The notes under the pieces were generated by a model. That model saw only the letters and a list, made by a program, of their open reading frames with translations. It did no database searches and was not told where the DNA came from. This document shows, piece by piece, positions 1 through 51,428 of a stretch of DNA of 51,428 nucleotides. The stretch is from an uncultured Magnetospirillum sp. (GTDB lineage: Bacteria; Pseudomonadota; Alphaproteobacteria; Rhodospirillales; Magnetospirillaceae): assembly GCF_903853455.1 (NCBI RefSeq), contig NZ_CAINTR010000137.1:1-51428 (forward strand), written 5' to 3'. How positions within the stretch are numbered: the first letter of the stretch is position 1; every line of letters starts with the position of its first letter. Position numbers and translations under genes: made by a program.

Positions 1-5
1 AATTA

Positions 6-132
6 CCGTAATTGTCGCTGCACTTCCTTATTGCTGAGCAATGCTTGCTTGTGATAGCGGTATAGGTGCTACTCGACGGTGTCTCATACCGGTCATCCTA
101 ATTGTCGCTGACCGGCCACCGTAATTGTCGCG
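6..132. mobile_element. End of a transposable element (repeated terminal motif)
   Basis: The motif TAATTGTCGC occurs three times here, near 9-18, 99-108 and 122-131, the first and third preceded by CCG. The last copy abuts a coding sequence that has lost its 5' part. Multiple short direct repeats near an end are typical of transposase-binding sites in IS21-like and Mu/Tn7-like elements. The body of the element would lie left of the window. No transposase is visible, so the family is a guess. Confidence 0.5.
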
Positions 133-133
133 C

Positions 134-580
134 GCCAGGCCGGCCGAACAAAACCAGGCGCTTTGCGGCAATCAGGTCGACGCGATCATATTCGAGGCGG
201 GGCATCCCAACGGGCTGACCCAGGAGGCGACGACGGGCTGCGCGGCGAGGCTGGTGCGCGTCGCCGGCCCGCCGATCGACCACCTGCTGGCGACGCATTC
301 CTATTACGTCGCCTCGGTCATCCCGGGCGGCATCTATGCCGGCAACCCCAAGGATGTCGGGACGATCGGCACCCAGGCCATACTCCTCGCATCGAGCGAG
401 CAACCCGATGAACTGGCTTATGCCGCCGTCAAGGCGGTGTTCGAGAACATCGCCGATTTCCGGCGCCTGCACCCGGCGCTGTCAACCTTGAACGCCAAGG
501 ACATGGTGCCCAGCGGGGCGGTCATCCCGATCCATCCCGGAGCCCTGCGCTATTATCGTGAAGCAGGCCTCCTCCCCTGA
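134..580 (+). pseudogene. TRAP transporter solute receptor, TAXI family, 3' fragment
   Basis: The frame encodes about 149 residues matching the C-terminal half of TAXI-family periplasmic receptors: a GHPNGL motif, PYY/SYY-type segment followed by IPGGIY, and the terminal HPGALRYYREAG block. These receptors capture small organic acids for TRAP transporters. A complete family member is about 320 residues with a signal peptide; here the first half and the signal peptide are missing, and the frame begins at the last copy of the transposon-end motif. No TRAP membrane subunit follows, as the next gene is on the other strand. An insertion has probably disrupted the gene. Confidence 0.75.
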
Positions 581-582
581 TC

Positions 583-1218
583 TCAGGGCTTGGGCTTGGA
601 CTTGGCCTCGGGCTTGCCTTCGCCGGTCTGCTCGCGGACCAGTGCTTCCAGGCGCTTGTCGGTGAGGATGGTGGAGATGCCGCCGGAACTCATATGGCCA
701 ATGATGGTTTCGCTCTCGACACCGCTCCAGCGGGCGCCGTGTTCGTTGACGAAATCCGCCGGGCCGAGACGGCCGGTGACGTAGGCGACGGTGGCCTTGA
801 AGGCGTCTTCCGGCTGGAACAGCTTGGCCTGGACCAGGCGGGCCGCGGCCCCTTTCTTCTCGGCGATGGCCAGCACCCAGACCCCCGCCGGACCGCCGGC
901 GAATTCCGCCGTCTGAAGAGCCCAGGCGCCCTCGGCATTGGGGCTGAACAGGGCGCAGGCGATCACGCCGCGGTCGGTGAGCCGTTGCGGCAACACGATC
1001 CCGTCGCGCGGCGGCGAGACCATGTTGGCGGGAAGATCGGAATCGCCGCTGCACAGCAGCCGCGCGCCCGCCGGCCAAGCCGCATGACGTAGATCCGCCA
1101 ACGGCATCCCCGAGCGGAACAGGCCCAGGTCGAAGCCGGCGGTTTCGGCCCGGACCGGCGAAACGCCGAGCAGGGTCAAGGCAAGGAGGGCGGCGAAAGC
1201 GGACAGGCGACGGGTCAT
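583..1218 (-). CDS. Exported protein of unknown function
   Basis: About 211 residues starting at MTRRLSAF, chosen because a signal peptide follows directly (hydrophobic core AALLALTLLG, cleavage near VRAE). The mature part has a Cys near LLCSG and another in IACALF that could form a disulfide, and a charged, Lys/Pro-rich tail (EAKSKPKP). A longer frame would start upstream at 1260 but puts charged residues in front of the signal. I do not recognise the family. It converges on the truncated TAXI gene with two bases between them, and it does not look linked to the flagellin module. Confidence 0.6.
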   Translation of the reverse strand: MTRRLSAFAALLALTLLGVSPVRAETAGFDLGLFRSGMPLADLRHAAWPAGARLLCSGDSDLPANMVSPPRDGIVLPQRLTDRGVIACALFSPNAEGAWALQTAEFAGGPAGVWVLAIAEKKGAAARLVQAKLFQPEDAFKATVAYVTGRLGPADFVNEHGARWSGVESETIIGHMSSGGISTILTDKRLEALVREQTGEGKPEAKSKPKP

Positions 1219-1288
1219 CGGAACGTCCCATTGTTGGTTGGCGGCGGCGGATGATGCCACGGCCAGCGGCCGGCGTCAGCTTTCTTCG

Positions 1289-3310
1289 CTAGAACGTGTA
1301 CCCCGGCATGATTGGCAGACCGGCGGTCCAACTGGGCGCGGGGCCACCCTTGATCCAGGCTTGGGCGGAGCGGAAGATCTCCCGCGTCTCCGTCGTCATT
1401 TCCTTGTGGATGTCACGGTACTCGGCGACGAAGTCCTCGAACATCAGGCGGCGCTTGGCGTCGTCCTCGACACGGTTGAGGAAGACGCAGCCGCATTTGG
1501 CCATCCCCTGGGTCGCCCCCTGGAACACCGAGTAGGCCCTGGCATAACCGCCGTCGCGGGCGTTGTGCAGCACCTCGGTAATCTTCCGGAGCATCCCGCG
1601 GAAGTCGTTGCCCTCGGCCACAGCCTCGTCGCACAGGTCGTCGATCAATCGCTCGTAGAGATCGATCTCGGCGATGACGGCGTCGAAGTCGTACTCGGCC
1701 AGATAGGTGCCGTGCTCGATGAAGGTCGCCTCTTCCCGCACCCGCTCGAAAATCTTCTCCCGATCGATCTGGGTCGTGGAAAAGTCGAGGGTCTCGGCAA
1801 GCTTGGGAACGGCCCCCTTGATCAGGGCGCCGTCGCTGCAATTGTACGCCTGCAGGCCGAATTTCTGGACCTTCTCCTCCAGCATGTCCCGCGTCCAGGA
1901 CAGAACCATGTTGGACTGGATGGTGCCGCCAAAATTGCCGGGATGGGAGTAGCTGCCGGCGGCCTTCTTGGTCTTGAATTCCTCGGCCGTGTAATAGGCG
2001 GTATTGCGGGAGTGGTGCGATTCGCCGTCACGCCAACCGCAATCCATGCCGAACATGTAGATGTGGCGAAAGCCGAGGCGCGCCCCCACCGCCACGATGG
2101 TGTTGGCCACGTTGGGACCGATGGCCGACATCAGCGGGATCTTGTCGGCGTAGCATATGGAGGAGCTGACGCTGTCGCGGAAGAAGTAATACGCCTCGTC
2201 GAACAGGGGGGTGACCCGGGGATTGAGCGTCACCGAGGCGATCAGCTTGATCCCGGTGAACTTTCCGTCGGGGAACTTGTCCTGGTTGAGCTCCAGGATA
2301 TGCTGGAGGAAGTCCCAGACCTGCACCACGTTCTCCAGTTCGACGTGGTAGTCGGGAATGATGCCGTGGGCCAGCAGCGCCTGAAGCGACGAGCCGCCGG
2401 AAAAGACGATGGCCTTGTCACGCCACTGCTTGATGTATTCCATATCGTAATCGACGGATGGCCCCGACGTGACCATGAAGGCCGGAGCCACGATCAGGTG
2501 GCGGAAAGCCCCCGGCAACATGTGGCAGTCAAACTTTTCAAGATTGGTGGTGGCGTTCCACAACATCTTGCGTTCGTCTTCATAATATCCGCGCTGGACC
2601 ATCCTCAGCGGGACATTGTTGACGATGGCTTCGAAGGTCTGGTCCAGCGCCCATGACGGATAGTGCCGGTAGTAGTACGATCCATCCAGCGCCAGTTCAC
2701 CATTGATGGCGACCATGGCCTCGATCTGACGGCCCAGTTCCGCCGGCATGTCGGCGAGCACCAGCGACAGCTTGGTGTCTTTCGCCTCGCAGGTCTCGAC
2801 GATGGCGCCCCAGTCGATGGCCGACTGTGAATGCAGCACGAATTCATCGATGGTTTCGACCACCACCACCCAGTCCACGTCCAGACGGCTGACCAACAGC
2901 GGCAGATGATGTCCAAGGCCCAGGCCGAACACGATGAGGAAGCCGGCGCGGCCGACCGGCGGGCCGGACTCGACCGTCGCCTCATGCTTGCGGGCGCTGG
3001 CGATGATGCTTCGGTACATCCGCTCGGACAGCGGGCTGTCCCCCGTCATGGCGCCGCTGACCTGATAGCCCACCTGCCGGGGAGTCGCGATGAACGCCTC
3101 GGCCTGCTCCACGGCCAAGGCGTGGCCGTCCGTCTTGTAAAGACGGCCGACGCCGAGGTCGATGTCGACCACCACGCCGTTTTCCTCGATGATCGCGGTC
3201 ACTGGTCGGGTGATCGCCTCAATGCGGGCATGGATTTCCGGAAAATGCGTCCGGAAGGTCTCGACATTCCGCTCCCGCAAGGCCTCCCGTGCGGCGCCCT
3301 GGTTGTCCAT
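1289..3310 (-). CDS. Maf-type motility accessory factor, DUF115 glycosyltransferase-like
   Basis: A 673-residue protein of the Maf/DUF115 (6-hydroxymethylpterin pyrophosphokinase MptE-like) family, which transfers nonulosonic acid-type sugars to flagellin in other bacteria. Features include GLGLGHHLPLL in the N-terminal part, TSGPSVDYDMEYIK and FSGGSSLQALLAHGIIPDYHVELE in the central DUF115 domain, and FGMDCGW later. The start at 3310 shares one base with the stop of the upstream glycosyltransferase gene (TGATG), so translation is probably coupled. A longer frame to 3556 lies inside that upstream gene and is rejected. Being last in the flagellin-flaF-transferase series supports a role in flagellin glycosylation; the sugar cannot be told from sequence. 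Confidence 0.85.
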   Translation of the reverse strand: MDNQGAAREALRERNVETFRTHFPEIHARIEAITRPVTAIIEENGVVVDIDLGVGRLYKTDGHALAVEQAEAFIATPRQVGYQVSGAMTGDSPLSERMYRSIIASARKHEATVESGPPVGRAGFLIVFGLGLGHHLPLLVSRLDVDWVVVVETIDEFVLHSQSAIDWGAIVETCEAKDTKLSLVLADMPAELGRQIEAMVAINGELALDGSYYYRHYPSWALDQTFEAIVNNVPLRMVQRGYYEDERKMLWNATTNLEKFDCHMLPGAFRHLIVAPAFMVTSGPSVDYDMEYIKQWRDKAIVFSGGSSLQALLAHGIIPDYHVELENVVQVWDFLQHILELNQDKFPDGKFTGIKLIASVTLNPRVTPLFDEAYYFFRDSVSSSICYADKIPLMSAIGPNVANTIVAVGARLGFRHIYMFGMDCGWRDGESHHSRNTAYYTAEEFKTKKAAGSYSHPGNFGGTIQSNMVLSWTRDMLEEKVQKFGLQAYNCSDGALIKGAVPKLAETLDFSTTQIDREKIFERVREEATFIEHGTYLAEYDFDAVIAEIDLYERLIDDLCDEAVAEGNDFRGMLRKITEVLHNARDGGYARAYSVFQGATQGMAKCGCVFLNRVEDDAKRRLMFEDFVAEYRDIHKEMTTETREIFRSAQAWIKGGPAPSWTAGLPIMPGYTF

Positions 3311-5220
3311 CACGCGCGCAACGGAGCCAGTGCGGCGATCACGGCGTCCTCGATCGCACGGGCAAAGCCCTTCGGGGTGAAAGCCGGAACGCTGGCGACA
3401 ATCTCGGGCATCCGCCGACGCAACGACACCAAGGCCGGGACATCGCCGGCCAAGGCGAGGGCCTTCGCCGCATAGCCGTCCACATCGGCGCCGACCAAGG
3501 TCTCGCCCAGGCCCGCCGCCGTAAGGAAGGCGCCCATGTCGGCACCGGCGGCACAAGAGGTTGTCACCACCACCGGCACGCCATTCCGCATGAATTCGGC
3601 ATGGGCCAGGATGTTGCCAGCCGGGAAGGGCAACAGCGCGATGTCGATGTTGGCGGCGAATCCGGCCCGATCAACGTCACGGATCACGTCGATCCGGTGG
3701 GCGACGCCGGCATTGCCGAACAGCGACACCAGCGCATCCACGTTGTCGGGATCGCCGAACATGCCGCTGTCGCGCAACAGCAGCGTCGAATTCGGCAGCG
3801 CCTGCAGAATGCGCCCCCAAACCATGGCGAGATGCGGGGTCAGTTCGGCCCGAATCAGTTCGGCACCGAAGGTGATGGTGCCGACGCTTTCGACCGGAGC
3901 GGCGGTCGTCACCGGAGCCCTGCCGGCGAGATCGCCGAGGCAATAGCGACCGGCGGCCAGCACAAGCTCGCCTTCGGCGGCCTCGCCCGGACCGGGAACC
4001 GCCTGCAGATAGTTGCCGGGAACGCGACCGGCAACCTCGGGGTTCAGCCACCCCACCTGCAACGGTGCGGTGTTGCGCTGGAACAATCCGCGCATGGTGG
4101 GGGCAAGACTGCCGTCCGCGTCGATGGCCACATGGACGCCCTCGCCGCGAATGAGGGCTCCCATGGTGGTCACGTCGAGATTGGAGACGTCGCGCCACAG
4201 GTCGAACGCCCCGCGCGCCCATTGATTGGACGGGCTGTCGGTCTGGTCCCGGCCGAAGCCGACCACCGTGACCCGCGACCGGTCATGGGCCTGGGCGACA
4301 CTGCCAACCATGGAGTTCAACTCGTCGCTGTCCAGCGACGAGCACAGGTAGCAGATGCGAATCGGCGAGACGTCGGTGACTTTCGGCGCCGGACGCACCG
4401 TCCGCGGCGCGGATTTTGTCAGTTCGGCGTTCCAGGCCTGGATGATGCCCGAGGCCTCCGCCTCAGCCCTGCCAAAGAAGCGCAAATCCGCGACCGCGCT
4501 CCCTAGAATGGCAAAGGAGGACGGCGCGCGCGCGATCGCTTCCCGGTGGCAGGCCAGACCTTCAGGGAACTGACCGGACAGAATCAGGCATGAGGCCAGA
4601 CGGCTCAGCAGTGTCGCCGAGGGGCCGGCCAGGGTCGCGACCGTCCGCAACAACCCGATGGCCTCGCTGTTCTTGCCCATCTGGATCTTGATCTGGGCAT
4701 AGGTGTCCAGCGCTTCCACGTCGTCGGGAAGCAGGTTGAGGTGCTGCTCGACCAGGAACAGGGCACGCTCCAACTCGCCGGACATCAGCGCCATCATACC
4801 GTCGCCCAGCAGCGGCTTGGGGCGAACCCGGGCAAAGGCGTCGGCGAAATTGGGGAAGTCCGGCCCGAACAGATGCTGGATGAACCTGTCTCCGCCCTGC
4901 GTGGACGACAGCTTCGCGTAATAGAGAGCGTCAGACACACAGCCGGCGAAGCTGTAGAGAACCGCCAGAACCTCGGGAATATCCTCGGGAACATCCGGCC
5001 TGCCCATCAGCGAAGCCAACAGCTTGATGGCATAGCCCAACGCGCCGGATCGGTAATAGATCGCCGCCAGGGCACAGACGGCCTCGGTGTTGGCTTCCGG
5101 ATCCTGGAGCGCGCCCTCCGCCAGGGCGAGGGCTTCCGTATCCGATCCAGCCACCAGCAGATCGTCTATTTTTGCAAGAAAATCGGCAGCTCGGCTTTGC
5201 TTGGAATTGCTCACGCCCAT
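3310..5220 (-). CDS. TPR / SPINDLY-like O-GlcNAc-transferase family protein
   Basis: The 636-residue protein has N-terminal TPR-like helices (about residues 10-270, for example LPDDVEALDTYAQIKIQMGK) followed by a GT41/SPINDLY-like catalytic region. Visible there are IRICYLCSS, LQVGWLNPEVAGRVPG, LPNSTLLLRDSG and a C-terminal DIALLPFPAGN...GVPVVVTT segment, which in relatives contacts the nucleotide sugar. Family members O-glycosylate proteins, and bacterial relatives modify flagellin. It sits 34 bases downstream of flaF and overlaps the Maf gene. The catalytic core is more divergent than in typical OGT (the usual His-x-Arg signatures are not clear), so the activity is inferred. Confidence 0.8.
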   Translation of the reverse strand: MGVSNSKQSRAADFLAKIDDLLVAGSDTEALALAEGALQDPEANTEAVCALAAIYYRSGALGYAIKLLASLMGRPDVPEDIPEVLAVLYSFAGCVSDALYYAKLSSTQGGDRFIQHLFGPDFPNFADAFARVRPKPLLGDGMMALMSGELERALFLVEQHLNLLPDDVEALDTYAQIKIQMGKNSEAIGLLRTVATLAGPSATLLSRLASCLILSGQFPEGLACHREAIARAPSSFAILGSAVADLRFFGRAEAEASGIIQAWNAELTKSAPRTVRPAPKVTDVSPIRICYLCSSLDSDELNSMVGSVAQAHDRSRVTVVGFGRDQTDSPSNQWARGAFDLWRDVSNLDVTTMGALIRGEGVHVAIDADGSLAPTMRGLFQRNTAPLQVGWLNPEVAGRVPGNYLQAVPGPGEAAEGELVLAAGRYCLGDLAGRAPVTTAAPVESVGTITFGAELIRAELTPHLAMVWGRILQALPNSTLLLRDSGMFGDPDNVDALVSLFGNAGVAHRIDVIRDVDRAGFAANIDIALLPFPAGNILAHAEFMRNGVPVVVTTSCAAGADMGAFLTAAGLGETLVGADVDGYAAKALALAGDVPALVSLRRRMPEIVASVPAFTPKGFARAIEDAVIAALAPLRA

Positions 5221-5254
5221 ATCCCCTCGACGTCAGAGTTTCGGCTTGAATCGG

Positions 5255-5683
5255 TCAGATGACTTCGTTGGCGGAGGTGATGGCTTCGGAAGACTTCTGA
5301 TCGGCGGCCGAAGACGGGATGACCGTAAACAACCCGCTGGCCAGATTCCGGTTCATGGTGATCAGGGCCGAAGCAAGATTCCGGTTGCGGGTGGACAGGA
5401 TCTCCACCGACCTGCTGTCGACGAAATTGGTCAAGGCCAGCATGTTCTGGCGCATTTCCAACGGAACGTCGCAGTCCGGCCCCGCCAGATCCGCTTGGAA
5501 GATGGTCCACAGCCGCCAGTTCAGGCGGACCGCACCAAGAAATTCCTCGATGTCGACGGAATCGGATTGCGCCACGGACATTCGGCGAGCGGCTTCGGTC
5601 AGCGCCCAAGCTTCCGTCTCACGGGAATTCCCCCCCGCCGGAACAGACCTATATTTGCCCTGTTCGGCATTCGGATAGGCCAT
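5255..5683 (-). CDS. flaF: Flagellar biosynthesis regulator FlaF
   Basis: A 142-residue FlaF-family protein. In alphaproteobacteria FlaF is a small factor needed for flagellin secretion or translation. Matches include the N-terminal helix SRETEAWALTEAARRM, the WRLWTIFQADL segment, and the C-terminal NRNLASGL motif. The NRNLAS motif occurs twice in tandem (NRNLASALIT, then NRNLASGLFT), which suggests a small internal duplication. It lies downstream of the flagellin gene beyond the flagellin terminator, so it is likely read through weakly or from its own promoter. Confidence 0.88.
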   Translation of the reverse strand: MAYPNAEQGKYRSVPAGGNSRETEAWALTEAARRMSVAQSDSVDIEEFLGAVRLNWRLWTIFQADLAGPDCDVPLEMRQNMLALTNFVDSRSVEILSTRNRNLASALITMNRNLASGLFTVIPSSAADQKSSEAITSANEVI

Positions 5684-5739
5684 TTGTCCAAACCTCCAAA
5701 AACATCATCATTCTGCGGTCAATTTTGATGGTTGATTGG

Positions 5740-5754
5740 TTAAGGTTGCGTTGA
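5740..5754 (-). promoter_or_regulatory. Possible CtrA half-match upstream of flaF
   Basis: The sequence TTAA-N7-TTGA lies about 57 bases upstream of the flaF start, one base away from the CtrA consensus TTAA-N7-TTAA. CtrA controls flagellar genes in many alphaproteobacteria, and two better boxes occur elsewhere in this window. A one-mismatch match can arise by chance. Confidence 0.25.
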
Positions 5755-5822
5755 TACCCCGGCGAATTTTGCGGTCTGCCGCCGCAACGCAGGGCCGCAT
5801 CGAAGATCGCCAAAGAGGCGAT

Positions 5823-5865
5823 AAAAAAGAAAGAAGGCGGACGGCGCATAGCGCCGTCCGCCTTC
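5823..5865 (-). terminator. Rho-independent terminator after flagellin
   Basis: A perfect 15-base-pair stem (5833-5847 with 5851-5865) closes a three-base loop. On the minus strand it is followed by a T-rich run (TTTCTTTTTTTAT). It lies about 30 bases after the flagellin stop codon and would end most flagellin transcripts before flaF. Confidence 0.93.
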
Positions 5866-5893
5866 ATCAAGAACCGTTCAACCAACCCGTGGA

Positions 5894-6790
5894 TTAACGG
5901 AAGAGCGACAGGATGCCCTGTTCCGACCGGTTGGCGAAGGACAGCGCCTGAATGCCCAACTGCTGACGAGTCTGCAGCGACACCAGGTTGGCGCCTTCTT
6001 CGTTCAGATCGGCGAGAACGAGCTTGTCGCCGCCGGTCTGCAGGGTATTGACGTAGGTCTTGGTGAAGTCGGCACGGGTCTGCAGCAACGCCACCGACGA
6101 ACCGATGGTCGCCGTGTTCGTCCGAACCGAGGCGATACCGGAGTCGAACATCGCGATGTACGCGTCGAACACCGACACATGCGCCGAAACGTCCGAGAAG
6201 CCGGTGGCACCGGTGGACCCACCGATGGAACTCAGCTGGCTGGCGTTGCACATGTCGGTCGCGGCGCCGCTGAGGTTGGCGGTCAGCATTTCACCGGAGG
6301 AGATGCGCGTATCGACGCCATCGACCTGCAGCACCGCCGCAGTCTTTTCAGAGAACTGCACCTTGATGTTCGACGAGGTCGCATTGATCAGGTTCAAGCC
6401 CTGATACGACGAGTCGTTCGCCAGGTAGTTCAGCTGAGAGCCGAGGGTCGTCAACTGAGAGGCGAGAGAGGCACGGTCGCTGTCGCTCGCCGACTTGGCG
6501 GACAGCACGATACCTTTCATCTGGGTCAGGATCGACTCGACCGAGGACAGACCGCCGATCGCGGCATTCAGCGAACTGATGCCCTGGTCGATGCCGTCCT
6601 TACGAGCGGTCAAGTCAGTGGCACGATCATGCAGAGACTTGCTCTGGAAGTAAGCGACGGCGTCATCGGTGGCCGAGCTAACCTTCAGACCGGTCGACAG
6701 ACGGGTATTGGTACGATCGACGAGAGAGCCGGTCGCTTGCAAGGACAGCAGGTTGCTGCGGATTGCGGATGATAGTGTTACGTCAGCCAT
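5894..6790 (-). CDS. Flagellin
   Basis: A 298-residue flagellin with the conserved N-terminal D0/D1 region (ADVTLSSAIRSNLLSLQ...STGLKVSSATDDA) and C-terminal D1/D0 helices (LVSLQTRQQLGIQALSFANRSEQGILSLFR). The short central region fits a compact alphaproteobacterial flagellin. An AAAGGA ribosome site sits seven bases before the ATG. A single Cys at residue 181 (DMCNAS) falls in the central, surface-facing part, unusual for a flagellin. Filament subunit exported by the flagellar type III apparatus; FlaF and two glycosyltransferases follow on the same strand. Confidence 0.96.
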   Translation of the reverse strand: MADVTLSSAIRSNLLSLQATGSLVDRTNTRLSTGLKVSSATDDAVAYFQSKSLHDRATDLTARKDGIDQGISSLNAAIGGLSSVESILTQMKGIVLSAKSASDSDRASLASQLTTLGSQLNYLANDSSYQGLNLINATSSNIKVQFSEKTAAVLQVDGVDTRISSGEMLTANLSGAATDMCNASQLSSIGGSTGATGFSDVSAHVSVFDAYIAMFDSGIASVRTNTATIGSSVALLQTRADFTKTYVNTLQTGGDKLVLADLNEEGANLVSLQTRQQLGIQALSFANRSEQGILSLFR

Positions 6791-7085
6791 GGCGGTATCC
6801 TTTCTGGATGAAGCCGTTTGACACTCGCAAGCCTTCGAGGCTGCGCCACTTCTAGCGGCCCAAAGGCCTGCCCGGGATGGATTACTTCATCCCATGACAT
6901 CGTAGGCTAGACGAATTCCCACTGGAACGCAAGCCCCTTTAACGATGGGGAACCCTGAGCCGCCCTCATACCTCCCTGCGCACCATCCGAGGGATATTGA
7001 CGCGCCGGCCCGGCCGGGGGATGAATTGCGGGCGGCCTTGCCCGATCCTGCCGCGCACCACCCGCAGCCACCAGAAATGGATCCC

Positions 7086-7607
7086 ATGAACACTCGACGC
7101 CCGCTTCTCATCGCCGCCGTCCTCACCCTTGCCGTCGCCCAGGCGGCCTCCGCGGCCGACGCCACCAAACGCCAGGGGAAGTTCGGCGAGTGGGAGAGCT
7201 TCTCCTACGCCGAGGGCACCGCCAGGACCTGCTACATCGCAGCCAGCGCCGGCAAGGTCCTGGGCGGCGAGAAGGGCAAGACGACCACCTACCTGATCGT
7301 CACCCACCGCTCCGGCGGCAAGAGCGTCGACGAAGTCAGCATCAACGGCGTCTACGGCTTCAAGAAGGACTCCGACGTGGAGCTGCGGATCGGAACCAAG
7401 CCCTACACCCTGTTCACCAAGGGGGACCGGGCCTGGGCCAAGGACGCCGCCGCCGACAAGGCCATCGTCGCCGCCCTGGCCAAGGGCAAGGAGGCCAGCA
7501 TGCACGCCGTCCCCGCCAAGGGAAGCGAGGTGACCGCGACCTTTTCGCTGTCGGGATTCGCCGACGCCATGGCCAGCGCCGACAAGGCCTGCGGGATCAA
7601 ACGCTAA
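7086..7607 (+). CDS. IalB (invasion-associated locus B) family exported protein
   Basis: About 173 residues from MNTRRPLL, selected because a signal peptide with an AxA site (AASAAD) follows; longer frames add an unlikely Pro/His-rich leader. The mature part has the IalB pattern: FGEWESF, RTCYIA, a Tyr-Leu-Ile-Val strand, GYGF-type turn (VYGFKKDSDVELRIG), AWAKDAAADKAIVAAL, and FSLSGFADAM...DKAC at the end. IalB domains are common in alphaproteobacterial periplasmic proteins of mostly unknown role. It converges on the outer-membrane-like gene with a four-base overlap. Confidence 0.8.
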   Translation: MNTRRPLLIAAVLTLAVAQAASAADATKRQGKFGEWESFSYAEGTARTCYIAASAGKVLGGEKGKTTTYLIVTHRSGGKSVDEVSINGVYGFKKDSDVELRIGTKPYTLFTKGDRAWAKDAAADKAIVAALAKGKEASMHAVPAKGSEVTATFSLSGFADAMASADKACGIKR

Positions 7608-8239
7608 AAGCGGTAGCCCATGCCGGCGCCCAGCATGAAGCCTGCGGACGAACCGCCGTCGGCCCCGCTCGGCCGGCTGGCCTCGGCGGTGCCGCCGACG
7701 CTCAGCGACGGCGTCACCTGACGCATCAGGCTGAGCGACAGGTTGAGGTCGCCGGAATTGCCGTAGGGATTTGCATAGGCCATGCCGGGCTGCAACGGGT
7801 TGAGGCTGAACTCCTGCGGCTTGGCCCAACCGGTTCCCAGCCGCAACGAGGCGATGTTGCCCGCGCCCACCAGCGCCCCCGCATAGGCGGCGGAAATGTC
7901 GGCCCTGGTCGCCGCCCCGTCGCTGCGCAGGGACGAACTCAACCGCATGTCGCCCATGCCGTAGGCGACATAGCCGCCCACCGCCAGGGTGCCGCGCCCC
8001 GAAACGAACGGCAGGCCAAGAGCCGAGATGGACGGCGCGGTGTCGGCCACCGCTCCCAGGCTGAAACCACCATGGGTCAGAATCGGGCTGTGCGCCTCGC
8101 CCATGCCCACATGCTGGGAATCGCCGCCGCCCGACGCCCCGCCGGCCACCAGGCGATTGCCCATATCGACCGCCATGGCCGGAACCGCCAACAGCGGTAT
8201 CAGCAACGACGCGATCAGAATGGGACGAGCGAAAGCCAT
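7604..8239 (-). CDS. Small outer-membrane-like protein, function unknown
   Basis: 211 residues from MAFARPIL, with a signal peptide (LIASLLIPLLAVPAMA) and a Gly- and Ser-rich mature part of alternating hydrophobic residues such as GGYVAYGMGDMRLSSSL. It ends in Gly-Tyr-Arg-Phe; a C-terminal aromatic residue is typical of outer-membrane beta-barrels recognised by BamA. I do not recognise a family. The longer open frame running to 9235 overlaps the acetoacetyl-CoA synthetase gene and is not used. Confidence 0.6.
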   Translation of the reverse strand: MAFARPILIASLLIPLLAVPAMAVDMGNRLVAGGASGGGDSQHVGMGEAHSPILTHGGFSLGAVADTAPSISALGLPFVSGRGTLAVGGYVAYGMGDMRLSSSLRSDGAATRADISAAYAGALVGAGNIASLRLGTGWAKPQEFSLNPLQPGMAYANPYGNSGDLNLSLSLMRQVTPSLSVGGTAEASRPSGADGGSSAGFMLGAGMGYRF

Positions 8240-8373
8240 GATCAACCGAATGGGGTGAAAGTTCACACCTTCAGATATAGGCTCATTTCGCAGCTGCGTG
8301 AAGATATCCGGCCGATATATCGATTCATTTCGGTCACAGTGTTGCAATCTCGCACCACCGCGACCACCCCCCC

Positions 8374-10326
<1,953 letters not shown>

Positions 10327-10459
10327 GACGTCCCCGCTTTTTTATGATCATTTGTTCGTTTATATTAGCCTGAATTCGCCGGCCTGTCACTCTCTCGCCG
10401 GACTGGAGTGTGTGTCCGAGTCGCGCCATACTCCGTCCGATCCCTATGACGAGGCCTGG

Positions 10460-10762
10460 ATGAACATCGCCATCACCCACCACGACGACACCTTGACGGT
10501 CACGTTCGACGGAGCGCTCGATTATACCGTCAGTGCCCAGATGGAGAGTCTCATCAACGATCTCAAGGCCATCACCGCCGGCAAGACGGTGTTCGACCTC
10601 GCCAAGGTTCCCCGGGTGGATTCGGTGGGGCTCGGCATGCTGCATCTGGCCAAGGACGCCATTCTCGCCGCCGGAACCAGACTGACCCTGCGCGGTGCGT
10701 CCGGCAACGTGCTACGCCTGTTCGAGCTGACCGACAGCGCCCGCTGCTTCGATATAGAATAA
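10460..10762 (+). CDS. STAS-domain anti-anti-sigma-factor-like protein
   Basis: A 100-residue single STAS domain. The start at 10460 (MNIAITHHDD) gives a standard domain length; an upstream extension in the same frame is out of proportion. It carries the DSVGLGML motif, where Ser55 corresponds to the Ser phosphorylated by partner-switching kinases in SpoIIAA/RsbV-like proteins. No anti-sigma kinase or phosphatase is adjacent, so the partner is unknown. The J-domain membrane gene starts two bases after its stop, suggesting co-transcription. Confidence 0.85.
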   Translation: MNIAITHHDDTLTVTFDGALDYTVSAQMESLINDLKAITAGKTVFDLAKVPRVDSVGLGMLHLAKDAILAAGTRLTLRGASGNVLRLFELTDSARCFDIE

Positions 10763-10764
10763 AG

Positions 10765-11250
10765 ATGCTGCTTCGCCTTCTCCTCGTCGCCGGCGCCCTG
10801 ATCGGAGTGTGGTGGGGGCTGAACTGGTGGTCGCGAACCTCCACCGCCAAGGCCAAGAAGGCGCTGATCGCCGTCGGGCTGGGACTGCTGGTCGCCATCG
10901 GAATCGTCCTGGTGGCCACCGGCAAGCTGGCCGGACTGTTCGCGGTGGCGGCCGGGCTGGCGCCCTGGGTGAACCGGGCCTTGCGACTGCACGGGTTCTG
11001 GCGGGGCTTCCGCCGCATGGCCGGCGGTTCGCGGCAACCGCCGCAGGACGAAACCGCGCGCCCCGCCGCCCCCGATTCCGCCATGACCCGCCAGCAGGCC
11101 TTGGACATTCTGGGGCTGTCTCCCGGTGCCACCCCCGCGCAGATCAAGGACGCCCATCGCCGCCTGATGCTGGTCAACCACCCCGATTCCGGCGGCTCCA
11201 CCTGGATCGCCGCCCGCCTCAATCAGGCCCGCGACCTACTTCTGGGCTAA
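10765..11250 (+). CDS. Membrane-anchored J-domain (DnaJ-like) protein
   Basis: 161 residues: two N-terminal hydrophobic segments (about residues 3-20 and 33-60), a basic linker, then a C-terminal J domain (about 104-161) with QALDILGLSPGATPAQIKDAHRRL and the diagnostic HPD tripeptide (LVNHPDSGGS). The layout resembles Tim14/Pam18-like co-chaperones, which stimulate Hsp70 ATPase at a membrane. It is two bases downstream of the STAS gene and overlaps the convergent cobC gene by 15 bases. Confidence 0.88.
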   Translation: MLLRLLLVAGALIGVWWGLNWWSRTSTAKAKKALIAVGLGLLVAIGIVLVATGKLAGLFAVAAGLAPWVNRALRLHGFWRGFRRMAGGSRQPPQDETARPAAPDSAMTRQQALDILGLSPGATPAQIKDAHRRLMLVNHPDSGGSTWIAARLNQARDLLLG

Positions 11251-12240
11251 GGCCCGCGCCAGCCGCGCCAGTCTCGCCGCGTCGGAAGGCAGGCCGAACC
11301 GCAGCAAGTTCGGCCGGTCGGCGAAGGCGCGCACCAGGATGCCGGCCCGGCCCAGGCGCTCATACAGCTCCGCCGCATGGGCATGGCGCCCCAGTTGGAA
11401 CAGGCTGGTGCCGCCGACGATCTCCAGACCGCCCTCGACCAGCACCGCCGCCAGGGCTGCCGCCGCCAGGGCAAGGCGGTCACGGGTTTCCGCCGCCCAG
11501 GCCATGTCGGCCAGCGCCCGGGCGCCGATGGCCAGCGCCGGCCCCGATACCGCCCACGGCCCCATCATCTCGGCCAACCGCTCCGCCCCATCGGGCCGGG
11601 CCACCGCGAAGCCGAGCCGCAGCCCCGCCAGTCCATAGAACTTGCCGAACGAGCGCAGCACCACCAGACCGGAACAAGACCGACCGGTCAGTGATAGTTC
11701 CGGCGCGGTCTCGGCGAAGGCTTCGTCCACCACCAGCAGCCCGCCTCGCGCCGCCATGATCTCGGCCACGGCCAGCAGGCGCTCCGGCGCCACGACGCGG
11801 CCGTCGGGATTGTTGGGGTTGACCACCACAGCCGCGCCGGCCTCGCCCATTTCGGCAAGGTCGCCGACCACGCTCACCCGGTGGCCGGCGGCGGCCCAGG
11901 CGCGTTCATGCTCGCCATAGGTCGGCCCGACCACCGCCACCGTCCGCGGCGACAGCAAGCGCGGCACCGCCTGGATCAGCGGCTGGCTGCCGGGCGCCGC
12001 CACCACGGCGGCGCTATCGGGCACGCCCCAGCACCGCTTGGCCGCCGCCAGCAGCGCCCGCTCCGCGTCACCCCCCGGCAGGCGATGCCACAGCGCGGCG
12101 TCGATCACGGGCAGCGGATAGGGCCACGGATTGATGCCGGTGGACAGGTCCAGCCAGCCCGCCGCCGACCGCCCCCACCGTTGCTCCGCCGCCGCCAGAT
12201 CGCCGCCATGGACCGGAAGGTCGGATGCGGTCACCGCCAT
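11236..12240 (-). CDS. cobC: L-threonine-O-3-phosphate decarboxylase (cobalamin biosynthesis)
   Basis: A 334-residue PLP-dependent class I aminotransferase fold. The N-terminal signature HGGDL...WLDLSTGINPWPYP is characteristic of CobC/CobD, which makes the (R)-1-amino-2-propanol phosphate arm of cobalamin. NPNNPDGR, DEAFAE and the PLP-binding Lys in LRSFGKFYGLAGLRLG are present. The start at 12240 overlaps the CoA-transferase stop by ten bases, so translation is likely coupled, though no other cobalamin gene is nearby. Confidence 0.9.
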   Translation of the reverse strand: MAVTASDLPVHGGDLAAAEQRWGRSAAGWLDLSTGINPWPYPLPVIDAALWHRLPGGDAERALLAAAKRCWGVPDSAAVVAAPGSQPLIQAVPRLLSPRTVAVVGPTYGEHERAWAAAGHRVSVVGDLAEMGEAGAAVVVNPNNPDGRVVAPERLLAVAEIMAARGGLLVVDEAFAETAPELSLTGRSCSGLVVLRSFGKFYGLAGLRLGFAVARPDGAERLAEMMGPWAVSGPALAIGARALADMAWAAETRDRLALAAAALAAVLVEGGLEIVGGTSLFQLGRHAHAAELYERLGRAGILVRAFADRPNLLRFGLPSDAARLARLARALAQK

Positions 12241-13337
12241 CCCGCCAGAACCGCCTCGGCATCCTCCTCGCTGAGCGGGCGGCGCGAGCGCACCCGCGCG
12301 CCCTCCATCAGGATCGGCAGCAGCACGTCGATGATGCCGTCCTCGCCCACCTGGACGAAGTCGCGGGCACGGTGATGGGGGTGGTTGGCGACTTCGTGGG
12401 GTTCCAGCACCGGCTCGAAGGTGCAGTTGACCGGCTCCAGCAGGGCATTCCACTCGGCCAGGGTGCGGCTGGCGAACAAGGCCTCCATGTCGGCGATCAG
12501 GGCGGTCTGCGGCAGCGGCTCGTCGTGACGGTGGATCCATTCCGACCGGCCGACCGCCTCGCAGAACGCCTGCCAGAACTTGTCCTCCAAGGCGGCGATG
12601 GCGGCGAAGCGGCCGTCCTTGGTGCGGTAGACACGGTAATGGGCGGCGCCGCCGTTGACCAGATCGGCCTCGCGCCCCGGCCCGCCCCAGCGCTGGTTGA
12701 TGGTCAGCACCCCGGCCATCCACGACAGGGCCGCCTCGGTCAGGCTGACATCGATGCTGGCGCCCTTGCCGGTGGTGGACCGCCGCAACAGCGCCGCCAG
12801 GATGGAGTTGACCGCCAGCATGGCGCCGGCGTGATCGGCCAGCGGCGGAAAGGTCATGACCGGACGCTCGGCCGGCCCGTTGACGGCCAGAATGCCGCTG
12901 GCGGCAAGATAGGTCACGTCGTGGCCGGCGCGGTTGGCGAAGGGGCCGGTGCCGCCATAGCCCGACAGCCGGCAGGTGATCAGGCGCGGATTGAGCCGGG
13001 CCAGTTCCGCCTCGCCGAAACCCAGCCGATCCAGCACGCCGGGCCGGAAGCCGTCCAGCATCACGTCGGCATGGCCGAGCATCTGGCCGAACAGCCGCTT
13101 GCCCTCTTCGGTCTTGAGATCCAGGGTCACCACCGTCTTGTTGCGGTTGGCCAGCTTGTAGAACGGCGTGGTGCCGTCGGCATCCTTCGGCCCCATGGTC
13201 CGCATGGGGTCTCCGGCCGGGCCTTCGACCTTGACGACCTCGGCACCGAGGTCGCTGAGCCACAGGGTGGCGATGGGACCGGGGATATAGGTGGAAAGAT
13301 CGAGGACGCGAAGGCCGGCGAGGCAATCGGACAGCAT
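12231..13337 (-). CDS. CaiB/BaiF-type class III CoA-transferase
   Basis: 368 residues of the class III CoA-transferase family: LRVLDLSTYIPGPIATLWLSDLGAEVVKVE at the N-terminus, NRNKTVVTLDLK, GFRPGVLDRLG, and the GHDVTYLAASG segment, whose Asp is the expected catalytic residue. Family members move CoA between organic acids or work as alpha-methylacyl-CoA racemases; the substrate cannot be assigned. It is transcribed just ahead of cobC with overlapping ends. Confidence 0.9.
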   Translation of the reverse strand: MLSDCLAGLRVLDLSTYIPGPIATLWLSDLGAEVVKVEGPAGDPMRTMGPKDADGTTPFYKLANRNKTVVTLDLKTEEGKRLFGQMLGHADVMLDGFRPGVLDRLGFGEAELARLNPRLITCRLSGYGGTGPFANRAGHDVTYLAASGILAVNGPAERPVMTFPPLADHAGAMLAVNSILAALLRRSTTGKGASIDVSLTEAALSWMAGVLTINQRWGGPGREADLVNGGAAHYRVYRTKDGRFAAIAALEDKFWQAFCEAVGRSEWIHRHDEPLPQTALIADMEALFASRTLAEWNALLEPVNCTFEPVLEPHEVANHPHHRARDFVQVGEDGIIDVLLPILMEGARVRSRRPLSEEDAEAVLAGWR

Positions 13338-13471
13338 GGCGGGCTCCTTGACATGAGCCGCCCAGAGAAGCAGCCCCGGCCGGGATGGTCAAGGTGCGGA
13401 ATTCCGTCCCGGAATTTGGGTGGTTTCCGCTTGGACGAAACAAGCCCCATCATCCCGGATGGACACGGATT

Positions 13472-13621
13472 TTCCACCACCAAGACACCAAGAGAGCGGA
13501 GGCGCCGCATCGCTTTACGTTTCATCGACGCCTTGAGTAATTTCTTGTCCGCTGCGCGGACGGAGGGCGGAACGGCGCCATCCAGGAGACCTCTTGGTGT
13601 CCTTGGTGTCTTGGTGGTGAA
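13472..13621. repeat. Intergenic inverted-repeat element (CACCAAGAC type)
   Basis: The 436-base space between the CoA-transferase start and the ompA stop contains an imperfect inverted repeat. The left arm (13472-13493) carries CCACCACCAAGACACCAAGA and the right arm (13601-13621) carries its near complement, with a further partial copy (CTCTTGGTGT) at 13591-13600. The spacer holds a small hairpin (GTCCGC-TGC-GCGGAC). Similar sequences are scattered between genes in many proteobacterial genomes, so this is probably a non-autonomous dispersed repeat. Apart from the ompA terminator I see no gene here. Confidence 0.6.
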
Positions 13622-13718
13622 TATCGACGCCAGCCCCCAAACAAAGCTGTCTGAAGTTAGACCGGACAGCAGTGGGCTTCGCCTCTCGATGACAAACCTT
13701 TCCAGTCCCCTCAGACAC

Positions 13719-13746
13719 GAAAAGGGCCCGGCCTTGCGGCCGAGCC
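13719..13746 (-). terminator. Rho-independent terminator after ompA
   Basis: A ten-base-pair GC-rich stem (13723-13732 with 13737-13746, one G-T pair) and a four-base loop, followed on the minus strand by four T residues. It lies 28 bases after the ompA stop codon. Confidence 0.85.
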
Positions 13747-13773
13747 CCTTCCGGTCTTGGCTGTCCCGACCGA

Positions 13774-14805
13774 TTACGGCAGGACGATCTCGACCCGGCG
13801 GTTCTGCGGCTCGCGCACGCCGTCGGGAGTGGCGACCATGGGCGCGGTCTCGCCCTTGCCGACGACCGTGATCTGGTCGGCGGTGAGGCCCAGCTTCACC
13901 AGCTGCTCCTTGACCGCGTTGGCGCGCTTCAGCGACAGGGCCATGTTGTAGGCGTCGCCGCCGGACCGGTCGGTATGGCCGGTCAGGTCGACGCGGACGG
14001 CGCCGGAGGACTTGGAGGCGGCGGCGGCCTGCTGGATGATGCGGGCGGCCTCGGGGGTGATCTGCGCCTTGTCGAAGTCGAAGAACACCAGATAGTTCTT
14101 GACCGCCACGGGGGCCGGCTTGGGGGCGGGCATCGGGGCGGGGGCGGCGACGGGAACCGGGGCCGGGGCGGGAGCCGGGGCGGCGGCGGGCGGATTGAAC
14201 TTGTAGGTCACGCCGAACAGCAGAGCATGATCGCTGTACTGGCTGTTCAGGTTGGTGTTGTTGGAACTGGCCTTGGTGTTGTAGTCCAGGGTCGCGAAGT
14301 AGCGATACTGGGCCTTCAACTCCACATTCTTGGAAACGTCGAAGCCGACGCCGGCGAAGCCCTGATAGGCGAACTGCCAGTCGTTGCCCTTGTAGACGTT
14401 GGTGCCGTTCTGCTTGACCGTGCCGTCATCCAACCGGGCGGCACCGATACCGGCGCCGACGAAGGGATGCCACTGCGACTGCGGCAGGAATTCGTAGATG
14501 CCGTTGATCATGGGGGCCAGCGCCGAGGTGGTGCCCTTGCCCGAAGCGCCGTTGACCTTGTCGATGCCGTTGGAGCGGTAGCTCAACTCGCCTTCGACCT
14601 TCCACGGACCGAAGCCGTAGCCGACCTGACCTTGGGTCATCCAGCCCACGTCGGACTCGCTCTTGTAGCCGAGGCCGCTGCCGCTGTTCTTGGAATCTTG
14701 CAGGAAGGTCGCGCCCACGTCGATGCCGGTATACCACTCGGCCTGGGCCAGAGCGGGAACCGCCAACAGGGCCGCGGCGGCAATGAGGGTCTTGAAGCTG
14801 CGCAT
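13774..14805 (-). CDS. OmpA-family outer membrane protein
   Basis: 343 residues: signal peptide (cleavage near AQAEW), an N-terminal eight-stranded OmpA-like barrel (WYTGIDVGATFL...ALLFGVTYKF), a Pro/Ala-rich hinge (about 205-235), and a C-terminal OmpA peptidoglycan-binding domain. That domain has FFDFDKAQITPEA, LTGHTDRSGGDAYNMALSLKRA and the NRRVEI ending; the Asp and Arg of these motifs bind diaminopimelate in the family. It tethers the outer membrane to peptidoglycan and has its own terminator. Confidence 0.95.
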   Translation of the reverse strand: MRSFKTLIAAAALLAVPALAQAEWYTGIDVGATFLQDSKNSGSGLGYKSESDVGWMTQGQVGYGFGPWKVEGELSYRSNGIDKVNGASGKGTTSALAPMINGIYEFLPQSQWHPFVGAGIGAARLDDGTVKQNGTNVYKGNDWQFAYQGFAGVGFDVSKNVELKAQYRYFATLDYNTKASSNNTNLNSQYSDHALLFGVTYKFNPPAAAPAPAPAPVPVAAPAPMPAPKPAPVAVKNYLVFFDFDKAQITPEAARIIQQAAAASKSSGAVRVDLTGHTDRSGGDAYNMALSLKRANAVKEQLVKLGLTADQITVVGKGETAPMVATPDGVREPQNRRVEIVLP

Positions 14806-14946
14806 GGGATAAAATCCTTCGCCAAAAGGCGCTACCGGGAATTGGTTGCCTATTAATTACCGCACTGCGAAAACCTCGACAAGGCGTCACAGGAACCGGT
14901 AACACCATTTCCCCTCCCCTGTTGCCGGCCGGCAACAGGGGGGAAT

Positions 14947-15738
14947 CTACTCAGATGGGCCGCCTTCGGTGACGTTCGAGGCTTCGGCCTGGCTCTTCAA
15001 CCGGGCGAAGGAGCGCACCGCGAAGGGGATCGAGACCAGATAGGCGCCGCCCAGCGCCGACAGGGTCAACCAGGGCTCGGTGACCAGGAAAGCCGCCACC
15101 AGTCCCACCACCAGCAGGATCGGCAGCACCCATTTATGGGGGATGCGGACCTTCTTGAACGAGAAGGTGGGGATCTTGCTGACCATCAGGAACGACACGC
15201 CCATCAGGAACACCGCCACCACCATGGGCTGATCGAAGAAGCCGCCGCCGAACTGGATGCTCAACGCCAGCGGCAGCAGAACCATGCCCGCCGCCGCCGG
15301 GGCGGGAACCCCGGTGAAGAAGTTGTAGGCATAGGGCGGCAGGTCCGGCTCGCCGATCATGGTGTTGAAGCGGGCCAACCGCAGGGCGCAGCACACCGAG
15401 AACAGCAGCACCAAGGCCCAGCCGAAGCCCCCGGCGCTGCGCATGGTCCAGAAATACAGCACCATGGCCGGCGCCACCCCGAAGCTGACGAAATCGGACA
15501 GCGAGTCCAGTTCGGCGCCGAACTTGGACGTTCCCTGGAGCAAGCGGGCGACGCGGCCGTCGAGGCCGTCCAGGATGGCGGCCAGCACGGTGGCGACCAC
15601 CGCCTCCTTCCACATGTCGTGGACGGCGAAGCGAATGGAGGTGAGGCCGGCGCACAAGGCCAGCAGCGTCAGGATGTTGGGAATCAGACGGTTGATGGAC
15701 AGGCCGGGGATGCGCGGCGGGCGCTTGCGGCGAAACAT
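14947..15738 (-). CDS. pssA: CDP-diacylglycerol-serine O-phosphatidyltransferase
   Basis: A 263-residue integral membrane CDP-alcohol phosphatidyltransferase of the Bacillus/alphaproteobacterial PssA type. The catalytic signature DGLDGRVARLL...GAELDSLSD is intact. Six to eight hydrophobic segments are visible. It makes phosphatidylserine from CDP-diacylglycerol and serine. Its start overlaps the psd stop by one base (TGATG), so the two enzymes of phosphatidylethanolamine synthesis are coupled. Confidence 0.95.
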   Translation of the reverse strand: MFRRKRPPRIPGLSINRLIPNILTLLALCAGLTSIRFAVHDMWKEAVVATVLAAILDGLDGRVARLLQGTSKFGAELDSLSDFVSFGVAPAMVLYFWTMRSAGGFGWALVLLFSVCCALRLARFNTMIGEPDLPPYAYNFFTGVPAPAAAGMVLLPLALSIQFGGGFFDQPMVVAVFLMGVSFLMVSKIPTFSFKKVRIPHKWVLPILLVVGLVAAFLVTEPWLTLSALGGAYLVSIPFAVRSFARLKSQAEASNVTEGGPSE

Positions 15739-16445
15739 CAGCGAACCTCGCCCGGTCGCGCCGCTTCGGCGGAGTCGAGATCGGCCAGAACCGTTTCACC
15801 GGCGATGATGCTTTGTCCCAGCGCCACCAGCGGCGCCACGCCCGCGGGCAGGTAGACGTCGACCCGGCTGCCGAAGCGGATCAGGCCGAAGCGCTGACCG
15901 GCCCGGACCGCCTGGCCGTTGGCCAGGTCGCACTTGATGCGCCGCGCCACCAGGCCGGCGATCTGGACGAAGGCCAGTTCACGGCCGTCGGCACGGGCCA
16001 GACGCACCGACATGCGCTCGTTGTCGGTGCTGGCCTTGTCCAGCGAGGCGTCGAGGAACTTGCCCGGCTGATAGGCGGTCTTGACCACCGTGCCAGCCAC
16101 CGGGACACGGTTGATGTGGACGGAGAACACGCTCATGAACACCGAGATGCACATGCGCGGCTCGTCGCCCATTTCCAGTTCCTTGGGCGGCGGCGCCAGC
16201 CCCAGCAACTGCACCACCCCGTCGGCCGGGCTGACCACCAGGCCGTCGCGGACCGGCGTCACCCGGTCGGGGTCGCGAAAGAACCAGGCGCACCAGCAGG
16301 TCAGGATGACGCCCAGCCATCCCAGCGGCGCCCACAGTTGGCCCAGCAGCAGCGCCACCACGGCGAACAGCGCCACGAAGGGCCAGCCCTCGCGGTTGAC
16401 GGGGAACCACAGATACTTGGTCAGCGAGATTTCGTGAGCCTGCAC
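15738..16445 (-). CDS. psd: Phosphatidylserine decarboxylase proenzyme
   Basis: A 235-residue small-type (archaeal/alphaproteobacterial class) decarboxylase with two N-terminal membrane segments. [12 protein letters not shown], the SVHINRVP segment and RFGSRVD near the C-terminus are present; autocleavage at Gly-Ser of that FGS gives the pyruvoyl group. It converts phosphatidylserine to phosphatidylethanolamine and sits directly ahead of pssA in one operon. The class is shorter than E. coli Psd, so the length is normal. Confidence 0.95.
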
Positions 16446-16550
16446 TTAGCCACTCTCCAGACAAAGGGGGCGCCGGCACTCTACGACCGGCCTTTTGGAT
16501 TTTCATCCCGAACAACGGCATGATACTAGTGTGTTCTCGCCTCCACTGCG

Positions 16551-17087
16551 ATGGCAAGAATGTCAAAAGCGAAAACGAAAACATTCACATTGGGCGGCAA
16601 GGCGCTGCCCGTCGATCTGCACACCGTCTGGACCGACGACGACGGCCAAGCCTTGACGGTGAGCGACGGCGTCATCCAGTTCGATTTCGGCTACCGCGAC
16701 ATCCATTTCGCCGGCCGTCTGGAGCAGGCCGCCGGCCAGGCCCACCTCAAGCTGGTGGGCGACCTGGGACCGATGCCGTTCTCGGCGGAATCGCCCGCCG
16801 CCCGCGCCGGCCTCGCCCGCATCATCGAAGCCGCCAACGCCGACCTGGGCGCCGAAGCGTTCCGCGTCACCCAGGGCCGCGTCCTGCTGGGCAGCGACAT
16901 GGCCGTGGCGGTTCCGGTCTCCGCTACCGGCCTGGTGACGCCGGTGACCCTGTTCCTGCTGCCGGCCGAGCCCTATCTCGAACTGATCGCCATGTATATC
17001 CGGCCGCCGCTGGCCACCGCCAAGCGGGGGGAAAGCGCCGTCCGGCCGGAATGGCGGAAAAAGAAACTCAGTGGTTGGGGACGCTGA
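16551..17087 (+). CDS. Conserved-looking cytoplasmic protein, unknown function
   Basis: 178 residues, or 175 if it starts at the second ATG (16560, MSKAKTK); no strong ribosome site decides between them. The basic N-terminus and basic C-terminus (KRGESAVRPEWRKKKLSGWGR) flank a compact alpha/beta region with HFAGRLEQA, HLKLVGDLGPMPFSAESP and GRVLLGSDMAV. No signal peptide or transmembrane segment is visible. The order of strands and helices is loosely like YbjN/type III chaperone folds, but I do not recognise a family. Its 3' end overlaps the convergent LysM gene by 20 bases. Confidence 0.6.
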   Translation: MARMSKAKTKTFTLGGKALPVDLHTVWTDDDGQALTVSDGVIQFDFGYRDIHFAGRLEQAAGQAHLKLVGDLGPMPFSAESPAARAGLARIIEAANADLGAEAFRVTQGRVLLGSDMAVAVPVSATGLVTPVTLFLLPAEPYLELIAMYIRPPLATAKRGESAVRPEWRKKKLSGWGR

Positions 17088-17997
17088 ACACCTGTCCCGG
17101 ATAGATCAGGTCGGGATCCTTGATCCGCTCGCGGTTGGCTTCGTAAATCACGGTGAAATCGACGCCGCGGCCATACAGCCGCCGCGCGATGCGCCACAGC
17201 GAATTGCCCGATTCCACCACCACGCCGGTGGTGCCCTTGCCCAGATCCTCGCCGGGGGTCCAGACCACTTCCACCCGCGCCAGCACCTTGCCCTTGTCGC
17301 CGATCAGGTCGGCGCGCAGCGCGTGCTTGTCGCCACTCTTGGGGCCGGCCGCGCCGATGCGCCACCCGCCCTCGGAATCGGCGTCGGTCTGGCCGATCAG
17401 CTTGTTGTCCAGGTAGAGGAAGACCTTGCCGGCGGCGGGCGCCTTGCCGCCGACGAACAGCCGTCCCTTGTCGTCGTGGTCGACCACGTCCAGCGACAGC
17501 AAGCCGCCGCCGTTGCCGGCAGGCGACTGCAATACCTTGCTGCCGCCGCCCCGCAGGGCCTTGACCGCCAAGGCGGGACCTTTGCCACGTTCCGGCACCA
17601 CCAGAACCACCGGCTCGGTGGATTCGACGGTGGCGCCGTCGGGATTGAGCGCCTTCAGGCGCAGTTCGCGCGACCCGGGGGGAAGCGCCTCGGCCGGAAC
17701 GAACACCCACTCGCCCCGCGCGTCGGCGGTCACGTGGCCCAGCTCGGTTCCGCCGTCGATGATGGTCACCACCGCGCCCGGCAAGGCGCGGCCGGCGATG
17801 ACCGTGTCCCCGTCGGCACCGATCCGGACCACGTCGAAAGACGGCTCGCGCGCGTCGGCGGCGACGGCGGCGGCCACCGGCGGCAGCGGCTGCGGCACGG
17901 CGGTGTCGGCCTCCTCACGCTCGTGGAAGACGGCGAGAATCAGGGCGACCGCGGCGACGGCGAGCCCGATCAGAGCGATGATGGTTGGCCGGTTCAA
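17068..17997 (-). CDS. Membrane-anchored LysM-domain protein
   Basis: 309 residues: an N-terminal hydrophobic anchor (PTIIALIGLAVAAVALILAV), a Pro/Ala linker, one or two Ig/Big-like beta domains (DTVIAGRALPGAVVTIIDGG and KAPAAGKVFLYLDNKLIGQTDADSEG, which look like repeats of one module), and a C-terminal LysM motif (VVVESGNSLWRIARRLYGRG...ANRERIKDPDLIYPGQVF). LysM binds peptidoglycan GlcNAc, so the protein likely bridges inner membrane and cell wall. Similar proteins are common in Rhodospirillales; the role is unknown. Confidence 0.85.
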   Translation of the reverse strand: MNRPTIIALIGLAVAAVALILAVFHEREEADTAVPQPLPPVAAAVAADAREPSFDVVRIGADGDTVIAGRALPGAVVTIIDGGTELGHVTADARGEWVFVPAEALPPGSRELRLKALNPDGATVESTEPVVLVVPERGKGPALAVKALRGGGSKVLQSPAGNGGGLLSLDVVDHDDKGRLFVGGKAPAAGKVFLYLDNKLIGQTDADSEGGWRIGAAGPKSGDKHALRADLIGDKGKVLARVEVVWTPGEDLGKGTTGVVVESGNSLWRIARRLYGRGVDFTVIYEANRERIKDPDLIYPGQVFSVPNH

Positions 17998-18094
17998 CGG
18001 CTCTCCTTGGGTCCGGGGTTGGCGCGACGGCGAGGGACCGTACCCTAACAGGCTGGCAAAACACTGTCACGGCCCACGAGTCCAAAGCGTTGAC

Positions 18095-18270
18095 CCGCTT
18101 CCGCCGGACTGAAACATTAGGGTGCAAGTCCGCCGAGCCCTCGAACTGACCTTCTCAGTTCGAGGGTGAGACGGCAAGGGCGAAGCCCGCCGCGCCACAT
18201 GGCGCGAGAGCCAAGCGCGAGCGCCCGGCGATTGAGGGACAACGAGACGAGTCACGATAGTGGCTCGTCG
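18095..18270 (+). ncRNA. Candidate structured RNA or group II intron relic upstream of cytochrome b561
   Basis: The 302-base space before the cytochrome b gene holds a chain of hairpins: CGGACT pairing with AGTCCG around GAAACATTAGGGTGCA, an 11-base-pair stem CCCTCGAACTG/CAGTTCGAGGG, GGGCGAAGCCC, GCGCCACATGGCGC, and a final stem formed by GACGAG and CTCGTC. The strings GGTGCAAGTCC and ACGGCAAGGGCGAAGCC resemble parts of domain I of bacterial group II introns. No reverse transcriptase gene is present. It may be an intron relic or a 5'-UTR structure; identity is unproven. Confidence 0.4.
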
Positions 18271-18299
18271 ACATAAGTCCGACGGAGGCAGCAGCAGCC

Positions 18300-18959
18300 A
18301 TGGCCGAACCGAACTCCCCCCGCACGGTTGTCGTCTGGGACCTGCCGACCCGCCTGTTCCACTGGGCGCTGGCCGTCCTGGTCGCGGCGCTGTGGATCAG
18401 CGGCCACCTGGACCGGCTCGACCTCCACATGAAGGTCGGCGCAGCCACCCTGGCGCTGCTGCTGTTCCGCCTCGCCTGGGGAGTGGTCGGCAGCCCCACC
18501 GCCCGCTTCGCCCAATTCGTCGGCGGTCCGCGCCGAATCGCCGCCCATCTGCGCGGCGAGTGGTCCGGGCTGGGCCACAACCCGCTGGGAGCGCTCAGCG
18601 TGCTGGTCATGCTGGGCCTGCTGCTGCTTCAGGCGGCCAGCGGCCTGTTCGCCACCGACGACGTCGCCACCGACGGGCCGCTGGCCTGGCTGGTCGCGTC
18701 GCGGACGACGAAGCTGCTTTCGGCGTTTCACCGTCTGGATTCGTGGGCCGTGCTGGCCATGGTGGCGCTCCACCTCGCCGCCATCGGGTTCTACCGCGTC
18801 AGGAGGGGAGAGAATCTGGTCCGGCCGATGATCGTCGGGACCAAGACCGTGACGGAGGCCGCCCCACCGCAGCGCCTCGCCAGCCCGTGGCTGGCCCTGG
18901 CGCTGCTGGCCGCCGCCGCCGCCCTGGTGTTCGGCGGCCTGGCCGTGTGGGGAAAGTAG
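18300..18959 (+). CDS. Cytochrome b561-type membrane cytochrome
   Basis: 219 residues with four or five transmembrane helices and the pattern of bacterial di-haem cytochrome b (Ni/Fe-hydrogenase b-subunit-like) proteins: VWDLPTRLFHW near the start, GHLDRLDLHMKVG, GHNPLGALSVLVMLGLLLLQ, AFHRLDSWAVLAMVALHLAAI and a final helix. The His in LFHW, LHMK, AFHR and LHLA are likely haem ligands. It would accept or donate electrons between the membrane pool and a periplasmic cytochrome, here perhaps the convergent cytochrome c' gene. GGAGG lies 11 bases before the ATG. Confidence 0.85.
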   Translation: MAEPNSPRTVVVWDLPTRLFHWALAVLVAALWISGHLDRLDLHMKVGAATLALLLFRLAWGVVGSPTARFAQFVGGPRRIAAHLRGEWSGLGHNPLGALSVLVMLGLLLLQAASGLFATDDVATDGPLAWLVASRTTKLLSAFHRLDSWAVLAMVALHLAAIGFYRVRRGENLVRPMIVGTKTVTEAAPPQRLASPWLALALLAAAAALVFGGLAVWGK

Positions 18960-19048
18960 AACCCTTTAATTGCCCCTCGCCGGGCGCGCCCGTCCGGGCG
19001 CTTGGCCGCCGCCGCAATGGCGGCTGGATACCGGCAAGGTCGCCGGTA

Positions 19049-19513
19049 TCATTCCTTGCGCATCTCGTCGTGGCAGCCCTTGCACAGCTTGCCGACCGCG
19101 CCGGCCTGGGCCTTGAGGGCGTCGGGGCCGGCCTTGGCGGCGTCGGCCAGCTTGGCGGTCTCGGCCGCCAGCGTTTTCCAGCTCTCCAGGAACTGCGCCG
19201 ACTTGGCGCCGAACGCCTCGGGCTTGGTGTTGGCCTCGGGCAGGTCCTCGGTGCCCTTGCCCCAGCCGATGGGAGCCAGCTTGGCCAGCATGGCCAGATT
19301 GGCGGCCCGCTCGGCGGCGTCGGCGGGCAGCTCGGCCTTGCCGGCGGCGAAGCCGGCGATGGGCGCCCATTGCGAGCGGAGGCCCTGCATCAGCCCCTGG
19401 CGCAGCTTCAACAAATCCTCCGGCTTGGCCTGCTGGGCCACGGCGGGTGGCACGGCGGCGAAAACCACGGCGGCGAGAAGGAAGGCGACGACGGCCCTGG
19501 CGACGGAATGCAT
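19049..19513 (-). CDS. Cytochrome c' (class II cytochrome c)
   Basis: 154 residues with a signal peptide (AVPPAVAQQ) and a four-helix class II cytochrome c pattern: [12 protein letters not shown], an Ala-rich central part, and the C-terminal haem-binding [19 protein letters not shown] ribosome site eight bases upstream supports the start at 19513. Periplasmic; class II cytochromes bind NO or shuttle electrons. A 9-base-pair hairpin (19027-19050) lies between it and cytochrome b561 without a T-run, so it is not scored as a terminator. Confidence 0.92.
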
Positions 19514-19595
19514 GGATCTTTCCCCCATGTGACGGATGACACGACGACGGAGAGTATGATGAGGAGAGGCGGCGTTTCCTAGGGGACCGCCATGG

Positions 19596-19656
19596 CCCTG
19601 CCCTTTTCCTATCCCCCCTGCCCTTTTCCTATCCCCCCCTGCCCTTTTCCTATCCC
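19596..19656. repeat. Three tandem 20/21-base repeats upstream of cytochrome c'
   Basis: CCCTGCCCTTTTCCTAT occurs three times head to tail with 20- and 21-base periods, the copies differing only in the length of the C run. It lies in the 312-base space between the divergently oriented cytochrome c' and monomeric isocitrate dehydrogenase starts, about 80 bases upstream of the former. Copies on the minus strand read as AGGAAAAGGGCAGGG. The rest of this space shows no gene. It could be a binding array or simple slippage. Confidence 0.85.
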
Positions 19657-19795
19657 AACGAGTAGGATTCCGTCTTGCGTTCGTCGTCCCGAATGTTATC
19701 GTCCCACGCTGTCCGGGCACTGTGACTGATCGGCTGGTATTGCGTCGTGGGTAATCGGCGCGGAGCCGTTGCGTTCTGCCGTTGGGCGAGATTGA

Positions 19796-22051
<2,256 letters not shown>

Positions 22052-22125
22052 AATTGACATAACCCGGCGGCGTGGGGCAAAGCTCCCGCGCCGCCGCCGA
22101 CATTCGTAACCCGGGAACCCTGTCC

Positions 22126-23346
22126 ATGAAGAAGATTAAGGTCGTAAATCCGATTGTCGAACTTGATGGCGACGAGATGACAAGGATCATCTGGCAGTTC
22201 ATCAAGGAGAAGCTGATCCTTCCCTATCTCGACGTGGATTTGAAATACTACGATCTCGGCATCGAACACCGCGACGCCACCGACGACAAGGTGACGCTCG
22301 ACGCGGCCGAGGCCATCCGGCAATACGGCGTCGGCGTCAAATGCGCCACCATCACCCCCGACGAAGCGCGGGTGAAGGAATTCAAGCTCAAGAAGATGTG
22401 GAAGTCGCCCAACGGCACCATCCGCAACGTCCTCGACGGTACCGTCTTCCGCGAGCCGATCATCTGCAAGAACGTGCCGCGCCTGGTGCCGGGCTGGACC
22501 AAGCCCATCGTCATCGGCCGCCACGCCTTCGGCGACCAGTACAAGGCCACCGACTTCAAGGTCCCCGGCCCCGGCAAGCTGACCATCAAATTCGTCGGCA
22601 CCGACGGCGAGACCATCGAGCACGAAGTGTTCGACTTCCCCAGCGCCGGCGTCGCCATGGGCATGTACAACCTGGACGAGTCCATTTTCGGCTTCGCGCG
22701 GGCCTGCCTGAACTATGGCCTCGCCAAGAAGTGGCCGGTCTACCTGTCGACCAAGAACACCATCCTCAAGGCCTATGACGGCCGCTTCAAGGACATCTTC
22801 CAGGAGGTCTACGAGGCGGAGTTCAAGGCCGAATACGCCAAGCTGGGCATCACCTACGAACATCGCCTGATCGACGACATGGTGGCCTCGGCCCTCAAAT
22901 GGTCGGGCGAATTCGTCTGGGCCTGCAAGAACTACGACGGCGACGTGCAGTCCGACACCGTCGCCCAGGGCTTCGGCTCGCTGGGCCTGATGACTTCGGT
23001 CCTGCTGTCCCCCGACGGCAAGACCGTCGAGGCCGAGGCCGCTCACGGCACCGTGACCCGTCACTACCGCGAGCACCAGAAAGGCAAGGAGACCTCGACC
23101 AACCCCATCGCGTCGATCTTCGCCTGGACCCGTGGCCTGATCTACCGCGCCCAGTTCGACAACACCCCCGAGGTGGCCAAGTTCGCCGAGGCCCTCGAAG
23201 CCGTCTGCGTCGAGACGGTGGAATCCGGCTTCATGACCAAGGATCTGGCCATTCTGATCGGCCCGCACCAGTCCTGGCTGACCACCACCCAGTTCCTCGA
23301 CAAGCTGGACGAGAACCTGAAGGCCAAGATGGGCCTCGCCGCCTGA
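22126..23346 (+). CDS. icd: NADP-dependent isocitrate dehydrogenase, dimeric (eukaryote-like) type
   Basis: 406 residues starting at [23 protein letters not shown]; longer frames add an unrelated leader. Characteristic segments: [94 protein letters not shown] and [17 protein letters not shown] (NADP binding). This subfamily is found in alphaproteobacteria and mitochondria. It is unrelated in length to the 741-residue enzyme upstream but catalyses the same reaction. A strong terminator follows. Confidence 0.97.
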
Positions 23347-23360
23347 TCACCCCTGTGACG

Positions 23361-23397
23361 AAAACCCCCGCCGGGAGCGATCCCGGCGGGGGTTTTT
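23361..23397 (+). terminator. Rho-independent terminator after icd
   Basis: A 13-base-pair GC-rich perfect stem (23364-23376 with 23381-23393), GCGA loop, and five T residues. It lies about 18 bases after the icd stop and marks the end of the two-IDH transcript. Confidence 0.95.
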
Positions 23398-23422
23398 CGT
23401 TGGAGATATCGGTCGGAAGGGA

Positions 23423-23563
23423 TCAGACGGGGCGGCTGGCGAAGGCCGTCACCGCCCGGTGCAACTGGGCGCCCGCCACGTCGAGTTCGGCGATCTGGCT
23501 GCGAACCGAAGCCATCAGAGCCCCGAAGCGGGTGCGGAAATCATTCAGGTCAAATGTCTTCAT
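23423..23563 (-). CDS. Small 46-residue protein
   Basis: A 46-codon frame beginning MKTFDLNDFRTRFG and ending in ASRPV. A GAGGAAA ribosome site sits four bases before the ATG, codon choice matches the neighbouring genes, and the sequence predicts one amphipathic helix (MASVRSQIAELDVAGAQLHRAVTAFA). The upstream space to the PIN gene (23564-23718) is AT-rich, with TTAA-N6-TTAA at 23652-23665, and looks like a promoter region. No family is recognised. It may be a small coiled-coil partner protein. Confidence 0.5.
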   Translation of the reverse strand: MKTFDLNDFRTRFGALMASVRSQIAELDVAGAQLHRAVTAFASRPV

Positions 23564-23718
23564 CCGTTTCCTCGCAGACGCAGCATGGCGTTACAGCCGG
23601 GGCTTGCAACCCAATATGTTGCGAGAAAATAAACACGGTTCGCTTTGTTTGTTAATGGATTTTAAAGAATTACAGTTTCGCCGTCACATTATACCAAATT
23701 CCTTCGGAGGCTCGCCCC

Positions 23719-24288
23719 TTATACCTTCCGGTAGAACAGCACCCGCCCATCCGGCACCATCTGCAGAAGCAGGTCGAAGTCGGCCACATTCCGGGTGAGG
23801 ACGCTAAAGCCCCGTTTCCGAGCTTGCAGGAAGATGATGCAATCGTGCAGCGCCTTCTGCTTCCGGTCGTTCTGATAGCCGTTCAGGCGGCAGAGGATGC
23901 CGGCCAGGACTCCGGCGCCGGCCATTGTGTCGGCATCGGCCTCGTGCAGACGATGGGAGGGAATGCGGCGAAGAATCCCGGCGATTTCCGTCAGGGTCGC
24001 CTCGGTCCGGGCATCGGCGGGATCGAGCCGACCGAACAGGTGCATCATCTCCGCCAGCGCGACGGAGGAATGGTTGAGGGTGCGGACGCGGAGCAGAGTT
24101 GTGACGGTGTCGGGCGCGCGTCCTTGCAGTTCATCGATGTAGACGCAGGTGTCGAGCAGCAGTTCGCCGCCGGCCACCACATCGTCCGACACCCACGGCA
24201 GCAAATCTTCGGCCCGGCGAGCTAGAGCGCCTTGCCGCTTCTCGGGCTTCAGCCAGCGCAGCGTCTTGTCGAGATCGAAGACGGCCAC
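23719..24288 (-). CDS. PIN-domain toxin-like protein
   Basis: 189 residues with a PIN-type nuclease pattern: LLLDTCVYIDEL (first acidic Asp), ALAEMMHLFGRL (conserved Glu), and HDCIIFLQARKRGFSVLTRNVADFDLLL (acidic Asp pair in the C-terminal half). PIN toxins cleave RNA. The GTG start follows the stop of the upstream antitoxin-like gene with no gap, indicating a type II toxin-antitoxin pair. The N-terminus (about 40 residues) is longer than in VapC. No membrane or signal segment is seen. Confidence 0.8.
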   Translation of the reverse strand: MAVFDLDKTLRWLKPEKRQGALARRAEDLLPWVSDDVVAGGELLLDTCVYIDELQGRAPDTVTTLLRVRTLNHSSVALAEMMHLFGRLDPADARTEATLTEIAGILRRIPSHRLHEADADTMAGAGVLAGILCRLNGYQNDRKQKALHDCIIFLQARKRGFSVLTRNVADFDLLLQMVPDGRVLFYRKV

Positions 24289-24696
24289 CTAGAATTCCAG
24301 GTCGAGATCGGGATCGACGGTTCCCCAGCGTGACGCCAGGAATTCCCCGAAGTCATCCTCCAACGCAACCTTGGCCAGGGCATATTCCAGCAGTTCGGTA
24401 TTCGAGGTCAGGCCGCTCCGCGCCTTTGCCGCCTCCACCAGTTGATGGGGAAAGCGACCGCCGAGGCGGGTATCCTTTTCCAGGCTAGGGCCAAGCAAGC
24501 GGCTTCTTAAAGCCTCGCACAGTATCTGGGAGGCTCTTTCCGTGCCAAGAGCGCCCTGAGGGGCGAGATGAAAAAACGCCTGGCGAGTCGAATTTGCAAC
24601 GCTCTGGCTTTTTGCCTCGACGCCTAGCTTGCGTGCTGCCTCGACAACAACGACATCCGCAACGCCGACCGCCTCAGGCCCCTTACTCTTCGACAT
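24289..24696 (-). CDS. Antitoxin-like protein paired with the PIN protein
   Basis: 135 residues, AAGGAGG ribosome site seven bases before the ATG. The C-terminal part has a ribbon-helix-helix-like look (DTRLGGRFPHQLVEAAKARSGLTSNTELLEYALAKVALED). Position immediately upstream of a PIN gene is the usual arrangement for an antitoxin. I infer the role from position and this segment and cannot name a family. Confidence 0.65.
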   Translation of the reverse strand: MSKSKGPEAVGVADVVVVEAARKLGVEAKSQSVANSTRQAFFHLAPQGALGTERASQILCEALRSRLLGPSLEKDTRLGGRFPHQLVEAAKARSGLTSNTELLEYALAKVALEDDFGEFLASRWGTVDPDLDLEF

Positions 24697-24757
24697 CGCC
24701 AGCCTCCTTCATGTCCAACAAAATGCGCTTTCTGTCGGACAAATTCAATGATGGCTG

Positions 24758-25501
24758 TTAACCGTAACTCTGCACCAGACTGCCCACCACCATGAACCAG
24801 CCGTCCACCATGACGAAGAAGATCAGCTTGAACGGCAGCGAGATCATGGCCGGTGGAATCATCATCATGCCCATGCTCATCAGCACCGAGGCGATGACCA
24901 TGTCGATGATCAGGAACGGCAGGAAGATCAGGAAGCCGATCTCGAAGGCGCGCCGCAACTCGCTGATCATGAAGGCGGGGATCAGGGCCTTCAACGGCAC
25001 GTCCTCGGGATTGACGACCTCCTTGGCCCGCGACAGATCCATGAACAGCTTGAGGTCCTGCTCGCGGACATTCTTGCTCATGAAGGCGTGGAACGGCTTT
25101 ATGGCGCGATCGAAGCCCTCCATCTCGTCGAGATGGCCGTCCATCACCGGCTGAATCCCGTTCACCCAGGACGCCTCGAAGGTCGGAGCCATGACGAAGG
25201 CGGTCATGAACATGGCCAAGCTGACCATCACCGTGTTGGGCGGGGCCTGCTGGGTGCCCAGGGCTTGGCGCAGGAAGCCCAGAACCACCACGAAGCGGGT
25301 GAACGAGGTGATCATCACCAGGATCGAGGGCGCCACCGACAAGACGGTGGTCAACGCCACCAGCTGGATGATGCGGCTGGTGGCGCTGGCGGGGTTGCCG
25401 CCCAGATCGATGCTGAGCGACTGGGCCAGCGCCGGACCGGCGACGGCGGCGGTGGCAAGCCCGGCCAAGGCGGCAAGGACAAGGCGGCGGCGGCTGATCA
25501 T
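24758..25501 (-). CDS. fliP: Flagellar export protein FliP
   Basis: 247 residues: signal peptide (AVAGPALAQ) then the highly conserved FliP core, including LSVAPSILVMITSFTR, LRQALGTQQAPPNTVMVSLA, PFHAFMSKNVREQDLKLF, PAFMISELRRAFEIGFLIFLPFLIIDMV and a final helix. FliP forms the type III export gate with FliQ and FliR. Its start at 25501 overlaps the end of the FliO frame by four bases. Confidence 0.97.
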   Translation of the reverse strand: MISRRRLVLAALAGLATAAVAGPALAQSLSIDLGGNPASATSRIIQLVALTTVLSVAPSILVMITSFTRFVVVLGFLRQALGTQQAPPNTVMVSLAMFMTAFVMAPTFEASWVNGIQPVMDGHLDEMEGFDRAIKPFHAFMSKNVREQDLKLFMDLSRAKEVVNPEDVPLKALIPAFMISELRRAFEIGFLIFLPFLIIDMVIASVLMSMGMMMIPPAMISLPFKLIFFVMVDGWFMVVGSLVQSYG

Positions 25502-25828
25502 GGTCCGGTCTCCGGCATTGGCCGCTCAGGACGGGGGGCGGGAAGTTCAAAGCGGGGGGCGGGGCAATTGGTCTCCACCACCGTGTCGCCCTCGGAGCCC
25601 AGCAGCAGCAGATGCTCGCAATCGTCGCGGCGCACCAGCACCAGACGGCGCTTGGGGTCCAGTTGCAGGGATTCCACCAGGGCAAGCCGGCGTCCCGCCT
25701 TGCCGCCCAGGGGACGCGCCATCATGAGCCCCCCCCCCCCAGCGGCGAAGCGCCCAGGTGATGGCGAAGATCATGCCGAGCACCAGCACCAGCGAGGAGA
25801 TGAAACGGAGATAGGTCGAGGCTTCCAT
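25498..25828 (-). pseudogene. fliO: FliO, reading frame split at a 12-G run
   Basis: The N-terminal 29 residues (MEASTYLRFISSLVLVLGMI...) form a membrane helix as in FliO. The C-terminal part (MARPLGGKAGRRLALVESLQLDPKRRLVLVRRDDCEHLLLL) matches the FliO cytoplasmic domain but lies in another frame, starting at 25725. Between them is T followed by 12 G on the minus strand. With 11 G the two halves join into a 109-residue FliO; with 12 the frame reads out of phase and ends at 25547. The gene follows the 101-residue gene by overlap and precedes fliP. It is either truly frameshifted, switchable by slippage, or a sequencing error. Confidence 0.85.
25729..25740 (-). repeat. Homopolymer of 12 G inside fliO
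   Basis: Twelve consecutive C on the plus strand (G on the coding strand). It is the site where the fliO frame is lost. Runs of this length are prone to slipped-strand mispairing and to sequencing error. Confidence 0.95.
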
Positions 25829-26133
25829 CAAATCTCCGGGCCGGAATCCGCGTCGGGATCCGTGGTCAGTCTGGGGGCTCGGGGGTCGTAGCGGTCACGG
25901 ATGGCCGCCGCCAGCAGGTCGAGGTCGGCGATCAAGGCCTCCATGTCGGGCCGCAGGCTCTGGCCGTCCTCACGCCCGAGATCGACGACGCCGCGGCAGA
26001 TCATACGCACCTTGCCCTCCAGCGCCGCCAAGTCGACCATGGTGCCGGTGGCCAGCAGCCGGCGGGCGGTCCCCACCAGCGACGAGGCCTTCTCCAGTTC
26101 CTGACGGACCCGCTCGGGAGCGCCTTCGCTCAT
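25828..26133 (-). CDS. Small acidic protein in the flagellar operon, function unknown
   Basis: 101 residues, helical (RVRQELEKASSLVGTARRLL and DMEALIADLDLLAAAIRDRY) with a disordered acidic tail. It could be a flagellar chaperone or regulator by position, but I do not recognise it. Its stop overlaps the fliO ATG (TGATG) and its ATG overlaps the stop of the preceding mini-ORF, so it is tightly coupled in the operon. Confidence 0.65.
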   Translation of the reverse strand: MSEGAPERVRQELEKASSLVGTARRLLATGTMVDLAALEGKVRMICRGVVDLGREDGQSLRPDMEALIADLDLLAAAIRDRYDPRAPRLTTDPDADSGPEI

Positions 26134-26282
26134 TGTTCCAGCCCCTCAAGCGCCGGGCGCACGCATCCGCGTGCTTGGCTCCTTCGCTGCGCTCCGGGTC
26201 GCTCCCCATGCGCGAAGGCGCACAAAACCGATTTGTCGGCAAAGCCGACGGGGCTCCCGCGCTTCGGCTTCGCCTCGCTCAT
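26130..26282 (-). CDS. Mini-ORF 3 of a repeated, overlapping series (50 residues)
   Basis: Begins MSEAKPKRGS and ends with ALEGLEQ before a TGA that overlaps the ATG of the 101-residue gene. The middle contains FADKSVLCAFAHGERPGAQRR. It shares both ends with two upstream mini-ORFs. It may encode no functional protein; expression is unproven. Confidence 0.35.
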   Translation of the reverse strand: MSEAKPKRGSPVGFADKSVLCAFAHGERPGAQRRSQARGCVRPALEGLEQ

Positions 26283-26386
26283 TGTTCCAGCCCCTCAAGC
26301 GCCGGGCGGGGCCTCGCGGCCCCTTGGCTCCTCCGCTGCGCTCCGGGTCGCTCAACGCTCCCGCGCTTCGGCTTCGCCTCGCTCAT
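26279..26386 (-). CDS. Mini-ORF 2 of a repeated, overlapping series (35 residues)
   Basis: Begins MSEAKPKRGS, then VERPGAQRRSQGAARP, and ends ALEGLEQ. Both its start and its stop overlap neighbouring mini-ORFs by the ATGA pattern. It is ten codons longer than mini-ORF 1, with the frame preserved. Confidence 0.35.
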   Translation of the reverse strand: MSEAKPKRGSVERPGAQRRSQGAARPRPALEGLEQ

Positions 26387-26460
26387 TGTTCCAGCCTCTC
26401 AAGCGCCGGGCGCACGCATCCGCGTGCTTGGCTCCCGCGCTTCGGCTTCGCCTCGCTCAT
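26383..26460 (-). CDS. Mini-ORF 1 of a repeated, overlapping series (25 residues)
   Basis: Begins MSEAKPKRGS, continues QARGCVRP and ends ALERLEQ. Its ATG overlaps the TGA of the FlhX-like gene (ATGA), and its TGA overlaps the ATG of mini-ORF 2. It may be the shortest product of repeat expansion in the operon. Confidence 0.35.
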   Translation of the reverse strand: MSEAKPKRGSQARGCVRPALERLEQ

Positions 26461-26807
26461 GCGCTCGCTCCCGGCGGAGGGGGGGCCGCGCGGCCGTTGG
26501 CGCGATAGACATAGGCCAGAATCTCGGCCACCGCCACGAAAGCCTCGACCGGAATCACGGTATCGACCTCGACGGCGGCCAGAACCTCGGCCAGATCGGG
26601 ATCGCTCCGGACCTTCACCCCGTGGGAAAAGGCCAGTTCGAGAATCTGCTCGGCGACGCTGCCACGCCCCGAGGCCACCACCTTGGGCAGGCTCGGCTGG
26701 GCGGGGTCGTAATGCAGCGCCACGGCGACGGCGCGATGGGGACGCGCGCCGGCCTTGGCCGACCGCTCGGCCTCCGCCTCCTCGTCCCACAAATCCTTGC
26801 CGGCCAT
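26457..26807 (-). CDS. FlhB C-terminal-domain-like export switch protein (FlhX type)
   Basis: A 116-residue protein starting at MAGKDLWDEE. It matches the cytoplasmic C-terminal half of FlhB/YscU: VAVALHYDPAQPSLPKVVASGRGSVAEQILELAFSHGVKVRSDPDLAEVL...VEVDTVIPVEAFVAVAEILAYVY. The region corresponding to the NPTH autocleavage site is missing, so it resembles the detached FlhB_CC fragment. Homologues can substitute for or compete with FlhB in export switching. Full-length flhB is also present in the window at 29254. It is transcribed opposite to flgB from a shared control region. Confidence 0.85.
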   Translation of the reverse strand: MAGKDLWDEEAEAERSAKAGARPHRAVAVALHYDPAQPSLPKVVASGRGSVAEQILELAFSHGVKVRSDPDLAEVLAAVEVDTVIPVEAFVAVAEILAYVYRANGRAAPPPPGASA

Positions 26808-26869
26808 GCCACACCACCACTCACGCCCGGCACCATGCCGGCCAAGCACCAAGTCTGGGCCGTGCGCGC

Positions 26870-26884
26870 TTAAAATTCCTTTAA
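26870..26884. promoter_or_regulatory. CtrA-type box, exact TTAA-N7-TTAA
   Basis: TTAA followed by seven bases and TTAA. It lies 63 bases upstream of the FlhX-like start and 121 upstream of flgB, between two divergent flagellar operons. CtrA is the alphaproteobacterial response regulator phosphorylated through CckA and ChpT. A match in a flagellar promoter region has good prior support. Confidence 0.65.
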
Positions 26885-26915
26885 GCCGATGGCCAATGCC
26901 GCCTGGAGACTTAGC

Positions 26916-26930
26916 TTTACGGAATCTTAA
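26916..26930. promoter_or_regulatory. Second CtrA-type box, TTTA-N7-TTAA
   Basis: One base from consensus, 75 bases upstream of flgB. Together with the exact box 31 bases away it suggests paired CtrA sites controlling either or both flagellar operons. Confidence 0.5.
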
Positions 26931-27004
26931 GCGCCCGGGCCGATACTGATCAAAGCTGAATTGGACGCCACCCACACGCCCGTTGACCGGCAAGGGGTCG
27001 ATGA

Positions 27005-27406
27005 ATGTACGAAGATCTCGGCATTTTCAAAATCGCCAAGGCCCAGATGGACTGGGTCGCCCAGCGCCAGCAGGTGGTGGCCGAGAACATCGCCAACGCC
27101 AATACGCCGCGCTATCTGCCCAAGGACCTGAAGCCGCTCAGCTTCAAGGACGTCCTGTCCGGCAGCACCGCCCAACCGGTCACCGCCGTCGCCACCAATC
27201 CCATGCATGTGGTGCCGGACATGGGACCCGATCCGTTCAAGGCGGTCACCCAGCGCAAGACCTATGAATCGACTCCCGACGGAAATGCCGTCATCCTGGA
27301 AGAGCAGATGGCCAAGCTGGGCGAAGCCGGCGACAAGTATAACACCGCCGCCGCCCTGTTCCAGAAGTACCAGAAGATGATCCGCACCGCGATGGGGACT
27401 CAGTAA
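27005..27406 (+). CDS. flgB: Flagellar basal-body rod protein FlgB
   Basis: 133 residues: MDWVAQRQQVVAENIANANTPRY (rod N-terminal motif), a short central region, and a helical C-terminus (NAVILEEQMAKLGEAGDKY). It is a proximal rod subunit. An AAGGGG ribosome site nine bases before the ATG supports this start over the ATG four bases earlier. First gene of the flgB-flgC-fliE-fliQ-fliR-flhB operon. Confidence 0.96.
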   Translation: MYEDLGIFKIAKAQMDWVAQRQQVVAENIANANTPRYLPKDLKPLSFKDVLSGSTAQPVTAVATNPMHVVPDMGPDPFKAVTQRKTYESTPDGNAVILEEQMAKLGEAGDKYNTAAALFQKYQKMIRTAMGTQ

Positions 27407-27415
27407 GGCGCCGCC

Positions 27416-27826
27416 ATGGACGAACTGACCAAAAGCACCCAAATCGCCATCGCCGGCATGAAGGCGCAATCCCAGCGTCTGCGGGTCGTGTCCGAGAATC
27501 TGGCCAATTCCGATTCCACCGCCCAGACTCCCGAGGGGACGCCCTATCGCCGCAAGGTGGTCACCTTCAAGACCGAGCTGGACCGCGCCACCGGAATCAA
27601 CACGGTCAAGGTCGATAAGGTGCGTCCCGACACCGCCGAGTTCCAGCGCCGCTACGACCCCAAGCATCCGGCCGCCGACCGCGACGGCTATGTGCTGGCC
27701 CCCAACGTCAATCCGCTGATCGAGCTGATGGACATGAAGGAAGCCCAGCGCAGCTACGAAGCCAATATGAACGTCATCACCACGTCGCGTACCATGCTGT
27801 CCCGCACGGTGGACATGCTCCGCTAA
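27416..27826 (+). CDS. flgC: Flagellar basal-body rod protein FlgC
   Basis: 136 residues with the rod signature RLRVVSENLANSDSTAQTPEGTPYRRKVV, the DPKHPAADRDGYVLAPNVNPLIELMDM segment and the C-terminal YEANMNVITTSRTMLSRTVDMLR typical of FlgC. Ten bases after flgB. Confidence 0.97.
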   Translation: MDELTKSTQIAIAGMKAQSQRLRVVSENLANSDSTAQTPEGTPYRRKVVTFKTELDRATGINTVKVDKVRPDTAEFQRRYDPKHPAADRDGYVLAPNVNPLIELMDMKEAQRSYEANMNVITTSRTMLSRTVDMLR

Positions 27827-27867
27827 AGACGGGTGCCGCCGCCCTGCTCTGCTAGGATTTGAAGGCC

Positions 27868-28191
27868 ATGACCAATATCAGCAATGCCATCTCCGCCTAT
27901 CGGACCGCAGCCAATCCCATGGCCGCCCTGGACAAGGCCGGAGCCGGAAGCGACGAGAACGCCGCCGATACCGGCACCGATTTCGCCAGCGTGCTGAAGG
28001 ACGCCACCAAGATGGCCATCGGCAGCGCCAAGACCGCCGAACAGGCGTCGCTGTCGGCGGTGGCCGGCAAGGCCGACATCCGGGAAGTGGTCGCCGCCGT
28101 CGGCAACGCGGAAATGACCCTGCAAACCGTGGTCAACGTCCGCGACAAGGTGATCAATGCCTACAACGAAATCATGCGCATGCCGATCTGA
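27868..28191 (+). CDS. fliE: Flagellar hook-basal body complex protein FliE
   Basis: 107 residues from ATG 27868; a longer frame would begin at TTG 27859. The C-terminal FliE motif is present (DIREVVAAVGNAEMTLQTVVNVRDKVINAYNEIMRMPI). FliE links the MS ring and the proximal rod and is the first export substrate. AGGA precedes the ATG by ten bases. Confidence 0.95.
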   Translation: MTNISNAISAYRTAANPMAALDKAGAGSDENAADTGTDFASVLKDATKMAIGSAKTAEQASLSAVAGKADIREVVAAVGNAEMTLQTVVNVRDKVINAYNEIMRMPI

Positions 28192-28209
28192 TCCCCGGAT
28201 CGTCGGAGC

Positions 28210-28482
28210 ATGACCGAAGCCGAACTCATCGACATCGCCCGGCAGAGCATCATGGTCATGATCAAGGTGGCGGCGCCGTCCTTGCTGACCGGGCTGGCCA
28301 TCGGGCTGCTGATCTCCATCTTCCAGACCCTGACCCAGATTCAGGAACAGACCCTGACCTTCGTGCCGAAGATGCTTCTGGTCTTCGCATCCATGATCTT
28401 GTTCATGCCGTTCATGCTGAACACGCTGACCGACTTCTGGCACTCGATCATGGACAAGATCATCGCGGGCGGCGGCGGTTAG
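28210..28482 (+). CDS. fliQ: Flagellar export protein FliQ
   Basis: 90 residues with the two transmembrane helices of FliQ: LLTGLAIGLLISIFQTLTQIQEQTL and FVPKMLLVFASMILFMPFML. Part of the export gate. Two bases separate its stop from the fliR start. Confidence 0.97.
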   Translation: MTEAELIDIARQSIMVMIKVAAPSLLTGLAIGLLISIFQTLTQIQEQTLTFVPKMLLVFASMILFMPFMLNTLTDFWHSIMDKIIAGGGG

Positions 28483-28484
28483 GC

Positions 28485-29249
28485 GTGCTGACCGCGGCCC
28501 TCCAGCTTGAAGTCTTCCGATTTTTCATGCTGATGACCCGCCTCGGCACGGCGATGATGCTGCTGCCGGGCATCGGCGGCCACTTGGTCAGCGTCCGCAT
28601 CCGCCTGTGGCTGGCCATAACCCTGTCGTTCCTCATGCTGCCGGTGCTGGGAGGCCTGTTCGCCACGGTGCCCAACACCACGGGCGGCATGCTGATGATC
28701 GTCTTCAGCGAGATCGTGGTCGGCCTGTTCATCGGCACCGTGATCTCGTTCCTCATGTCGGTGCTGAGTCTGGCCGGCTCCATGATCGGCTATCAGGTCG
28801 GACTGACCAACGCCTTCTCCTTCGACCCCATCGCGCAGCAGCAAAGCCAGCTGCTGACCGGGTTTCTCAGCAATATCGGCCTGCTGGCCATCTTCGCCAC
28901 CGACCTGCATCACCTGATGTTCCAGGCCATCGTCGATACCTACACCCTGTTCCCGCCGGGTCAGGCCCTGCCCTGGGGCGACTTCACCGAGACCCTGTCG
29001 CATCTGGTGACCGAGACCTTCCGGGTCGGCTTGCAGTTCGCGGCGCCGCTGGTGGTGTTCGGCCTGCTGTTCTACACTGGCCTCGGCTTGCTGTCGCGGC
29101 TGGTGCCGCAGTTGCAGATCTTCTTCATCGCCCAGCCGGTGCAGATTCTGGTGGGGGCCTGGATGTTCATGTTGACCCTGCCCATGCTCGTGTCCCTGTT
29201 CCTCCGCTTCCTCGAGGACGGCCTCGTCCCCTATTTGACGCCCAGGTGA
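28485..29249 (+). CDS. fliR: Flagellar export protein FliR
   Basis: 254 residues, all-hydrophobic with about six membrane helices: EVFRFFMLMTRLGTAMMLLPGIG, LSFLMLPVLGG, MSVLSLAGSMIGYQVGLTNAFSFDP and RLVPQLQIFFIAQPVQILVGAW. The start is GTG. FliR joins FliP and FliQ in the export gate. Four bases before flhB. Confidence 0.96.
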   Translation: MLTAALQLEVFRFFMLMTRLGTAMMLLPGIGGHLVSVRIRLWLAITLSFLMLPVLGGLFATVPNTTGGMLMIVFSEIVVGLFIGTVISFLMSVLSLAGSMIGYQVGLTNAFSFDPIAQQQSQLLTGFLSNIGLLAIFATDLHHLMFQAIVDTYTLFPPGQALPWGDFTETLSHLVTETFRVGLQFAAPLVVFGLLFYTGLGLLSRLVPQLQIFFIAQPVQILVGAWMFMLTLPMLVSLFLRFLEDGLVPYLTPR

Positions 29250-29253
29250 GGCC

Positions 29254-30321
29254 ATGGCCGAGGACGACAGCGAAAAAACAGAAGACCCAACCGGTAAAAA
29301 GCTCTCCAACGCCCGCGACGAGGGCCGGGTCACCCAGTCCCAGGAGATCAAGATCTGGGCGGGACTGATGGGCGCCCTGGTAATGGTCAGCATGCTGGCG
29401 CCCATGCTGGGGCGCGACGTGGCGCAGATGCTGCTGCCCTATATCGAACATCCCCACACCATCGACATGAGCCGCGAGGCGCTGGGCCAGACCCTGTCCA
29501 ACCAGGTGATGTCGCTGATCTGGCTGCTGCTGATGCCGCTGGTGGTGCTGATGGTGTTCGGCGTGGTGGCCAACATCTCCCAGGTCGGCCTGATGTTCGT
29601 CACCAAGAACATCAGCTTCAATCTCGGCAAGCTCAGCCCCATGGGCGGGATCAAGCGCCTGTTCTCGGCCAACAACCTGGTCAACTTTCTCAAGTCGCTG
29701 TTCAAGATCGGCGTCATCGGCTTCGTCATCTTCCTGGTACTCAAGTCCAAGGTGAACGACATCCTCGGCCTGGTCGCCGTCGACATGCTCGCCATGCTCC
29801 AGTACCTGCGCAGCCAGACCATCCGCTTGATCGTCGTCGTCCTGCTGATGGTCACCGTCCTGGCGGCGGCCGACTGGTTCTATCAGCGCTGGTCGTTCAT
29901 GCAGACCATGAGAATGACCAAGCAGGAGGTGAAGGACGAGCACAAGCAGCAGGAAGGCGACCCCCTCATCAAAGGCCGCCTGCGGTCGCTGCGCCATCAG
30001 CGCGCCCGCCAACGCATGATGGCGGCAGTGCCCCGGGCGGATGTGGTGGTCACCAACCCGACCCACTTCGCGGTGGCGCTGAAATACGACATGGAGGCCA
30101 TGGCGGCGCCGGTGCTGGTGGCCAAGGGCGCCGACCTGGTCGCCTTCCGCATCCGCGAGCTGGCGGAGGAAAACGAGGTCCCCATCGTCGAGAACCCGCC
30201 GCTGGCGCGGGCCTTGTTCGCCACCGTCGAGCTGGACCAGGAAGTGCCGCCCGAGCATTACAAGGCGGTCGCCGAGGTCATCGGCTATGTCATGAAGCTG
30301 AAGGGCAAACTTGCGCGCTGA
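29254..30321 (+). CDS. flhB: Flagellar export switch protein FlhB
   Basis: 355 residues: N-terminal EKTEDPTGKKLSNARDEGRV, four membrane helices (about 30-215), then a cytoplasmic domain with the autocleavage site NPTH at residues 268-271 (VVTNPTHFAVALKY). Controls the switch from rod/hook to filament export. Ends within the cckA-like gene by an 11-base overlap (TTG start). Confidence 0.97.
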   Translation: MAEDDSEKTEDPTGKKLSNARDEGRVTQSQEIKIWAGLMGALVMVSMLAPMLGRDVAQMLLPYIEHPHTIDMSREALGQTLSNQVMSLIWLLLMPLVVLMVFGVVANISQVGLMFVTKNISFNLGKLSPMGGIKRLFSANNLVNFLKSLFKIGVIGFVIFLVLKSKVNDILGLVAVDMLAMLQYLRSQTIRLIVVVLLMVTVLAAADWFYQRWSFMQTMRMTKQEVKDEHKQQEGDPLIKGRLRSLRHQRARQRMMAAVPRADVVVTNPTHFAVALKYDMEAMAAPVLVAKGADLVAFRIRELAEENEVPIVENPPLARALFATVELDQEVPPEHYKAVAEVIGYVMKLKGKLAR

Positions 30322-32704
30322 CCCCCCCCTTCTCCGCCTGCCGGCCTGGATCGCCGCCTCCGCCCTGGTCGCGGCGGCGGTGCTGCTGACGGTCGACGTC
30401 CGGATGCTGATGCTGCCGGCGCTGGCGGCGCTGGTGGTGGCCGGTGCCGCCGGCGCCGCCGTGGTGCTGGACCGTCGCCGCCGGCCGGACGCCGCCGAGG
30501 CCGCCACCCTGGCCGGAGCGCTGGAATCCGACAGCCGCGCCGTCCTGGTGGTGGGGCGGTCGGGCGTCGAGATGTTCCGCAACCAAGCCGCGCGGCGGCT
30601 GATGGCCGAGGCCGCCGATCCGCTGGCGCTGCTCAAGCGGCGCGCCGCCGACGACGACCGCGCCCTGGCCGAGCTGGAGCGGATCGACGCCGCCGCCGCG
30701 GTGGGCGCGATGCGGCGCACCGAGGTGACCCTGGCCACCGCCGGTGGCGGCCGCGAGTGGTTCGCCCTGGAGGTGAAGCCTTGCGGCGGCGGGGTGGCCT
30801 GGCTGGCCGAGGACATCAGCCCCCGCCGCGCCATCGAGGAGACCCTGCGGCGCGAGAACGAGCTGCTGTCCGACTTCGTCGATTTCCTGCCGGTGGGCTG
30901 TTACTCCGCCGATTCCGAGGGCACGGTGCGCTACGTCAACCTCAGGCTGGCCGAATGGCTGGGCAAGAGCGGCGACGAGATCGTCGGCCACAATCTGGCC
31001 GAGGTGTTCGGCACCGTCCCCAATCCCGAGGAAGAGCGGGCCGAGCTGCGCCTGCGCGGCCGCAACGGCGACATCTTCCAGGGACTGGTCGCCCATTCGG
31101 TCTACGACGAGGGCGGCGAGATGTTCACCCGCTCGGTGGTGGTGCGCGACCTGGTGCCCGAGCAGCAGTGGGAACGTGCGCTGCGCGCCGCCGAACGCCG
31201 CTTCCGCTGGCTGTTCGACGACGCCCCCGTGGGCATCGCCCTGGTGGACCTGGACGGCACCATCGGCAGCTGCAACCTGGCGCTGCAAGCCATGCTGGGC
31301 ATCGACCGCGACGACATGGTCGGCCGCGCCGTCACCGACATCATCGCCGACGACAGCCGGGCGGGGGCCGCCGAGCAGTTGGGCAAGGTCCTGGCCGGCT
31401 CCCTGCCGGGCACGCACCAGGAGGTGCGCCTCAAGGGCCGCCGCGACCTCATCGCCCAGTTGTTCGTCAGCCCGTCCCACGAGGACGGCGACATTTCCGG
31501 TCTGGTCATCCACTTCATCGACGCCACCGAGCAGCGCAACCTGGAAATCCAGTTCGCCCAGAGCCAGAAGATGCAGGCCATGGGCCAGTTGGCCGGTGGC
31601 GTCGCCCACGACTTCAACAACCTGCTCACCGCCATGATCGGCTTTTGCGACCTGCTGCTGCAACGCCACGGCGCCGGCGACCCCAGCTTCGCCGACATCA
31701 TGCAGGTCAAGCAGAACGCCAACCGCGCCGCCTCGCTGGTGCGCCAGTTGCTGGCCTTCTCGCGCCGCCAGGCCTTGCAGCCGCGCCTGCTCAACGTCAC
31801 CGACGCCCTGGCCGACCTGTCCAACCTGCTGCGCCGCCTGCTGGGCGAGACCATCGAGCTGCGCATGATCCACGGCCGCGCCCTGGGGCTGGTCCGCGTC
31901 GACCCCGGCCAGTTCGACCAGGTCATCATCAATCTCGCCGTCAACGCCCGCGACGCCATGCCGGGCGGCGGCGCGCTGACCATCCGTACCAACGCGGTGA
32001 CGGTGGACCAGCCGGTGCAGCGCGGCCCCGAGCTGATGCCGGCCGGCGAATACGTGCTGATCGAGGTGTCCGACACCGGCACCGGCATCGGCAAGGAAAA
32101 CATCGCCCGCATCTTCGAGCCGTTCTTCTCCACCAAGGAGGTGGGGGCCGGCACCGGCCTCGGCCTGTCCACCGTCTACGGCATCGTGCGCCAGACCGAT
32201 GGTTTCATCGTGGTGGAAAGCGAGCCGGGCCAGGGCGCCACCTTCTCCATCCACCTGCCGCGCATCGACGCCGAACCCGCCGACGAGCCCAAGCGGCCGG
32301 CGCTCCAGGCCGAAGCCGCCGACGGCGACCTGACCGGCAGCGGCACCATCTTGCTGGTGGAGGACGAGGACGCGGTGCGGCTGTTCGGCGCCCGGGCGCT
32401 GCGCAACAAGGGCTACACCGTGATCGAGGCCCGCTCCGGCGAGCAGGCGGTCGAGGTGCTGCACAACGAGGAGGCCATCGACGTCCTGATCTCCGACGTG
32501 GTCATGCCCGGCATGGACGGCGTCACCCTGGCCCGCTTCGTCCGCATGGAACGCCCGTCCATCAGGGTGATCCTGATCTCCGGCTATTCCGAGGACGTCG
32601 CCCGCAACGGCATCGACCCCGACGAAGGCATCCACTTCCTGCCCAAGCCGTTCTCCCTCAAGCAACTGGCTGGCGCGGTCAAACAGGTGATGCGCGGCGA
32701 GTGA
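30311..32704 (+). CDS. cckA: CckA-like hybrid histidine kinase
   Basis: 797 residues: two N-terminal membrane helices (about 12-55), two or three PAS domains (to about residue 425), a HisKA domain with phospho-acceptor His433 (VAHDFNNLLTAMIGF), an HATPase domain (NLAVNARDAMPGGG, DTGTGIG, GTGLGLSTVYGIV) and a C-terminal receiver with Asp729 (SDVVMPGMDG). This is the layout of CckA, which feeds the ChpT-CtrA relay. The TTG start overlaps flhB by 11 bases, so it is part of the flagellar operon under the CtrA boxes. Confidence 0.9.
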   Translation: MRADPPLLRLPAWIAASALVAAAVLLTVDVRMLMLPALAALVVAGAAGAAVVLDRRRRPDAAEAATLAGALESDSRAVLVVGRSGVEMFRNQAARRLMAEAADPLALLKRRAADDDRALAELERIDAAAAVGAMRRTEVTLATAGGGREWFALEVKPCGGGVAWLAEDISPRRAIEETLRRENELLSDFVDFLPVGCYSADSEGTVRYVNLRLAEWLGKSGDEIVGHNLAEVFGTVPNPEEERAELRLRGRNGDIFQGLVAHSVYDEGGEMFTRSVVVRDLVPEQQWERALRAAERRFRWLFDDAPVGIALVDLDGTIGSCNLALQAMLGIDRDDMVGRAVTDIIADDSRAGAAEQLGKVLAGSLPGTHQEVRLKGRRDLIAQLFVSPSHEDGDISGLVIHFIDATEQRNLEIQFAQSQKMQAMGQLAGGVAHDFNNLLTAMIGFCDLLLQRHGAGDPSFADIMQVKQNANRAASLVRQLLAFSRRQALQPRLLNVTDALADLSNLLRRLLGETIELRMIHGRALGLVRVDPGQFDQVIINLAVNARDAMPGGGALTIRTNAVTVDQPVQRGPELMPAGEYVLIEVSDTGTGIGKENIARIFEPFFSTKEVGAGTGLGLSTVYGIVRQTDGFIVVESEPGQGATFSIHLPRIDAEPADEPKRPALQAEAADGDLTGSGTILLVEDEDAVRLFGARALRNKGYTVIEARSGEQAVEVLHNEEAIDVLISDVVMPGMDGVTLARFVRMERPSIRVILISGYSEDVARNGIDPDEGIHFLPKPFSLKQLAGAVKQVMRGE

Positions 32705-32706
32705 CG

Positions 32707-33882
32707 TCAGGCGATCACGCCCTCGCTTCGCGGCTTCCAGGCCATCAGCGCCAGAACGACCACCGTCGCCTCGACCGCCAGCACCAAGGCGACACAGCCG
32801 GGCCACCCGAATCGGCTCCAGATTGCGGCCGGCAGCACCCCGCCGGCGCTGCCGCCGATGTAGTAGCAGCTGACGTAAAGGCCGACCGCCATGGCCCGAC
32901 CGCCCCGCACCAATTGGCCGACATGGCCAAGGGCGATGGGCTGCGACATCAGCTGGCCGAAGCAAAACAGGCAAAGCCCCAGCAAGATCATGGGCAGGTT
33001 TCCGGCCAGGGTGCACAGCAGCCCGGTACAGGTCACCGTCGTCGCGCCGGCGATCACCGCCCGCCGGCTGAAGCGACGCAGCAAGGGAACGCCCAATGCC
33101 GCCGCCGGGATCCCCAGCAGGCTAACGATGAAGATGTTGCCCAGCGCCACCGGACCGAAATGGAACGGCTCCGCCGCCAGGAGGAAGTTCATATAGGTGA
33201 ACACCGCCACCATGCAGAACAGCAGGCAAAAGCCGATGGCGCAGGTGGCCATCAAGGCGGAGTTGTGCAAATGCCCGAGCAAGGCCCCTCCTCCGCCCGG
33301 CAGGAATGCCGGCCGAACAGAGGGCGTATGGTCGCGTGGCAACCACAAGACGATGGCGACGGCTCCCGCCAGATTGAACGCCGCCAGCACGGGAAAGGAC
33401 AGCCGCCACCCCACCGCCGCCGCGACCAGGGCGGTGACGTAGCGGCCGCAGAAGCCGCCGGCCACCATGCCGGCCATGTGCAATCCGATCATCTTGGTCG
33501 CATCGGAAGACGGCCACTCCTCGCCGATATGAGCGGTGGTGACCGAGAATACCGCCGGCAGGAACAGTCCCTGGGCGAATCGCCATAGGATCAGTTGGCC
33601 GATATCGCCCGCGAACGCCGCCAGCGCTGTGGGGACGGACATCAGGAAAGCCCCCGCGACAATGACCCGCTTGCGGCCCAACCGGTCGGCCAGATGGCCG
33701 ACCAGCGGCGCCACCAGGGCCACCGCCAAGGTCGTCGCGGAAATGGTCGCCGCCGCCAAGGCCTCGCCGATTCCGAATTCCGCCCTGATGGTCGGCAACA
33801 GAGCCTGCGTCGAATAAAGGTCGAGGAAGCTGCAGAATCCGGCGGCGGCAACGGCGACTCGGCGGAGATCAAGGGCTGGCAT
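32707..33882 (-). CDS. MFS transporter, YnfM-like exporter
   Basis: 391 residues with twelve predicted helices and the MFS loop motif GHLADRLGRKRVIVAGAF between helices 2 and 3. The N-terminus (FLDLYSTQALLPTIRAEFGI) matches the YnfM/drug-proton antiporter family. The substrate is unknown. It is divergent from a LysR gene with a 95-base space that holds the likely operator, so the pair is probably a regulated exporter. Confidence 0.9.
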   Translation of the reverse strand: MPALDLRRVAVAAAGFCSFLDLYSTQALLPTIRAEFGIGEALAAATISATTLAVALVAPLVGHLADRLGRKRVIVAGAFLMSVPTALAAFAGDIGQLILWRFAQGLFLPAVFSVTTAHIGEEWPSSDATKMIGLHMAGMVAGGFCGRYVTALVAAAVGWRLSFPVLAAFNLAGAVAIVLWLPRDHTPSVRPAFLPGGGGALLGHLHNSALMATCAIGFCLLFCMVAVFTYMNFLLAAEPFHFGPVALGNIFIVSLLGIPAAALGVPLLRRFSRRAVIAGATTVTCTGLLCTLAGNLPMILLGLCLFCFGQLMSQPIALGHVGQLVRGGRAMAVGLYVSCYYIGGSAGGVLPAAIWSRFGWPGCVALVLAVEATVVVLALMAWKPRSEGVIA

Positions 33883-33958
33883 GAATGACTCTCTCCTTCG
33901 CCGTCAAGTGTGCGCGACACGCCTGTTATCAATCCAATATATTTTTTGCGCTCTACTT

Positions 33959-33973
33959 ATATGCTATGCATAT
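33959..33973. promoter_or_regulatory. Inverted repeat, likely LysR operator
   Basis: A perfect palindrome ATATGC-TAT-GCATAT lies five bases before the LysR start chosen here. LysR regulators bind partly symmetric T-N11-A sites between divergent genes, so this is a candidate operator for autoregulation and MFS control. Confidence 0.5.
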
Positions 33974-33977
33974 CAAT

Positions 33978-34862
33978 ATGCTTGAGCTCAGGCACTACCG
34001 CTCCTTCATCGCCGTGGCCGAGGAACTGCATTTCGGGCGCGCCGCCCAGCGGCTGCACATGGCGCAGCCGCCGCTCAGCCAACAGATTCAAGCCATGGAG
34101 CGCCTGCTGGGCGGCGCCCTGTTCAACCGCACCCGCCGCAAGGTCGAGTTGACCGAGACCGGCCGCCTGTTGCTGGAGGAGGCCCGTAAGGTGCTGGCCC
34201 AGGCGGACAAGGCGGAACAACTGACCTTGCGTGCCGTGCGCGGCGAGGCCGGACGGTTGGAGATCGGCTTTACCGGTTCTCTTCCCTTCAATACCGTCAT
34301 GCCGACCTTGATCCGGCGGTTTCGGCGTGCCTGGCCCGACATCCAGTTGACCCTGGTCGAGATGCCCACCGCCCGTCAGGCGGAAGCGCTTCTGGATGGA
34401 CGCATCGATATCGGCTTCCTGCGCCCGTCCGTCGCCGTCGCCATCCCCGGCCTGGACATGCGACTGGTGGAGCGGGAGCGCCTCACATTCGTCTGCAACG
34501 CCGAGCATCCCCTTGCGGCATGCCCCAGCCTGTCGGTCGCCGACTTGGCGAAGGAGGAATTCATTTTTCTTCCCCGCCACATCGGCACCGGCCTGTACGA
34601 CAAAGTGATGGGCCTCGCCCATGCCGCCGGCTTTGTCCCGACCATCGCGGTGGAAGCACACCAGATGTCGACCATCGTCAGCATGGCCGCCATCGGGCTT
34701 GGCGTTTCGATTGTCCCGGATGCCATGCGACGGGTCCAAGTGGATGGTGTCGCCTTCCGCCCTCTCGTGGACGCAGGCGCCTTCATCGATCTGTTCGTGG
34801 CGGCCAGAAGCGCCAACACCGCACCGGTGGTCGCCAATTTCATGGCCATGCCACCGGACTGA
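33978..34862 (+). CDS. LysR-family transcriptional regulator
   Basis: 294 residues from MLELRHYRSF (33978), the usual LysR start; an ATG four codons upstream (33966) is possible but falls inside the palindrome. N-terminal helix-turn-helix is typical (ELHFGRAAQRLHMAQPPLSQQIQAMERLLGGALFNRTRRKVELTETG), followed by a two-lobe effector domain. It probably senses a ligand of the adjacent exporter. Confidence 0.93.
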   Translation: MLELRHYRSFIAVAEELHFGRAAQRLHMAQPPLSQQIQAMERLLGGALFNRTRRKVELTETGRLLLEEARKVLAQADKAEQLTLRAVRGEAGRLEIGFTGSLPFNTVMPTLIRRFRRAWPDIQLTLVEMPTARQAEALLDGRIDIGFLRPSVAVAIPGLDMRLVERERLTFVCNAEHPLAACPSLSVADLAKEEFIFLPRHIGTGLYDKVMGLAHAAGFVPTIAVEAHQMSTIVSMAAIGLGVSIVPDAMRRVQVDGVAFRPLVDAGAFIDLFVAARSANTAPVVANFMAMPPD

Positions 34863-34942
34863 TCAGAGCTGGCCCGGTCGGTTTGGACAGAATGGCGGCT
34901 TGGTTAACCTCGTCTGGTAGCTATGTGGCACCTGGAATCAAA

Positions 34943-34977
34943 AAGGCCGTCGCTCTTTCGAGCGACGGCCTTGTTTT
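34943..34977. terminator. Bidirectional rho-independent terminator
   Basis: A 12-base-pair perfect stem (34943-34954 with 34961-34972) flanked by A-rich sequence on the left (AAAAA) and T-rich on the right (GTTTTT). It would end the LysR transcript on the plus strand, and possibly minus-strand transcripts from the right. Confidence 0.9.
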
Positions 34978-35178
34978 TGCTTGGGAATTTGGTTGCGGTG
35001 GCTCGATGCCAACTTTGGAGAACAAGGGTACCGAGGCTTACTTATTCCTTGCAAACCAATATGTTAGCCCCATTAAATCAGGCCGCACCACCAAACCGCA
35101 AGGCACCTTCAACGCAGGCAGTACCAATCAGATTGGCATATGGAGACGCCAGAGCCACGTCGTCACTGAGGTAGCCCA
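34978..35178. other. Stretch without a convincing gene, AT-richer than neighbours
   Basis: The 316-base space between lysR and the toxin gene holds the terminator above and otherwise no clear gene. A 33-codon minus-strand frame (35179 to 35078, MGYLSDDVALASPYANLIGT...) overlaps the toxin stop as TGATG and is probably too short to trust. Base composition is less GC-rich than around it, suggesting acquired DNA. Confidence 0.5.
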
Positions 35179-35478
35179 TCAGTGTTCATCTCGAAAGACA
35201 GACGGCACATCCCGTGCCCCATGCAGAACACGGACAACCTCGATCCCCTTCGCCGCGATACGATAGAATACGAGGTGGTTTCCAACCGGGAAGCTCAACA
35301 TCCCATCCAGGATATTGCCGCGATCCCGGCCGATATGGGGATGCTCGGCAAGGAGAATGCAGGTCTTATCGATAAGCCTTAGAAGCTCGTTGGCAGCCGC
35401 GACATTATGCGAAGCCACATGATGCCAAAGGTCGATCAAGTCCTGTTCGGCGAGGAGCGAGTGAACAACCCTACGCAT
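35179..35478 (-). CDS. RelE/ParE-superfamily toxin
   Basis: 99 residues with the ParE/RelE fold pattern: MRRVVHSLLAEQDLIDLWHHVASHN, AANELLRLIDKTCILLAEHPHIGRDR and LVFYRIAAKGIEVVRVLHGARD. It overlaps the antitoxin by eight bases. Target (gyrase or mRNA) cannot be told from sequence. Confidence 0.88.
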   Translation of the reverse strand: MRRVVHSLLAEQDLIDLWHHVASHNVAAANELLRLIDKTCILLAEHPHIGRDRGNILDGMLSFPVGNHLVFYRIAAKGIEVVRVLHGARDVPSVFRDEH

Positions 35479-35710
35479 TGAGGCGGTTCAACAACCCTTC
35501 GATGTCGAGCGGCTTGGCCGTACCGGCGTCAAGCTGATCGACACCGGCCTGAAGCTCCGTCCGCAGCAATTGCAGCTTGGCGGCGTCCTCGGCGGACAAA
35601 CGACGGGCCTCGACCACGTACACATCGTCAACGGCACCTTCCCCCAACTGAGCAGCGAGGCTCCGAGGAAGCTCATTAGCCTTCATGGTGTCCCTGGCAA
35701 TCGTCGGCAT
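35471..35710 (-). CDS. Antitoxin of the ParE-like pair
   Basis: 79 residues from MPTIARDTMKANELP; a TTG start four codons upstream is the alternative. Sequence has a short N-terminal DNA-binding-like part and a helical toxin-binding part (EDAAKLQLLRTELQAGVDQLDAG). The toxin overlaps its end. Confidence 0.75.
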   Translation of the reverse strand: MPTIARDTMKANELPRSLAAQLGEGAVDDVYVVEARRLSAEDAAKLQLLRTELQAGVDQLDAGTAKPLDIEGLLNRLNA

Positions 35711-35841
35711 GGCCCTGCTCAATGGCTAAATATTTGATTGATCCTACACCCGTCAGGTCGAATTTCGGAAGCCCCTCCCAGCCATTCAACAGACAATCTC
35801 AATCGCACGGAAGATTTTTCGGCAACAGACCTTGGGGATAC

Positions 35842-36156
35842 CTACCTCCCCGCCCCTACCCCATCGGCCACCAGATGCAGTCGGGCCAGGGCCGAGTCCA
35901 GTTCGGCGGCGATCTTGGCCCGCTGATCAGCGGCCTTGGTCTCCTTGAGACGACGCAGCGCGCTTTCGACCTCGGTCACTTCACCGATGCCCCGGCTGTC
36001 CTGCCGGGTCGCCAATTGCAGCTTCACCGATTCCAACTCGGCCGCCTTGGAGGATTCGTAGGCCTTGTCGATGGGGGCAGGCTGAGCCAGCGCCACTGAC
36101 ATGGACGCCATCATAGCCACGGCAAACATGGCCACCAGTATCTGTCGGACTTCCAT
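35842..36156 (-). CDS. Small exported protein, function unknown
   Basis: 104 residues from MEVRQILV with a signal peptide (AVAMMASMSVALAQPA) and a mostly helical mature part (KAYESSKAAELESVKLQLATRQD...EVESALRRLKETKAADQ). Earlier starts at 36171 or 36219 add an acidic leader and would overlap the HlyD-like gene. It lies downstream of that gene and may work with it. No family recognised. Confidence 0.6.
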   Translation of the reverse strand: MEVRQILVAMFAVAMMASMSVALAQPAPIDKAYESSKAAELESVKLQLATRQDSRGIGEVTEVESALRRLKETKAADQRAKIAAELDSALARLHLVADGVGAGR

Positions 36157-36206
36157 GTCATCATCCTCCATCAATTCGACCGTATCGGTCTTTGCACCAT
36201 CCAACG

Positions 36207-37349
36207 TCATGCACCCCATTCGCGGACCAGAACCACGAGGGCGGAGCGGACGGCACGACCGACTAGGCTCTGACCCTGCCCACTGATGATAGCATGTCCG
36301 ATCAACTTGATGTCGGATGCCGTGCCATTGAGACGGATGGTAACGCGGAAGAACCCGCCCTGCGGCACCAGGGTCTGACCCGCCGCGCGCACCGGGATAT
36401 CGCCACCATGCAGCGAGGCCAAGGCCGGATCAGTCAGCACCTTGACCGGATTACGGTCGATGGCCAGCACCGTACCAGTCATTACGGCATGGTCGAGGCC
36501 GTGGGGGATGAAACGGGCATCGTCGCCCGGCTTGATCCTGTCGAGATCGTCCTCGGCCACATAGGCGGTGGCGATGGCTGGACCATCGGCGCGGATCAAG
36601 CCCAGTTGCTGCTTGGGTGACAGCCAGGCGCCGGGCTTCAGATCGGGCAATGGGTCGAGGAAGAGACCGGAATGGGGTGCGGCGATGGTCAGACGCTCGG
36701 CCTCGGCGTCCAGGGCCGCCTTCTCGGAGCCGAGCCTCGACAGTTCCTCGGTCAGGGCCGACAGGCGTTCGCGGCCGAAGGGGTCGAGCTTAACCGCCTC
36801 CAGCTCGGCAGCCTTACCTTCCAGACGGGCGGCGGTGATGGCTCGCCTAGCATCGATGTCTGGAGCGACGAAGGAAAGCAGCTTGGCTCCCGCCGCCACA
36901 TGCTGGCCGCGCTCGACCAGCACCGTTTCCAACCGAGCCGGGGCGGGCAGGAACAGCGGCGCGTTGATCTCGGCGGAGACCGAGGTCGGGGCTTCAACAC
37001 GGGTGCGCCAGGGAATGATCGCCACCAGCAGCAGGAGGCCGACGCCCAGAAGGGGGCGCTTCCAGCGGGTGCCTTTGAGAATGTCCCCCTTCCGCTTGCC
37101 CCACTCCATCACCTCACGGGCAATGGGCAGCGTCACGAACCAGCCCATCTCGACGGCGAACAGCAACACGCCCACCGCCTTGATGAAGAAGTGGTAGACC
37201 AGAGCGGCGATGCCGAGGAACAGCACCAGGCGGTAGATCCACACCGCGAAGGCGAAGGCGACCATGGCATGACGGCGGCCGGCATCCATGGCTTCCGGCG
37301 CTGGTTCACCCAGATCGAACAGCACCTCGCGCAACCACCAGCGACCCAT
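36207..37349 (-). CDS. HlyD-like half of an M50-HlyD membrane protein, N-terminally truncated
   Basis: 380 residues. The N-terminal 110 have several transmembrane helices (LFLGIAALVYHFFIKAVGVLLFAVEMGWF and LLGVGLLLLVAIIPW) as in the C-terminal membrane part of site-2 protease-like M50 proteins, but the HExxH zinc motif is absent. After this comes an HlyD-type periplasmic adaptor (VSAEINAPLFLPAPARLETVLVERGQHVAAGAKLLSF, a coiled-coil pair, then a beta-barrel). Full-length relatives are about 700 residues. The gene starts inside the 3' end of the adhesin-like frame, so a deletion has probably removed its first half. Confidence 0.7.
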   Translation of the reverse strand: MGRWWLREVLFDLGEPAPEAMDAGRRHAMVAFAFAVWIYRLVLFLGIAALVYHFFIKAVGVLLFAVEMGWFVTLPIAREVMEWGKRKGDILKGTRWKRPLLGVGLLLLVAIIPWRTRVEAPTSVSAEINAPLFLPAPARLETVLVERGQHVAAGAKLLSFVAPDIDARRAITAARLEGKAAELEAVKLDPFGRERLSALTEELSRLGSEKAALDAEAERLTIAAPHSGLFLDPLPDLKPGAWLSPKQQLGLIRADGPAIATAYVAEDDLDRIKPGDDARFIPHGLDHAVMTGTVLAIDRNPVKVLTDPALASLHGGDIPVRAAGQTLVPQGGFFRVTIRLNGTASDIKLIGHAIISGQGQSLVGRAVRSALVVLVREWGA

Positions 37350-39840
37350 GGGTGAAGGCGCCGGTGTCGGCCACGGCGGCGCGAATGGACGTCACAAGAA
37401 CCGGCGCATCGACAGGCGGCGGCGGCGGCTTGGGAGCATCGACAACGACGGGAGCGGGGGGCGGTGGAAGAGGCGGTGGCGGTGGCTTCTCCGGCGCGGT
37501 CGCAGTGAAGGTGATGGTATTGGAACCGGTCTTGGCTCCGCCAATGAAGGCGCTGCCGCCGTCATTGACCGACACTGTTATGATGTTGCTGCCAAAAGCC
37601 GTCGGGGTGTATTTCAGCGACCCCAAGGCGGCGTTGACCTGAGACCTGCTGCCGCTGACAGTGACCGAGGAACTGTCGTTGGCGCCCGCCGTCACCGTCG
37701 TCCCGTTCAGGGCGAGGTTGAGCATGCCGGTTGGAACCGACACACTGGCCGCATAGGTGCCACCGGCGGTGTCGGTGACCGAAATACCGGCCAGCGGCGC
37801 CTGAGCCAAGCTGGCTGCGTTCTGCACCGCCGGCAGATTGATCACCGGAATGTCATTGGCCACCACCGCCGCCGTCGAGGCCAAGGATACGCTGGTGGTG
37901 GTGTTGCCGCCATAGGTGGCGACGCCGCTATCCCTGATCTGGGTCAAAGTCACCACGCGATTGCCGGCAGTGGCATTGGCATTGGTATTCTCGTACTTCA
38001 ATCCGTTGATCAGCGCATTGGCGGCGCTGGCACTGAAATTTCCGGCCTTGGTGATGGTCACCGTGGTGACCGAGCCGCTGGGAGAGACATCGACGGAATA
38101 GGTATTGGCACCCGAAGTCACCGTGGTTGAGGCGTTGAGCGCCACCAGTGTTCCATCGACGCTCAGCTTCTCTGCCGCGCCGTCCACCACGTTGGAGACG
38201 GTCAGCATGATGGCGGAAACGCTCTGGCTGGCTTCGACGGGGCTGGCCGCCGTGTTGCTAAACAGGGCTGCCGACAGGGTCGAGGCGGTGTTGACCGTGA
38301 CGGTGCCGGTTGTCGTCGTCAGGGTCGGCGGATTGTCAACGGCATGCACTGCAACAGTGGTGGTCTGGGCCGAACTGTTGGCATACTGATCGTGCACCTG
38401 CCAAGAGATGGTGCGGGTGGCGGCATTGACCGCCGGATCGTTGGACGACGAGGTGAAGGTCACCGAGTCCAGCACCGCTTGGTAATTGGCGGCGGTATCG
38501 TTGCCGGTCAGGGTCAGCACCCCGCCGGTGTTACTGGCGATGGTGACATTGCCGGCCAAGGTGCAGGCCAAAGTATCGCCAGCGGTGTAATTGGCCGTGA
38601 TGCTGGCCGTCGCCCCGGTCATGATGGTGCTGTTGTCGGCGCCGACCGCCACGGTCAGGCCGGAATCCAGCACCTGCGCGGTGCCGCCACCGCCGACAGT
38701 CTCGGTCCAAGTCACCGAGGGATTGCCAGCGACCACCGTCGGACCCGAGGCGCCGGTGATGGTGAATGCCTGGGTATAGGAATTGCCCGAGCCGTTCTCG
38801 TCCTGGGCCTTCAGGAAGACATGATAGGCGGTACCGGCGGTGAGCGCCGTGCCGCCAACCACCAGATTGCCGCCAGTGATCGAGAACTTGGCATTGTCGG
38901 CGTCGTTGGTGCCGTTGCCCGCCGCCAAAGTATAGACCGTGGTGTCGCCGATGGTGCTGGCGTCGGTATCGGCCAGCGCCCCCACCACCGTCGCCGATGC
39001 CACCCCGGTGTAAATCCCCGTCGCGGCGCCGCCGATGGTGATGGCGGTGGGCGCATGGGTATCCAGCGTTACCCCGGTGGTGGACAGGGTGGCGTTGCTG
39101 TAGGCGCTGTTGGCATTGCCGGCAATGTCGGTCAACACCAAGCCTTCCACATCCACGGTGCCCCCCGACGCGATTTCCGTTCCATTCGAGGTGGCGAGGA
39201 AATGCGCGGTGACCGTGGTCGCGGTCTTGCTGTCATAGACCAACGAGTAGCCGTCGATGGTGCCCGCGATCCCGGTGAAGGTGTTGGTATCATTGGCGAT
39301 ACCGATGGTCACCGAAATATTGTTGGTCGTGGGATTGTAGGTTCCCGCCGCCAGCGTCACGCTGTTGATCACCGGGATCTGGTTGTCCAAGGTGTAGACA
39401 TTGGCGGTGCCGTTGAAGCCGGTGGTGGCGTGAACGCTGTTGTTGGCGTGGGAAACGATGCCGGTATAGGTGGTCAAGTCCAACTCGGCCGTGCCGTTGC
39501 CGGCCAGGCCGGCGACATGGACCGTATAGACGGTCGAGCCGGTCGAGCCTGCGGTGATGGAGATGGTTGGGGTGCCAGTTACCCCAGCGCCCTTGGTGAC
39601 GGTAAAATCTCCGGCCACCACGTTGTCGACCGCCTGACTGAAGGTGACGGTATAGTCCAGTCCACCGGTCCCTTTGGTCGGCGAGGAACCGGGCGTGGCA
39701 ATCGACGACACAGACGGCACCATGTTGACAGCGACGGAAGAGGTGCTCGACACGCTGGCGGAACCGCCATCGGTGGCGGTGACGGTTACCGTGGCCACCG
39801 GCTCGAACGGGTTGGCGACAATGACGCAGGTGGCGGTCAT
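37306..39840 (-). CDS. Repeat-rich cadherin/adhesin-like protein with a phage tail-tip-like N-terminus
   Basis: 844 residues. The first 13 (MTATCVIVANPFE) look like the start of a phage tail-tip (J-like) protein and overlap the NlpC/P60-like gene as in a tail operon. From about residue 15 onward it is a Thr/Ser/Gly-rich series of bacterial Ig/cadherin-like repeats (DYTVTFSQAVDNVVAGDFTV, VTWTETVGGGGTAQVLD, SVSAIMLTVSNVVDGAAEKLSVDGT), ending in a Pro-rich stretch. No signal peptide. It is best read as a deletion fusion of a tail gene to an adhesin; the C-terminal tail may be cut as well. Confidence 0.7.
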   Translation of the reverse strand: MTATCVIVANPFEPVATVTVTATDGGSASVSSTSSVAVNMVPSVSSIATPGSSPTKGTGGLDYTVTFSQAVDNVVAGDFTVTKGAGVTGTPTISITAGSTGSTVYTVHVAGLAGNGTAELDLTTYTGIVSHANNSVHATTGFNGTANVYTLDNQIPVINSVTLAAGTYNPTTNNISVTIGIANDTNTFTGIAGTIDGYSLVYDSKTATTVTAHFLATSNGTEIASGGTVDVEGLVLTDIAGNANSAYSNATLSTTGVTLDTHAPTAITIGGAATGIYTGVASATVVGALADTDASTIGDTTVYTLAAGNGTNDADNAKFSITGGNLVVGGTALTAGTAYHVFLKAQDENGSGNSYTQAFTITGASGPTVVAGNPSVTWTETVGGGGTAQVLDSGLTVAVGADNSTIMTGATASITANYTAGDTLACTLAGNVTIASNTGGVLTLTGNDTAANYQAVLDSVTFTSSSNDPAVNAATRTISWQVHDQYANSSAQTTTVAVHAVDNPPTLTTTTGTVTVNTASTLSAALFSNTAASPVEASQSVSAIMLTVSNVVDGAAEKLSVDGTLVALNASTTVTSGANTYSVDVSPSGSVTTVTITKAGNFSASAANALINGLKYENTNANATAGNRVVTLTQIRDSGVATYGGNTTTSVSLASTAAVVANDIPVINLPAVQNAASLAQAPLAGISVTDTAGGTYAASVSVPTGMLNLALNGTTVTAGANDSSSVTVSGSRSQVNAALGSLKYTPTAFGSNIITVSVNDGGSAFIGGAKTGSNTITFTATAPEKPPPPPLPPPPAPVVVDAPKPPPPPVDAPVLVTSIRAAVADTGAFTHGSLVVARGAVRSG

Positions 39841-40241
39841 GGCGGGTTTCCGATAAAGCGATAGAAGCCCTCGATTGCCCAGCCGTTGAGACGCAGCGCA
39901 TCAGGACGCTGGAACACCACCCCGGATTCCCGCGAGCAATGCAGCACGCCGCCGCCATCCACCTCGAGCCAGATGCCGACATGGATGGGATGGCGCGACT
40001 GGCGCAGCAGAACGCAATCGCCTTCCATGGGCTCGGGCACCCTGGCCCAGCGCCGCCGCTCGGGGTGGTCACGGAAGGTGCGGCCCATGACCAGGATGTC
40101 TTCGGGGTTGGCGATCTCGGCCAGGGTGCGGCCGAAATGGCGGCTCTGCACCATGCGGACGAATTCCCAGCAATTGAACAGGTCCGGCCCGCTGCCGTGG
40201 ACGGACCACGGCAGGCCGATCAAAGCGGTTGCCCAGTGCAT
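39837..40241 (-). CDS. NlpC/P60-like cysteine peptidase of phage tail
   Basis: 134 residues with the NlpC/P60 pattern: catalytic Cys24 in LFNCWEFVR and His87 in HPIHVGIWLE. Phage tail proteins of this kind (K-like) cut peptidoglycan during entry. In tail operons it normally precedes a tip protein, and here its stop overlaps the next start (ATGA). The 71 bases before it hold two small hairpins, one at 40266-40283. Confidence 0.85.
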   Translation of the reverse strand: MHWATALIGLPWSVHGSGPDLFNCWEFVRMVQSRHFGRTLAEIANPEDILVMGRTFRDHPERRRWARVPEPMEGDCVLLRQSRHPIHVGIWLEVDGGGVLHCSRESGVVFQRPDALRLNGWAIEGFYRFIGNPP

Positions 40242-40312
40242 GAGAGCCTCGAAGGAAATGGAGGTTCGGAGGCCAGCCTCCGAGCAGGTGCGGGCAGCAG
40301 CCCGCTACACCA

Positions 40313-40831
40313 TCACCGCGCCAAGCCGGGAAACCGCTGGGCGGTATAGGTGATGGACGGAAAGGACTTGTTGCCGGCGTCCAGCATGCGGGCGCGACCG
40401 GTGACGCGGAGCGTGTCGGCCTCAACCTCGGACAGGGTCAAGGTGATCGGCGGGTCCATGTGCGGCCCTTCCAGGTCGGTGGAGAGGAAGGGCCGGTAGA
40501 TGATGTCGATCTTGTCCTGGCTGATGGCGGCGGCCTCCAGGGCATCGACGATCTCCTGGCCGACATTGTCGAGCGTGACCGCGATCTCCGGCACCGGCGC
40601 GGTATCCACCGGCGGCAGATCGAGATCGAAGGCCAGCGCCACGAAGCCGACCATTTGGCCGGCATCACGCGGCGCCCCGGTTTCCAGCCGGGCGGTCAGC
40701 TCGGCGTGGTCGCGCACCACCCGGATCGGTTCGGTGAAGGTGGGGTGCCAGATCTCCAGGGTGTGCAGGATCACCGTGTCGGCGGGCGCGGCGGCATAGG
40801 CCTGCGGCGACGTTATGGCAGGTGGCAACAT
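40313..40831 (-). CDS. DUF1833-family phage tail protein
   Basis: 172 residues. From about residue 10 it has the DUF1833 layout: ADTVILHTLEIWHPTFTEPIRVVRD, GQMVGFVALAFDLDLPPVDT, VTLDNVGQEIVDALEAA, IIYRPFLSTDLEGPHMDPP and the end YTAQRFPGLAR. Family members lie in tail tip operons before NlpC/P60 genes. The first few residues are shared, in another frame, with the radical SAM gene, so the native start seems lost at a deletion junction near 40800; expression may now depend on the overlapping ATG at 40831. Confidence 0.85.
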   Translation of the reverse strand: MLPPAITSPQAYAAAPADTVILHTLEIWHPTFTEPIRVVRDHAELTARLETGAPRDAGQMVGFVALAFDLDLPPVDTAPVPEIAVTLDNVGQEIVDALEAAAISQDKIDIIYRPFLSTDLEGPHMDPPITLTLSEVEADTLRVTGRARMLDAGNKSFPSITYTAQRFPGLAR

Positions 40832-41855
40832 TGCCCATCAGGTCGACGGCGATGGTCCTGGGCGTGTCCATGCCGCACTTCTGCCACAGGCTCTCGGACG
40901 GCCGATGGGAAGCCAGCGCGGTGAAGAAACCGGTGATCTTCTGGTGCACGGTGGGCAGGGCGAGGCCATCCCAGTCGGTGAAGTCGCGGGCCAGCACCCG
41001 GCCGATGGCCCGATGCTCCGCTTCTCCGGTCGGAGAAAACAGCAGCGAGCCGGGATCGTAGGGGGTGAGGAATTCGCCGGTGGCGACGGTGATGTCGGCG
41101 ATGCCTGTCTTGGCGACGAACCAGCGGCGGATCGCCGCCACCTCATAGTTCCGGGCGGTGACCATGAAGTTGAAGCTGAGCCGGCGCTGGGGGTGGAAGC
41201 GCCGGATCAGTTCCCGCAGCGCCGGCCCGGCAACCGGGTGGTCGAAGGGATCTGGCCCACGGTCGGCCTGGCCTGGACCGTCGTGGGAGACGGCCAGAAA
41301 AAAGCCCATCTCGTCCAACCAGGCGACCTTGTTCATGTCTAGCAGCGAGCCGTTGGTGAACATGAACAACTCGCTGAGGTTGGGATAGCGGGTCCTCAGC
41401 CCCGGCACCAGCCGGCGCAGCGTCTTCCAGTAGACGAAGGGCTCTCCGCCCCAGATCTCGAAGCGCACGCCTCTGCCCAGACCATCTTCGCCGCCGTCGA
41501 ACCAGCCCGGCATGGAGTCGAGAAAGCGCTCGACCTCGGCGGGTGACCCACCGACCGTGGCCCGGTGTTCGCTCTGGCTGCAATAGCCGCAGGAATAATT
41601 GCAGGTTTTGCCCAGCATGATTTTGATGCGCCGGAGGTCGCGGGTTTTGGCCACCGGGTGGCCGCGACCGACCGCCACAGCCGGACGATGGCCGAGGAAG
41701 CGGTCGGCGTAGCCGAGATGGATCCGGCCGAGATCGGGCAGCCTGCCATCGGCGAAGATCAGGCTTGAGTCGTGGGGGCGCCAGAATAGGGTCGCGCCTC
41801 CGCCCTCCGGTTTCTCCATCAGGAGCCGGAATTCGATATCGTCGAAGCTTTGCAT
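40665..41855 (-). CDS. Radical SAM protein 2, C-terminally truncated SPASM-type
   Basis: 396 residues with the radical SAM CxxxCxxC at Cys85, Cys89 and Cys92 (KTCNYSCGYCSQ), FEIWGGEPFVYWKTLRRLV and SHDGPG later. A C-terminal SPASM-like Cys region starts (QKCGMDTPRTIAVDLMGNVATCHN, Cys346) but then shifts into an unrelated Arg/Pro-rich read-out that overlaps the DUF1833 gene out of frame. The downstream Cys ligands expected for a complete SPASM cluster are absent. Its start overlaps the stop of radical SAM protein 1 (TGATG). Likely damaged, though the core is intact. Confidence 0.85.
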   Translation of the reverse strand: MQSFDDIEFRLLMEKPEGGGATLFWRPHDSSLIFADGRLPDLGRIHLGYADRFLGHRPAVAVGRGHPVAKTRDLRRIKIMLGKTCNYSCGYCSQSEHRATVGGSPAEVERFLDSMPGWFDGGEDGLGRGVRFEIWGGEPFVYWKTLRRLVPGLRTRYPNLSELFMFTNGSLLDMNKVAWLDEMGFFLAVSHDGPGQADRGPDPFDHPVAGPALRELIRRFHPQRRLSFNFMVTARNYEVAAIRRWFVAKTGIADITVATGEFLTPYDPGSLLFSPTGEAEHRAIGRVLARDFTDWDGLALPTVHQKITGFFTALASHRPSESLWQKCGMDTPRTIAVDLMGNVATCHNVAAGLCRRARRHGDPAHPGDLAPHLHRTDPGGARPRRADRPAGNRGAA

Positions 41856-42925
41856 CAGGGTTTCCGGTTGGCGTCGAAGCGGCGGGACACCGCGTCGAGG
41901 GAGCGGGCACGGGCGTAATAGGCCGCAGCCAGGTGACGGTTGGCGGCGATGAAGGCGCCCAGATCCTGGCCGTCGGCCCGCAGGCGGTCGAACAGGCGTA
42001 GCCGCAGGGCGCAGTCGTTGGCATGGACCTCAGAGCGCTCCAGCGGGCAGCCGCCCTGGCAGAGATCCCAGGCCCGGCAGCCGGCGCAGGCGGGATCAAC
42101 CGCATGGCCGGCGTAGAGAGACCGCCGAGCCGCGATCACCTCGGCCAGGGAAGAGTCCCGCCAGTCGGCGAAGGCCAACTCGGCCGAGTACCCCTTGTTG
42201 CAGGAATAGGCCTTGCCGTCGGCTCCGAGCTCCAGCCAGAAGCAGCCGTTGCCGGCGAGACTGCACAGCCCGGCCTGGAAGCCGAGGCAGCGCCAAACCT
42301 GGCAGGAATCATAGAGCCAGTCGGCGAAGCGGAGTTGCTGTTCGGCCGTCATGCCGTGGGGACCGGAGAGCAACTGGAAGAACAGGAATTGCCGCTGGGC
42401 GATCATTTCCTCCACCCAGGTAGCGTAGGCGTCGAGGCGTTTCACCGTGTGGCCCCCGACGCAGGACAGCACGTAGGTCTGATAGCCGCGCCGGTTTAGT
42501 TCCTGGAGCCCCGCCCAGGCGCGGTCGAAGGACCGCCCGCGCATGATCTCGTGGATCGGCTTGGGGCCGTCGAGGGTGATGCCGACCTTGAGGATGCCGC
42601 GCGACGGCATCGCGGTCTCCAGCCGGTCGAGCCATTCCCCGTCGATCATGGTGCCGTTGCTCTGAAGCCCGACCAGCCGGCCGGAGCGCAGGTGGATCAT
42701 GGTCGCCATCCGCCCCAGGCTCTCGGGAGCCAGCAGACCCGGCTCGGCGCCATGGAGGTGGACATTGCCGATGGCCATGCCCTCCCGCTCAGCCTTGGCG
42801 AGCACATCGGTCAGCGCAGTTTCTGCGTCGAGCGTATCGTCCCCCGAGCGCCGCTCCAGCGGCAGGTAGCAGTATCGGCAGCGAAGGTTGCAGCTCCGAT
42901 TGACGGCGAAGAAGATGTTGAGCAT
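41855..42925 (-). CDS. Radical SAM/SPASM protein 1
   Basis: 356 residues. CxxxCxxC at Cys12, Cys16 and Cys19 (RSCNLRCRYCYLPLE) binds the SAM-cleaving cluster; HLHGAEPGLL is the GGEP-like motif and LDGPKPIHEIMRG follows. The C-terminal SPASM region carries many Cys (CLGFQAGLCSLAGNGCFW, AYSCNKGY, CAGCRAWDLCQGGCPLE) for auxiliary Fe-S clusters. SPASM enzymes modify peptides or proteins at Cys or other residues. It starts one base after the Ig-like gene and overlaps radical SAM protein 2. Confidence 0.95.
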   Translation of the reverse strand: MLNIFFAVNRSCNLRCRYCYLPLERRSGDDTLDAETALTDVLAKAEREGMAIGNVHLHGAEPGLLAPESLGRMATMIHLRSGRLVGLQSNGTMIDGEWLDRLETAMPSRGILKVGITLDGPKPIHEIMRGRSFDRAWAGLQELNRRGYQTYVLSCVGGHTVKRLDAYATWVEEMIAQRQFLFFQLLSGPHGMTAEQQLRFADWLYDSCQVWRCLGFQAGLCSLAGNGCFWLELGADGKAYSCNKGYSAELAFADWRDSSLAEVIAARRSLYAGHAVDPACAGCRAWDLCQGGCPLERSEVHANDCALRLRLFDRLRADGQDLGAFIAANRHLAAAYYARARSLDAVSRRFDANRKP

Positions 42926-42926
42926 G

Positions 42927-43832
42927 TCACACCACCGGGATGGAGATATCGGCCAAGCCGGTGAACAGCCCGAGGCCTGCCTTGACCCGCACCGCTTCGC
43001 CCGTTTCCAGGCCCAGCGCCATTACCTTGAACGTGCCGGTGCCGCCCGCGACGGCGACCCGGGCCTTGGGCAAATAGCCGGCAACGGCTTCCAGCAACAC
43101 CTCGCAGGCGGCGTCGGCGATCACCGCGCCATCCTTGTCGACCACCGCGACAGTAATGTTGGCGGCCCCATCGGGGGCAACGGCGGTGGGACCGGTCAAT
43201 TTCAGCGACGGCAGCACCTGCTCGCGCGGCAGGAACGGAGCCTCGGGCGGCAACGTGCCCGTGGATTCGAGATTGCCGATCAGCCCCAGATCGGGATGAG
43301 CGTTGACCAGCAGCGGGAAGCGGGCCAGGGGCCAAGCCTTGAACGGCACCATCAGGCGAAGCGGACAGAGGTGGCCGCCGCGCGCCCGGTGCCACGGGCC
43401 GGCGGTCTTGGCCAGCGCCGTCTCGACCACGCGATTGAACGGCGATTGCAGTCGGCCCTCGGGCGACAGCCGGAATTCCCACACCGCGTGGTCGGACCAT
43501 TCCTTACCAAAGCTGTCCCGGTCGGCGAGATCGAACAGCATCTCGTCCAGCATCAGGAAACCGCGCCCCGGCCGGCCGAGGGCGTCGCCGGGCAGGAGTG
43601 GAGCCGGTATGGTCGAGGGAGGCGCGGGAAATTTCCGGCTCGCCTGGGTGCCGACCACGGCATCCGCTTCCGGATCCAGCGCCGCCCGGCCACTGATCCT
43701 GCCATGCCGGCCGGATACGCCGTCGACGACATCTTCGTAGAGACGGAGCGTCAATTGGGTTTCCGCGCGCACCACCTCCACCAGCACCGGCAACTCCAGC
43801 CGGTCCATGACAATGACCTGGGGGTCCAGCAT
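42927..43832 (-). CDS. Phage tail-region protein with a C-terminal Ig-like domain
   Basis: 301 residues. The first 200 are unrecognised (LDEMLFDLADRDSFGKEWSDHAVWEFRL, PFNRVVETALAKTAG). The last 90 look like a Big_1/bacterial Ig domain (LTGPTAVAPDGAANITVAVVDKDGAVIADA and GEAVRVKAG), frequent in phage surface proteins. Six bases separate it from the Hint gene. It may be part of the tail tip or a scaffold for the Hint/radical SAM partners. Confidence 0.65.
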   Translation of the reverse strand: MLDPQVIVMDRLELPVLVEVVRAETQLTLRLYEDVVDGVSGRHGRISGRAALDPEADAVVGTQASRKFPAPPSTIPAPLLPGDALGRPGRGFLMLDEMLFDLADRDSFGKEWSDHAVWEFRLSPEGRLQSPFNRVVETALAKTAGPWHRARGGHLCPLRLMVPFKAWPLARFPLLVNAHPDLGLIGNLESTGTLPPEAPFLPREQVLPSLKLTGPTAVAPDGAANITVAVVDKDGAVIADAACEVLLEAVAGYLPKARVAVAGGTGTFKVMALGLETGEAVRVKAGLGLFTGLADISIPVV

Positions 43833-43837
43833 GGGCG

Positions 43838-44830
43838 TTACCCGCGAATGAAGCCGTCGACCACGTAGCCACCGGCGACGAAGCCGCGGGCGCCGTCGAG
43901 GGCGAGGCAGAAGAGATCGAGATCTGCCGAGACATCGGCCATCGGGATGATCGACCGTGCTGGTTGAAGGCTGCCGTCCCCCCGGACCAGCGGTATGCCG
44001 TCGCCGATTTTGACAATGGACGCGGGTGGCAGGATGGCGTTGATCATGGGAACGACGGTCCCGGCCTCATCCACGGTCACGGGGAACATTTGGCCGAAGC
44101 GGCGCTCGGCATAGAGGGCGGGCAGGATGGCGCCCCAGCCGGATGCGGTCCGCAGCAGGTGGTCGCCGGTGGTGCGCAAGGTGCCATTGACCTCGAACAG
44201 CACCCGGTCGCCGAGCTTGACCCGGTAGAGCCCGACGACGGTGGCGATCCGGTTGGACTCGCCCATTACCTTGTCGCCGATCCGCACCCCGGCGATGGCA
44301 CGCAGCGAGCCATCGGCCATGGCGACCGGCGTCGCGGCCGGGAAGCAGGAGCCGCAGTTGCAGCAATTGCAGTTACAGTTGCAATTGCAGTTGGAATAGC
44401 AGTTGACCTGCTGGTTGCTGCTACCGGCACCGCAATTGCAGTTGGACCAGGTGCGCTCGTAGATGTCCTGGTTACCCCGGCTCTCCACCAGGGCATAGCT
44501 GCCATAGATCTTGTCGTTGACGGTGGTGATGGCCTGATCCTGGGTGGTCTGGCCGCCGACGAAGTCGTAGCCGGGATTGTAGACGCCGCTTCGGATGATG
44601 GTGCCGCCGCTGCGGTTGCCGGCAGAACCGGCGATACCGGGCCAGGTCCACCAATTGCCGCTGGGCATGGTCCAGAGGGGATCGCCGCCGCAATTGCCGC
44701 CCAGGATCAACCCGTTGCAATTGGCGCCCTGCTTCTCGCGGTAGCTGACCGAGCGAGGCCGGGTGGTCAGTTCCTGGGAATCGCTCACCCGGTTGCCGGG
44801 GTGGTCGATCAGCGCCTGATTCTTGATCAT
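43838..44830 (-). CDS. Cys-rich protein with a C-terminal Hint domain
   Basis: 330 residues from ATG 44830. Residues 1-130 carry two Cys in Gly-rich turns (GANCNGLILGGNCGGDP). Residues 131-160 are an Asn-Cys repeat (C131, C133, C144, C148, C150, C152, C154, C156, C157, C159). Cys162 begins a Hint (Hedgehog/intein) fold: CFPAATPVAMADGSLRAIAGVRIGDKVMG, TTGDHLLRT and a final FVAGGYVVDG. The last residues lack the usual His-Asn, so splicing is unlikely but N-terminal cleavage at Cys162 is conceivable. Two radical SAM genes follow in the operon. Confidence 0.8.
   Translation of the reverse strand: MIKNQALIDHPGNRVSDSQELTTRPRSVSYREKQGANCNGLILGGNCGGDPLWTMPSGNWWTWPGIAGSAGNRSGGTIIRSGVYNPGYDFVGGQTTQDQAITTVNDKIYGSYALVESRGNQDIYERTWSNCNCGAGSSNQQVNCYSNCNCNCNCNCCNCGSCFPAATPVAMADGSLRAIAGVRIGDKVMGESNRIATVVGLYRVKLGDRVLFEVNGTLRTTGDHLLRTASGWGAILPALYAERRFGQMFPVTVDEAGTVVPMINAILPPASIVKIGDGIPLVRGDGSLQPARSIIPMADVSADLDLFCLALDGARGFVAGGYVVDGFIRG
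44345..44401 (-). repeat. Asn-Cys codon repeat in the Hint-domain gene
   Basis: The sequence encodes YSNCNCNCNCNCCNCGSC, residues 145-162. The DNA is built from near-copies of AACTGCAATTGC, so it has likely expanded by slippage, but it stays in frame. Confidence 0.85.
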
Positions 44831-44832
44831 GG

Positions 44833-45033
44833 TCAGTAATCCCCACCGAAGGCGGTAATTTCCAGGGCGGTACCGCCGGTACTGTTGGCATAGGCCAGGG
44901 CATGGATGCGCGATCCCCGGATGGCGGTATCCGAGGGCGCCCGCCACAGAATGCGCGGACGGGCGGCGAAATCCGGGACCAGGGCGAGCTGCTCTGTCCG
45001 GTAATTGCCGATATAGGCGGGGCTGGCGGCCAT
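44833..45033 (-). CDS. Small phage tail-region protein
   Basis: 66 residues (MAASPAYIGNYRTEQLALVPDF...). Two bases before the Hint gene and nine after the fibre-like gene. Unrecognised; likely structural, of a size seen in tail operons. Confidence 0.6.
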   Translation of the reverse strand: MAASPAYIGNYRTEQLALVPDFAARPRILWRAPSDTAIRGSRIHALAYANSTGGTALEITAFGGDY

Positions 45034-45042
45034 GGGGAACCT

Positions 45043-45891
45043 CTAGAATCCGTGGGACAGCAGGAACAGGTAGGCGCCGTCATTGGGCGGCATGACGGAG
45101 GCCGGCAGCCGGCCGTCGGCCTGGACCGCCGGCACCTGTCCGGGGGCAGTGCCGAAATCCTTGGCGGCGATACTGCCCAGGATGCCGGCGGCGATATCGG
45201 CGGCCAGGATCTTGCCGCCCTTCTTCAGCAGCTTGCCGGTGGCGCCGTCGAAGCGGACCAGTTCGCCGTCGGTAGCGTTGGCCGGGCCATCGACCAGAGC
45301 GCCGCGGGAATGGACGTGATCCTCGCGTGACGCGAAGTTGGCCGCACCGGTGGCGGCATTGCCCAGCACCTGGGGCACCGCGTTGCCGAGATTGGCGGCG
45401 GGGCCGGTGTCGCCCTTGGCGGCCAGCAGATCCCAATAGGCGGCATTGGGCGGCTGGCGATTGGTGTGAGCCTGACGGCAGACATAGCTGGTGCCGTTCA
45501 GGGTTACCGCGTCGCGGTTGGCATAGGCGATGGTTCCATCCCACGGCCCCTGCCACATGATCTTGGCCACCTGGGCGGCCTGGGCCGAGGCGGCAGCGGA
45601 GGTGGCCGAAGCGGCGGCGGCATCGCGGGCGCCAAGCGTGGTCGCCTTGTCGGCCGCCACCTGGGCCGCCCCGGCCACCGCCTGGTCACGGGCGCCTAAG
45701 GTGGTGGTGCGGGCGCTGTCGACATCACCGAACGCCGCCACCACATCGGCGATAGCTTTGGCCACCGTCTTGACCGGGCCGGACTCGGTGACCACCGTCG
45801 AGACGGCATTGCCGTGGACGATGTCGTGCAGCAGATTGCCATCCGCCGTCACCTTGGCGACGGCGGTCTGCAGATCGGTTTGCAAGCTCAT
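45043..45891 (-). CDS. Phage tail fibre-like protein
   Basis: 282 residues: Ala-rich helical region (ARDAAAASATSAAASAQAAQ) with a repeated TTLGARD segment, a carbohydrate-binding-like WQGPWDGTIAYANRDAVTLNGTSYVCRQAHTN...AYWDLLAAKGDTGPA part (CBM5/12-like plus collagen-like turn), then NFASREDHVHSRGA, common in fibre proteins. Likely trimeric. Confidence 0.75.
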   Translation of the reverse strand: MSLQTDLQTAVAKVTADGNLLHDIVHGNAVSTVVTESGPVKTVAKAIADVVAAFGDVDSARTTTLGARDQAVAGAAQVAADKATTLGARDAAAASATSAAASAQAAQVAKIMWQGPWDGTIAYANRDAVTLNGTSYVCRQAHTNRQPPNAAYWDLLAAKGDTGPAANLGNAVPQVLGNAATGAANFASREDHVHSRGALVDGPANATDGELVRFDGATGKLLKKGGKILAADIAAGILGSIAAKDFGTAPGQVPAVQADGRLPASVMPPNDGAYLFLLSHGF

Positions 45892-45897
45892 GGCGGT

Positions 45898-46395
45898 CTA
45901 CCAGGACAGGGGGCCGGGAAGGCTGGAATGGATCAGGTGGTGGAAGCCATCGACCGATCCGAACAGGGCGGTGGGCTCGCTGTCGATCACGATGTCGAGC
46001 GCGCCCTCGTCGAGCATCGGACGCTCCCGGATCTCCAGGATCGAGGTGACGATCCAGACACCACCCCGGCTGGGAACCGCCTTGTAGGGAACGCTGCTCT
46101 GGCCGACGAAGCGGGCCTCGTGCGAGACCATGCCGATGCCGCCGAGCAGGCCGATGGAGAACCATTGGGCGCCATCGCCCAGCTTCAGGCGGAACCACGC
46201 CTCGAAGGTGGCGAAATCCACCGGCCCAAACCGCCACCGCACCGGGATGCGGGTCGGCACCTGGGTGAAGCGACGACGTGTCCGTGCCGGTCCCGCCTCC
46301 ATCTCGGTGCGCAGGCAGGCATCCTGCGGTTCCACCGACATGCCGTCAAAGGTCGGCAGCGGCAGCCGGGACGGCCAGGAGATGGTGGTGGTCAT
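45898..46395 (-). CDS. Phage minor tail protein, function unknown
   Basis: 165 residues (LPTFDGMSVEPQDACLRTEMEAG...WFRLKLGDGAQWFSIGLLGGIG). Location between the tape measure and fibre-like genes fits a minor tail protein. No family assigned. Six bases before the fibre-like gene. Confidence 0.65.
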   Translation of the reverse strand: MTTTISWPSRLPLPTFDGMSVEPQDACLRTEMEAGPARTRRRFTQVPTRIPVRWRFGPVDFATFEAWFRLKLGDGAQWFSIGLLGGIGMVSHEARFVGQSSVPYKAVPSRGGVWIVTSILEIRERPMLDEGALDIVIDSEPTALFGSVDGFHHLIHSSLPGPLSW

Positions 46396-46460
46396 CGGCG
46401 CACCCGGCTAATGGCATTCTTTGGCAAACCATGCCATAATGTCGCCGACAGGAGGTGCCC

Positions 46461-46694
46461 ATGGCGACGATGAATGTTTCCCTGCCCGATCCCATGCGGG
46501 AATGGGTGGAAGCCCAGATCAAGGGTGGCGAATACGCCAATGCCAGCGACTACATCCGCGACCTGATCCGTCACGATCAGCGGCGGACCCAAGCGCTGGA
46601 GGCCGCCATCGACGAGGGACTGAAGAGCGGACGCAGCCCGCGCAAGGCGGACGACATCATGGCCGAGGCCAAGGCTCGCCTGCGGCATGGGTGA
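46461..46694 (+). CDS. ParD-like antitoxin
   Basis: 77 residues with a ribbon-helix-helix start, ATMNVSLPDPMREWVEAQI, and NASDYIRDLIRHDQRR of the CC2985/ParD family. AGGAGG lies four bases before the ATG. The toxin start overlaps its end by eight bases. It lies on the opposite strand inside the tail operon. Confidence 0.92.
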   Translation: MATMNVSLPDPMREWVEAQIKGGEYANASDYIRDLIRHDQRRTQALEAAIDEGLKSGRSPRKADDIMAEAKARLRHG

Positions 46695-46983
46695 TTACGT
46701 CCTTTCCAATGCCGCCGACGCTGATTTGGCTGAGATATACGTCTATTCCCACCGGAGCTTCGGCGAAGCCCAGGCGGATGCTTATTACGGTGATCTGTCC
46801 GGCTGCCTGCGAATGCTGGCCGACAATCCCCGTCTGGGGCGCTCGGCGGGGACTCGACACCAAGAGCTGCTGCGCCACGCCCATGCCGGGCATGTAATCT
46901 ATTATCTGATCGAGGATGCGGGCATTTTCGTCGTTCGGGTGCTGCATCATTCCATGGACAGCGAACGCCACATCGATTCCTGA
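46687..46983 (+). CDS. ParE-like toxin
   Basis: 98 residues with YVLSNAADADLAEIYVYSHRSFGEAQADAYYGDL, ADNPRLGRSAG and a C-terminal FVVRVLHHSMD, the ParE pattern. ParE-type toxins inhibit gyrase. It pairs with the ParD-like gene. Confidence 0.92.
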   Translation: MGDYVLSNAADADLAEIYVYSHRSFGEAQADAYYGDLSGCLRMLADNPRLGRSAGTRHQELLRHAHAGHVIYYLIEDAGIFVVRVLHHSMDSERHIDS

Positions 46984-46986
46984 CCG

Positions 46987-49851
46987 CTACCGATAGGCCC
47001 CCGCCGCCGGGTTCAGGCCGTAGCGATGCTCCAACACCGGGGCCATGCCCTCGCCGCGACCGATGCGTCGGTTCATGCGGCCCTCGATCTCCTCGACGAT
47101 GATGTCGAGCTGGATACGGCCATCCGGTCCCTGGGATTGCTCGGCGCGGGCCTGAGTGCCCGAGGCGTTGTTGTTGACTGTCACCACGACGCCGACCGCC
47201 GGCTGCGACAGCGCGACACTCAGGAGGCGGTCGGCATTGTCCATCTGCCGGGGGGTGAAGACGCCCTCACCCACCTTGGCGACGATGGGACGCTCGCCGG
47301 CCACCAGCCCGCCACCATGGAACTTCGGGGCATTGGCGAAGACCAAGGGATCGAACGAGCGGGTTTCCAGCCGGTCGGAGCCGATCAGTCCGCCGGTATG
47401 AGCGATGGCGAAATTACCGGTATCTGACACCGGCACCGATCCGCCGCCGCTGCTTCCGCCCCCGGAGAACAGGCCGCCCAGACCGCTGAGCAATCCGCCG
47501 AACAGGCCACTCCCCGCACCGGCGGCACCGAACAGCGGCGCCACGATGGCCATGCGATAGGCCGCCCGCACCGCTTCCTCGGCAATGGTGTTGAACAGAT
47601 CGGTGGCCGACAGCTTGCCGGTGGTGGCCCATTTGACGAAGGCATCCTCGGTGGACTTCAGGGCATGGGTCAGCCCCTGCTCCATGGCGGTGGCGGAATC
47701 CTCGATGGAGCGGCGATAGCTGATCAACGCCCGCTCGGCCCCCGACACCCAATCCTTCTCGGCCGACAGGCGGCGCAGGGCAGCATCCTCGGTGGCGCGG
47801 GCATATTGCTGCTCGGTGACCAGGGCGCCTTCCTTGGATTGGCGCAACCGGTCGATGGCGTCGATTTCCTCCTGGTAGGTCAGGGCTGGATTGAGCGACT
47901 TGGCTTTGGCCAGCAGATCCTGGCGCTGGCGTTCGACGTCGAGGGCCTGGAGCCGGGTGCGCAAGGCCGCCTCGTCGAGACCTTCATCCTCGTGCCGGCG
48001 CGACGCCTCGGTGGCGATGCCTTCCTGGCGGGCGGCTTCGGCTCCCCGCATACGGGCATCGGCCAGACGCCGCTCGGACTCGATCTGGCGGTCGAGATCA
48101 TGGGCGGTGGTAGCCTCGCGGTTGCGGCGCTCGGACTCGGCCTTGGCGTCGAAGGCCGTCCCCAGCGCATCGCGGTCGGCGAAGGGGTTCTTCTTGGCTT
48201 CGGCTTCGACGAACACCTGCTTCTGCGCCGCCAGCTTGGCATCATAGCCCTTGCCGATGGCAGCGGTCAGGGTGTCGGTCGCTTGCGCTTCCCGCAGCAT
48301 GGCGATGATGGAATCCCGCGTGGCGGTGGCGAGCTTGAGCTTGGCCTCGCCCAGGCGCAGCGCCTTCAGTTCCGCCGCCCCTTGGCTGCCGAGGTTGAGC
48401 TTGAGCGCCTCGTCCTCGGCCTTGATCGCCACCAGGGCTAATTCCCGCGCCGCCTGGGGCAGGCGCATGGCGGCGGCGGTCTTGGCGTATTCCGACTGGA
48501 GATCGACCAGCTTCTTGCGGTCGCGCTCCAGGGCATCATTGGCTTCGGTCTCGGGCGACACCACCGGGGCCGGTGGCGGCCGCATGGGGGCCGACAGGCT
48601 CTTGCCGTCCTTGCCGATGGTGATGCCGGTGCGACGCTCGTCCTCGATGCGGGCCAGCTCCGCCTTGGCGTCGGCCAATTGCTTATCGATATTGCCGCGG
48701 GCAAAATCGGTGACCACCGTTTTGCGCAAAGATTCCAGATCGGCGATCTTGTCCTTGAGGCTGGTGACCTGGGCCTCCTGGTTGCCCAGCAGCGCCGCCG
48801 CCCCGGTGATCAGCGAGGTCAGCGCGTTGCGGGCGCCCTCGACCATGCCGGTGTGCGACAGGGTTTCGAGCAGATGCTCCCAGGCGAGGCCAAGATCATG
48901 GGCGGCCTTGGCGGCCCCGCCCATGCCCTCCTCGGCCAAGCCCTTGAAGCGGGCATTGGCCTTGTCGAGGAACAGCGTCACCGCCTCGACCTTCTGGCCG
49001 TGCTCGAACAGGGTGCGGATGTTGGCGAGTTCGCTGGCAGTGAGCAGGTTCCACTGCTCGTCGAAGCGCTTCACCCCCTCGTAGCCCTTGGTCACCGCAT
49101 CGGCCAGTTGCTCGGCGCCCTTGGCCATGTCCTGGCCCGATGCGGCAGAGAAGTCCCCGGCCAGACCGGCGACGCGGCGGAAGGTATCCCCGCCGAGTTG
49201 GTTGTTCTTCAGCAGGGACTGGACCATGGCGACAGCGTCGTCATGGCCGAACGGCCCCTTCTGGCTGGCACTGGTGATGACCGATTTGAGGTCGCCCACC
49301 GAGAGGCGGGCCGAATCGCCCATGGCCTTCAGCGCCACCGACAGGCGGCGGGCCTCATCCTCCATCTTCATCAGATGGGACAGGCCCAGCGCCACCGGCG
49401 CGGCCAGTGCCGCCACCGCGACGCCCCAGCCCATCACGGCGAGACTGCCGGCCCCGAACACCGAGGTGAGGCGCATCCCCTCCATGGCGAAGGTGCGGAC
49501 CGGGCTGGCGCCCGCCATCAGCATCTCGGCCGAGGCCCGCACCGAATGGCTCACCGCCTGGATCTGCCAGGTGGCCATGCCGTGGGCATTGCCCATGGCG
49601 GTGACCGCGCCACCGGCCTCGGCGCAGCGATCCTTGAGCAGCTTGAGGAAACGGCCATGCTCGTCAGTGGTGACGGAACCGCGCTTCAACGCCTCGGCCA
49701 GCATGTCCTGGCCTCGCGCCATCTGCTCCTGGGCGCGGATGGAGTCCTTGAAGGACAGTCTTGTGTAACCGTTGGCCGGCGGGGTGCCGTAGGCGGTCTC
49801 GAATGCGGCCAGCAGCACGCAATCGGCACCGTAGGCGCGCGTCTTCGCCAT
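46987..49851 (-). CDS. Phage tape measure protein with a tail tube-like N-terminus (fusion)
   Basis: 954 residues. The first 36 (MAKTRAYGADCVLLAAFETAYG...) match the start of phage major tail tube proteins. From about residue 37 it is a tail length tape measure protein: hydrophobic segment near 130-155 (SLAVMGWGVAVAALAAPVALGL), RLSVALKAMGDSARLSVGDLKS, long coiled coils (about 350-690), and a Gly-rich C-terminal part. A ribosome site (AAGGA) fits a tube gene. The layout suggests a deletion between the tube gene and the tape measure gene, removing the tube body and the assembly chaperones. Confidence 0.85.
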   Translation of the reverse strand: MAKTRAYGADCVLLAAFETAYGTPPANGYTRLSFKDSIRAQEQMARGQDMLAEALKRGSVTTDEHGRFLKLLKDRCAEAGGAVTAMGNAHGMATWQIQAVSHSVRASAEMLMAGASPVRTFAMEGMRLTSVFGAGSLAVMGWGVAVAALAAPVALGLSHLMKMEDEARRLSVALKAMGDSARLSVGDLKSVITSASQKGPFGHDDAVAMVQSLLKNNQLGGDTFRRVAGLAGDFSAASGQDMAKGAEQLADAVTKGYEGVKRFDEQWNLLTASELANIRTLFEHGQKVEAVTLFLDKANARFKGLAEEGMGGAAKAAHDLGLAWEHLLETLSHTGMVEGARNALTSLITGAAALLGNQEAQVTSLKDKIADLESLRKTVVTDFARGNIDKQLADAKAELARIEDERRTGITIGKDGKSLSAPMRPPPAPVVSPETEANDALERDRKKLVDLQSEYAKTAAAMRLPQAARELALVAIKAEDEALKLNLGSQGAAELKALRLGEAKLKLATATRDSIIAMLREAQATDTLTAAIGKGYDAKLAAQKQVFVEAEAKKNPFADRDALGTAFDAKAESERRNREATTAHDLDRQIESERRLADARMRGAEAARQEGIATEASRRHEDEGLDEAALRTRLQALDVERQRQDLLAKAKSLNPALTYQEEIDAIDRLRQSKEGALVTEQQYARATEDAALRRLSAEKDWVSGAERALISYRRSIEDSATAMEQGLTHALKSTEDAFVKWATTGKLSATDLFNTIAEEAVRAAYRMAIVAPLFGAAGAGSGLFGGLLSGLGGLFSGGGSSGGGSVPVSDTGNFAIAHTGGLIGSDRLETRSFDPLVFANAPKFHGGGLVAGERPIVAKVGEGVFTPRQMDNADRLLSVALSQPAVGVVVTVNNNASGTQARAEQSQGPDGRIQLDIIVEEIEGRMNRRIGRGEGMAPVLEHRYGLNPAAGAYR

Positions 49852-49878
49852 AATCGGAATCCTTGATGAAGATGGGAA

Positions 49879-50307
49879 TCAGCCCAGCGGGTTATCGCTG
49901 GCGTAGTGAATGGTGACCGGCACCACCGCGCCCTTGAGACCGGCGGCGCCGTCGATGGCGAGGTCGCGGGTCTTGGCCGCGCCCCAGTCGAGCCAGTCGG
50001 CGAGGCCACCGAGACTACGGTCCCCGGCCAGGGCCAGGCCAACCGCCATCAACAGGCCGTCGAGAGCGGAATTGGCCTCGCTGGGGCCGCCGCTGACGAT
50101 CATTTCGACCTCGGCCTGGTGCTGCCACAGATAAGCCGGTGGCGACAGCAGCACCTCCGGATCGCCAGGATCGCCGTCGCGCAAGATGATCAGGCCGCCC
50201 GCCGGTACCGTCTCGGGCAGCGGTGCTTCGCGCTTCACCGTGGCGGCGGGGACGGTTTCCAGCCGCGCCAGCAGGGCGCACAGGATCTGCTCGCGGATGG
50301 TTGGCAT
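49879..50307 (-). CDS. Phage tail terminator-like protein
   Basis: 142 residues from MPTIREQILCALLARLETVPAATVKRE. WQHQAEVEMIVSGG and SALDGLLMAVGLALAGD are typical of tail completion/terminator proteins preceding the tube gene. Start selected over 50358 because the longer frame crosses into the intergenic space. Upstream of the tube/tape-measure fusion by 27 bases. Confidence 0.65.
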   Translation of the reverse strand: MPTIREQILCALLARLETVPAATVKREAPLPETVPAGGLIILRDGDPGDPEVLLSPPAYLWQHQAEVEMIVSGGPSEANSALDGLLMAVGLALAGDRSLGGLADWLDWGAAKTRDLAIDGAAGLKGAVVPVTIHYASDNPLG

Positions 50308-50372
50308 GGGCAATCCTTGAAACGTGCGCCAATAAGGCGTACATATTTGAAGCATCAATCGGAGCCACCGCT

Positions 50373-50654
50373 ATGCCCAGGACCGCCCAGCGCCAGGAGC
50401 GCATCAGCATTCGTCTCAGCCCGCAATCAAAGCGGAAGCTGGAGCGGGCTGCCGCCTACGCGGACAAGACGCTCACCGATTTCGTGGTCGATGTCGCCTT
50501 GCAGAAGGCGGATGCGGTGGTGCGCGAGCACGAGGTCATTACGCTCAACGCCGAGGAATGGGAGCGGTTCCAGGACTTGTTGCTCAATCCGCCCGAGCCG
50601 AACGAGAAGCTGCAGAGGGCGCTGGAAGAGCATTCGCGGATCGTGCGCCGGTGA
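50373..50654 (+). CDS. DUF1778-family antitoxin
   Basis: 93 residues of the DUF1778 ribbon-helix-helix type: ERISIRLSPQSKRKLERAAAYADKTLTDFVVDVALQKADAVV and a toxin-binding tail (LNAEEWERFQDLLLNPPEPNEKL). Partners of GNAT toxins (TacA/AtaR type). Overlaps the GNAT gene by four bases. On the opposite strand to the tail genes. Confidence 0.93.
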   Translation: MPRTAQRQERISIRLSPQSKRKLERAAAYADKTLTDFVVDVALQKADAVVREHEVITLNAEEWERFQDLLLNPPEPNEKLQRALEEHSRIVRR

Positions 50655-51172
50655 GCTTCGCTGCCGATTCGATCCAGATCGAGCCGCTTGATGCCCATCA
50701 TGACCGCTCGTCCTTCTCCTGCGGCAATGAGGCTCTCGACCGCTATATCCGCGAGCAAGCGGGCCAGGATGCGCGCCGGAATACCGCGCGGGTGTTCGTG
50801 GCCGTCATGCCGGATCGGCCCGAGCATATCCTTGGCTTCTTCACCTTGAGCGCCGCGACGGTGGCCGCTACCGACCTGCCGCCAGCAATGGAGAAGCGCC
50901 TGCCGCGACATCCCATTCCGGCAGCGCTGATCGGGCGGTTGGCCGTGGACCAGACCGTCGCTGGGCAGGGTCTCGGCAGCGTTCTGCTGGCCGATGCCGT
51001 CAAGAAGACCAAGGTGGCGGCGGAGACGGTCGCCATGTCGGTGATCGTCGTCGACCCCATCGACGATGGTGCGCAAAGATTCTACGCGTCGTTCGGGTTC
51101 CAGTCCCTACAGGGACCGCAGCACCGAATGTTCATGGCCATTCATGGTAGTGCTGCCAAATCAGTGCAGTGA
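50651..51172 (+). CDS. GNAT-family toxin (TacT/AtaT-like)
   Basis: 173 residues from GTG 50651. FSCGNEALDRYIREQAGQDARRNTARVFV at the N-terminus and the acetyl-CoA loop VDQTVAGQGLGSVLLADAV are typical of GNAT toxins that acetylate aminoacyl-tRNA. The ending GFQSLQGPQHRMFM is typical too. The GTG start is set by overlap with the antitoxin. Confidence 0.92.
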   Translation: MSFAADSIQIEPLDAHHDRSSFSCGNEALDRYIREQAGQDARRNTARVFVAVMPDRPEHILGFFTLSAATVAATDLPPAMEKRLPRHPIPAALIGRLAVDQTVAGQGLGSVLLADAVKKTKVAAETVAMSVIVVDPIDDGAQRFYASFGFQSLQGPQHRMFMAIHGSAAKSVQ

Positions 51173-51181
51173 TCGGAACGA

Positions 51182-51428
51182 TCACCCACCCGCATCCCGC
51201 CAATTCCTGATCACCAGCCCCGGCACGGCGTCGGCCCATTTCTCGGCTGCTGCGGCGACATCCAGGCGTTTGCGCAAACTCACCTGCGGCACCAGGATGA
51301 ACATCACCACCGAGGCCAGCCCGTTGCCGCTGCGAAGAGCGCTGGCGCTGCCCTTGGCAAAGCCGCCGCGTTTGCCAGTCCGCGCCCGCATGGCGTCGGC
51401 CACCAGCAGCGACACGCCTGAGCGGCGG
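51182..51428 (-). CDS. Phage tail gene, DUF6441-like, 3' part
   Basis: The frame is open at the right window edge. The visible end, PQVSLRKRLDVAAAAEKWADAVPGLVIRNWRDAGG, matches DUF6441-type minor tail proteins, which lie ahead of the tail terminator. Only the C-terminal 80 or so residues are seen, so length and start are unknown. It is probably the next upstream gene of the tail operon. Confidence 0.6.
   Translation of the reverse strand, partial: RRSGVSLLVADAMRARTGKRGGFAKGSASALRSGNGLASVVMFILVPQVSLRKRLDVAAAAEKWADAVPGLVIRNWRDAGG

Follow-up and report, generated by a model that had tools for sequence, protein, structure and literature searches.

Layout of the tail cassette

The window, by which we mean the whole stretch of 51,428 nucleotides analysed here (contig NZ_CAINTR010000137.1 of an uncultured Magnetospirillum sp.), carries on its minus strand a phage tail cassette that runs from a fibre gene through a Hint protein and an Ig-like protein to two radical SAM (rSAM) genes. 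The features are as follows.

45898..46395, minus: virion structural protein, upstream of the fibre (phrog_384, E 4.8e-36)
45043..45891, minus: tail-fibre protein, 282 aa, without a Cys tail in the window (phrog_5073 tail fiber, E 4.9e-13; CBM_5_12; comparison with L410)
44833..45033, minus: small ORF, 66 aa, between fibre and Hint protein (ORF list)
43838..44830, minus: tail protein of 330 aa that carries the Cys repeat and, C-terminally, the Hint domain; putative substrate of the rSAM enzymes (homologue in L415)
44426..44797, minus: N-terminal fibre-tip domain, residues 12-135 of the Hint protein (tblastn matches in viral contigs; alignment)
44345..44443, minus: Asn-Cys repeat (residues 130-162), whose last residue is Cys1 of Hint (NCNC columns conserved)
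43841..44347, minus: Hint domain, residues 162-330 (Pfam PF05203; Foldseek to BIL2 and inteins; motifs)
42927..43832, minus: partner protein, 301 aa, with a predicted C-terminal Ig-like domain (family A4)
41855..42925, minus: rSAM1, 356 aa, radical SAM with complete SPASM Cys set (PF04055; TIGR04085; alignment A2)
40804..41855, minus: rSAM2, the portion aligning to its own family (the frame continues to 40665 across the DUF1833 start)
40313..40831, minus: DUF1833 minor tail protein, after the cassette in this phage group (PF08875, E 3.5e-59; phrog_396)
39837..40241, minus: NlpC/P60-like tail protein (PF00877; phrog_329)

An earlier note, made from the DNA letters, had described a Cys-rich segment directly before the first Cys of a Hint domain, followed by an Ig-like gene and then two rSAM genes. 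Both the segment and the gene order are borne out: the repeat from C131 to C162 runs into the Hint domain of the 330-aa tail protein, and the genes follow as described. At the position of the 66-aa ORF, the related locus L415 has a longer counterpart of 218 aa that is alike at its start and end.

The Hint protein and its repeat

The Hint protein contains 14 Cys and 11 'NC' pairs with a longest NC run of 5; when its residues were shuffled 20,000 times, no shuffle gave either 11 pairs or a run of 5. It is 63-64% identical to its homologue in L415. The earlier note had held that a non-conserved repeat would speak against its idea; the NCNC columns are kept in the alignment. The fibre-tip domain at the N-terminus is common to many Hint-less phage fibres found by tblastn in viral contigs. 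The AlphaFold model of the protein has a mean pLDDT of 61.6 and is poor outside the Hint domain.

Cys162 is Cys1 of the Hint domain, which matches Pfam Hom_end_hint over residues 162-203 (E 1.5e-7) with 32.1 bits, exactly the curated cut-off. Its predicted fold resembles the intein-like BIL2 structure 6y75 (Foldseek E 1.8e-7, TM 0.78 by target length), and both Cys1 and the TxxH motif (here TGDH) of a Hint domain are there. There is no C-terminal His-Asn in the window protein, which ends in ...YVVDGFIRG with no downstream part, so the features of intein splicing are lacking. The domain is thus like the Hint/BIL and hedgehog autoprocessing domains in having Cys1 after the cut site, TxxH (or SxxH) in most members and an intein-like fold. 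It differs from them in that the window protein has no C-terminal Asn, in that the domain stands in a phage tail protein, immediately behind a Cys repeat, and in being dispensable in the wider family.

The radical SAM enzymes

rSAM1 (42925-41855) is a radical SAM protein by PF04055, which it matches above cut-off (E 2.3e-17), and it scores 31.0 bits against a cut-off of 27 for the SPASM model TIGR04085. rSAM2 (41855-40665) falls under the PF04055 cut-off (E 7.8e-5) with the CxxxCxxC motif present there, and matches phrog_1802 at E 9.8e-31. The two genes overlap by TGATG, and in this respect, as in the full SPASM set of one enzyme, the earlier description of a coupled pair holds; it had not reported that rSAM2 is truncated. 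The rSAM2 protein departs from its own family after '...GNVATCHNVA', then enters the DUF1833 gene, and has lost the C-terminal half of SPASM. A full 446-aa copy of the rSAM2 type is found in L410, a relative of the same genus, with about 685 bp that are absent from the window, and another contig of the window's own genome also has a full-length copy. The window rSAM2 has thus apparently been truncated C-terminally by a deletion and, as most of its SPASM domain is gone, may be decaying.

Single-sequence searches of viral contigs returned no relatives of rSAM1 or rSAM2, and neither rSAM1 nor the Hint protein matched the phage collection, in which rSAM2 matched three Achromobacter records. After these searches the enzyme and tail families were widened by alignments and a DNA pattern. 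The resulting profile A3, built from enzymes first met beside Cys tails, matches 5wgg, which we take to be CteB, over most of its length (E 3.5e-15). The top PDB match of A3, to 8vpo (E 1.5e-20), is confined to the core, and as much of the profile is covered by sulfatase-maturating enzymes (4k37) as by 5wgg. When an RRE-type peptide-binding domain was sought, the ~70 N-terminal residues ahead of the rSAM core gave no Pfam match. Among the matches listed, every rSAM score against curated maturase models was far under cut-off; for instance, the Achromobacter enzyme matches the PapB model at E 3.5e-16, far under its cut-off, and for the HxsB and HxsC equivalog models the L069 enzyme scores 51.0 of 370 and 26.1 of 267.9 bits, and the window rSAM2 25.1 and 22.5. 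CteB is described as a thioether maker in the relevant passages of PMC8326336.

Cys-repeat tails and radical SAM genes occur together

The DNA pattern gave at least 120 stretches in viral contigs. L031 and L035 were already in the sample, and the analysis covers the other 118, which had new locus ids. Found by this pattern only and among the matches listed, 90 tails are C-terminal (Asn-Cys)n tails; 73 of them have an rSAM gene in the fetched stretch, and the nearest one lies downstream on the same strand in all 73. For the remaining 17, nine records hold an rSAM gene elsewhere and eight do not; of these eight, seven stop within 1.5 kb past the tail and the last, L123, appears to be spurious. 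The other 28 stretches were classed as not C-terminal, and three have an rSAM gene: L181, a true Cys-repeat and Hint case despite that class; L082, with the gene 1.9 kb upstream; and L136, where two rSAM genes on the other strand look like chance. In genome contigs the pattern gave at least 117 stretches, mostly simple repeats. Eighteen had a coding-like C-terminal frame, none with an rSAM gene in the locus, and among the other 99 listed two had a distant rSAM gene. One of those 99, L195, is a true Cys-repeat and Hint protein whose enzyme, encoded on the same strand ~2 kb further downstream, falls just past the fetched locus. A protein-first search matched PF04055 in 44 of 49 records, 41 of them above cut-off.

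The linkage also holds when the enzyme is the starting point. The best 80 of 598 relatives were taken. Of the 60 loci among them that offer 3 kb or more of upstream sequence, 57 have a Cys-repeat ORF there (56 by a stricter first rule); downstream, such an ORF is found in 3 of 51. At 70% identity clustering, all 16 decidable clusters have the Cys repeat upstream. In L334 the enzyme is present with no Cys repeat within 7 kb upstream; L309 was scored as a miss although L007, on the same contig, has the repeat; and the tail of L382 ends in the weaker ACNCAGGACDCG. A putative Cys-repeat match stands on the opposite strand in 20 of the 80 loci. Because contigs are shared, the substrate-first, protein-first and enzyme-first searches are not independent, and L069 and L406 are one place (a contig of 52,222 bases) present in two different counts. 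The earlier note had proposed to look for its three genes together in other prophages; the repeat, the rSAM gene and the Ig-like partner do recur together, the Hint domain only sometimes.

Related operons served as a control. Among 21 closely related tail operons that share the DUF1833 gene, a Cys-repeat fibre is seen in L069 alone, and so is an rSAM gene at that place; L065 and L068 were unable to show a fibre because less than 1.4 kb lies ahead of DUF1833. An NCNC in L053 falls within an unrelated 143-aa frame and is not C-terminal; an rSAM match in G055 is weak, of a different kind and upstream of the tape measure, and is unrelated. L410 offers a natural swap: it keeps the Ig-like gene and both rSAM genes with no Hint protein between, and the NC tail stands instead on the neighbouring L410 fibre, which corresponds to the window's 282-aa fibre but ends in YSNCNCNCNCACCNCCGG.

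Taken as evidence from gene neighbourhoods, the co-occurrence in both directions and the related-operon control strongly support the earlier suggestion that the target of the rSAM enzymes is the Cys repeat carried by the phage tail protein, and the putative enzyme-substrate link is well supported.

A candidate cassette for tail-fibre maturation

The repeat occurs on 12-14 fibre domains that are unlinked by BLASTP at E 1e-4, two of the 14 clusters (L413 and L086) being probably spurious frames. The putative substrates are mostly fibres of ~100-700 aa, with a few of 67-82 aa (L077, L083, L117 and L141). Asn played no part in the choice of the enzyme-first set; there, 509 of the 735 Cys around repeats follow Asn (69.3%), and Asn makes up 13.6% of residues. 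In a wider set of 153 tail proteins, biased because it was picked for Asn-Cys units, the figure is 1216 of 1609 (75.6%). Within repeats the residue before Cys is N in 236, A in 80 and D in 33 of 378 units. Since Ala, Asp, Gln or Tyr may stand ahead of Cys, Asn need not be the acceptor.

We consider it likely that these genes form a tail-fibre maturation cassette in which rSAM/SPASM enzymes modify a Cys-repeat fibre tip, most likely by making thioethers, and in which a Hint domain, where present, trims the product. The cassette would consist of a fibre or tip protein ending in Asn-Cys units, an Ig-like partner and one or two radical SAM/SPASM enzymes. Late in infection, once the tail protein has been synthesised, the enzymes would act on its Cys repeat. 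The most likely products are thioether cross-links between Cys sulphurs and carbon atoms of adjacent residues, usually Asn, and these may make a compact and stable tail tip out of an otherwise flexible C-terminus. In the window phage and some others, the Hint domain would then cut the chain at its own first Cys.

The rSAM enzymes might also modify the repeat without thioethers, by epimerisation or another change at alternating residues or by another carbon-sulphur change, with free thiols binding metal or forming disulphides. We regard this as unlikely. rSAM epimerases exist, YydG, presumably one of them, is among the weak PDB matches of profile A3, and the strict two-residue period of many tails is a repeat that an alternation of D and L residues would suit. 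However, rSAM1 and the full-length copies of the rSAM2 type have in their SPASM domains the full auxiliary Cys set that is typical of cross-linking maturases. Moreover, Cys stays constant while its neighbour varies, which points to sulphur as the essential atom, with the limit that the repeat itself was found by its Cys.

Thioether formation would place the cassette near the ranthipeptide and sactipeptide systems (CteB/SCIFF, PapB/freyrasin, NxxcB), in which, as here, an rSAM/SPASM enzyme lies beside a Cys-rich or repetitive substrate; a Cys-to-Asn thioether is made by the rSAM enzyme NxxcB, according to parts of PMC8326336 and PMC13361665. Those systems act on short leader-core precursors, whereas the putative substrate here is a phage fibre's C-terminus, and most of these fibres are a few hundred residues long. 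The Asn-Cys repeat, the conserved Ig-like partner and the lack of any listed maturase model at cut-off are further differences. The His-Xaa-Ser system (HxsB/HxsC) is similar in that two rSAM enzymes of different size adjoin a repeat protein, but its models lie far under cut-off here, the repeat is Asn-Cys and the setting is a phage tail operon. Another related case is the phrog_1802 rSAM of Achromobacter phages JWF and 2-1, which belongs to the same enzyme family (the full-length L069 enzyme matches phrog_1802 at E 3.3e-52) and follows a Cys-repeat and Hint fibre after one gene. The annotation of those records goes no further than radical SAM or sulfatase-maturating enzyme and names no substrate, and their middle gene is not homologous to the Ig-like partner.

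The Ig-like partner

The AF2 model of the partner (pLDDT 86.3) predicts an Ig-like C-terminal fold, with Ig-like structure matches, and seven uncharacterised phage proteins match the partner over nearly the whole length. A partner homologue lies upstream of the rSAM gene in 57 of 68 enzyme-first loci and, less often, in 45 of 73 loci of the pattern set. The partner HMM, built without the fused tail-tube sequence of L411, matches only L069 among the 21 control operons. Judged by this recurrence, the cassette has the Ig-like gene as its third conserved component, and the role of the partner would lie in the same maturation.

The dense Cys of the repeat and the place of the partner gene between the tail and enzyme genes would also suit a repeat that binds metal or an iron-sulphur cluster, with the rSAM enzyme serving another tail assembly role, for example on the Ig-like partner. 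This seems to us quite improbable, as the partner family (A4) has no invariant Cys and Cys-repeat fibres and enzymes co-occur in loci that gave no partner match (11 of the 68 loci in the enzyme-first set, 28 of the 73 in the pattern set, and the Achromobacter phages).

The Hint domain is optional

A Hint domain directly after the repeat was found by motif in nine distinct proteins (ten rows, L391 and L415 being one gene), and L001 and L336 were spotted by eye as further cases. Where it occurs, it starts within ~3 residues of the repeat; the Thr of TxxH is missing in L195 and L416. In the enzyme-first set, which had no limit on residues past the repeat, 3 of 60 distinct upstream ORFs have a Hint domain and 54 of the other 57 end at most 10 residues from the repeat; two of the 60 (L312 and L313) are spurious frames. 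Among 163 Hint-less tails, a set that left out tails with 60 or more residues past the repeat, the median is 3 residues past it and 55 terminate at it. This pattern fits a Hint domain that is an optional C-terminal piece, cut off after the repeat. A cut at Cys1 would leave a mature protein that ends at the repeat, like the Hint-less fibres.

The earlier proposal that the Hint domain releases or tethers the repeat thus needs changing in its Hint-centred part, since most Cys-repeat tails have no Hint domain and L410 has no Hint protein, while a link between Hint and rSAM genes stands: tail operons that keep Hint without rSAM were not seen, as the listed repeat and Hint proteins with more than ~2 kb downstream all have an rSAM gene there (L017 stops where its contig does). 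Its exported peptide is not supported. That a modified Cys-rich segment is freed by Hint as an exported RiPP-like toxin or signal finds some encouragement in the Hint domains placed directly after the repeat, but we give the idea very little credence: the domain is absent from most tails, a cut at its own Cys1 would leave the repeat attached to the fibre, and no exporter or protease was recognised in the annotated or family-matched genes examined, save the tail NlpC/P60 protein.

Radical SAM genes in other phages

Campylobacter phages CP220 and CPt10 likewise encode rSAM enzymes, with 11 and 12 such genes, five in one exchangeable cluster, read as metabolic in the sections of PMC2853527 that deal with them; in the CP220 stretch examined, unlike here, clamp-loader, tail-assembly, baseplate and metabolic genes are mixed. 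That metabolic reading (PMC2853527, same sections) is the precedent for treating the present rSAM genes as auxiliary metabolic genes or cargo that neighbour the fibre gene by chance, which is scarcely credible given the two-way linkage, the fixed order and strand, and the 21-operon control.

The known substrates of radical SAM maturases are mainly small peptides, along with a few enzymes. We lean towards regarding the cassette as a widespread, undescribed form of virion maturation, in which rSAM/SPASM enzymes of tailed phages would build thioether Asn-Cys tips on about 12 fibre types unrelated to one another. This would be chemistry of the RiPP kind carried over to a structural protein of the virion, and Hint self-cleavage would serve in some cases to expose the tip. 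rSAM modification of a phage tail protein was not found in the open-access papers searched, among them portions of PMC2853527, PMC8326336, PMC13361665, PMC3899368, PMC10783043 and PMC3556154. If the reading is right, the part of the fibre that meets the host would be chemically unlike what its gene spells, which would change the prediction and modelling of receptor-binding proteins, and phages would be a new source of rSAM enzymes that work on large proteins. Many rSAM genes of phages, annotated today as hypothetical or metabolic, would become testable candidates for tail maturation. Achromobacter phages JWF and 2-1, which are isolated and sequenced, carry the repeat, the Hint domain and the enzyme.

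Organization of the window tail operon

The earlier note described a tail operon in which an Asn-Cys-repeat Hint protein precedes an Ig-like gene and two coupled radical SAM (rSAM) genes, and its account agrees with the operon as we find it at those positions:

49851-46987, minus strand: tail-tube/tape-measure fusion
46395-45898, minus strand: virion structural protein
45891-45043, minus strand: tail fibre
between tail fibre and Hint protein, minus strand: 66-aa ORF
44830-43838, minus strand: Hint protein
43832-42927, minus strand: Ig-like protein
42925-41855, minus strand: rSAM1
start at 41855, minus strand: rSAM2
40831-40313, minus strand: DUF1833
40241-39837, minus strand: NlpC/P60

The Hint protein carries 14 Cys and 11 Asn-Cys pairs, as high as in none of 20,000 shuffles, and its Hint domain starts at Cys162.

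Cys-repeat tails are linked to rSAM enzymes

The linkage is seen from both sides. From the substrate side, viral contigs were searched with an exact DNA pattern of four Asn-Cys units, and at least 118 loci were analysed. Among the matches listed, the repeat lies C-terminally in an open frame in 90 of 118 loci; 73 of these 90 tails have an rSAM gene in the fetched stretch, the nearest lying downstream on the same strand in 73/73. Nine of the 17 others have one somewhere in the record. Seven of the last eight have 104-1436 bases downstream of the repeat (in L121 it lies at the contig end), and the eighth, L123, with 4.0 kb downstream, looks spurious. The remaining viral pattern loci have an rSAM gene in 3/28 cases.

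From the enzyme side, we used A3, the profile of the rSAM2-type family, and retained the best 80 of 598 relatives; counting was limited to the 60 loci with at least 3 kb upstream. A Cys-repeat ORF lies upstream in 57 of these (56 by a stricter rule) and downstream in 3/51. All 16 decidable clusters at 70% identity have a Cys repeat upstream; among the single loci, L334 is the clear exception. The repeat is widespread in phages: searching at the protein level yielded 49 viral loci, the majority ending in NCNCNC tails without Hint, and 44 of these 49 records contain PF04055, 41 of them with a match over cut-off. As a control, we examined 21 viral loci sharing the DUF1833 protein (76-98% identical), two of them too short to show the fibre. 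A Cys-repeat fibre was seen in L069 only, and an rSAM gene at the cassette's position likewise in L069 only; the order there is fibre (...KNCNCNCMG), Ig-like gene, full rSAM/SPASM gene (442 aa), DUF1833. The substrate-first, enzyme-first and control searches have contigs in common, so their counts are not additive.

Among genomes, the enzyme family is present in 10/149 related genomes, among them 5/17 of the window's genus (the window's own included), and in 1/398 genomes drawn phylum-wide, again the window's own (at most four candidates scored per genome). This distribution fits a phage-borne family. The Cys-repeat tail is present in 11 of 13 genome regions fetched; the other two are L404, a short contig, and L411 (G092:C59), another decayed copy, from a relative: a tail-tube start and the end of the Ig-like partner form one fused gene there, an intact rSAM gene follows, and no such fibre lies upstream.

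Linkage, order and joint gain or loss say that the target of the rSAM enzyme is the Cys-repeat tail or something tied inseparably to that tail, and we regard enzyme and repeat as very probably enzyme and substrate.

Repeat sequence and its carriers

In the loci of the best 80 of 598 enzyme relatives, Asn precedes 509 of 735 Cys in and before the repeats (69%) and makes up 13.6% of residues in the same regions; of 378 repeat units, 236 are Asn-Cys, 80 Ala-Cys and 33 Asp-Cys. The repeats, 3-11 units long, are carried by 12-14 fibre domains that BLASTP does not connect at E 1e-4; some of the carriers have collagen-like shafts (L002-L006, L009). Five fibres (L344, L350, L376, L408, L409) have a Tyr-Cys-Ser repeat (YCSYCSYC) in place of Asn-Cys, with partner and rSAM genes as in the Asn-Cys loci.

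The most peptide-like members are frames of 67-82 aa in L077, L083, L117/L125 and L141, whose terminal NC run stops just a few residues short of the frame's end and which have one to four rSAM genes downstream. L153 encodes, near 3530, a protein of 134 aa in which a CQ/QC repeat (QGCQTCQGCQ...) comes ahead of the NC run; rSAM genes flank it on both sides.

The Hint domain is optional

The Hint is optional in these cassettes: of the 60 distinct Cys-repeat ORFs that lie upstream in the enzyme-first set (best 80 of 598), 3 carry one. L410, from a same-genus relative (genome G092), retains the Ig-like gene and both rSAM genes with no Hint protein between fibre and Ig-like gene; its fibre, the counterpart of the window's upstream fibre, ends in ...GAYSNCNCNCNCACCNCCGG. 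Cys-repeat+Hint proteins occur with one rSAM gene each in L415 and L416, and also in the genome contig L195 (Rhodospirillales MAG PFFW01000023.1), where the rSAM2-type enzyme is encoded on the same strand ~2 kb downstream. At nine distinct junctions found by motif, Cys1 follows the repeat directly or within about three residues; two more were seen by eye (L001, L336). Among Hint-less ORFs of the enzyme-first set (best 80 of 598), 54/57 stop within 10 residues past the repeat, 16 of them exactly at the repeat. Because these tails end at or near the repeat, cleavage at Cys1 would leave an end like theirs. With no C-terminal Asn in the window's Hint, splicing is not expected.

The Ig-like partner

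Together with the Cys-repeat and rSAM genes, the Ig-like gene makes up a three-gene cassette, and it is homologous throughout the family (alignment A4). Where enzyme-first loci (best 80 of 598) extend at least 1.5 kb upstream, 57 of 68 have it ahead of the rSAM gene, as do 45 of the 73 pattern loci (among the matches listed). Searches of Pfam, NCBIfam and PHROG gave no significant family; seven uncharacterised phage proteins match most of its length. In the predicted model, which is confident (pLDDT 86.3), the C-terminal domain is Ig-like, matching GH2 and intimin domains. With no invariant Cys in its family, the partner is an unlikely Cys substrate for the enzyme.

Proposed chemistry and relation to known systems

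The best solved-structure match of the A3 profile is 8vpo, over the core; 5wgg, which we take to be CteB, and sulfatase-maturating enzymes each match most of the profile's length. Thioether formation is common among SPASM rSAM enzymes, and thioether cross-links in the Cys-repeat tail would be the most likely product, a reading we moderately favor. By NxxcB, as described in PMC8326336 and PMC13361665, Cys is joined to Asn via the beta carbon; in an Asn-Cys run, Asn also stands three residues before each Cys except the first. Enteropeptins contain a thiomorpholine ring (PMC13361665), and a ring between a Cys-repeat residue and its neighbor is conceivable.

Achromobacter phages JWF, a temperate siphovirus by its listing (PMC3899368), and 2-1 have the cassette layout under bare annotations, with a middle gene unrelated to the Ig-like partner. 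PMC2853527 interprets rSAMs of Campylobacter phages as metabolic. In the open-access literature searched, we found no description of phage tails modified by rSAM enzymes. The type of chemistry is already known, and the phage-tail setting appears new.

Truncated rSAM2 and possible decay of the window copy

The rSAM pair lies where the earlier note placed it; that rSAM2 is broken had been missed. SPASM cysteines are conserved in the family alignment beyond '...GNVxTCQN', where the window frame departs from the family and then crosses the DUF1833 start; rSAM2 is truncated here. L410 aligns to the window at 85% over 40804-43822 and 93% over 40313-40803, and ~685 bp of L410 between these alignments are missing from the window. 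Full-length rSAM2 copies are present in L410 and in L404 (G000:C175, 4790 bp); L404 is another contig from the genome that holds the window, and it matches the window cassette with 81.5% identity over 2.4 kb. The window rSAM2 may be decaying, rSAM1 may suffice without it, or the full-length copy elsewhere in the genome may act in trans.

The 954-aa ORF at 46987-49851 (minus strand) has a tail-tube-like start (MAKTRAYGADC...) followed by tape measure. Relatives such as L069 lack the fusion, the tape measure there being a separate 999-aa gene. The window ORF is a second deletion fusion, and the prophage is therefore probably defective. Within the operon, on the opposite strand (46455-46983, plus), lies a small two-gene unit, presumably resembling a ParD/ParE-type toxin-antitoxin pair; two overlapping genes at 50223-51172 (plus) resemble a DUF1778/GNAT pair of the same kind.
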